A DNA stretch of 33,870 bases from Candidatus Avelusimicrobium bubulum (GTDB lineage: Bacteria > Elusimicrobiota > Elusimicrobia > Elusimicrobiales > Elusimicrobiaceae), in assembly GCA_902798835.1 (NCBI GenBank), contig CADBYN010000010.1, positions 11,745 to 45,614 on the forward strand. The letters run 5' to 3'. The notes under the pieces were generated by a model. It worked only from the letters and a program-made list of their open reading frames with translations, made no database searches and had not been told where the DNA came from. Both the position numbers and the translations under genes were made by a program. This document shows positions 1-33,870 of this stretch, one piece after another (position 1 is the stretch's first letter; every line of letters begins with the position of its first letter).

Positions 1-1220
1 TATTTTTATGGATTACACTGGGGACCATTTTTGCAGGGGCCGTGCACGATTTTTCTTGCGGGTTTTTGTCTATTCGCAACGAGGGGAAATCCGTTTCTGA
101 AATTACCGGGATTTATTTGGGGCCGCATCTTCATATGTTTATGCGTGTTTTCAGCATCATTTTGCTTGTGATGGTGGGCACAGTGTTTGCGGTGGGGCCT
201 GCCAATTTGCTCGTGTTTTTATTCAAAGGCCACGCAGCACAAGGCAGTTTGCTGACCAATATGTATTTTTGGCTTGCACTTATTTTCCTGTATTATTTCT
301 TTGCCACTTTTCTTCCGGTGGATAAAATTATCGGGCGTGTTTATCCGCTGTTTGGGATATGTTTGATAGTGATGGCGCTTGGCGTTACAGGCGGCATGTT
401 TGCGCAAGGGTATCAAATCCCCGAAATTACTTTGCACAATTTGCACCCTACGCATTTGCCTATTTGGCCGCTGATGTTCGTGACGGTAGCGTGCGGAGCC
501 ATATCGGGCTTTCACGCCACGCAATCGCCTTTAATGGCGCGGTGCGTAACGAGTGAATACCAATCCCGCCAAGTGTTTTACGGAGCGATGGTGCTGGAAG
601 GCGTTATTGCGCTAATTTGGGCGGCGGCAGGTTGTGCGGTGTATGAGCGAACAGGGGGACTCATGACGGGCCTGCAAGAAATGCTAAGCAGTAGCGGACA
701 AGCAGGCGTTGTCTATGATATTTGCTTAAAAACCATTGGGCCGCTAAAATGGGGCACGATTTCTTTTGGGCTTTTGTTTGTGATGATTGGCGTGATTGTC
801 TGCCCGATTACGTCGGGCGATACGGCTTTCCGCGCGTCCCGCTTGGTGCTGGCCGATTGGTTTAAAATTGACCAAAAGCCCTTTTTAAAACGCTTTTATT
901 TAAGTGCGCCGCTACTGTTGGCGGGTGTGATTATCAGCCAGTTACCCTACGATATTATATGGCGTTATTTCAGTTGGTCTAACCAGACGCTCGCCATGAT
1001 TGTATTATGGGCCGCTACGTTTTACTTGTACGGTAAAAAGCGTAATTATTTTATTGCGCTTATCCCCGCTATGTTTATGACAACGGTAAGCGTAACTTAT
1101 TTCTTAATCGCACCTGAGTGCTTGCACTTACCCGCAACCATTGCATGGCCGTTGGGCCTTGTGCTAATGGCGGTAATCTCGTCTTACATGATAGTTAAAA
1201 TGAAAAGAAGAAGATCATGA
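1..1220 (+). CDS. cstA: Carbon starvation protein A family transporter, 5'-truncated by window edge
   Basis: The frame is open from the left edge; the first complete codons read LFLWITLGTIFAGAVHDF, which matches the conserved CstA segment GTIFAGAVHDF. A GTG at 42 lies inside this motif and is not the start, so the true start is upstream of the window. About 406 residues are visible, rich in hydrophobic segments (roughly 9-10 membrane helices), ending in a basic tail KMKRRRS. CstA proteins are inner-membrane transporters, shown in enterobacteria to take up pyruvate or peptides during starvation. The substrate here is not visible from sequence. An intrinsic terminator follows directly. The family call is strong; the physiological role is inferred. 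Confidence 0.9.
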   Translation, partial: FLWITLGTIFAGAVHDFSCGFLSIRNEGKSVSEITGIYLGPHLHMFMRVFSIILLVMVGTVFAVGPANLLVFLFKGHAAQGSLLTNMYFWLALIFLYYFFATFLPVDKIIGRVYPLFGICLIVMALGVTGGMFAQGYQIPEITLHNLHPTHLPIWPLMFVTVACGAISGFHATQSPLMARCVTSEYQSRQVFYGAMVLEGVIALIWAAAGCAVYERTGGLMTGLQEMLSSSGQAGVVYDICLKTIGPLKWGTISFGLLFVMIGVIVCPITSGDTAFRASRLVLADWFKIDQKPFLKRFYLSAPLLLAGVIISQLPYDIIWRYFSWSNQTLAMIVLWAATFYLYGKKRNYFIALIPAMFMTTVSVTYFLIAPECLHLPATIAWPLGLVLMAVISSYMIVKMKRRRS

Positions 1221-1249
1221 AATTATAAATCTATCTTTCTTGCATAAAG

Positions 1250-1280
1250 CCCCTAGTAATCTTGCTAGGGTTTTTATTTT
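1250..1280 (+). terminator. Intrinsic terminator after the CstA gene
   Basis: Inverted repeat ccctag (1251-1256) / ctaggg (1265-1270) with an 8-base loop, followed by TTTTTATTTT. The T-tract overlaps the stop codon of the convergent HxlR gene. Confidence 0.75.
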
Positions 1281-1600
1281 GTAAGGGTTTTCCTATACTT
1301 TTCGCCCCAAGTGGCCATAGCATCCAGTACAGGTTTAAGGGAGTGCCCGGTTTTGCTTAAAGCATATTCCACTTTTGGCGGCACTTCGGCATATACTTTG
1401 CGTGTAATCAGGCGGTCTTCTTCCAACATCCTCAGATTATCCGTTAGCACTTTTTGAGAGCATCCTACACTCTTTTTAAGCATACCAAAACGTTTTGTAC
1501 CTGTCAGTAAATCCCGTATAATGAGCACTTTCCACTTATTACCAATGACCTGTAATAAAAGCCCCACAGAACAAGGGGACATATTCTTTCGCGTTATCAT
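1274..1600 (-). CDS. HxlR-family winged-helix transcriptional regulator
   Basis: A single HxlR domain fills the 108-residue protein. It has the family hallmarks: an N-terminal cysteine (PCSVGL), IGNKWKVLIIRDLL, a recognition-helix region SQKVLTDNLRMLEEDRLI, and the wing EVPPKVEYALSKTG. HxlR proteins such as YodB and HypR are dimeric repressors, several of which sense thiol-reactive or oxidising compounds through that cysteine. The frame extends 9 codons further to a TTG at 1627. I prefer the ATG at 1600: there is no Shine-Dalgarno, but a TATAAT (1607-1612) sits 6 bases before it, pointing to a leaderless message. It is divergent from a cupin gene across a 126-bp region with repeats that probably form its operator, so it likely controls both genes. 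Confidence 0.85.
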   Translation of the reverse strand: MITRKNMSPCSVGLLLQVIGNKWKVLIIRDLLTGTKRFGMLKKSVGCSQKVLTDNLRMLEEDRLITRKVYAEVPPKVEYALSKTGHSLKPVLDAMATWGEKYRKTLTK

Positions 1601-1639
1601 AGTTTTATTATATCTTTTTGTGTCCAATAGTTTCTAATA

Positions 1640-1689
1640 AGTACCTATATTACAAAATAGTGCCTACTTTACAAAAAGAACTATTTTGT
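1640..1689. promoter_or_regulatory. Probable HxlR operator between the HxlR gene and the cupin gene
   Basis: A perfect 10-bp inverted repeat, ACAAAATAGT (1652-1661) and ACTATTTTGT (1680-1689), is separated by 18 bp. It overlaps a tandem imperfect 19-bp repeat (1640-1658 and 1659-1677, 15 of 19 positions equal). Regulators of this family bind dyads in the promoter of the divergent target gene. Binding by this particular protein is an inference. Confidence 0.6.
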
Positions 1690-1726
1690 GTTTTAATAAA
1701 AGTATCTTAATTTAGAGGAGCTATTT

Positions 1727-2101
1727 ATGGCGAATTATAAAAAGACGGAAATAGGGAATTTATCGGAAGTAGCAACAAAATATGAAAATGGAAAAGCTTT
1801 TTTGCACGATGTATTGGGCTTAACAGGTTGTGAAATTTCTATTAGTTCCATGCCTGCCGGGATGAAACTTCCGTTTAATCACAAACACAAACAAAACGAA
1901 GAAGTATATATTTTCTTAAAAGGAAATGGGGTAATGACCCTAGACGCAGAAACGGTAACGGTTAAAGAAGGATCCTGTGTGCGTGTATTACCGGAAGCTG
2001 TGCGCACGATGGAAGCCAAAACCGATATGCAGTACATCTGTGTCCAAGCCAAGGAAGGGTCTTTAGAACAATTTGGCTTTGGTGATGCAGAATTGTGTTA
2101 G
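1727..2101 (+). CDS. Small single-domain cupin protein
   Basis: The 124-residue protein is one cupin-2 type barrel. Motif 1 is recognisable as LPFNHKHKQNEEVYIFLKGNG, with metal-ligand-like His, His and Glu, and motif 2 around VRVLPEAVRTMEA is weaker, without the usual second histidine. The start is fixed by AGGAG at 1716-1720, seven bases before the ATG. Cupins of this size include sugar isomerases, dioxygenases and sensor-like proteins; the reaction cannot be told from sequence. Divergence from an HxlR repressor suggests induction by a reactive compound, in which case it may help detoxify it. An intrinsic terminator follows 20 bases after the stop. Confidence 0.8.
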   Translation: MANYKKTEIGNLSEVATKYENGKAFLHDVLGLTGCEISISSMPAGMKLPFNHKHKQNEEVYIFLKGNGVMTLDAETVTVKEGSCVRVLPEAVRTMEAKTDMQYICVQAKEGSLEQFGFGDAELC

Positions 2102-2120
2102 ATAGTTAATTCCGGGATAG

Positions 2121-2154
2121 GCCCTCTGATGATACACTGGTCAGAGGGCTTTTT
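2121..2154 (+). terminator. Intrinsic terminator of the cupin gene
   Basis: Perfect 9-bp stem gccctctga (2121-2129) / tcagagggc (2141-2149), loop of 11 bases, then TTTTT. Confidence 0.9.
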
Positions 2155-2625
2155 AGTGTCCAGACTCTGTCCATTCTCCGTATAGCTTATTTGCTTAATC
2201 TTGCTTATTTGCTGTGACCAAAAAGCGCACAAGGCATAATAAAAGAGCAAGAAATCGTTTCCTAGTAACCGGAAAAATCACGCGGATATAGTGTCCAAAC
2301 TGTGCCCAGTATATTCATAGTTTTCGGAAATTTTTTTAGTAGTTTTTATACTTCTTCGACGAGAAGTAATAATTATAGTATGACAAAAATTTTCGGGAAT
2401 TTAAGCTGTGCGGATATAGTTTGCAGAAAAATCGTGTATATTTACACTTTTGTCGACGAGAAAAAGAAGAATTTTAGCGTTTACTGTACACCATACAGGG
2501 GCCACTAAGAATATACACTTTTTTGCTTTTTTTGCGTTTTTTGCTTTTGCAAACACCGACGAGAAAGTATAAGAAAAAAACCCGCTCTCGACGGAGAACG
2601 GGTATATTTTAAGACGTGCGCCCAA
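2155..2625. repeat. Left border repeat block of the accessory region, non-coding
   Basis: This gene-free stretch shares, in the same order and orientation, several short words with 22030-22315: agtgtccaga (2155), ggcataataaaa (2233), atagtgtccaaa followed by tgtgccca (2288-2308), ttcatagtttt (2313), ttagtagtt, several cgacgag motifs (about 2357, 2454, 2558), an A-run, a hairpin, and gtgcgcccaa (2616-2625). The spacing from ggcataataaaa to agtgtccaaa is 57 bp here and 58 bp on the right. I see no credible gene; short open frames here are artefacts of low-complexity AT-rich sequence. It may be a decayed attachment or target-site duplication, or a member of a genome-wide intergenic repeat family. 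Confidence 0.6.
2573..2602 (-). terminator. Hairpin with T-run on the minus strand, orphan terminator
   Basis: Stem ACCCGCTCTC / GAGAACGGGT (2580-2602, one mismatch, tetraloop) is followed on the minus strand by a run of seven T. No gene reads into it from the right within the last 300 bases. It is placed like the terminator of the tRNA-Arg gene at the right border, just past a gtgcgcccaa word. Confidence 0.55.
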
Positions 2626-2631
2626 ATTCTG

Positions 2632-2712
2632 CTCGATACCACGACGAGCCAGTCCTTATTCGATCCCATATTTCTTATACAAAAACTACTGAAAACGCTT
2701 AAATTTTAAGGA
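2632..2712. repeat. 81-bp direct repeat, copy A
   Basis: Positions 2632-2712 equal 6804-6884 at 77 of 81 bases, with an identical 45-bp run at 2668-2712. The unit starts with a small dyad (ctcg...cgag) and ends with a near-palindrome cttaaattttaag. Its core acaaaaactactgaaaa also occurs in a third, diverged copy at 6729. The two good copies flank the esterase and autotransporter genes in direct orientation, 4172 bp apart. Confidence 0.9.
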
Positions 2713-2745
2713 TTCTTATATTTACGAGGTTGGTTATTTGGGCGG

Positions 2746-2769
2746 AAAAAGGCCCCACAAACGTGGGGC
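2746..2769 (-). terminator. Intrinsic terminator downstream of the lipoprotein esterase
   Basis: Perfect 7-bp stem gccccac (2752-2758) / gtggggc (2763-2769) with a T-tract on the minus strand (2746-2750). The 160 bases between it and the esterase stop hold no gene that I can support. Confidence 0.75.
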
Positions 2770-2931
2770 TTGGAATTTTAAGTTGAAACTAGCAAGAAGT
2801 GTTAGAAATTAAACTCTACACTTCCGTGTACTCAATAACAAGGGTATTATCTTTATTGCTACTAGCTCTAAACAATTGAAGGGGTGTTTCGTTGAAGGAA
2901 CATTTACTACTCGCAACCTTGCCGCTAACGA

Positions 2932-3648
2932 TTAGAAATTACAGGTAAAGCCTTTGTTATGTGTCGCATGGGGCAAGATTGCCAAATTATTTTTACCTAT
3001 CCATTTCTTAGACAGTTCCAGCGGAATGACTTTATCTCTAGCTCCAGCAAAATGTTGTTGCTCTACGGAAGGAAGTGTTTGTAAGTCTAAGGATAAGTAG
3101 AGCGGCGTATCTCCCCAGTATTGTGTCCAATCGGTATGATTTAATAAGCCGGCAATCGTAATCCACTTTTGTATTTTTAATTCGGGATGCCTGGTGATGA
3201 GGAGACCAGACAAAAGCGCTCCCCCCGAATATCCAATTAAAATAATTTCTCTGTCCTGCGAAATTTGTTTAATAGCCAAGGCGGTATCTTCTACAATTTG
3301 CTCGGAAAAGCGGCCCACAGTCCAATCCTCCACCTTGCAGTGAGGATCTTGGACGAATTGACAGGGTCTAGCCAGATAAACCACATTGGCGTGGGGATCG
3401 CTAAATGCCATGTTGCGTAAAAATTTATTTTTAGGAGTCGGATTTTGAGTGGGTACCCCCCTGTAATCAAAGGCCTTGCCATCTCCTTCCAGGTAAATGC
3501 GGATGGAGGAGGACGAATCGGTTATTTTTTGCCAAGAGGCCAAAAGGTATTGATTGGTTTGCATCGGTTTGTATGCAAATTCACGGGGCACAGGCACCGT
3601 AGCGCAAGAAGTTAGCAAAAATAATCCTAGCAAGAATATTTTTTTCAT
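2932..3648 (-). CDS. Lipoprotein with alpha/beta-hydrolase fold, probable esterase or acylhydrolase
   Basis: The N-terminus MKKIFLLGLFLLTSCATV is a lipoprotein signal with lipobox LTSC; lipidation is expected at Cys15, placing the 238-residue protein on the outer or inner membrane. The rest is an alpha/beta hydrolase: nucleophile elbow GYSGGA with Ser141, acid in GARDKVIP (Asp205), and histidines His227 and His230 near the C-terminus in PHATHNKGF. The sequence EGDGKAFDYRG early in the fold is typical for the strand before the oxyanion hole. The substrate is unknown. There is no good Shine-Dalgarno; TAGAAT lies 7 bases before the ATG. It is followed by a terminator and separated from the autotransporter gene by another, so it is monocistronic. 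Confidence 0.85.
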   Translation of the reverse strand: MKKIFLLGLFLLTSCATVPVPREFAYKPMQTNQYLLASWQKITDSSSSIRIYLEGDGKAFDYRGVPTQNPTPKNKFLRNMAFSDPHANVVYLARPCQFVQDPHCKVEDWTVGRFSEQIVEDTALAIKQISQDREIILIGYSGGALLSGLLITRHPELKIQKWITIAGLLNHTDWTQYWGDTPLYLSLDLQTLPSVEQQHFAGARDKVIPLELSKKWIGKNNLAILPHATHNKGFTCNF

Positions 3649-3664
3649 ATCTGTTATTCTACAA

Positions 3665-3697
3665 AAAAGGCCCCTACTTGGTTAGTAAGGGCCTTTT
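3665..3697 (-). terminator. Strong terminator between autotransporter and esterase genes
   Basis: A 14-bp stem with one mismatch, aaaaggcccctact / agtaagggcctttt, loop of five bases, followed by TTTTTT on the minus strand. It ends transcription of the autotransporter gene. Confidence 0.9.
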
Positions 3698-3711
3698 GAT
3701 ACGAAGTTTGC

Positions 3712-6435
3712 TTAAAAGTGATAGCGTAGGTTGATGTATCCGTTCCAACCTTCGCGTCCGCCATCTCTGCGATAGAGGGCAATTTCAAACGCGTAATCAT
3801 TGAAATGAGCGGTTGTTCCCAAACCATACTCTACGAATCTGGCCATGTTGAGCGTAGGAATCGCCACGCCTTCAACTCGGGAGTTCCCACCGTCTTTGTG
3901 ACTGAAGGAATAGCGCACATCTCCAAAGAGTTCCCAGCGTTGGCTTAAGCGATAATCCCCACGCAGGTTTGGCACAAATTCAAACACTTGCAAGTCATCA
4001 GATTTTACACGGATATGGGCAGGATTGGTGTAATCATCCCCGTGGACATACGTGTAGGAAGTGACAAAACTGGGCATCAGCATCAGCGAAGGGGAAACTT
4101 CTATTTGATAGCCGATATCTGCGGCAATACCGCCCCAAGGATTGTTCGTACGGTGTTTGCCATACATATCGTGCGTTTTCGGATGGATGTATCCGCCAGT
4201 CATATTAAGGGCTACAATAAAGTTTTCATATTTGGTGGCAATGTTGGCACCCAAATACTCTCCGGGTTGATCTACGCGGATATCATCATAGCGGATGTTT
4301 CCGTTCAGATAACCGGCATAAACGTTGAGTTTGGAGGCGTCAGATTCAAAGAAATTGATGTCTTGGCTTAATCCTAAAAAGAACATGGCCATTCTGGTTT
4401 TGACGTCAGAAAAATGTCTGTAATCCGTTCTATCATTGTAGCCAGATGCTTTGAGCCAGACATTTCTTCCTTCTCCAAAATCTCCGGCTGCTTTGCCCTG
4501 TTGTTTGAAGTCATTATGTTCAAATAAAGAGAAATCGCGAAACACTAAACTATTGATATAATCCTGGACGTTTGAAACGGTGTTTACTGCAATGGTCGGC
4601 TCAAAGACGGCCGGATTATAATTCCCCGGGTCGTCGGGGTCCGGATTATCGTTAAAGCGGGTAAATGTTAAGGAGCCATCCCCATTATTGGCTACAGTAT
4701 ATTTGTAGACGGGAGAGACGGCCTGCAAATTATCTTTCACCTCTACGTAGTCGGCCAAATTGCTGTCTGTAAATTGAACCACGGTACTATCTCCCGTCGT
4801 ATCGGATAATACATTGACACCGGATAAAACGATTTTCTCAGTGCCTGTCACGGTGTCAACATGGATGGTGTCCATCGTAGAGGTAGCTAAATCTGCATCA
4901 GCTTGGATGTTGAGATTAGAAGAAAGATCTAATCCTTTCAAATTAACAGAGCCGATGACGTTATTGATAGTGTAAAGGGTGGCCTCTGCCATTACATGTA
5001 AGTTGTTGCCATCAATAAAACCGTCCGGGTTATCTACACCGGCATTGATGGTCGGATTTTGCCCGATAGCCAGTACGCCGTTGTACAAGTTGATATCAAA
5101 ATTATAGGTATCATCTCCCACTCGGTTATTGAATTGAATTTGGCTGCTTGCATCTGAGACCATTTCGGTCGTGATGCCTGTATCGGGGGAATAAGTCAAA
5201 CCTGGTTTGTTGATATCAATGGATGCTACGGTACCATCCGTGTAGGAAGCAATGCTACCGTTAAAAATAATTTTTTTACCGCTAGCCGCATTTAAGAATA
5301 AAGTAGCATCATTTCCGCCCGCGTCAAAATAAATATCACTACCCGCATTATAACTGGCTGTTTCGTTAGTGGCTGTGTTTCCGTCAAAAACAACATCTTT
5401 ATTGACGGCAAAAATGTTCAAATCAATATTTCCACTGTAAATGCCGGCCCCTTCATTAGCGGTATTGTTTGTGAAAGAAGAATCCACCACGGAGAGGGGA
5501 ATACCGTCGCGAAACTTGACGGCATAAATGGCTCCGCCATATGCGGCCTGATTGCCTCTAAACGAAGTGTTTATGATGTTCATCCCGTCATTTAGACCGT
5601 CCAAAGACAAAGCACCCCCAAGTCCGGTAGCCGTATTGTTAACAAATTCGGAATTGATGAGATAATTAACATAGTGGGCGCTAACGGCTGCCATACCATA
5701 CCAAATAGCGCCGCCATCATATCCAATTGCTTGGTTATTGGCAAATACGGAATTGGAAATATAGGTTTGTACGCTGGTATCCAAGGCGCCGCCTTCCCCA
5801 GCGGTATTATTGACAAAAAGGGAAGAATCTATGGTAAGTGGTTGTGAGTTAGTGAGTGTCTGTATCACTCCGCCGCCATACCAGTTTGAGGCTGCATGGT
5901 TATCATAAAAAGTGGAATTGGTAATAGTTAGCAAAGCATTTGAAGCAAAAAATACCCCGGCATCTTCGTCAGACACATTGTTGGAAAAAACGGAGTTGTC
6001 TATATTTACAGTGCCCAGAAGTTTATTTTGAGCGGGTGCCTGGCCCCATTCTGTTTTGTGAAATCCGTTAAAGGAATTTGTAATTTTTTTATACACGGTA
6101 TCACCGGCGGCATTTTGATAGGAAAAGGTATTATCCGTGCTGGATCCGTCCTGTATGGCTCCTATGTTTTTGAGTGTGACCGTGGAACTGTTTGAACCGA
6201 TATTTAGGTAGGTTCCCTGTACGCCCGTTAAGGAGTGATGGGCTCCGTCTACCACAGTTCCATCTGGCAACGTAACAGAGGGGGTGGCGGACTCAACCAC
6301 AATGTCTTGCGCAAAGGTCAAATCACCACCGGCAGCCAAATCCGAGAAGGAATTGACGTCCGCTGCAAAAGCGGATACATTCATAATTAGCAAAGCAGAG
6401 GAGAGTAAAAAAGTAAGTAATATTGTTTTCTTCAT
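3712..6435 (-). CDS. Polymorphic-membrane-protein type autotransporter (type Va)
   Basis: The protein has about 907 residues. The signal peptide begins MKKTILLTFLLSSALL and ends AFA-AD. The passenger carries Pmp-type repeats as in chlamydial proteins: repeated GGAL/GGAI and FxxN pairs such as SLFVNNTAGEGGAL, EFVNNTATGLGGAL and FRGNQAAYGGAI, forming a right-handed beta-helix. A Pro/Asp linker near residue 600 leads to a C-terminal autotransporter barrel of about 280 residues, ending in YINLRYHF with the terminal Phe used for outer-membrane insertion. I start at 6435, not the upstream ATG at 6471, because GGAGGT (6445-6450) is spaced correctly. The likely role is a surface adhesin. It lies between 81-bp direct repeats, so it may be mobile or deletable cargo. 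Confidence 0.92.
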   Translation of the reverse strand: MKKTILLTFLLSSALLIMNVSAFAADVNSFSDLAAGGDLTFAQDIVVESATPSVTLPDGTVVDGAHHSLTGVQGTYLNIGSNSSTVTLKNIGAIQDGSSTDNTFSYQNAAGDTVYKKITNSFNGFHKTEWGQAPAQNKLLGTVNIDNSVFSNNVSDEDAGVFFASNALLTITNSTFYDNHAASNWYGGGVIQTLTNSQPLTIDSSLFVNNTAGEGGALDTSVQTYISNSVFANNQAIGYDGGAIWYGMAAVSAHYVNYLINSEFVNNTATGLGGALSLDGLNDGMNIINTSFRGNQAAYGGAIYAVKFRDGIPLSVVDSSFTNNTANEGAGIYSGNIDLNIFAVNKDVVFDGNTATNETASYNAGSDIYFDAGGNDATLFLNAASGKKIIFNGSIASYTDGTVASIDINKPGLTYSPDTGITTEMVSDASSQIQFNNRVGDDTYNFDINLYNGVLAIGQNPTINAGVDNPDGFIDGNNLHVMAEATLYTINNVIGSVNLKGLDLSSNLNIQADADLATSTMDTIHVDTVTGTEKIVLSGVNVLSDTTGDSTVVQFTDSNLADYVEVKDNLQAVSPVYKYTVANNGDGSLTFTRFNDNPDPDDPGNYNPAVFEPTIAVNTVSNVQDYINSLVFRDFSLFEHNDFKQQGKAAGDFGEGRNVWLKASGYNDRTDYRHFSDVKTRMAMFFLGLSQDINFFESDASKLNVYAGYLNGNIRYDDIRVDQPGEYLGANIATKYENFIVALNMTGGYIHPKTHDMYGKHRTNNPWGGIAADIGYQIEVSPSLMLMPSFVTSYTYVHGDDYTNPAHIRVKSDDLQVFEFVPNLRGDYRLSQRWELFGDVRYSFSHKDGGNSRVEGVAIPTLNMARFVEYGLGTTAHFNDYAFEIALYRRDGGREGWNGYINLRYHF

Positions 6436-6559
6436 AAAATACAATACCTCCAAAAATTTACAGAGGGACATGGATTGTGTGAATTGTTATACAAGGTTGC
6501 ACAGTATTTTGATGCCGGACCTTGAATGCTGAAACATATTCATATCCCGTCTTTACATT

Positions 6560-6590
6560 ATTATACCATAATCAATACGTTCCAATTCAA
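6560..6590 (-). promoter_or_regulatory. Promoter of the autotransporter gene
   Basis: Minus-strand TATAAT (6560-6565) with TTGAAT (6585-6590) 19 bp upstream. This predicts a leader of about 118 bases. The wide spacer makes the -35 assignment uncertain. Confidence 0.5.
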
Positions 6591-6680
6591 GGGATATTTG
6601 GCTAATGTGAAATTCAAGGACAAGAATACGCATAATGTTAATGTACTAATCAATAGGCATATCAAAATCCCCCCAACATG

Positions 6681-6762
6681 GCTGTAGCTACGACGGTTGC
6701 AGTCCGTAATCCTTCCGATAATTTTCATACAAAAACTACTGAAAATGCTTAAAATTTAAGGG
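6681..6762. repeat. Diverged third copy (C) of the 81-bp repeat
   Basis: The segment shares the order of elements with copies A and B: gctgtagctacgacgg in place of gctcgataccacgacg, then agtcc, then catacaaaaactactgaaaa, then cttaaaatttaagg. Together with copy B it fills most of the gap between the autotransporter and Fic genes; no gene is visible there. Confidence 0.65.
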
Positions 6763-6803
6763 TTTTTATTATTTGGCCATTATAATTTGCGGCCCAACGT
6801 CTC

Positions 6804-6884
6804 CTCGATACCACGACGAGTCGGTCCTTATTCAATCCGATATTTCTTATACAAAAACTACTGAAAACGCTTAAATTTTAAGGA
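6804..6884. repeat. 81-bp direct repeat, copy B
   Basis: It is 77/81 identical to copy A at 2632-2712 and in the same orientation. It ends 21 bases before the stop codon of the Fic gene, at the 3' end of the recombinase operon. Confidence 0.9.
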
Positions 6885-6905
6885 ATTTTTATATTTTCAA
6901 AAGAC

Positions 6906-7460
6906 TTATTTCCCTTGACCGTATCCTTCGTAGTAGTAGGATTGGTCTATGCCCTTGAAGAGAACTTCGCGGTCTTCGGTTTTATCGGTCAAATTCGGCT
7001 CTAAAAGGGCGCGTAATTCCAAATCATTGACCGGACTGCGTTCCATGGCCTGTAAGTAGAGATCTTTGTCCACGTTTTGCCAATTGACCACTTTACCCAA
7101 GTTCTTTTTGAGAATTAAGTCCAGCCAAATGCGAGTGGAACGTCCATTGCCTTCCATAAACGGGTGGGCGATGTTCATTTCCACGTACTTGGCAATAATT
7201 TGAGCGAACGTGCTTTCCGGCATCGTATCAATGGCTTTGAGCACATCTTTTAGGTAAAGGCTATTAGCAAAACGGAATCCACTTTTAGAGATATTTTTTT
7301 CGCGGATTTGGCCTGCGTATGGGTATAATCCTTGGAACAAATAGGCGTGGATTTGCTGTAGGCCTTTAGTTGTGCCTACTTCCACATTTTTAATATCGTC
7401 CGATTCGTATAACCGCCGAGCATAGCCCCAACTAGTAGCATCTATTGCGTTTTGTTTCAT
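6906..7460 (-). CDS. fic: Class III Fic-family AMP-transferase
   Basis: The 184-residue protein closely resembles the stand-alone class III Fic of Neisseria meningitidis. It has the catalytic motif [12 protein letters not shown] (His99) and the C-terminal inhibitory helix SYYYEG, with Ser174 and Glu178-Gly179 matching the class III consensus S/T-x-x-x-E-G/N. Such enzymes transfer AMP from ATP to hydroxyl side chains. The inhibitory Glu obstructs ATP until tetramers dissociate and the helix is itself modified; gyrase B has been reported as a target of the Neisseria protein. I start at 7460, where AAGGA lies eight bases upstream; an ATG nine codons earlier has no such site. It lies 37 bp after the recombinase gene in the same operon, so it is probably mobile-element cargo with a growth-arrest or stabilisation role. 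Confidence 0.93.
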
Positions 7461-7497
7461 GGGTTTTTCCTTCTTGTAGTGTAGCATAAATAACTTG

Positions 7498-8607
7498 CTA
7501 TTTCCCCATCAAATCCCCAAAATCTAGACCAACTTGCTTGCATGCTTTGTTTGGCTCGCAAACCGTCTTTTCTTCTACTCTCGCTAACGTCATCCCGCGT
7601 TTGGGTAGATTCATGACCGCTTTGTGTAGAGTGCGCGGGGCTAAATGGGCATAAATCTCCGTCATTTGGATGCTACTATGTCCCAATAATTTAGACACTG
7701 TATAGAGTTCCACCCCATTTTGCACCAATAGGCTTGCGAATGTATGGCGCAATTTATGCAAGAAACTATCCACTCCTGCCGCTTTGGCTACCTCTTGATA
7801 AAAGGTTGTTAAATAATCGGGGTTACAGCGGTTCCCTTTCATGGGCTGGCATACAGTGACCACGTATTCGTGTTTAGCGCGTTTATGGGCCTTTTCTAGG
7901 GCATTTCTAAGGTCTTGTGTCATGGGTACAAAGCGGTGGTTTTCTGTCTTATTCGGAGCAATGTACAGTTGGTTATTGTCAAAATCAACATCTTCCCACT
8001 TTAAATTAGCCATTTCTCCTCGGCGAAGTCCGGCATCCGCTCCCAGTAATACCACAATCTTCCACGCTTCTGAGGGACAAGCTGCTAAGAGTTTGTCTAT
8101 TTCTTCCGGGGTGTGGAACACAACTCTACCCCGGGCTGTCTTAATCTTTGTGACAGTAGTCCAATCTCGCTTGGGCACATATTGCCATTTCTCACCCCTA
8201 TGCATAGCGGTTTTAATACATATCACTAAACTGTTGATATGCCTGGCACTGATGTTTTTCTTAATAAGATGCTCTTTATAGGTTTGTAGTAACTCGGGAG
8301 TAATATCCTGTAAAAAACGAGGCTTTTTCATTTCTTCTAAATACCGGATAGCCAATTTCATACGGTTACACGTATTACGGGCCTTATCAATAGACATGTG
8401 ATAGAGTAATTTGGCCTTAAATGCATCCCAAGTAATATGTACAGGCATCCTCTCTTTAACAGCATTCCTACGGCGAATCAGTTCCTGATATTTTAGCAGG
8501 GCTACTTGTTTATTTTCAGTTTGGAGCGAGAGACGTCTTCTAACCCCATTGAAATCGTAAAAATCTGCGTAATAATACGGTCCTTTTTTGATTTTGTGTA
8601 CACTCAT
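7498..8607 (-). CDS. Tyrosine recombinase / phage-type integrase, catalytically complete
   Basis: The 369-residue protein has an N-terminal arm-binding region ([20 protein letters not shown]), a SAM-like core-binding domain, and a C-terminal catalytic domain. All active-site positions are visible: Arg195 in GLRRGE, Lys in NKTENHR, His284 and Arg287 in HKLRHTFA, His310 in LGHSS, and Tyr319 in EIYAHL. The start at 8607 is set by AGGAG five bases upstream; the frame is open 29 codons further but through the preceding gene. It shares many blocks with the second recombinase at 12105. It lies between a small conserved protein (12 bp) and Fic (37 bp), all on the minus strand. It probably integrates the surrounding element; the site is not proven. 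Confidence 0.94.
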
Positions 8608-8618
8608 ATGCGCTCCTG

Positions 8619-8951
8619 TTACTGTAAAGGCACTTCCTCGCCTTTGATTACTTCCGCGTGGTCCGATAGATTGTATCCTTCGACTTTCCAACAACGGATA
8701 GTTTTGCGGTTACAGTCGATCTCGTACCAGTAGTCCAAGTCCGTATGTACTTGGAAGGCGATTTCGTATCCGTCGTCTTTGCGCTTGTTTTTAAGAAGCT
8801 CATTGACTAAGAGATTTCCATTCCACGTATTAAACTTTTTCCGTCTTTGGATCAGATCCTTTCCGACCCCTTTTGGGTAGCCGTCCCAGTGATGGTAAAG
8901 CAGGACGCTCTGTTTTAGGTAAGTTACTTTGATTTGGCTTCTAGTGCTCAT
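8619..8951 (-). CDS. Small conserved protein of the MSTRS...HWDGYP type, function unknown
   Basis: The 110-residue protein starts MSTRSQIKV and contains LLYHHWDGYPKGVG, a signature I associate with small unannotated proteins of phages and integrated elements. No catalytic motif or signal peptide is evident. The middle is basic and the C-terminus acidic, with WKVEGYNL near the end. The start is supported by GAGG about eight bases before the ATG. It is the first gene of the recombinase-Fic operon, and a strong hairpin lies just upstream of its ribosome binding site. An excisionase-like or accessory role is possible but unsupported. Confidence 0.75.
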   Translation of the reverse strand: MSTRSQIKVTYLKQSVLLYHHWDGYPKGVGKDLIQRRKKFNTWNGNLLVNELLKNKRKDDGYEIAFQVHTDLDYWYEIDCNRKTIRCWKVEGYNLSDHAEVIKGEEVPLQ

Positions 8952-8972
8952 ATATTTATCCTCTTTATGTTT

Positions 8973-9007
8973 GGGGCGGTCAGCGCGAGAAATTAACTAA
9001 CCGCCCC
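8973..9007 (-). promoter_or_regulatory. Strong hairpin in the leader of the recombinase operon
   Basis: An 11-bp stem GGGGCGGTTAG / CTGACCGCCCC (read on the minus strand) with a 13-base loop ends about 10 bases before the Shine-Dalgarno of the 110-residue gene. It has no T-run on either strand, so it is not an intrinsic terminator. It could control translation or stability of the operon, or bind a protein. Confidence 0.55.
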
Positions 9008-9028
9008 TGTTGAAACGCTTAAACAACG

Positions 9029-9192
9029 CCGCTTATAGGTTTGCCTTTCGGCTTGCCGTCGGCGTGGGTCTATTGCCGCTCCCAGTCCCGATGTAGCTTT
9101 GTGCTATGCGGCAGTCAAGCAAACAATAGCCATGCACTTCTATTCGGGGATTTCTCCCCGTAGTACATATACGCTTCTTATAGGCCTAGAAG
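9029..9192. other. GC-rich structured non-coding segment of unknown type
   Basis: Part of a 430-bp stretch without genes. Complementary segments suggest a branched fold: ggtttgc (9038-9044) with gcaaac (9119-9124) as an outer helix; enclosed gcc-tttc-ggc and gcc-gtc-ggc hairpins; ttgccgc with gcggcag around tagc...gcta; then a perfect cgggga-tttc-tccccg hairpin (9145-9160) and a palindrome around 9175-9192. It is distinctly GC-richer than the very AT-rich DNA on its right. I recognise no Rfam-type family, and no T-run marks a strand. It may be a non-coding RNA or a recombination/transfer site that folds as single strand. Confidence 0.4.
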
Positions 9193-9382
9193 TCAAGAGA
9201 AATATATTAAAAATCCATGAGCTTTAACATCTTGGAAACAATTCAGTAGATGTTTTTGCATACCAAGAATGAGTATAATATTTATAAAGAGATATAATGT
9301 AAATATAACTAATATTTTTAAATAATAGAATTATAATTTTTTTATACTATGTAATTTGTAATTCAAGTATTAAGAGGCATAC
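9193..9382 (+). promoter_or_regulatory. AT-rich promoter region of the OLD-like ATPase gene
   Basis: A very AT-rich segment containing several -10-like words (tataat near 9292, tatact near 9345), leading to AGAGG six bases before the ATG at 9383. I cannot single out one promoter. Confidence 0.35.
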
Positions 9383-10981
9383 ATGTTTACTGAGATAAAA
9401 TTAAATAATTTTCGGATTTTAAAAGACAAAAGTATAAAATTGGGAAAATATATTACAATGCTAGCAGGTTGGAATGCAACCGGTAAATCAACCGTTTTAG
9501 CATTATTGGCAAATTCAACGGAAATGAAACCCAGTATTGGTAAAGCTTATAATGGAAAATCTTTACGGGCCGAATTTGGTGAGATACTAAAGGGCAGTAA
9601 AGATTTTGATGAATCTTTGACCGATCGTCTAGAAATTACTCTAGAATGTCAAGATGGCAAACATATCACTAAAACCTTCAGAACTGGTTGGCAGAAAGAG
9701 AATGGCAAAGATCGTTTTAGGGTAATACCTAAAGAATTAGCCAAAAATGGAAGTGTAAAAAATGAGGCCAAATTTGATATTCCCGTCGTTTATTTGGGTC
9801 TTTCTCGCTTGTTCCCTATAGGAGAAACAGAGGATGAGCAATTAAAGAACAATTCTCAAACTTTTAAATCCGAGGAAGACAAGCAATGGTTTGTAGATAC
9901 TTATAAAAATACCTTGTCTTTAGATGATAAAATAACCGACATCACTAGTATCAATTTTCAATCTATTAGTAAAAAAACATCTGGAATTAATACTACATAC
10001 TATGATTGGCAAACAAATTCTGCAGGGCAAGATAATTTAAGCCAAATTTTATTTGCAATTTTATCTTTTAAAAGTCTCAAACAAAATTGTTCTTCTTACA
10101 AAGGAGGATTACTATTAATAGATGAAATAGAGGATTCCTTGCATCCTAAAGCTCAACAAAAACTTATAGATTTATTGATAAAAGAGGCTCGGGTAAGTAA
10201 TTTTCAAGTTGTTTTTACAACGCATAGTTTAACTATCATAGAACATTTTTCACGCAAAAAACAAAGTGAAGATTCTACAATAACATATCACTATTTTACA
10301 AAAGCCAACCAGGAATTAGAAATAAAAGAAAATCCTAAATTCGAAGAGATGAAAGACGATTTACTAGTCTCTCTTTATCAAGATAATCCAATTAAAAAAA
10401 TAATTGTTTATACGGAAGATGAGGAAGCACGTTGGTTTCTTAAAAAAATATTACGATATAAAATTCCTTCTAAATATCTTGAAATTTTGCCCGTGCAAAT
10501 ATCTTGCTCTTCCCTTATTGATTTAATGAATTGCGAACCTGCATTTGCCCATCATATTGTTGTTTTTGATGGAGATTTGTCATTCAGAGAGCATAAACGA
10601 ATTAAAAAAAATAGATCCAATTATCTTACATTGCCCTCTAATCTTGATAAAAAAGGGACTAAAATATTAGAATCTCCTGAAAAATGTTTAGAGAATTTTA
10701 TTTTTTCTGAGAAGGCTAAAACATATCTACAAGAAGAACATAATAAAAATCCTAGAGTTAAAATAGAGTTTTTTCGAGAGCATTTATTAAACTCATATCC
10801 TGAAACAAAAGAAAGAGAAAAAGGAAAACATTGGTTTAAAGATCACAAAAAACTGTTCGAAAAAAGTAAAATTATGGATTATTGGAAAAGAGAATATCCT
10901 AATCAGGTTGAAACTTTTATCAATGATTTTAAGTTGCGATTTAATAAAATTGCCGATAAATTAAACATAGAAAAGATATAA
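9383..10981 (+). CDS. OLD-like ATPase with C-terminal TOPRIM-like domain, probable defence nuclease
   Basis: The 532-residue protein starts with an ABC/SMC-type ATPase: LNNFRIL, Walker A GWNATGKST (29-37), a signature region around SAGQDNLSQILF, Walker B LLLIDEIEDSLHP (Asp247, Glu248), and an H-loop VVFTTHS. A C-terminal part has TOPRIM-like marks: Glu345 in IIVYTEDEEARWFL and Asp396-x-Asp398 in VVFDGDLS. This matches OLD-family nucleases and related defence ATPases; the AAA plus DUF4435 proteins of PARIS are an alternative relative. Several such proteins cut nucleic acid after sensing phage. It is 13 bp upstream of an adenine methylase gene, suggesting a two-gene unit. Base composition is more AT-rich than the hsd genes, consistent with separate acquisition. 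Confidence 0.85.
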   Translation: MFTEIKLNNFRILKDKSIKLGKYITMLAGWNATGKSTVLALLANSTEMKPSIGKAYNGKSLRAEFGEILKGSKDFDESLTDRLEITLECQDGKHITKTFRTGWQKENGKDRFRVIPKELAKNGSVKNEAKFDIPVVYLGLSRLFPIGETEDEQLKNNSQTFKSEEDKQWFVDTYKNTLSLDDKITDITSINFQSISKKTSGINTTYYDWQTNSAGQDNLSQILFAILSFKSLKQNCSSYKGGLLLIDEIEDSLHPKAQQKLIDLLIKEARVSNFQVVFTTHSLTIIEHFSRKKQSEDSTITYHYFTKANQELEIKENPKFEEMKDDLLVSLYQDNPIKKIIVYTEDEEARWFLKKILRYKIPSKYLEILPVQISCSSLIDLMNCEPAFAHHIVVFDGDLSFREHKRIKKNRSNYLTLPSNLDKKGTKILESPEKCLENFIFSEKAKTYLQEEHNKNPRVKIEFFREHLLNSYPETKEREKGKHWFKDHKKLFEKSKIMDYWKREYPNQVETFINDFKLRFNKIADKLNIEKI

Positions 10982-10994
10982 AATATAAATTGAT

Positions 10995-11858
10995 ATGGAA
11001 AAAATATATTCTCCTCTAAGATATCCTGGAGGCAAGGTTAAATTGGTTCCTTTCTTTAAGAAACTTCTTGAAGAAAATCATTTAATTGGAACTACCTATG
11101 TGGAACCATTTGCCGGGGGAGCAAATGTTGCGCTTTCGTTGCTTATTGATGGCTATGTATCGAAAATTATCATTAATGATATCGATAAATCCATCTATTC
11201 GTTTTGGCATTCCATATTGCATAATACTGATGCTTTTATCAAGAAGATCCAACATTCTCGTATATCTATAGCAGAATGGAAACGACAGAAATCAATTCTA
11301 GAAAGCCCCGAGAAATATTCTGAATTAGATTTAGGATTTGCTGCTTTTTTCCTCAATCGCACCAATTTTAGTGGAGTGCTTCAAGCTGGACCCATTGGAG
11401 GATTACAACAAAAAGGCAATTATAAGATAGATGCTCGATTTAACAAAGAACTCCTAATTAAAAAAATACGATGTATAGCTTCTCATAAGAATAATATACA
11501 AGTGACTTGTAAAGACGCCTTGGACGTAATAAATTCTATCCGCAAAATACAGAAATGTTTGGTATATTTTGATCCCCCTTACTATCTGCAAGGGAAAAGA
11601 TTATACACAAATTTTTACCAACATGCTGATCACGCGAAATTGGCTGCTTCGATACAAAGACTTACAATTCCACTAGTTATCACTTATGATAATGTGGAAC
11701 AAATTAAAGCTTTATATAACAACTTAGAGACTATGGAATTTATCATCCATTATTCAGCTAAAAAACATACCATAGCTAGTGAAGTAATGTTTTTAAATAA
11801 TATTCCTTGTCAGTCGAGATATTTCTTTACAGAATTAGTTGTTCCTTGTCATACTTGA
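10995..11858 (+). CDS. D12-class (Dam-type) DNA N6-adenine methyltransferase
   Basis: The 287-residue protein has the motif order of Dam-like alpha-class methylases: motif X SPLRYPGGK (6-14), motif I YVEPFAGGANVAL (about 35-47) for S-adenosylmethionine binding, and catalytic motif IV DPPY (193-196) in VYFDPPYYLQG. FFLNRTNFSGV lies between, as in this family. Length is normal for the family and no key residue is missing. It would methylate adenine in a short site; the site cannot be read from sequence. There is no clear Shine-Dalgarno, and the ATG follows the ATPase stop by 13 bp, so translation may be coupled. The partner makes it a candidate protective methylase rather than a housekeeping one. 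Confidence 0.92.
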   Translation: MEKIYSPLRYPGGKVKLVPFFKKLLEENHLIGTTYVEPFAGGANVALSLLIDGYVSKIIINDIDKSIYSFWHSILHNTDAFIKKIQHSRISIAEWKRQKSILESPEKYSELDLGFAAFFLNRTNFSGVLQAGPIGGLQQKGNYKIDARFNKELLIKKIRCIASHKNNIQVTCKDALDVINSIRKIQKCLVYFDPPYYLQGKRLYTNFYQHADHAKLAASIQRLTIPLVITYDNVEQIKALYNNLETMEFIIHYSAKKHTIASEVMFLNNIPCQSRYFFTELVVPCHT

Positions 11859-12048
11859 TGGTTTGAAAGTATTTCTCCCCTTTGAGTTTTTAGATTTATA
11901 GGACATTTTCCTTGCTTAAAATATTTAAAAGCACTGAAAAGCTAAGTTAAACCTGTCAAAATTGGCTTGCAACCCAAGTCTACGTCCAAGAGCTATGTTT
12001 GTGGGGGCAAAGAAAATGAATGGTATTATTAGGCGTAAGTCTGACAAA
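11859..12048. other. Intergenic stretch without recognised content
   Basis: This lies between the methylase stop and the terminator of the convergent recombinase gene. A weak resemblance to the repeat core (actgaaaagct near 11934) is visible, but I do not count it as a copy. Confidence 0.4.
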
Positions 12049-12079
12049 CAAAAAATCCCCGACTTTTAATCGAGGATTT
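12049..12079 (-). terminator. Terminator of the second recombinase gene, possibly bidirectional
   Basis: Stem aaatccccga / tcgaggattt with one mismatch and a 7-base loop. On the minus strand it is followed by TTTTTTG; on the plus strand by a weaker atttattt, which may end the methylase transcript. Confidence 0.75.
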
Positions 12080-12104
12080 ATTTAGTTGCTTAGCAAAAAT
12101 ATTA

Positions 12105-13109
12105 CTAGTTCCAAGTAGGTATCCCATTAATAATAGCATGTACATCCACATTTGGCATAAAAGGTCCATAAGTTTCTTGTGCTATCAATGGACTAATACC
12201 TAATAATTTTGCAAGTGCATATAGATTTATACCCTTTTTAGCCAGTTGGTAGGCATAGGTGTGTCTCAATTTCTGCATGGTACTGTGAAGCCCTGCTTCT
12301 TTAGCAATCTTTCCGTAGTTAATGGTCAAGAAGTCCTTATTCGGGTTGTCACGCCCCTCACTAATTACGAAATCACTAGCAGCTTCCTTCTGTACCTTGG
12401 CAAGATGACTCTTTAGCAAGTCAGTCATGGGAATCGTGCGGATATGCTCATCTTTCGGCGAATCCACATAAAGCATGCCGTCTTTGGTATCCACATCACT
12501 CCACCGCAAGTTGTTGATTTCTTCGCGACGTAACCCTGCCTCTGCCCCAAGCAACACAAGCGTGCGCCAATCATCAGTAGGGCAAGCGTTTAATAACTTA
12601 GTTAATTCTTCCTCGCTATGGACTTCTACGTCCTTTTTGGGCGCTTTTAGCTTGGATATATTGCACCAATTCTGCCACTCTACTATTTTCCATTCTTCGC
12701 CAAGGCGCATCATAGTTTTTAAGCATTGGAGTAAGCGGTTGATGTTGTGCTCTCTTAACCCTTGATTCAACATGTGCTCCTTTACTTGTTGAAGAAGTTT
12801 GGGAGTAACTTCACATACTACTCGCGGATAATACACTTCTTCCAAATACCGGATAGCGATTTCGGTGCGCTTAACCGTATTAGCAGAGCGTTCTTTTGCC
12901 AGGTGTTCAAGCACTTTGTCTTTGAACTGTTCCCAAGGCATGGAGTTCTCTCTGCGGTTTTTTTCTGCGTCACGGGCCTGGATGATTTTCTCATATTTGG
13001 CCTGAGCCACTTGGGGATCCTGGGTTTGTAAGGATACCCGTCTGCGTATACCGCGAAGATCACGGTAATCTGCATAATATACATTTCCGAATAGTTTCTT
13101 TACTGCCAT
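12105..13109 (-). CDS. Second tyrosine recombinase, missing two catalytic histidine positions
   Basis: The 334-residue protein is a full-length homologue of the recombinase at 7498, with the same N-terminal YYADYRDLRGIRRRVSLQT block, core-binding domain and catalytic fold. Arg194 (GLRREE), a Lys in SPKDEHIR, Arg282 (QKLRHTY) and Tyr314 (ETYGPF) are kept. The His of the HxxR motif is Gln279, and the second His/Trp position is Ile305 in LGISPL, where the paralogue has LGHSS. AGGAG seven bases upstream fixes the start. It may be inactive, have altered activity, or serve as a DNA-binding regulator. It is divergent from the Imm-WYL-cyclase operon across a 58-bp inverted repeat. Confidence 0.9.
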   Translation of the reverse strand: MAVKKLFGNVYYADYRDLRGIRRRVSLQTQDPQVAQAKYEKIIQARDAEKNRRENSMPWEQFKDKVLEHLAKERSANTVKRTEIAIRYLEEVYYPRVVCEVTPKLLQQVKEHMLNQGLREHNINRLLQCLKTMMRLGEEWKIVEWQNWCNISKLKAPKKDVEVHSEEELTKLLNACPTDDWRTLVLLGAEAGLRREEINNLRWSDVDTKDGMLYVDSPKDEHIRTIPMTDLLKSHLAKVQKEAASDFVISEGRDNPNKDFLTINYGKIAKEAGLHSTMQKLRHTYAYQLAKKGINLYALAKLLGISPLIAQETYGPFMPNVDVHAIINGIPTWN

Positions 13110-13187
13110 TGTCTTGCTCCTTTATTAATTTATTTTTGAGGGCGTCCTTTGATGTGTAAGCCTTCATAAGGACAGTGTATATAACCC

Positions 13188-13245
13188 AGGCGAAGGCATA
13201 TGGTCGCTTAAAAATATTTTTTTGGGCGACCATATGTTGTCGCCT
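13188..13245. promoter_or_regulatory. Large inverted-repeat operator between recombinase and Imm-WYL operon
   Basis: A 20-bp arm (13188-13207) is repeated inverted at 13226-13245, with 17 of 20 positions matching and a perfect 11-bp inner part, catatggtcgc / gcgaccatatg. The 18-bp centre is A/T-rich. It lies just upstream of the -10 of the plus-strand operon and about 80 bp before the recombinase start. It is a natural operator for the WYL protein encoded next, probably autoregulatory. Confidence 0.75.
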
Positions 13246-13251
13246 ACTTTT

Positions 13252-13259
13252 GATACAAT
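13252..13259 (+). promoter_or_regulatory. Extended -10 of the Imm-WYL-cyclase operon
   Basis: TGATACAAT-type element, with TACAAT at 13254-13259, six bases before the ATG at 13266. No -35 is recognisable and no leader space remains, so the message is probably leaderless and depends on the adjacent operator. Confidence 0.5.
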
Positions 13260-13265
13260 AAAGGT

Positions 13266-13478
13266 ATGGAAAGAGCACTAGCAGGTTTATTAATCCTTGC
13301 ACTCATTGCAGTAATATACTTTCTGCCAACGGTCGTTGCTTATGATCGCAAAATAGAGGGCAGAGGTTGGATTTTATTATTAAACTTGTTATTTGCCGGA
13401 ACAGGAATAGTGTATTTCATTTTGTTAATTTGGGCTTTTAGTGCCAAACCAGGCAAGGAGCCACATATACATCCCTAG
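13266..13478 (+). CDS. Small two-helix membrane protein of the superinfection-immunity (Imm) type
   Basis: The 70-residue protein has two membrane helices: ALAGLLILALIAVIYFLPTVVA and, after a basic loop (YDRKIEGRGW), ILLLNLLFAGTGIVYFILLIWAF. The pattern YFLPT...A...N.....G.GI......WA matches the Imm superinfection-immunity family named after phage T4 Imm, which blocks DNA entry of superinfecting phage. Family members are also common as unassigned small bacterial membrane proteins, so defence is not proven by similarity. It is the first gene of a tight operon: the WYL gene starts 9 bp after its stop. Only a spacing-poor AAGG precedes the ATG, and a -10 lies 6 bases upstream. Confidence 0.8.
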   Translation: MERALAGLLILALIAVIYFLPTVVAYDRKIEGRGWILLLNLLFAGTGIVYFILLIWAFSAKPGKEPHIHP

Positions 13479-13487
13479 GAACTTGAT

Positions 13488-14423
13488 ATGCTAAACGATA
13501 CTGTTAATAAAATCAGTCGGTTAATATATATTCTTAATGAACTCGATAAAGGAGCAATCTTTTTGCCACGCATTGCTAACGATTTAGGAGTTACTCTACG
13601 TACTATTCAGCGGGATTTGCACATTTTAGAAGATGCAAGATTCCCATTGACTAACATTCGGAAGGGGACATATTGCTTTGTAGAAGGTTTTAGCCTAGGG
13701 CGTGCTAGTGTAACAGCAAGGGAGGCCGCTATGCTTGCGTTAACAGCTGATATCGCTTATACGTTGGGTGGACCTTTTGAGCATACATACAAGTTACTCC
13801 ATGACAAGATTATTGGGCAACAAGTACAAAATCCGTTCTTCGTCAAAGTAACCCAAGGACAGGCTTTTAAGGACCAAAATTTAGTTAAAATCCTAGAAAA
13901 GGCCATAAACAATCGGAACCATGTTGTAATAGAGTATGAAAATTCAAGATTGTCCGGCAGAACAATTTCTCCTCTAAAAATAGCATGGTTTGACGGCTTT
14001 TGGTATTTACTAGCCAATGGGAAAGATGAAACTATCCTAAAATTACGTTTGGATAAGATCCAAGCGGTTAAACCATTAGATACAACTTTCAATATGTCCC
14101 TAAAACTTGAGAAGATTTTAGACGACAGTGCATCGATTTGGTTCGAGGAAAACCGTGAGATTAAAGTGCGTTTAACAATTTCTAGTGAAGTAGCTAAATA
14201 TTTCGAGAAACGCGTATATTTCCCAAAGCAAAAAATCGTTAAAACTACCAAGGACGGTAGTTTGGTAATCGAGTGTGAAGTGGGCCGCTACGAAGAGATT
14301 GTGCCTACTATTTTACAGTGGATTCCGCACATTATAGTGCAGGAGCCCAAGGAACTAATAGATTTGATAACTAAAAAAGTGAATCTGTTTAAAAAGGAAC
14401 AAAAACGCTATGGAAGTAATTAA
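13488..14423 (+). CDS. WYL-domain transcriptional regulator
   Basis: The 311-residue protein has an N-terminal HTH (residues about 10-55, with IANDLGVTLRTIQRDLHIL), a WYL domain around residues 140-205 with ISPLKIAWFDGFWYLLANG, and a C-terminal WCX-type extension ending near IVPTILQWIPHI. WYL domains bind nucleic acid or nucleotide ligands, and WYL repressors such as BrxR and CapW control phage-defence operons. The start is supported by AGGA six bases upstream. It sits between an Imm-type membrane protein and a cyclase-like protein, and downstream of a large inverted repeat that it probably binds. A ligand made by the neighbouring protein is an attractive but untested idea. Confidence 0.9.
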   Translation: MLNDTVNKISRLIYILNELDKGAIFLPRIANDLGVTLRTIQRDLHILEDARFPLTNIRKGTYCFVEGFSLGRASVTAREAAMLALTADIAYTLGGPFEHTYKLLHDKIIGQQVQNPFFVKVTQGQAFKDQNLVKILEKAINNRNHVVIEYENSRLSGRTISPLKIAWFDGFWYLLANGKDETILKLRLDKIQAVKPLDTTFNMSLKLEKILDDSASIWFEENREIKVRLTISSEVAKYFEKRVYFPKQKIVKTTKDGSLVIECEVGRYEEIVPTILQWIPHIIVQEPKELIDLITKKVNLFKKEQKRYGSN

Positions 14424-14440
14424 GAGCCAAAGGATATATT

Positions 14441-15163
14441 ATGACTTTACGAACTGGTGACGCACGGTTTCCAAGAACGAATTACAAGACATCAAGATAT
14501 TGTGTTGCCTATTTAGACTTTTTAGGTGGAACTGACATCATCCGACATGATGATCAAAATAAGCATTTAAACATAATCAACATGATATTTGAAGATGCTA
14601 AGAAAGAATCTCAAATATTTTTCCAAGGTGCTTTTGTAAAGATCTTTTCCGATAACATTTTATTAGCGTTACCAACGGATAATGACAATAGAGAACAAAA
14701 TATAAAAAGTATAGTCAATCTCGTCAGCAATTTTGTTCATCAAGCAGCAGATAATGGCTATTTAATACGAGGGGCACTGACTGAAGGTGATTTCTTCCAC
14801 AACGACATTATTGTTTATGGAAAAGCACTTGTAGAGGCCGTTGAAATGGAAGAAAAGTATGCCATATACCCTCGAGTTATTGTGAAAAAGGAAATAGCCA
14901 AACTCCTGCCCCAATACTTTTATCCTTGTGCTGATGGTTGGAATGGCATTAATCACACCATCTTTGACTTTGGATTTGATTCTACAAATTTTAAATACAC
15001 CCTCTTATCCCAATTGTCAGCTAAAAAGAATGATGTTAAAGTGCGGCAAAAGATAATGTGGGCAATAACTGAATTTAACATTACGAGTAATGTCAGGCGC
15101 CAAATGGGTGCTTTAAGTCATGAGATCATTACCCGTAAAGAAATAGAAGATGCTCTCAAATAA
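14441..15163 (+). CDS. Protein with class III nucleotide-cyclase-like domain, possible signalling enzyme
   Basis: The 240-residue protein lacks a signal or membrane helix. Its fold resembles a cyclase homology domain: YCVAYLDFLGG places Asp26 where the first metal-binding Asp of FxDxxG lies; KIFSDNILLALP puts Asp71 at the second metal site after a beta-hairpin; IRGALTEGDFF (110-119) resembles the RxGxxxG strand, and IVYGKALVEAVEMEE the G-x-A-x-x-A-x-x-L/M-E helix that follows. The usual base-selecting residues are not clear. Similar soluble proteins are usually left as hypothetical. It begins 17 bp after the WYL gene and is last in the operon; no cyclic-nucleotide-binding effector of the Pycsar type is encoded nearby. 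Fold is fairly likely, activity unknown. Confidence 0.6.
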   Translation: MTLRTGDARFPRTNYKTSRYCVAYLDFLGGTDIIRHDDQNKHLNIINMIFEDAKKESQIFFQGAFVKIFSDNILLALPTDNDNREQNIKSIVNLVSNFVHQAADNGYLIRGALTEGDFFHNDIIVYGKALVEAVEMEEKYAIYPRVIVKKEIAKLLPQYFYPCADGWNGINHTIFDFGFDSTNFKYTLLSQLSAKKNDVKVRQKIMWAITEFNITSNVRRQMGALSHEIITRKEIEDALK

Positions 15164-15250
15164 GGATTTTAGGGAAGATATTATCTCGTCTTGTATAGAA
15201 AATTGTTAGAATATGAGTTAGAAGGTTTTTACCTGTGAGGGAGATTTAGA

Positions 15251-18148
15251 ATGCCAAAAGCAATGTCAGAGTACGAAGTAGAGTCACTATACATCGATAG
15301 ACTCGACGAAATGGGATATGATTACATAGATCTCAAAAACTATGATGATGTATGTGCCAACTTCAGGAAGCAATTTTGTAAGTTAAATAGCCAAGAACTG
15401 ATAGCCGCCAAAGGCATTGCCGAATTATCTGATGCGGAATTCGATAGGGTAATGATTCGCCTTGAGAACCATACCATCTATGAATCCGCTAAAATCCTTC
15501 GGGAAAAATGGATTCTAGAATTGGATAATGGTAAAACAATTTATGTGGAATTCTTTACAGGTGACGAAACCCGTAATATCTACCAAGTAACACATCAGGT
15601 CACGATGGATCCCGCCCACAAAGATGATGTCCTGTATAAGAATAGATATGACGTCACTATCCTTATAAACGGATTGCCATTGGTGCAGACAGAACTTAAA
15701 CGCCCTGGCATCGAAATTAACGAAGCCGTAAACCAAATCAACCGATACCGCAGATTTTCTTTTAGAGGGATTTTTAGATACATTCAGTTTTTTATTATTT
15801 CCAACTCGACAATGACGAAGTACTGCGCCAATATCAACGAAAATGACGCTTTTGGCCATAAACAAGATATCCTTAAATCACTCACGTTCTTTTGGACGGA
15901 TGAAAACAATGTCCGAATTAACAAGCTAATGGATTTTACAAACGCATTTCTACCCAAATCTCACTTGACGGAAATGTTGAGTAAGTATTTCGTTATAAAA
16001 GATACAGAGCCCGTTTTGCTTATCATGCGTCCGTACCAAGTCTATGCGGTAAAGCGAGCATTTGACCGTATTATTATGGCAAATGTGAACGGGTTTGTAT
16101 TCCACACGACGGGTAGTGGAAAAACTCTTACTAGCTATAAACTCGCTTCTTTACTTCGGGATGACCGCAGAATTGATAAAGTATTCTTTCTGATAGATAG
16201 GAACGACTTGGATGACCAAACCGTAGACGAATACAACTCTTTCGAAGCAGGTTGTGTTGATCAGACCGATAATACATACAACCTCGTTAAGGGACTACAA
16301 GATTCTTCTAAAACCTTGATAGTTACCACCATTCAGAAAATGGCTACGGCTCTTCGCTCCGAAAAATATACCACCATTATGGATGCTTTTAAGTCAAATA
16401 AATGCGTATTTATTATTGACGAATGCCACCGTTCACAATTCGGTAAGATGCATGCCCAAATACGCCGACATTTCGAGAATTCCAACTATATCGGATTTAC
16501 AGGCACTCCTATCTTTGCAGAAAACAAAGGACCACAAGGACAGACGACAGCTGATATCTTCCGGTCGGGAACTCTTGATCCGTGTATCCACAAGTACATG
16601 ATTAAAGAGGCCATTGCGGATGGTAACGTGCTCCGTTTTTCTGTAGAATACATGAGGAGCTTATCAATTTCTAGCGTAAAGGACTCTAAAATAGACGCTA
16701 AATTGCTTGATGACGCCGAATATTGCCGGAGACACCACATAGACCTTGAAGAACTCTACCATTCTGATGCTCGTATAGCCGCCATTTCCGACGATATTCT
16801 TGGCCATTTAAGTCAACACACAAGGCTGGAAAACAATAACGTCTATACGGCTATTTTTGCCATAGATAAAATTCCTACACTTATTAAGTATTATAACTAC
16901 ATGAAGGCCCACAACCCGAAAGGATATAAGATTGCGGCCATCTTTACTTATCAAGCCAACCAAGACATGGAAGAAAGTCCCGATCAACATGCCGCAGAGC
17001 AACTAGAATCCTGCATGAAGGACTATAATGCTATGTTCGGGACGGACTATGACCTCAGCAAATTTGATGCCTATCGCAAAGATATTTCCAAAAGGATGAA
17101 ACAAAAAGACCTTCCACAGGTCGATTTGCTGTTGGTAGTTAACATGTTCCTTACGGGATTTGATAGTAAGCCAACTAATACGTTGTTCCTCGATAAAAAT
17201 CTTGTATGGCACTCATTAGTTCAGGCATATAGCCGCACTAATCGTGTCGATAAAGTCACAAAACAATTCGGACAGATTGTTACCTACCGTAATATCAAAA
17301 AGGCGCAGGACGAGGCCCTTAAACTCTATTCCGGAGACGGAGACCCGAACGCTTATCTGCTTAAGTCCTATGACTACTATGTCGCAGAATACTATAAGCA
17401 AGTGAAGACGCTCCGGTCTGTTGTAGCTTCCGCCAGTGATGCCGGGAATTTACAATCCGAAGATGACATTAGGGCATTTATTATCGCATTTAGAACCCTA
17501 GCAGGTATTTTGAGTACATTAAAGACTTTCTCTAAGTTTGACTGGGCTGATCTCGCTCCGGCTTTGGATGAAGACGAGTATGCGGATTACAAGTCGTGGT
17601 ATCTGTATTACTACGATAAACACAAAGGCAAAGGGAAAGAATCCATCCTGGGGAATGTCGATTTTAATATTGAACTTGTCCGCACGGATAAGATTAATGT
17701 GGTTTATATTCTTAACTTGTTAAAAGAAATCAATCGCAATAGTGTGGACGAAATGAAGAAGTCTATAGACCTGATACTCCGAGAGATTGAACGCTCTGAT
17801 AACGAAAAAATGCGCTACAAACGTGAAATTATGAAAGCATTCGTTACGGAACGTTTCTTTGACCTAGATCCCGAAGCAGACATTATTGAGGCTTATAGCG
17901 AATACGAAAAAGAAGTGTTGCAGACAGATATCGAAGAATTCTCAACAGAGAACAAGTTGGACGTAGAATTCGTATCTACCGTTTTGCATAAATATTTCGT
18001 GGACCCCAAATCCATTACTAAGGAATACTTGCGTGTCGAATTAAGCAAGCAAGGTGTTAAAGGAATACTTAGACTCACGACTTGTATAGACAAATTGCAG
18101 GAATTCATGGAAAACAGTTGCAACAAATTTACCGCTGAAGATGCATAA
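15251..18148 (+). CDS. hsdR: Type I restriction enzyme, R subunit
   Basis: The 965-residue protein has an N-terminal PD-(D/E)xK nuclease: Asp about 133 in NRYDVTIL and Glu147-x-Lys149 in QTELKRPG. The superfamily 2 motor follows: Walker A TTGSGKT near 288-293, DECH near 388-391 in FIIDECHRSQFG, motif III FTGTP near 416, and motif VI QAYSRTNRV. A C-terminal helical region binds the methylase core. It translocates DNA with ATP and cuts unmethylated DNA away from the recognition site. GAGGGAG precedes the ATG. It heads a compact operon, R-M-S, 87 bp after the cyclase-like gene with no terminator seen between, so read-through from that operon is possible. It looks intact. Confidence 0.97.
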   Translation: MPKAMSEYEVESLYIDRLDEMGYDYIDLKNYDDVCANFRKQFCKLNSQELIAAKGIAELSDAEFDRVMIRLENHTIYESAKILREKWILELDNGKTIYVEFFTGDETRNIYQVTHQVTMDPAHKDDVLYKNRYDVTILINGLPLVQTELKRPGIEINEAVNQINRYRRFSFRGIFRYIQFFIISNSTMTKYCANINENDAFGHKQDILKSLTFFWTDENNVRINKLMDFTNAFLPKSHLTEMLSKYFVIKDTEPVLLIMRPYQVYAVKRAFDRIIMANVNGFVFHTTGSGKTLTSYKLASLLRDDRRIDKVFFLIDRNDLDDQTVDEYNSFEAGCVDQTDNTYNLVKGLQDSSKTLIVTTIQKMATALRSEKYTTIMDAFKSNKCVFIIDECHRSQFGKMHAQIRRHFENSNYIGFTGTPIFAENKGPQGQTTADIFRSGTLDPCIHKYMIKEAIADGNVLRFSVEYMRSLSISSVKDSKIDAKLLDDAEYCRRHHIDLEELYHSDARIAAISDDILGHLSQHTRLENNNVYTAIFAIDKIPTLIKYYNYMKAHNPKGYKIAAIFTYQANQDMEESPDQHAAEQLESCMKDYNAMFGTDYDLSKFDAYRKDISKRMKQKDLPQVDLLLVVNMFLTGFDSKPTNTLFLDKNLVWHSLVQAYSRTNRVDKVTKQFGQIVTYRNIKKAQDEALKLYSGDGDPNAYLLKSYDYYVAEYYKQVKTLRSVVASASDAGNLQSEDDIRAFIIAFRTLAGILSTLKTFSKFDWADLAPALDEDEYADYKSWYLYYYDKHKGKGKESILGNVDFNIELVRTDKINVVYILNLLKEINRNSVDEMKKSIDLILREIERSDNEKMRYKREIMKAFVTERFFDLDPEADIIEAYSEYEKEVLQTDIEEFSTENKLDVEFVSTVLHKYFVDPKSITKEYLRVELSKQGVKGILRLTTCIDKLQEFMENSCNKFTAEDA

Positions 18149-18163
18149 AAAAGGAGATAAAAG

Positions 18164-19756
18164 ATGGCAAATACCGTACAGAAGCAGTCTCAGGAACTAG
18201 CAACCCAACTTTGGGCCATAGCCGATGACTTGCGTGGCAATATGGATGCCAGCAAATTCAAGAACTATATTCTCGGAGTTATTTTCTATAGGTACTTATC
18301 TGAAAAAACCGAGAATTACATGAACGATTTGTTAAAGGATGATGGTATTTCCTATCGGGACGCGCTGAAAAACAAAAAACTAGCATCTACTGTTATGGAT
18401 TGGTCTATCGAGCACTTGGGGTACGTCATAGAGCCCAAATACCTATGGGCATCGCTTATAGACGAAATTAAAGGGGCCGAGTTCTCCATTGAACATTTCG
18501 ACAAGGCCATTTCTGCTCTTGTGGCCTCTACCATTGGGCAAGAATCCGAAGTGGCGTTTGATAAACTTTTCGATGACATGAATTTACAAGACAAAGACCT
18601 CGGGAAAGAAGTGTCAGAACGGACAGACCTTATCTCAAAAGTCATGTTAAAAGTTAACGATATCTCGTTTAACGTGGACAATGCGGAGATGGATGTCCTG
18701 GGAACAGCATACATGATACTAATTTCTCTATTCGCTTCTGATGCTGGTAAAAAAGGTGGCGAATTCTTTACACCAACATGTGCCTCGAAACTTTTAGCTC
18801 GGCTTGCTACAGTAGGATTAAAGGAGGTGAAAAATGTGGCCGATAGCTGTGCAGGGTCCGGTTCCTTACTGCTTGAAGTACAAAACCACTTGTCTACCAA
18901 GAAAGTAGGACATTTTTACGCCACAGAGAAGAACGGTAGTAATTATAATTTACTTCGTATGAATCTCCTTATGCATGGTGTGCCTTATAAACAGTTTAGT
19001 TGTTTCAATTCCGATTCCATAAAAACCGATAACTATTATGAGAACGGAAAGCCTTTGGAGTTTGATATTCAAGTAGAAAACCCTCCTTATTCTCAGCCAT
19101 ATGACAAAACCCCAAAACTTTTAGAAGACCCTCGTTTTTCATCTTGTGGCGTTCTCACTCCTCAAGATAAAGCAGATTTAATGTTCGTGCAAAGCATGGT
19201 ATATCATATGGCCGATGATGGGAGGATTGCTGTCCTGCTTCCTAGTGGAACTCTCTTCCGTGGAAAACAAAAGAAGGATGGAAAAAATGAGGCGGAATAT
19301 GATATTCGCAGACATCTAATAGAACATTTAAATATTGTGGATGCAATAATTGGTCTTCCCGCAAAAATGTTTCACGGTGCAAAACTTCCTGTCATTGTAA
19401 TGATTTTAAAGAAAAAGCGTAATGGAAATTCAGACAATATTCTATTCATAGACGCAAGCAAATATTTCACTCCTGAAAAAAATGCAAATATCATTACAGA
19501 CGAGGATATTGATCGAATATATAACGCATATGTAAATAGAGTTGACATTGAGAAATTCTCTCATGTGGCGTCGCTAGATGAAATAAGAGAGAATGATTAT
19601 AATTGCAATGTTCCTCGCTATGTAGATAGTTTCGAAAAAGAGGAAATTATAGACATAAAAGCACAGAATACTGTGATAAAAAAATGTACCCAAAAATCAG
19701 ATGCTATCGATAAAAAATTAGAAAACTTTTTTAAAGAACTAGGGTTGGAGGCGTAG
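18164..19756 (+). CDS. hsdM: Type I restriction-modification methylase, M subunit
   Basis: The 530-residue protein carries an N-terminal HsdM helical domain (QELATQLWAIADDLRGNMD...YILGVIFYRYLSEK) and an N6-adenine methylase domain. The latter shows GGEFFTPTCASKLLA, motif I DSCAGSGSLLL (Asp226; the family more often has D-P-x-C-G-S-G), and catalytic NPPY at about 306-309. It uses S-adenosylmethionine to methylate adenines at the site chosen by HsdS and forms the M2S core. AAGGAGA before the ATG is a strong ribosome binding site, and the gap to hsdR is only 15 bp. Confidence 0.97.
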   Translation: MANTVQKQSQELATQLWAIADDLRGNMDASKFKNYILGVIFYRYLSEKTENYMNDLLKDDGISYRDALKNKKLASTVMDWSIEHLGYVIEPKYLWASLIDEIKGAEFSIEHFDKAISALVASTIGQESEVAFDKLFDDMNLQDKDLGKEVSERTDLISKVMLKVNDISFNVDNAEMDVLGTAYMILISLFASDAGKKGGEFFTPTCASKLLARLATVGLKEVKNVADSCAGSGSLLLEVQNHLSTKKVGHFYATEKNGSNYNLLRMNLLMHGVPYKQFSCFNSDSIKTDNYYENGKPLEFDIQVENPPYSQPYDKTPKLLEDPRFSSCGVLTPQDKADLMFVQSMVYHMADDGRIAVLLPSGTLFRGKQKKDGKNEAEYDIRRHLIEHLNIVDAIIGLPAKMFHGAKLPVIVMILKKKRNGNSDNILFIDASKYFTPEKNANIITDEDIDRIYNAYVNRVDIEKFSHVASLDEIRENDYNCNVPRYVDSFEKEEIIDIKAQNTVIKKCTQKSDAIDKKLENFFKELGLEA

Positions 19757-19762
19757 AAAAGA

Positions 19763-20977
19763 ATGCCTGTATTGAGATTTAAGGACGCAAACGGACATGC
19801 TTTTGAAGCCCCTGATGAGCTTACGATCCATGATCTGTTCGATAAAGTAAAAACAACAAATAAAGACGGTCAGAACAAGAACGTGATTACAAACTCTGCA
19901 GAACACGGACTTATTCCACAAAGGGATTTTTTTGACAAAGATATCGCCGTTGATGGAAACACAAGTAAATATACAATAATAACGGACGGAGATTTCGTCT
20001 ACAACCCAAGAAAATCGTCTACTGCTCCATATGGTCCGTTTAATTGTTATACGCGGAAAGAGCCAGGCATTGTATCGCCCTTGTATTTTTGTCTAACTCC
20101 AAAAAACAAAGAATTTACTCCGTATCTGTTATATTATTTTGCTAGTCCGGCATGGTATTCATATATTTACCATAATGGCAATCAGGGCGGTGCTAGGCAT
20201 GACCGTGTAGGCATGACGAATTCTCTATTACAAGGAATTCCTGTTACGCTTCCTTGCCTTGAAGAACAGAAAAAAATCACTACATTTCTTTCTTTGTATG
20301 ACGAATATGTAAAAACGCAAGAGAATAAAGTTGATGCGTTAGAAAAACGCCGTAAAGGGTTGCTCCAACAGATATTTTCAAAGGATATACGATTTAAAGA
20401 TGAAGAAGACAATGAATATGCAGACTGGCAAGAGATGTCTTTGGATTCCGTGTTGTTAGAATACAATGAAAAAAGTTCCAAAGATGGCATCTACGAACAC
20501 GTTTCTTTGACTAAAGAAGGTGTTATTCCTAAAACTGAGCGATACAATCGGGATCATTTAGTGACACACGAAGATAAAGAATATCGTGTAACCCATTTAG
20601 ACGATATTTGTTACAATCCAGCAAATCTTAAATTCGGTGTTATATGCAGGAACAAATATAAAGATGCTATCTTTTCGCCAATATATGTAACTTTTAAGGT
20701 AAAAAAAGGCTTTATTCCTGCTTTCGTTGAAAGGCTCCTTGTCCGTAATTCTTTTATTCAAGAAGCTTTACAATACCAGGAAGGGTCAATATATGAGAGA
20801 ATGGCCGTGAGTCCAGAGGATTTGCTTTCAATGCCTATTGATATGCCTTCATTGCCTGAACAAAAGAAAATTGCTCAATTTTTCGATTTGATAGACAAAC
20901 AGATTCAAGTTGAAAAAGACAAACTCGAAGCAATTAAGCTAGTAAAGAAGGGCCTACTGCAACAGATGTTTGTCTAA
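19763..20977 (+). CDS. hsdS: Type I specificity subunit with two target-recognition domains
   Basis: The 404-residue protein starts 6 bp after hsdM and is built from two similar halves. Each opens with an LRFKD/IRFKD segment, followed by a target-recognition domain. Each closes with a conserved helix, LEEQKKITTFLSLYDEYV...KRRKGLLQQIF near 165-212 and LPEQKKIAQFFDLIDKQI...VKKGLLQQMF at the end. The two domains read the two halves of a split site; the bases cannot be inferred here. GGAGG inside the end of hsdM serves as ribosome binding site. No partial second hsdS or inverted repeats for specificity shuffling are present in the window. Confidence 0.95.
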   Translation: MPVLRFKDANGHAFEAPDELTIHDLFDKVKTTNKDGQNKNVITNSAEHGLIPQRDFFDKDIAVDGNTSKYTIITDGDFVYNPRKSSTAPYGPFNCYTRKEPGIVSPLYFCLTPKNKEFTPYLLYYFASPAWYSYIYHNGNQGGARHDRVGMTNSLLQGIPVTLPCLEEQKKITTFLSLYDEYVKTQENKVDALEKRRKGLLQQIFSKDIRFKDEEDNEYADWQEMSLDSVLLEYNEKSSKDGIYEHVSLTKEGVIPKTERYNRDHLVTHEDKEYRVTHLDDICYNPANLKFGVICRNKYKDAIFSPIYVTFKVKKGFIPAFVERLLVRNSFIQEALQYQEGSIYERMAVSPEDLLSMPIDMPSLPEQKKIAQFFDLIDKQIQVEKDKLEAIKLVKKGLLQQMFV

Positions 20978-21025
20978 TTACAATTCTAGGAACCATCGAA
21001 GGATCTAGCTTTTCTTAAAAGTTAC

Positions 21026-21988
21026 ATGAATACGAAAACCGAATTATCACATCATAAAAATCTCATGAAACAATGGGATAAATATAAACGCATGCTGTCA
21101 CGGAAGTTAGGAGGAATACCGAGAGGATGGTTAATTTTGAGTGATTATTGCCTAGATGATCCCCATAAAAATGCTTGTGTGACGTTTACAATCTCTCCTA
21201 TGCAGAATCTATATGTCCTTGGAAAACAACTTCGAGAAGCGTTGCCAAGGGATTTCAAAGATATCGGCACTGTACCTGAAGAGACATTGCTCTTTTTAAG
21301 GGATTATAAATATTTCTTTACTATTTCTATCATTCTTACTGATATTAATAAATCGGAAATCGTTAAAGATCTGCAAAATATGGTGCAGTACATATGTGAT
21401 AACTACACCAAAATGCCTCCGGCAATGATTTATCGTATTAAAAAATTTCGTGAATACTTAAAACGAAAAAATAAAAATCATAATGTTCTCAAGAACCTTT
21501 CTCTAGTAGCTCTCATATTTTCTCAGATTGTCGAATTTTTGAGTATTAAGCACTCTGCCAAACAAATACAATGGATTTCTGACCGAGATGATGTATTAAA
21601 CATCGAAGGCGGTATCATTTTCGACATTATCAATATAATAACGACTCGATTAATCCGGGGACGTCGTCGATCGATTTCTCTGGGGGTAGGGCTTGAAGAC
21701 AAAAAAGCTGGAGAATATGGTTTTGATGTGTTTATTCGGTATCCAGACATTGTCGCGGGAGCAGTATCTTCTTTAGATTACGAAAAGCACCGGGTAACTA
21801 AGCCAAAGCATTTAGAATTACTTATAAATTCAGTTTTTAAGAATCCTAATATTTTAATGCTACAACTCAAAAACGAGCGTTTAAATTTGATCAGATATGT
21901 ACCAAACCCTAAATTTTCTTCCTCAGCCATTATACGGGTAGAAAAGGATAAGAATTTAATTCCACAAGCTCCTAGTAACCTTTGCTAG
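21026..21988 (+). CDS. Unrecognised 320-residue soluble protein downstream of hsdS
   Basis: I do not recognise the family. The protein has no signal peptide or clear membrane helix. The N-terminal third is basic (NLMKQWDKYKRMLSRKLGG). A middle helical region has KKFREYLKRKNKN. The most distinctive stretch is QIQWISDRDDVLNIEGGIIFD near 180-200, then RLIRGRRRSISLGVGLED and FDVFIRYPDIVAGAVSSLDYEK; the acidic residues after strand-like segments could form a metal site of an RNase H-like or nuclease fold, a guess only. It starts 48 bp after hsdS without a strong ribosome binding site, and may be co-transcribed with it. Its end is next to the right border repeat. Confidence 0.7.
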   Translation: MNTKTELSHHKNLMKQWDKYKRMLSRKLGGIPRGWLILSDYCLDDPHKNACVTFTISPMQNLYVLGKQLREALPRDFKDIGTVPEETLLFLRDYKYFFTISIILTDINKSEIVKDLQNMVQYICDNYTKMPPAMIYRIKKFREYLKRKNKNHNVLKNLSLVALIFSQIVEFLSIKHSAKQIQWISDRDDVLNIEGGIIFDIINIITTRLIRGRRRSISLGVGLEDKKAGEYGFDVFIRYPDIVAGAVSSLDYEKHRVTKPKHLELLINSVFKNPNILMLQLKNERLNLIRYVPNPKFSSSAIIRVEKDKNLIPQAPSNLC

Positions 21989-22029
21989 TTTTTATTTAGT
22001 GTCCAAATTTTACTGTTGCTTAAAATTAT

Positions 22030-22315
22030 AGTGTCCAGAAGTATGTAGGTTGGCATAATAAAAATCGGGCATTTTCCCGTATAATTGCGGGGGTGGGGAT
22101 ATACGTTATAGTGTCCAAATTGTGCCCACCACTTTCATAGTTTTTGGCTTTCTTGTTAGCAGATTCTTAGTAGTTCTCGACGAAGAAGTATAAAAATAAA
22201 TCGCGCACAAAAAGCACGCGATTTTTAGGCCAAATTCTGCCCTATTTTGAAGCAGTTTATCGACGACAAAAAAATAAGAACCACTATGAAAGTGGCTCTT
22301 TAAAAGTGCGCCCAA
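22030..22315. repeat. Right border repeat block, colinear with 2155-2625
   Basis: It holds, in order, agtgtccaga (22030), ggcataataaaa (22052), atagtgtccaaa with tgtgccca (22108-22128), ttcatagttttt (22134), ttagtagtt, cgacgaagaagtata (about 22179), a cgcg hairpin, ccaaattctgc, cgacgac, an A-run, a terminator hairpin and gtgcgcccaa (22306-22315). The last word is the 3' end of the tRNA-Arg gene. No gene is visible in 21989-22306. Confidence 0.6.
22268..22298 (-). terminator. Terminator of tRNA-Arg
   Basis: On the minus strand GAGCCAC / GTGGTTC (one G-T pair), 7-base loop, followed by TTATTTTTTTG. The stem begins 9 bases after the tRNA 3' end. Confidence 0.85.
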
Positions 22316-22378
22316 CAGGAATCGAACTTGTATCTTCAGCTCCGCAGGCTGACACTCTATCCATTGAGCTATGGGCGC
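22307..22378 (-). tRNA. tRNA-Arg, anticodon GCG
   Basis: The 72-base cloverleaf has a 7-bp acceptor stem GCGCCCA/TGGGCGC, D arm GCTC...GAGT, anticodon stem TCAGC/GCTGA with loop CTGCGGA (anticodon GCG, decoding CGC and CGU), and T arm ACAAG-TTCGATT-CCTGT. The discriminator is A and CCA is not encoded. The T stem has one A-C mismatch at the 52-62 pair. The acceptor and D arm resemble tRNA-Arg(CCG) of other bacteria. It has its own promoter and terminator. Its 3' end faces the accessory region, the usual orientation for island insertion. Confidence 0.9.
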
Positions 22379-22423
22379 GAAAAACGAAACACAAATCAAC
22401 TACACAAATTTTGCTACTTAATT

Positions 22424-22452
22424 AGTATAGCATTTTACAAGATTCGTTTCAA
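22424..22452 (-). promoter_or_regulatory. Promoter of tRNA-Arg
   Basis: Minus strand TTGAAA, 17-bp spacer, TATACT, with an extended TGC before the -10. It predicts a start near 22417, about 40 bases before the tRNA. It overlaps the 3' end of the next gene to the right only slightly, if at all. Confidence 0.8.
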
Positions 22453-22455
22453 TTC

Positions 22456-23094
22456 TTAAAACCTTACTCCGACGCGCGCACGTAATGCTGTCTCTGTTTT
22501 GGAGTCCGTCTTGTAATAGCGGGGCAGCTCCGTCGTTTGGTGGCGCAAGATATTCCCCTCTACACCGACAAAAACCACCTTCCACACATTTACCTCAACA
22601 CCTAATCCGGCCATCCAGTAAGGAATATTTTTCTTTTCACTACCCGGCCATTTGCGCGTTGCGATGGGATTGGAGGTATGGTCATAATTTAGCTGATGTT
22701 CCGTGCGACCATATCCAAGTAGCGCGTACACACGCGGGGAGGTATTGGGTGAGAGCGTAAATTTAACCACGCCCGCCAAGCGGTTTGTTTCGTAAGAAGA
22801 CACGAAAGCTTGTTTCATCTTTTCGTCCCCAAACTGCGTCATTTCCGCGCCGATGGACAGCCACGTTAGCGGCGCCCACAAAGCACGTACATCCCAACCT
22901 TTCAAGGCGGATGTATCCAAATCTTCCTCTTTTGTTTCCATTTTCTGAGATGAAAGCTGATAAGCGACAGATATTTCCCCATGCAACAAGGAAGAAATCG
23001 CCGAGGAAGATTCCCCAGCCCGATACACCGGAGAAGACAATGCGGGCATAGTCATCCCACACAAAACGAAGAACACCCAAGCAAGTTGTTTCAT
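22456..23094 (-). CDS. Small outer-membrane beta-barrel protein
   Basis: The 212-residue protein has a signal peptide (MKQLAWVFFVLCGMTMPALS, cut near ALS-S). Alternating hydrophobic strands follow, such as GEISVAYQLS, LSIGAEMTQFG, AGVVKFTLS, RVYALLGYG, MAGLGVEVNVWKVVFVGVEGNIL and a terminal strand ALRARVGVRF ending in Phe. This is typical of eight-stranded OmpA/OmpW-like barrels. The specific role is unknown. No Shine-Dalgarno is present; TAAAAT (23101-23106) lies six bases before the ATG, another candidate leaderless start. Confidence 0.75.
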   Translation of the reverse strand: MKQLAWVFFVLCGMTMPALSSPVYRAGESSSAISSLLHGEISVAYQLSSQKMETKEEDLDTSALKGWDVRALWAPLTWLSIGAEMTQFGDEKMKQAFVSSYETNRLAGVVKFTLSPNTSPRVYALLGYGRTEHQLNYDHTSNPIATRKWPGSEKKNIPYWMAGLGVEVNVWKVVFVGVEGNILRHQTTELPRYYKTDSKTETALRARVGVRF

Positions 23095-23149
23095 AGTTAT
23101 ATTTTATGAAACTCTTCCCGGGTGATAAATAATCAGTATTAGTTAGAAA

Positions 23150-23914
23150 TTATTTTTGTATGATGTGTACGGCAAACCCGCCGATTTCGTCTTGCAGGTA
23201 AACCACGCGCAACGAGCCATCTTCGTTATAATCGGCGCTTTTCCAGTTGAACTTAGCGCCGCGCTGCTCCAAATACCACGCAGCACGGGCAGGATGATTG
23301 GTAGCAATAGCAATATGTCCATGCGTGCCGTAAAACATTTTTTTCATGGCTTCGATGTACGGCCCGGCAAAATAAGCTCCGCCCTTATCGGTTTTAGTAA
23401 ACCCGAACAAATGTTCAAATTGGTCGGCGGTGTTTTCGGCCTCTTTTACATTGGGGTGGTTGATCCCCACGTGGCGCAGTTCAAACCCAAGCATTTTTTG
23501 CAAAGATTGTTGTGCACGGTGGGTAATTTCTTCCCATTTTTGCTTTTTAACGTCACTTACGAGCACAAGTTTATTGGCACATTGCGCCAAAACCGTAGAA
23601 CCGTCCAGCAAATTGTTCCCCTTACGCAGCAGAAAAGGTGCTTGTGCCTTTTTAGAAATACCTGTGGTGCCTACAATAAAATCAACTCGGTTGGTCTTAT
23701 CGTACAGGCCTTGCACGCCGATAAGTACTTGCGGATAACGCGTGTGCATTTTTTTCACTGCAGGGGCCAGGCTTTTGTCCCACGGTATAATGATTCCCCG
23801 GATGCCGCCCTTTACCAAAGCGTCCGCGGCGCGCAGGATATTTTGCTCATCCAGGGCCGGAATAGCGGCAAATAAACCGATGTTATAAACTTGGTCCCGA
23901 AGTTTTTTAATCAT
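23150..23914 (-). CDS. Degenerate KDPG-aldolase-like domain fused to a VOC-like domain
   Basis: Of 254 residues, the first 140 or so resemble the start of KHG/KDPG aldolases: FAAIPALDEQNILRAADALVKGGIRGIIIPW, then VLIGVQGLYDK and VDFIVGTTGISK for the following strands. The catalytic Glu of VEVTLRT is absent (IIIPW instead), and no KFFPA-type Schiff-base lysine segment is seen. Residues about 145-254 (LRHVGINHPNVKEAE...FGFTKTDKGGAYFAG...GHIAIATNHPARAAWYLEQRGAKF...AVHIIQK) look like a VOC/glyoxalase half, as found fused to some firmicute aldolases. It is probably not an active aldolase. Its ATG overlaps the cinA stop by 4 bp (ATGA), so the two are translationally coupled. Confidence 0.65.
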   Translation of the reverse strand: MIKKLRDQVYNIGLFAAIPALDEQNILRAADALVKGGIRGIIIPWDKSLAPAVKKMHTRYPQVLIGVQGLYDKTNRVDFIVGTTGISKKAQAPFLLRKGNNLLDGSTVLAQCANKLVLVSDVKKQKWEEITHRAQQSLQKMLGFELRHVGINHPNVKEAENTADQFEHLFGFTKTDKGGAYFAGPYIEAMKKMFYGTHGHIAIATNHPARAAWYLEQRGAKFNWKSADYNEDGSLRVVYLQDEIGGFAVHIIQK

Positions 23915-25152
23915 GCCGCCTTATCCTTTTCAATTTGCGCTAAAAGTAGTTGAATAGCATGCACAGACCCACGCCCGATGTTGCGTTCACGCGTGTGAGA
24001 AATCAGCAATTTTTCGGCCACCGTTCCTTTGGGGCCGGCTACGGCTACCCACACGGTTCCTACCGGTTTGTCCTTTGTGCCACCGTCCGGACCGGCAACA
24101 CCCGTTGTGGAAACGGCATATTGTGCCCCTAACGCCTTGCGGGCACCTTCGGCCATCTGGCGGGCAACAAGCTCACTAACAGCTCCGTATTTTTCCAAAT
24201 CTTGCGGGTTAACACCCAGCACATTGACTTTGACCTCGTTGGCATAGGCCACCACGCCACCCAAAAAATATGAGGAAGCGCCCGACATGGAGGTAATCAT
24301 ATGGGCAATATTCCCTCCCGTGCAGCTCTCAGCGCTGGCTACGGTTGCACCGGTATTTTTTAGGCGCAGGAGGAGATCTTCGCGGCTTTCCCCTTCGTTG
24401 GACGGCTGATAGGGTAAATCTTGCAAGGCAGCCAGTAGTTTTTCGTAGAATACATCCAATTTTTCCACCGCGGCGCCTTTGGCCGTTAAACGAAGTCGCA
24501 CGTATCCCTCACTAGGCAAATACGCCAGGCTTATTCCATCGGGCAAGGCACTTTCGAAATCAGCTAATTTAAGAGCGATCTCCGACTCCGGGATATCAAA
24601 TACCGTTATCATTTTAAAGCGCAAAAACAAGTCTGTAAATTTAGCCTTTAGACGGGGCAATACTTCGTGGTGCATCAAGTATTCGGTTTCAAATGGAACC
24701 CCAGGCAAAGAAACGAGTACCTTCTTTTTGTGGTCAAACCACATCCCGCTGGCCGTTCCCTTAAGGTTACGCAAAGGGATGCATTTTTCGGGCAAGAGCG
24801 CCTGGGAAACATTATATTTATTCATCCGGTTGGGGATATCGGCAAACATCTCCTCGAGCCAGTGATACACTTCTTTATTTTCAACTAATGGGCAATCAAA
24901 GTATTCGGCCAGTACTTTTTTGGTAAGGTCATCTTTGGTAGGGCCCAGTCCGCCGGTCATTAGCACCACATCCGCGCGCAAAAAAGCATCGTTAATGGCA
25001 CGCACGATGGCATTGCGCTCATCGGCTACCGAGCGCATTTCCACGGTTTCTGCGCCTAATTTTGTTAGTTCCCGGGCCATAAAGCGGGAGTTGGTATCTA
25101 AAATCTGCCCTAATAGAATTTCGTCTCCAATGGTAATAATAACAGCTTTCAT
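23911..25152 (-). CDS. cinA: CinA family protein (NMN deamidase / damage-inducible)
   Basis: The 413-residue protein has both standard parts. The N-terminal MoaB/MogA-like domain contains IITIGDEILLGQILDTNS and VVLMTGGLGPTKDDLTK. The C-terminal CinA/PncC domain contains AESCTGGNIAHMITSMSG, SSYFLGGVVAYANEVKVNVLGV and STTGVAGPDGGTKDKPVGTV. PncC domains hydrolyse nicotinamide mononucleotide to recycle pyridine nucleotides; the N-domain has ADP-ribose pyrophosphatase activity in studied homologues. AGGAGG seven bases before the ATG fixes the start. An extended -10 (TATGCTACAAT) lies about 30 bp upstream. The aldolase/VOC fusion is the next gene in the same transcript. Confidence 0.95.
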   Translation of the reverse strand: MKAVIITIGDEILLGQILDTNSRFMARELTKLGAETVEMRSVADERNAIVRAINDAFLRADVVLMTGGLGPTKDDLTKKVLAEYFDCPLVENKEVYHWLEEMFADIPNRMNKYNVSQALLPEKCIPLRNLKGTASGMWFDHKKKVLVSLPGVPFETEYLMHHEVLPRLKAKFTDLFLRFKMITVFDIPESEIALKLADFESALPDGISLAYLPSEGYVRLRLTAKGAAVEKLDVFYEKLLAALQDLPYQPSNEGESREDLLLRLKNTGATVASAESCTGGNIAHMITSMSGASSYFLGGVVAYANEVKVNVLGVNPQDLEKYGAVSELVARQMAEGARKALGAQYAVSTTGVAGPDGGTKDKPVGTVWVAVAGPKGTVAEKLLISHTRERNIGRGSVHAIQLLLAQIEKDKAA

Positions 25153-25182
25153 GGAACCTCCTGTAAGACGATAGTTTCCCTT

Positions 25183-25193
25183 ATTGTAGCATA
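25183..25193 (-). promoter_or_regulatory. Extended -10 promoter of cinA
   Basis: Minus-strand TATGCTACAAT, identical over 11 bases to the element upstream of the acyl-CoA synthetase gene at 29210-29220. No good -35 is seen. Confidence 0.6.
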
Positions 25194-25208
25194 TTTAAAT
25201 TCACAAAC

Positions 25209-25241
25209 AACAAGGGGAACGCGCGTAGCGTTCCCCTTGTT
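25209..25241 (-). terminator. Terminator after the CBM48-like gene
   Basis: Perfect 14-bp stem aacaaggggaacgc / gcgttccccttgtt with a 5-base loop. The T-tract behind it on the minus strand is weak, but the stem is long and GC-rich. Confidence 0.75.
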
Positions 25242-25262
25242 TATTATGTAACGTAATTTAAA

Positions 25263-25907
25263 TTATTCTACGACCAGTACCGAGCGACCATCTTTTTCTT
25301 CGGCGTACGGGTCGAGGGTATTTTTACCGTCGATAACATACAAGAACTTATAGGTACCCGGGGCAATAGAAAGCGTCGTTTCCCAATAGTCACCCACTTT
25401 TTTAAGGGCTTGCGGCTTAGACATGGTAAATCCGCTCACTACGGAAACTTTGTTCCCCTCACCAAACCAGCGGAAAGTGACTTTGCGGTACTTACCGGTT
25501 GTGGGCGTGATGATGATACTTTGCTTGACTTCTTTAGGAGCAGGAGTTTGGGTAGCAGGAGCCATTTCTACCACGACAGGCTCAACCGCCTTCACAGGTT
25601 CAGCCGTTTTCACGGGCTCTTTGACAGGTTCCTCTGGTTTTACTTCCTCATGTGCGGCTATCGGCTGCACCGATGTATCCGCCACAGTTACCACTTCCTC
25701 TTCCGTAATTACAGGCAACGTCTCTTCTTGCGTTTGAACAGTCTCCGTTGTTTGAAACGGAGCTGGGTTAAAAAGTTTCCCCGAAAATTGCTTGTAGAGG
25801 AAAAAGCCAAAGACGCACAAAAAAATCACGTCCAGCACGATCAAAAACAACCACATGTCTTTGTTAGAAGACGGTTTTTCTTCAAAATCTTGGGAATTGT
25901 TTTGCAT
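25263..25907 (-). CDS. Membrane-anchored protein with C-terminal CBM48-like (glycogen-binding) domain
   Basis: The 214-residue protein has a short cytoplasmic N-terminus and one membrane helix (MWLFLIVLDVIFLCVFGFFLY, about 18-38). A long Pro/Glu/Val/Thr linker carries PVKEPVKTAEPVKAVEP-type repeats to about residue 125. The C-terminal beta-domain reads VTFRWFGEGNKVSVVSGFT...GDYWETTLSIAPGTYKFLYVIDG...DPYAEEKDG. This matches the E-set/CBM48 fold of AMP-kinase beta subunits and glycogen-branching enzymes, with Trp and Asn near the ligand face. The domain would face the periplasm or outside unless topology is reversed. Role unknown; a structural or glycan-binding function is plausible. AGGA precedes the ATG. 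Confidence 0.75.
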   Translation of the reverse strand: MQNNSQDFEEKPSSNKDMWLFLIVLDVIFLCVFGFFLYKQFSGKLFNPAPFQTTETVQTQEETLPVITEEEVVTVADTSVQPIAAHEEVKPEEPVKEPVKTAEPVKAVEPVVVEMAPATQTPAPKEVKQSIIITPTTGKYRKVTFRWFGEGNKVSVVSGFTMSKPQALKKVGDYWETTLSIAPGTYKFLYVIDGKNTLDPYAEEKDGRSVLVVE

Positions 25908-25925
25908 AGGGGATCCTATTAAAAA

Positions 25926-25996
25926 AGCGGGCGAAGGGAATCGAACCCTCGTCTAAAGCTTGGGAAGCTTCCATTCTACCATTGAACCACGCCCGC
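25926..25996 (-). tRNA. tRNA-Gly, anticodon CCC
   Basis: The 71-base cloverleaf has acceptor GCGGGCG/CGCCCGC, D arm GTTC-AATGGTA-GAAT, anticodon stem GAAGC/GCTTT with loop TTCCCAA, and T arm GAGGG-TTCGATT-CCCTT. The anticodon CCC reads GGG. The discriminator is T(U); CCA is not encoded, and a T-run follows at once and probably terminates transcription. Confidence 0.93.
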
Positions 25997-26015
25997 ACAA
26001 ATTTAACGACAACTT

Positions 26016-26044
26016 ATTGTAGCAAAATTTACTTTGCCATACAA
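26016..26044 (-). promoter_or_regulatory. Promoter of tRNA-Gly
   Basis: Minus strand TTGTAT (26039-26044), 17-bp spacer, TACAAT (26016-26021) preceded by TGC. It starts directly after the stop codon of the CCA-adding enzyme gene, giving the tRNA an independent transcript. Confidence 0.8.
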
Positions 26045-27550
26045 TCATTTTCCCGCCACGGGTAACGTTTTAATAAACGCCAATGCATCGGCCCTGGTGT
26101 GGATTTTTCCTTCCACCTGCGCCTCAGCTACAGCTTCCAAAATTTCCCCCACCGCTGGCCCCGGTTTAAGGTGCAACACGTTCATGATATCCACCCCGGT
26201 CAAAATTTTATCCGGACGAACTAACGCAGGTCGCTCAAAGTACTGCTCTAACATAAAGTTGAGCACTTGCAAGTGCCGTAGGGTTTTGCCGATATTTTTG
26301 TAGCGTTCTGCCTGGGCAATCGTCATCAGGCGTTCCCCGCTTTTGGGCAAGATGCGCCGCAACTGCGTGTCCGTCACATAACTGGTATAATCGGCCCAAC
26401 ATAAAAATAACAGGGGAATGGCCGCATCGCCCAAATCACGGAAAAAATGATACACCCCACGGCGGGTCAACACATCATTACTGGCCAGGTTGGACGGGCG
26501 TAAATGCTCGCCAATCATGGCACAAATCAAACGCGTGTCAGCCTTACTGTAATGCAGTTTATCAAGCACTTTGCGCGCCATACGCGCCCCTTGTTGCTCG
26601 TGATAGAAAAATCGCAAACGTCCTTTATGCATTTTGGCGGTAGACGGCTTGGCAATATCGTGCAGAAGCGCCGTCATTTTTAGTAACGGTTTGTTGACGG
26701 CAAACGGCCTAAGTTGCGAGGCAAATTTGGGGAATGCTTTATCCAAATGGTTCAGTACATAATCCATGCGTTTGCATACTAAAAGTGTGTGTTTGAGCAC
26801 TCCCCCCTTTCCATAATATACTTCGGCACAGGGGCGTTGGTCTTCCAAAAAGGGAAACAAAGCCGTAAGCAGCCCACATTTGTCCATTTGCAACAGAAAA
26901 TCATATAACACACCGGGTACGGCAAATAAGCGGTCCAATTCTTCTTTAATGCGCTCACCGGCCGGTTGGCTAATCAAAGCCGCGTCCTTTTTGATTTGAA
27001 TTAACGTATTGGGAGTAATCTTGAATTTGAGTTCGGCCGCACAGCGAAACGCCCGTAACATCCGCAAAGGGTCTTCCTCAAAGCGTGTTTTTCCATTGAT
27101 ACGAATAAGTTTATTTTTTAAGTCGGCCAGGCCGCCCGTTTCATCTACAATTTGAGCCCGCCGTATACGTTTTAAAATTACGTGCGCGGTATCGTTTGGA
27201 CGCGGCGTAACGACAATTTGCGGCTTGGCACTTACAGGATAGGCCAAGGAGTTGAAGGCAAAGTCGCGCCGTTGCAAATCGGCTTTTAGATTTCTGCCCT
27301 GATAAGCTGTTAAATCAATTTGAATTTTATCTTCGTGCGTAACCAAGCGCCATACACCCAGTTCCGGGTCCATTTCAAAACTAGCGGCATTGAGACGTTT
27401 GGCAAGTGTTTGGGCAACTTGTTTAACTTGGTAAGCCGGTAAGGTAATATCGATATCGCCGGATTGCCGCTTGAGCAGGCTATTGCGCACAATCCCGCCC
27501 ACATAGTGCCCATCCGGCACTACTTCGGCCAGGATAGCGGCCAACTCCAT
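26045..27550 (-). CDS. cca: CCA-adding enzyme / poly(A) polymerase family nucleotidyltransferase
   Basis: The 501-residue class II nucleotidyltransferase has GGIVRNSLLKRQSGDIDIT (Gly18-Gly19, Asp32 and Asp34 as metal ligands) and RRDFAFNSLAY. The RNA-binding neck follows, with DPLRMLRAFRCAAEL. A C-terminal HD domain has TALLHDIAKP. It repairs or builds the 3' CCA of tRNAs, fitting two tRNA genes in this window without encoded CCA; a poly(A) polymerase role cannot be excluded, since the two activities are hard to separate by sequence. CAGGAG eight bases before the ATG lies in the end of the upstream acyl-CoA synthetase gene, whose stop is 2 bp away. Confidence 0.9.
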   Translation of the reverse strand: MELAAILAEVVPDGHYVGGIVRNSLLKRQSGDIDITLPAYQVKQVAQTLAKRLNAASFEMDPELGVWRLVTHEDKIQIDLTAYQGRNLKADLQRRDFAFNSLAYPVSAKPQIVVTPRPNDTAHVILKRIRRAQIVDETGGLADLKNKLIRINGKTRFEEDPLRMLRAFRCAAELKFKITPNTLIQIKKDAALISQPAGERIKEELDRLFAVPGVLYDFLLQMDKCGLLTALFPFLEDQRPCAEVYYGKGGVLKHTLLVCKRMDYVLNHLDKAFPKFASQLRPFAVNKPLLKMTALLHDIAKPSTAKMHKGRLRFFYHEQQGARMARKVLDKLHYSKADTRLICAMIGEHLRPSNLASNDVLTRRGVYHFFRDLGDAAIPLLFLCWADYTSYVTDTQLRRILPKSGERLMTIAQAERYKNIGKTLRHLQVLNFMLEQYFERPALVRPDKILTGVDIMNVLHLKPGPAVGEILEAVAEAQVEGKIHTRADALAFIKTLPVAGK

Positions 27551-27552
27551 GG

Positions 27553-29181
27553 CTACTCCTGTGCAGCAGGGGCAACTGCCCCGGCGGCTATGGCTTTTTT
27601 GAGTTTTTCTACCGCATCTTTGCGCAGTTCGCGTTTGAGCACTTTGCGCAGGGCGTTTTTGGGGAGTTCTTCCACGAATTCAAAATCGCGCGGGCGTTTG
27701 TAGTTGTCCAAATGAGTTTTCAAGAATTTGCGGAATTCCGCATCAGATACTTCCACCCCTTCTTTTTTTACCGCATAGAGTTTAATAAATTCACCCCCGC
27801 GGCCATCCGGCACACCGATAATGGCGCACTCTTCAATAGCCGGGTGCTCGCAAATGATGGCTTCCACCTGGGCAGAAAATACTTTAAGCCCTTTGATGAT
27901 AATCATGTCTTTCTTGCGGTCTTTGATGAAAATAAATCCATCGTCATCTACTTCCACAATATCGCCGGTTTTAAACCAACCGTCTTCGGTAAACGCATCA
28001 CGGGTGGCTTTTTCGTTACCCCAATATCCCTTGAATAAGTTGGGGCCTTTTACGCACAGTTCCCCTTCGGTATTGCGCGGGACTTCGTGTCCCTCATCAT
28101 CTACTACCAATGTGCTTACCGCTGGGATAGCCGGCCCTACTGATTTAATCTTTTGTAATTCTTCGGTATTGACACTTACCACAGGGCTTGTTTCGGTAAG
28201 GCCATAACCTTCCAAAATCTTCACCCCGATTTTCTCTTCAAACCGGTCTTTGATTTCTTGGGTAAGAGGGGCCGCTCCTGAGATACCAAACCGCACGTTC
28301 TTAAACGGCCAAAAGCGTAAATAAAGTTGCTTTAAGCCCTTTGCTTCTTTGGAAAGCACCGCATAAATCTGCGGAACAGCCAAGATCAGGGTTACTTTTT
28401 CAGTTCCCATAGCTCCAAGCCACTTGCTAGCAGGCATTACGTTGGCAACGATAACAACTTTTAGGTTTAGGTACAATGGAATAACTACGCACGTAGTCCA
28501 CGCAAACGAGTGGAACATAGGCAGTAAACACAAGAATACGTCGTCATCAGTAATTTTAAAAATCTGCGCGCAAGAAATCACGTTGGCAGCCAAGTTCCCG
28601 TGGGTAATCATGGCCCCTTTGGGAAGGCCCGTTGTACCGGAGGTATACAAAATAAAAGCCAAATCATCCAGCGTGGCTTGCGCAGAAGCCGTTTCGTCGT
28701 GATAGGTGGACTTCTCAATCTCTTTCCAGAAGAATTGGACTTTGTCACACCCTTGCACAGAGGACGGAATTTCATCGGTGGTAAAGATCGTCTCCACCGT
28801 AGGCATATTGGGTAAGCACTTTACGTAGTGGCGGATAAATTCAGCTTGCGTAACTACAGCCTTCACCTGGGCATTGTTCAAAATATACTCGATTTCTTCG
28901 GGCTTGGTGACCATAAAGTTCATCGGGATTGCCACCGCCCCCAACTTATATAGTCCGTAGTTCGCTACGACCGTATCGATGGAATTGCGGTGCGCTACCG
29001 CCACGCGGTCACCCTTACGGATACCATGTTCAAAGAACATATCAGCCGCGCGGTCCACCTGCATCAACAGTTCGTGATAAGAGACTTTTTTTTCAGTACC
29101 TGCTTCCACCAACGCAATTTTATTAGGAAAACGAAATGCGCTATCAGACAAAGAAGTATACAAATCTTTACGGCGAATCAT
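27553..29181 (-). CDS. Long-chain fatty-acid/acyl-CoA synthetase (AMP-forming)
   Basis: The 542-residue ANL-superfamily enzyme has P-loop ILYTSGTTGLPKGAMITHGN, adenine motif GYGLTETSPVVSVN, hinge region WFKTGDIVEVDDDGFIFIKDRKKDMIIIKG, and a C-terminal catalytic lysine region KNALRKVLKREL. It activates a carboxylate with ATP and transfers it to CoA; the overall pattern and length fit medium- to long-chain fatty acids. GAGG five bases before the ATG at 29181 is a better start than the GTG two codons upstream, which overlaps that site. An extended -10 lies 30 bp upstream. It is tightly followed by the cca gene. Confidence 0.92.
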   Translation of the reverse strand: MIRRKDLYTSLSDSAFRFPNKIALVEAGTEKKVSYHELLMQVDRAADMFFEHGIRKGDRVAVAHRNSIDTVVANYGLYKLGAVAIPMNFMVTKPEEIEYILNNAQVKAVVTQAEFIRHYVKCLPNMPTVETIFTTDEIPSSVQGCDKVQFFWKEIEKSTYHDETASAQATLDDLAFILYTSGTTGLPKGAMITHGNLAANVISCAQIFKITDDDVFLCLLPMFHSFAWTTCVVIPLYLNLKVVIVANVMPASKWLGAMGTEKVTLILAVPQIYAVLSKEAKGLKQLYLRFWPFKNVRFGISGAAPLTQEIKDRFEEKIGVKILEGYGLTETSPVVSVNTEELQKIKSVGPAIPAVSTLVVDDEGHEVPRNTEGELCVKGPNLFKGYWGNEKATRDAFTEDGWFKTGDIVEVDDDGFIFIKDRKKDMIIIKGLKVFSAQVEAIICEHPAIEECAIIGVPDGRGGEFIKLYAVKKEGVEVSDAEFRKFLKTHLDNYKRPRDFEFVEELPKNALRKVLKRELRKDAVEKLKKAIAAGAVAPAAQE

Positions 29182-29209
29182 AAGCACCTCACAAAATCGG
29201 TATATTTAT

Positions 29210-29220
29210 ATTGTAGCATA
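29210..29220 (-). promoter_or_regulatory. Extended -10 promoter of the acyl-CoA synthetase gene
   Basis: Minus-strand TATGCTACAAT, same 11 bases as before cinA. It lies in the 53-bp gap after the ABC transporter operon, where no terminator is seen. Confidence 0.55.
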
Positions 29221-29234
29221 CTTACCAGGGGATA

Positions 29235-30107
29235 TCACCCTTGTCTGGGATCTAAAATATCCCGAAAGGCATCTCCCAGTAAGTTCCACCCTAACACAAA
29301 TAAGAAAATCGCTCCCCCCGGCACTACGACGGTATACCAATACGCCAACGGATGTCCCGGGGCACCTAATACCCAGTTACGCGCCATGGCAATGAGCTGC
29401 CCCCAATCGGCCGTGCCCGGCTGGGCGCCCAACCCCAAAAAGGAAAGCGAGGCCGCTGTAAGCACCACATATCCAATGTCTAAACTGGCTACCACTACGG
29501 ACGGATAAATAGAGTTGGGTACAATATGCCGCCAAAAAATTCGTCCGCCGCTGGCTCCCAACGTGCGGGCAGCCGTCACAAAACCGCGCTCTTTAACCGA
29601 TAAGATATCCCCGCGCACCAAACGCGCGTAAGACGGCCACGCCACCGCGGTAAGCGCGATCATCATATTTTTGATATCCGGCCCCAACATAGCCGCAATC
29701 ACCATGGCCAGCACCAACGAAGGGACCGCAAACACAACATCGGTCATGCGCATAAGCACTTCATCCACTTTCCCGCCAAAATAAGCGGCCACGCCCCCTA
29801 TCAAAAGCCCAACTAAAAATGCTAAAAGTGTAACGGTAATTCCAATCTTAAATGCCAAGCGCGCCCCCCACACTACGCCATAATAGAGGTCATATTGTTG
29901 CTCAGTAGTACCCAACCAATGCTGCGAAGACGGGCCCTGCGGCTCGATTTGGTAACTGGTCTGCGGCAGTTGGTAGGGATTATTCGCATTTTGCACAGGG
30001 GCCAGCACCGGGGCAAATAACGCCACCAGCACAAACAAGCTCACCAGGATTAGCCCGGCTAACGAAGTTTTACTTTTGCAAATTCGTTTTAATAAGCGCA
30101 ATTTCAT
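29235..30107 (-). CDS. oppC: Oligopeptide/dipeptide-type ABC transporter permease, C subunit
   Basis: The 290-residue protein has an N-terminal OppC_N helix (SLAGLILVSLFVLVALFAPVLAP) and five further helices with the conserved cytoplasmic loop VRGDILSVKERGFVTAARTLGASGGRIFWRHIVPN, which contacts the ATPases. SLSFLGLG and the C-terminal DAFRDILDPR are family hallmarks. GGAG before the ATG lies in the end of the B-subunit gene 3 bp upstream. It is the last gene of the transporter operon; peptide or nickel substrates are both possible without the binding protein. Confidence 0.9.
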   Translation of the reverse strand: MKLRLLKRICKSKTSLAGLILVSLFVLVALFAPVLAPVQNANNPYQLPQTSYQIEPQGPSSQHWLGTTEQQYDLYYGVVWGARLAFKIGITVTLLAFLVGLLIGGVAAYFGGKVDEVLMRMTDVVFAVPSLVLAMVIAAMLGPDIKNMMIALTAVAWPSYARLVRGDILSVKERGFVTAARTLGASGGRIFWRHIVPNSIYPSVVVASLDIGYVVLTAASLSFLGLGAQPGTADWGQLIAMARNWVLGAPGHPLAYWYTVVVPGGAIFLFVLGWNLLGDAFRDILDPRQG

Positions 30108-30110
30108 CGT

Positions 30111-31136
30111 TTACTCCAAGCGAATACGCGGGTCTACGGCTGTATACAAAATATCGGAAAGCAAATTGCCTACCACAAATAGCACCGCTACCAAGAACGA
30201 AAAACCCATAATTCCGGCAATATCGAGTTGTTGGGCCGCCAACACACCAAAGCGGCCAATGCCCGGGTAATCAAAAATAGTTTCCACAATTACTGTTCCG
30301 CCCAACAAACGGATAAACTGAATCCCGGCTAGCGTAATCACAGGGATGATGGCGTTTTTCCCGGCATGTTTATAGATAATTTGATACTTGCTTAACCCTT
30401 TGGCACGGGCCGTACGCACATAATCTTTGTTGAGTTCTTCGAGCATGGACGAACGCATCACCCGCACCATTAAAGCAAAAGATCCAATACACAACGTCAT
30501 AGCAGGCAATACCAAGTGAGAGAGCACATCCCCAAACACCCGCCACTGACCGTTAAGTAAACTATCAATGAGTAAAAACCCGGTATAGGTTTTAAAGCCG
30601 GCCCCGTGAATAATAATATCGGTTTGAATCGAATATCCCCCCGGGGCAAACCAGTGCAACTGCCCGTAAAACACCATCAGCAGTAGTAACCCCAGCACAA
30701 AAATCGGTAATGAAAATCCACCCACGGAAATAAACCGCGCCACAATATCTTGCCATCTGTCTTTGTGCACGGCCGAAGCCGCCCCAAACCACACGCCGAA
30801 AAACACCACTAAAATCATGGTGAGCACCGCCAGCTGGATGGTAGCCGGCAAGTATTGCTTGAGCGCCTGCGCCACAGGCATATTCGCGCTGGGGCTATAT
30901 CCCAAATCTCCGTGTACCGCATTTTTAAGCCAGCGGCCGTATTGTTTAAACACATTATCGCGCAACCCATACTGACGGATAACTTCTTCCAATGCGTTCA
31001 TTTGGCGCGGATCTTTTACGTATAAAGAGGCGCGCATTTCGGGACTCAAGCGCTGGGTCAAGAAAAAGAGTAAAAAGGTAACGCCTAAAATCACCAGCGG
31101 CAACAAACAAAGACGGCGCAAAATATAACGGGTCAT
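30111..31136 (-). CDS. oppB: Oligopeptide/dipeptide-type ABC transporter permease, B subunit
   Basis: The 341-residue permease starts MTRYILRRLCLLPLVILGVTFLLFFL, as OppB/DppB proteins do. A periplasmic stretch has RQYGLRDNVFKQYGRWLKNAVHGDLGYS. The coupling loop is MRSSMLEELNKDYVRTARAKGLSKYQIIYKHAGKN, and the C-terminus YTAVDPRIRLE. It pairs with the C subunit to form the inner-membrane channel. Its ATG overlaps the stop of the F-subunit gene by 4 bp, indicating coupled translation. Confidence 0.92.
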   Translation of the reverse strand: MTRYILRRLCLLPLVILGVTFLLFFLTQRLSPEMRASLYVKDPRQMNALEEVIRQYGLRDNVFKQYGRWLKNAVHGDLGYSPSANMPVAQALKQYLPATIQLAVLTMILVVFFGVWFGAASAVHKDRWQDIVARFISVGGFSLPIFVLGLLLLMVFYGQLHWFAPGGYSIQTDIIIHGAGFKTYTGFLLIDSLLNGQWRVFGDVLSHLVLPAMTLCIGSFALMVRVMRSSMLEELNKDYVRTARAKGLSKYQIIYKHAGKNAIIPVITLAGIQFIRLLGGTVIVETIFDYPGIGRFGVLAAQQLDIAGIMGFSFLVAVLFVVGNLLSDILYTAVDPRIRLE

Positions 31137-31930
31137 CTTTTTCCCCCTTCTATCGTGGGAACAGCCGCAAGCAACGTTTTCGTATAGGTTTGTTTAGGGG
31201 CTGAAAATAATTGTTCGGCTGGGGCATTTTCCACGATTTTTCCATCGTGCATAACTGCAATATCATCACATAAAAATCGCGCGACTGCAAAATCATGCGT
31301 AACAAAAAGCATAGACAATTTGCGCGTTTGCGCAATATCTTTAAGTAAATTCAAAATTTGCGCCTGCACCGAAACATCCAACGCAGATACCGGCTCGTCC
31401 GCAATTAAAACAGAGGGGTTCAACGCCAACGCACGCGCGATGGCAATACGCTGGCGTTGCCCGCCGGAAAATTCATGGGCAAAGCGGTCCAAATACGCGC
31501 TGTCTAACTGCACGGAGGCCAACAACTCGCACAGGTATTTTTCGCGCGCGGATTTATCCTTGTAAAGGCCGTGGATATCCAGCGGCTCGCCGACTAATTG
31601 GCGCACGGTTAGGCGCGGGTCCAAACTGGCGTACGGATCTTGATACACTACCTGCATTTCCCGACGTAACGCACGCCACTCTTTTTTATTAAGCGCGGCA
31701 ATATTTTTACCATTGATTTCTACGCTGCCCGACGTAATAGGCTCAATACCCAAAATCACTTTGCATAGCGTACTCTTTCCACAACCCGACTCGCCCACCA
31801 ACCCGAGTACCTTGCCTTTTTCCAAGGTAAGATTAATACCGCGCAACACTTCTTTGTACGTCGCGGTGCCCAACCAAGGTTTGCGCACATAGGTTTTTGT
31901 AAGATTACTTACTTGCAGAGCGGCGGTCAT
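31133..31930 (-). CDS. oppF: Oligopeptide-type ABC transporter ATP-binding protein, F subunit
   Basis: The 265-residue ATPase has Walker A GESGCGKSTLCKVILG, Q-loop VVYQDPYASLDPRLTV, signature FSGGQRQRIAIARAL, Walker B VLIADEPVSALDVS and H-loop FVTHDFAVARFLC. The SLDPRLT segment is typical for OppF/DppF. It lacks the extended C-terminal cysteine region usual for OppF and ends soon after the H-loop domain. AGGAGG precedes the ATG, which overlaps the stop of the D-subunit gene by 4 bp. Confidence 0.92.
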   Translation of the reverse strand: MTAALQVSNLTKTYVRKPWLGTATYKEVLRGINLTLEKGKVLGLVGESGCGKSTLCKVILGIEPITSGSVEINGKNIAALNKKEWRALRREMQVVYQDPYASLDPRLTVRQLVGEPLDIHGLYKDKSAREKYLCELLASVQLDSAYLDRFAHEFSGGQRQRIAIARALALNPSVLIADEPVSALDVSVQAQILNLLKDIAQTRKLSMLFVTHDFAVARFLCDDIAVMHDGKIVENAPAEQLFSAPKQTYTKTLLAAVPTIEGGKR

Positions 31931-32895
31931 TTCCCCTCCTGTAAATAGCAGCGGGTTTGCCGATTTCCTTGTTTAAACAAGGGCGGGCACGTTTCAAAAC
32001 ATTTTGCCATTGCTTTAGTACAACGCGGGGCAAATGGACATCCTTTCAAAATTTCCCCGGGCCGCGGCGGCGTTCCGGCGATGGCAGGTAAACGCTCGGC
32101 TTTTCTGCGGGTGCTGGCTAGCGAGTCCAACAATCCTTGCGTGTACGGATGCAACGGACGCATAAATAAATCTTGCGCGGGAGCGTGTTCCATACATTGC
32201 CCGGCATAGAGCACCAAAACTTCGTCGGCAATTTGAGCCGCCACCGCCAAGTTATGTGTAATAAAGATAACAGACATCCCGTTTTGGCGTTGTAACTCTT
32301 TAATCAGTTTTAAAATTTGCGCTTGAATAGTAACGTCTAGCGCGGTGGTTGGCTCATCGGCAATTAAAATATCGGGCGAGAGCGCCAGGGCCATAGCAAT
32401 CATCACACGCTGACACATGCCTCCGGAAAATTGAAACGGATATTCGTTTAGGCGCTTTTCGGCGTCAGCGATGCCCACTTGCGTAAGAAGTTCGACGGCT
32501 TTTTTACGGGCGGCCACTTTGAAAATTTTTCGGTGAGCGCGCAATGTTTCGGTAAGTTGCTCGCCGATGGTCAGCACCGGGTTTAAGCTGGACCCCGGGT
32601 CTTGGAAGATCATGGCAATTTTGCTGCCGCGCACTTTACGAAGGGATTTTTCTTTGCACGCCAACAAATTTTTATCGTTATAAATGATTTTCCCGCTGCT
32701 CACGCGCGCATTGGGAGCCAACAGTTTTAAGATAGAGAGTGCTTGTACGGTTTTCCCGCTGCCGGACTCCCCCACCACCGCCAACACTTTACCTTTGGGT
32801 AAGTTGTAAGAGAGGTCATGCAGCACCGGAACTGTGCCGTTCTCGGTTGCAAAGTTAAGTGATAAATTTTCTACGCGTAAAATCGGCTCCGTCAT
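31927..32895 (-). CDS. oppD: Oligopeptide-type ABC transporter ATP-binding protein, D subunit
   Basis: The 322-residue ATPase has Walker A GESGSGKTVQALSIL, Q-loop IFQDPGSSLNPVLTI, signature FSGGMCQRVMIAMAL, Walker B ILIADEPTTALDVT, and H-loop FITHNLAVAA. The C-terminal oligopeptide-transporter extension is GCPFAPRCTKAMAKC with four-cysteine character (an iron-sulfur or zinc-like site in some members). It is first in the operon, giving the unusual order D-F-B-C, and no substrate-binding protein gene is in the window. No Shine-Dalgarno is visible; TATAAT lies 8 bases before the ATG. Confidence 0.92.
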   Translation of the reverse strand: MTEPILRVENLSLNFATENGTVPVLHDLSYNLPKGKVLAVVGESGSGKTVQALSILKLLAPNARVSSGKIIYNDKNLLACKEKSLRKVRGSKIAMIFQDPGSSLNPVLTIGEQLTETLRAHRKIFKVAARKKAVELLTQVGIADAEKRLNEYPFQFSGGMCQRVMIAMALALSPDILIADEPTTALDVTIQAQILKLIKELQRQNGMSVIFITHNLAVAAQIADEVLVLYAGQCMEHAPAQDLFMRPLHPYTQGLLDSLASTRRKAERLPAIAGTPPRPGEILKGCPFAPRCTKAMAKCFETCPPLFKQGNRQTRCYLQEGK

Positions 32896-32903
32896 ACGTG
32901 TAC

Positions 32904-32912
32904 ATTATAGCA
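32904..32912 (-). promoter_or_regulatory. Extended -10 promoter of the oppDFBC operon
   Basis: Minus-strand TGCTATAAT (32904-32912). The hexamer ends 8 bases before the oppD ATG, leaving almost no leader. Confidence 0.65.
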
Positions 32913-32923
32913 ATTTACGACAT

Positions 32924-32950
32924 AAAAATCCCCCAGCTTGTGCCGGGGGA
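32924..32950 (-). terminator. Terminator of the cysteine-rich protein gene
   Basis: Stem TCCCCC / GGGGGA (32929-32934 with 32945-32950), 10-base loop, followed by TTTTT on the minus strand. Confidence 0.85.
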
Positions 32951-32972
32951 AATTGTTAACAATTCCTCTTCA

Positions 32973-33870
32973 TTATTGAGGGCAGCAAGTTACATTCACA
33001 TAATGGACTCTACTTTCGAATACAGTAACACCGCCTGACGGTCCCTGTTGTCCCCCAAGGGCATTTTTATTTACACAGTGATATCTCGGAGGATTAGCAG
33101 GATGGCCCCATGGATCTATTGAATTAACACACTCTTGATCGGCTCTACAGTGAGGATTACAAAAGTATGAGCCAACGCCACCAGTAGGGGTCGACGAATA
33201 GACATCAATACAAGTCAATTTTTCCGACAAATCACTCGGACAAGTGAATGACTCATCTTCATCCCCATTGCATGTATCCGTAATTCCATCATAATAGCTT
33301 ATCTCTTCTCCGCCAGCTTCACACTCTTCGACTTCCGTACATTCACCTTGCCACGCACCGGCTTCCCAACTACCGGTAGATTGATTACACGTATACGTGC
33401 GCGTTTGCGTGCCCGGTATTCCTTGGGGACATGCTTGCGTTTCATCATCCGGTTGTGTGAAACAAGTACAATTCGCTTTTTCACTCGCCGTTAAATCAGT
33501 ATCCTCACCTGTAAAATTTACCTTGTGTCCATCTTCACAACGCCATCCGCTTTTCTTACCGCAAGAAGAACTGGTGATCACTTCCTCCGTTCCCGTACAT
33601 TCCGGTTCCGGCGCCGGGTCGAGACAGTCTCTGCTAGTTTCTTCATATTCACAATCTTCATTTAGTGTATAGTAAATAGTTCCATCTTGTGGACTTGGAC
33701 ATATTTCCGTTTTAGTGGTAGGCAAGTTACATTCCGGTTCCGGGTCCGGTTCCGGTTCCGGCTCCGGCTCTGGTGCGCCCTCTGCTGCACATTCAATGTT
33801 CGCTACTGCAACATAACTAGCACAAGACGGATAATTCTTACCCAAACTATTACAATCTGCCCCTTCGCAG
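32973..33870 (-). CDS. C-terminal part of a cysteine-rich, Pro-Glu-repeat surface protein, 5'-truncated
   Basis: The frame is open to the right window edge, so the true start lies outside; the TTG at 33845 is an internal leucine codon. About 298 residues are visible. A PEPEPEPEPDPEPE linker is followed by cysteine-rich modules: CNLPTTKTEICPSPQDGTIYYTL, ECTGTEEVITSSSCGKKSGWRCEDGH, and a thrombospondin-like QTRTYTCNQSTGSWEAGAWQGEC. The tail ends HYVNVTCCPQ. Regular paired cysteines suggest disulfides outside the cytoplasm. An N-terminal pilin-like or signal segment is expected upstream but cannot be seen. Function unknown; adhesion or pilus-associated roles are possible. Confidence 0.75.
   Translation of the reverse strand, partial: CEGADCNSLGKNYPSCASYVAVANIECAAEGAPEPEPEPEPDPEPECNLPTTKTEICPSPQDGTIYYTLNEDCEYEETSRDCLDPAPEPECTGTEEVITSSSCGKKSGWRCEDGHKVNFTGEDTDLTASEKANCTCFTQPDDETQACPQGIPGTQTRTYTCNQSTGSWEAGAWQGECTEVEECEAGGEEISYYDGITDTCNGDEDESFTCPSDLSEKLTCIDVYSSTPTGGVGSYFCNPHCRADQECVNSIDPWGHPANPPRYHCVNKNALGGQQGPSGGVTVFESRVHYVNVTCCPQ

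Follow-up and report, generated by a model that had tools for sequence, protein, structure and literature searches.

The analysed stretch of 33,870 bp (the window) from Candidatus Avelusimicrobium bubulum, the assembly of which comprises 1.35 Mb, carries two adjacent genes on the (+) strand, here termed A and B, which are predicted to encode an OLD-type ATPase/TOPRIM protein and an N6-adenine DNA methylase. As described in the first-pass annotation, both genes were found to be intact and separated by 13 bp when the ORFs of the window were checked (9383-10981 and 10995-11858). The following features were assigned:

7498..8694, - strand: tyrosine integrase on one flank (Pfam Phage_integrase, E 4e-31)
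9383..10981, + strand: gene A (532 aa), ABC ATPase of the OLD type carrying a TOPRIM-like nuclease domain at its C-terminus (Pfam, PHROG, AF2 model, Foldseek)
9467..9493, + strand: Walker A motif GWNATGKST of A, residues 29-37 (G29, N31, K35 and S36 invariant in 32 homologues)
10019..10045, + strand: ABC signature-like motif SAGQDNLSQ of A, residues 213-221 (S213 and G215 invariant)
10112..10126, + strand: Walker B motif LLIDE of A, residues 244-248 (D247 and E248 invariant in 32 homologues)
10415..10420, + strand: first acidic TOPRIM motif of A, E345-D346, right behind the beta strand 340-344 (32 homologues, model)
10568..10576, + strand: TOPRIM DxD motif of A, D396-x-D398, at the end of the strand 391-395 (32 homologues, model)
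10982..10994, + strand: spacer of 13 bp between A and B (ORF coordinates)
10995..11858, + strand: gene B, D12/Dam-class N6-adenine DNA methylase of the PD-Lambda-5_B family, 287 aa (Pfam, PADLOC, PDB profile)
11571..11582, + strand: catalytic methylase motif DPPY, residues 193-196 of B (invariant in 11 homologues)
12105..13109, - strand: second tyrosine integrase on the opposite flank (Pfam Phage_integrase, E 1.7e-17)

The higher AT content that had been ascribed to the pair is reflected in a GC content of 0.28-0.34 compared to 0.40-0.45 on both sides and up to 0.51 further to the right, calculated in 1-kb windows. The two flanking integrases share an identity of 42%, and an integrase which is 35% identical to the one from 7498-8694 is also encoded next to A and B in a congeneric genome (L191). 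The A-B stretch looks like acquired cargo, and the integrase gene at 7498-8694 is likely to be the mobility gene of the island, outside the mechanism of A and B. Since no repeat of at least 14 bp of the tRNA-Arg gene (22306-22378) was detected elsewhere within the window, no integration site is defined.

Several repeats and a further defence locus were observed in the window. Direct repeats of approximately 105 bp (91% identity), accompanied by a third copy of 75 bp (82-83%), are located at 2620-2723, 6700-6774 and 6792-6896. They flank a gene encoding a protein of 919 aa with Chlamydia PMP-type repeats (3712-6471), end beside a gene encoding a Fic-domain protein and an integrase gene, and may represent att-like or recombination repeats. 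A dispersed intergenic repeat of approximately 85 bp (79% identity) occurs at 2287-2368 and 22107-22190, with one copy adjoining the tRNA-Arg gene. The region 13488-21988 harbours a complete type I restriction-modification (R-M) operon consisting of a WYL-domain regulator, HsdR, HsdM and HsdS (hsd part 15251-20977), together with genes for two unassigned proteins, one of them with a weak match to the PADLOC model PDC-M38B (14441-15163) and the other without any match (21026-21988). An assignment of B to this operon was rejected, as the operon possesses hsdR, hsdM and hsdS genes of its own.

The predicted protein A matches the Pfam families AAA_15 (E 1.8e-18) and AAA_21 (E 2.8e-16) and is covered from end to end by PHROG_3940, a phage protein family of unknown function (414 bits). 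In an alignment of 32 homologues the residues G29, N31, K35, S36, S213, G215, D247, E248 and H281 of the ATPase part were invariant, as were the TOPRIM-type residues E345, D346, D396 and D398, while K482 was nearly so. The AlphaFold model (mean pLDDT 83.6, pTM 0.62) shows the strand order of TOPRIM domains, with a strand followed by E345 and the DxD motif closing another strand. According to Foldseek its best PDB match is the OLD nuclease of Thermus (6P74, E 9e-15), followed by the OLD effector of Retron-Eco8 and GajA of Gabija; the TM-scores of these matches are low (about 0.3), probably because the orientation of the domains is uncertain. In a sequence profile search the ATPase part alone matched PDB entries and no match was obtained for the TOPRIM part, so that the TOPRIM assignment of A relies on the structural model and the conserved residues. 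Protein A thereby exhibits both hallmarks of the OLD family, an N-terminal ABC ATPase with Walker A, Walker B and signature motifs and a C-terminal TOPRIM fold with the catalytic glutamate and the DxD motif. The second acidic TOPRIM residue, which is located at E+4 in the OLD protein of Retron-Eco8 (E402; PMC12887533), is not conserved: among the 32 homologues the corresponding position 349 is occupied by alanine or glycine in most cases, with the invariant D346 at E+1 instead. Given this missing residue, a DNA nuclease activity of the A family is not assured.

The predicted protein B matches the Pfam family MethyltransfD12 (E 2.3e-28), and its DPPY motif is invariant in 11 homologues. In the PDB the profile of B is closest to the adenine methylase 7m6b (E 5e-32) and to DpnII-type enzymes, with Dam methylases being matched as well. 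By far the best PADLOC match of B was PDLC04018, PD-Lambda-5_B (E 3.5e-116, 386 bits), with the MTase_II models matching as well (313 bits). A scan of genome contigs with B alone yielded one locus. The identities proposed earlier, an OLD-like ATPase/TOPRIM protein and a D12 methylase, are hence upheld by the Pfam matches, the invariant motifs and the Foldseek match to 6P74, and the residues of A singled out at that stage (E345 and D396) proved to be the right ones.

To assess the conservation of the pair, viral contigs, keyed on A alone, and 295 genomes of the phylum of the window were scanned for A. The scan yielded 45 non-redundant lineages including the window, one of which stops at a contig edge, leaving 44 assessable lineages with the window among them. 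B was located near A in 39 of these 44, a fraction to be read in view of the A profile having been built from B-linked proteins, which biases the scan towards this branch of OLD proteins, albeit B was not needed for a match. B lies directly downstream on the same strand in 36 lineages, adjacent on the opposite strand in two and within 3 kb in one, and is missing in five. In 75 homologous pairs the spacer between A and B has a median length of 67 bp (range 13-342). Carriers of the pair include records of Acinetobacter, Psychrobacter, Fusobacterium, Staphylococcus hominis and Nicoliella as well as phages of Streptococcus, Citrobacter and Vibrio. The A-B pairing is hence widely conserved, being shared by numerous phages, plasmids and bacteria. 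The survey for a conserved pair suggested in the first-pass annotation has therefore turned out in favour of conservation, and with adjacency in 39 of 44 A lineages mere chance neighbourhood was rejected.

Judging by its sequence, B is a member of the same family as the methylase of PD-lambda-5, a defence system validated by experiment. This system was found by functional selection, its anti-phage activity has been shown for the system of E. coli only, and it was labelled RM+Abi by its authors (PMC9519451). The use of a delta-mrr host for PD-lambda-5 suggests that the methylase may mark host DNA in a way that is attacked by Mrr. The window pair was nevertheless rejected as PD-lambda-5 proper since A fails the PD-Lambda-5_A models: no such model occurred among the best 25 of the 103 PADLOC matches of A, nor among the top PADLOC families of its 32 homologues. 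True PD-Lambda-5_A proteins of relatives score up to 630 bits with the PADLOC PD-Lambda-5_A models and have no Pfam match. For the N-terminal domain of such a protein (e.g. L112, 3511-4965) the structural model suggests a possible resemblance to ParB/KorB/Noc and sulfiredoxin, the matches being weak (E about 1e-3).

Among the 42 loci counted in a scan for B (more than 240 bits) the partner was an OLD protein in 16 cases and PD-Lambda-5_A in 24, while one locus possessed both and one, at a contig edge, none. Both effectors were detected near one methylase at L016 (2443-6461), L050 (3618-7479), L091 (4974-9547) and L119 (1738-5891). On the tree calculated from 92 B proteins, approximately 15 partner changes are needed to account for the distribution of the OLD label, and at least eight of these changes are forced by well-supported branches. 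Some B proteins are 70-84% identical to each other although the corresponding A proteins share only about 30%, and the reverse was not seen to a comparable degree. A reshuffling is visible in the window itself, as its A and B have different nearest relatives: B is sister to the B protein of genome G172 (support 100/99, 61% identity), whereas A groups with that of L023 and the A protein of G172 with that of G005. According to these sequence comparisons one adenine methylase family swaps between the OLD protein and the unrelated ParB/Srx-like partner. Two unrelated effectors, and divergent A proteins on similar B proteins, are more readily explained by a shared methylase gate than by two recognition enzymes which co-evolved independently.

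Two further loci were noted in this context. In the Vibrio phage ValB1MD-2 (L016) PD-Lambda-5_A is split over two ORFs. The methylase gene of L002 (3893-7065), also of this family, directly precedes a gene for a HerA-like (DUF87) ATPase and has neither of the two effectors upstream of it, the ATPase possibly representing a further type of partner.

The five assessable lineages with A but without B are represented by L045, the group L076-L085, L188, L189 and L190; L187 is also devoid of any B. In L045, L076, L078-L082, L084 and L085 a longer A (about 615-670 aa) is encoded in a prophage right behind a gene for an XRE-type repressor, with no methylase. L188 carries A approximately 4.5 kb from an EcoRI-type methylase and L190 carries A alone. 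In L189 (4992-9311), from a congeneric genome, a relative of A with one in-frame TGA in the match sits in a type I restriction operon, between the hsdM and hsdS genes. The free-standing A genes (L045, L076-L085) indicate that A can be carried without B and thus weaken the strict version of a protein which is lethal without its methylase.

Genes for A interrupted beside an intact B were observed in L006, L009, L032/L109 and L141. Among the loci of the A-keyed scan no interrupted B beside an intact A was seen except at a contig edge. This one-sided damage is in line with B guarding against A, with the numbers being small, A being about 1.9 times as long as B and some of the interruptions possibly resulting from sequencing errors. 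In the unrelated L006 (Psychrobacter) and L009 (Fusobacterium) the split of A into two ORFs occurs at a near-identical spot of the TOPRIM part (model position approximately 363-375), and the methylase downstream is intact.

With respect to the function of the pair we favour the restriction of unmethylated DNA over a suicide guard similar to PARIS. In the preferred reading, the chances of which we consider to be evenly balanced, the pair is a methylation-guarded nuclease, with B marking adenines of self DNA and A attacking unmarked DNA or acting when the marking fails. Together A and B would make up an anti-phage module of two genes of the PD-lambda-5 type, with the OLD nuclease taking the place of PD-Lambda-5_A. 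B would methylate adenine at a specific site in the DNA of the host and of the resident element. A would bind ATP, dimerise via its ABC domains and be kept off methylated DNA, or stay inactive as long as methylation is maintained. The entry of unmethylated phage DNA or a loss of methylation would then license the TOPRIM domain of A to cut DNA. The conserved motifs, the OLD-like fold, the family membership of B, the co-occurrence and the repeated partner swapping are supported directly; from there we infer a protection of self DNA by B, DNA cutting by A and a gating of A by methylation.

The label RM+Abi of PD-lambda-5 allows for this guarded nuclease as well as for a guarded suicide resembling the abortive infection by PARIS or PrrC. 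In the latter B would mainly be a bait or brake, and a phage protein such as a DNA-mimicking anti-restriction protein would block or displace B, whereupon A kills the cell. We regard this as the main rival of the favoured reading, yet as rather unlikely, and the same holds for its corollary that A would cut nucleic acid of the host, be it DNA or, like AriB, tRNA. Apart from the Abi component in the label of PD-lambda-5 (PMC9519451), such a scenario is suggested by PARIS, in which a TOPRIM nuclease is paired with an ABC ATPase of the OLD type and which is triggered by the anti-restriction protein Ocr and cleaves tRNA (PMC12839542), and by the OLD protein of Retron-Eco8, which acts in a complex degrading phage and host DNA once triggered (PMC12887533). 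Two unrelated effectors on one methylase family would also suit a bait. The occurrence of free-standing A genes argues against a constitutive lethality in the absence of B, though a guard need not be lethal.

The swapping of effectors would best be explained if B were the specificity subunit of an A-B complex similar to BREX or to type I or type III systems, with A, which would have no sequence recognition itself, being carried by B to unmethylated sites. As a sub-version, this reading overlaps with the favoured model, and by itself we deem it unlikely. B proteins that are 81-84% identical serve A proteins sharing only about 30% identity, or PD-Lambda-5_A, which is easiest to understand with the recognition residing in B, and the A relative between hsdM and hsdS (L189) points in the same direction. 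On the other hand, in classical type II systems the R genes evolve apart rapidly as well, yet do not ride on M.

Two independent pieces of cargo would be a still less probable explanation, in which A is a stand-alone OLD exclusion protein similar to class 1 and B an orphan prophage methylase shielding the element from host restriction, an equally improbable corollary being that both became neighbours through a shared accessory slot near integrase or repressor genes. It would agree with B having more than one type of partner, with some A proteins lacking B and with the integrase or repressor genes which adjoin some of the A-B pairs in phages. However, the adjacency in 39 of 44 lineages, 36 of them with B directly downstream on the same strand, exceeds what is expected from linkage by a shared slot. 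The identities of A and B are furthermore correlated (Mantel r 0.51, p 0.001), to which linkage alone contributes in part, and a partner of the A type or PD-Lambda-5_A was present at 41 of the 42 B loci above 240 bits, with the remaining one lying at a contig edge. Such a co-occurrence is difficult to reconcile with two independent genes.

We tentatively propose, as a possibility somewhat short of an even chance, that one prophage- and plasmid-borne family of adenine methylases acts as a hub guarding two or more mutually unrelated families of effectors, among them ParB/Srx-like PD-Lambda-5_A and the OLD ATPase/TOPRIM nuclease, which in some cases share a locus, and that the OLD version constitutes a new, methylation-gated class of OLD proteins in which recognition comes from the methylase or the methylation state and not from the nuclease. 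The restriction-like OLD-methylase system put forward in the first-pass annotation thus holds in part: the pairing is real, conserved and outside the OLD classes 1-4 (PMC10568477), but B already belongs to the PD-lambda-5 family and swaps its partners, which turns the new two-gene restriction system into a new effector variant of a known methylase-centred module. In a literature search we found no paper describing an OLD protein and a D12 methylase as a system, an earlier description being possible. As PADLOC has no model for the OLD version, such loci would not be reported by it as complete PD-lambda-5.

OLD nucleases are sorted by their partners, and a methylase conserved in this role would extend the classification by another class as well as provide OLD proteins with a directly testable rule for distinguishing self from non-self. 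PD-lambda-5 would then appear as one version of a system whose common methylase can be combined with two or more effectors, and a comparison of the OLD and PD-Lambda-5_A versions could reveal the contribution of the methylase.

In the current scheme (PMC10568477) OLD proteins fall into four classes according to whether they occur on their own, beside a UvrD-like helicase, beside a reverse transcriptase or, in the manner of PARIS, split; the scheme reviewed there contains no class with a methylase partner. Protein A resembles class 1 (P2 Old, TsOLD 6P74), which yielded its best Foldseek match, in combining an ABC ATPase with a C-terminal TOPRIM domain. Unlike class 1, which is defined as a single gene (PMC10568477), it has a conserved methylase partner (39 of 44 lineages) and lacks a conserved acidic TOPRIM residue at E+4. 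With Gabija (class 2, GajA/GajB) the pair shares an OLD-type nuclease in a two-gene defence module. The partner is, however, a methylase and not a UvrD-like helicase, none of which was found beside A, the neighbours being the methylase and integrases, and the GajA models of PADLOC reach about 56 bits at best. Retron-Eco8 and the type I-B retrons (class 3) provided the second-best Foldseek match, and the PADLOC model ATPase-Toprim_I-B aligns with residues 4-516 of A. In contrast to these retrons the partner of A is a methylase, and no reverse transcriptase was recognised among the annotated neighbouring ORFs. PARIS (AriA/AriB) likewise relies on an ABC ATPase of the OLD type together with a TOPRIM nuclease, but its domains usually reside in separate genes, it has no methylase and A scores only about 70 bits with the AriA models of PADLOC. 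Gabija, PARIS, Septu/PtuA, Menshen NsnB and HEC-04 were all rejected as assignments of A, with 55-78 bits mostly confined to the ABC core among the PADLOC matches listed, and so was MADS, the MAD3 model reaching 29 bits on A compared to a cut-off of 420.

BREX and BREX-related loci are also reported to employ OLD/TOPRIM modules as auxiliary effectors, and 'RM-like' conflict systems to contain OLD-ABC ATPases, with Krishnan et al. 2020 as the cited source (PMC12839542). In P. aeruginosa the unlinked OLD gene PA1939 and methylase gene PA2735 were tested and found to be independent (PMC6945700), which does not bear on the linked A-B family.

The pair resembles type II R-M systems with a Dam/DpnII-type methylase in that B matches the MTase_II models and solved methylases of the DpnII type, whereas the partner of B is an OLD ATPase and not a protein with the fold of a type II restriction enzyme. 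The closest resemblance in organisation is to PD-lambda-5, which also consists of two genes with a methylase of the same family, is borne by prophages, plasmids or islands and usually has the effector gene just upstream of the methylase gene; the window pair differs from it in having the OLD ATPase/TOPRIM protein in place of PD-Lambda-5_A.
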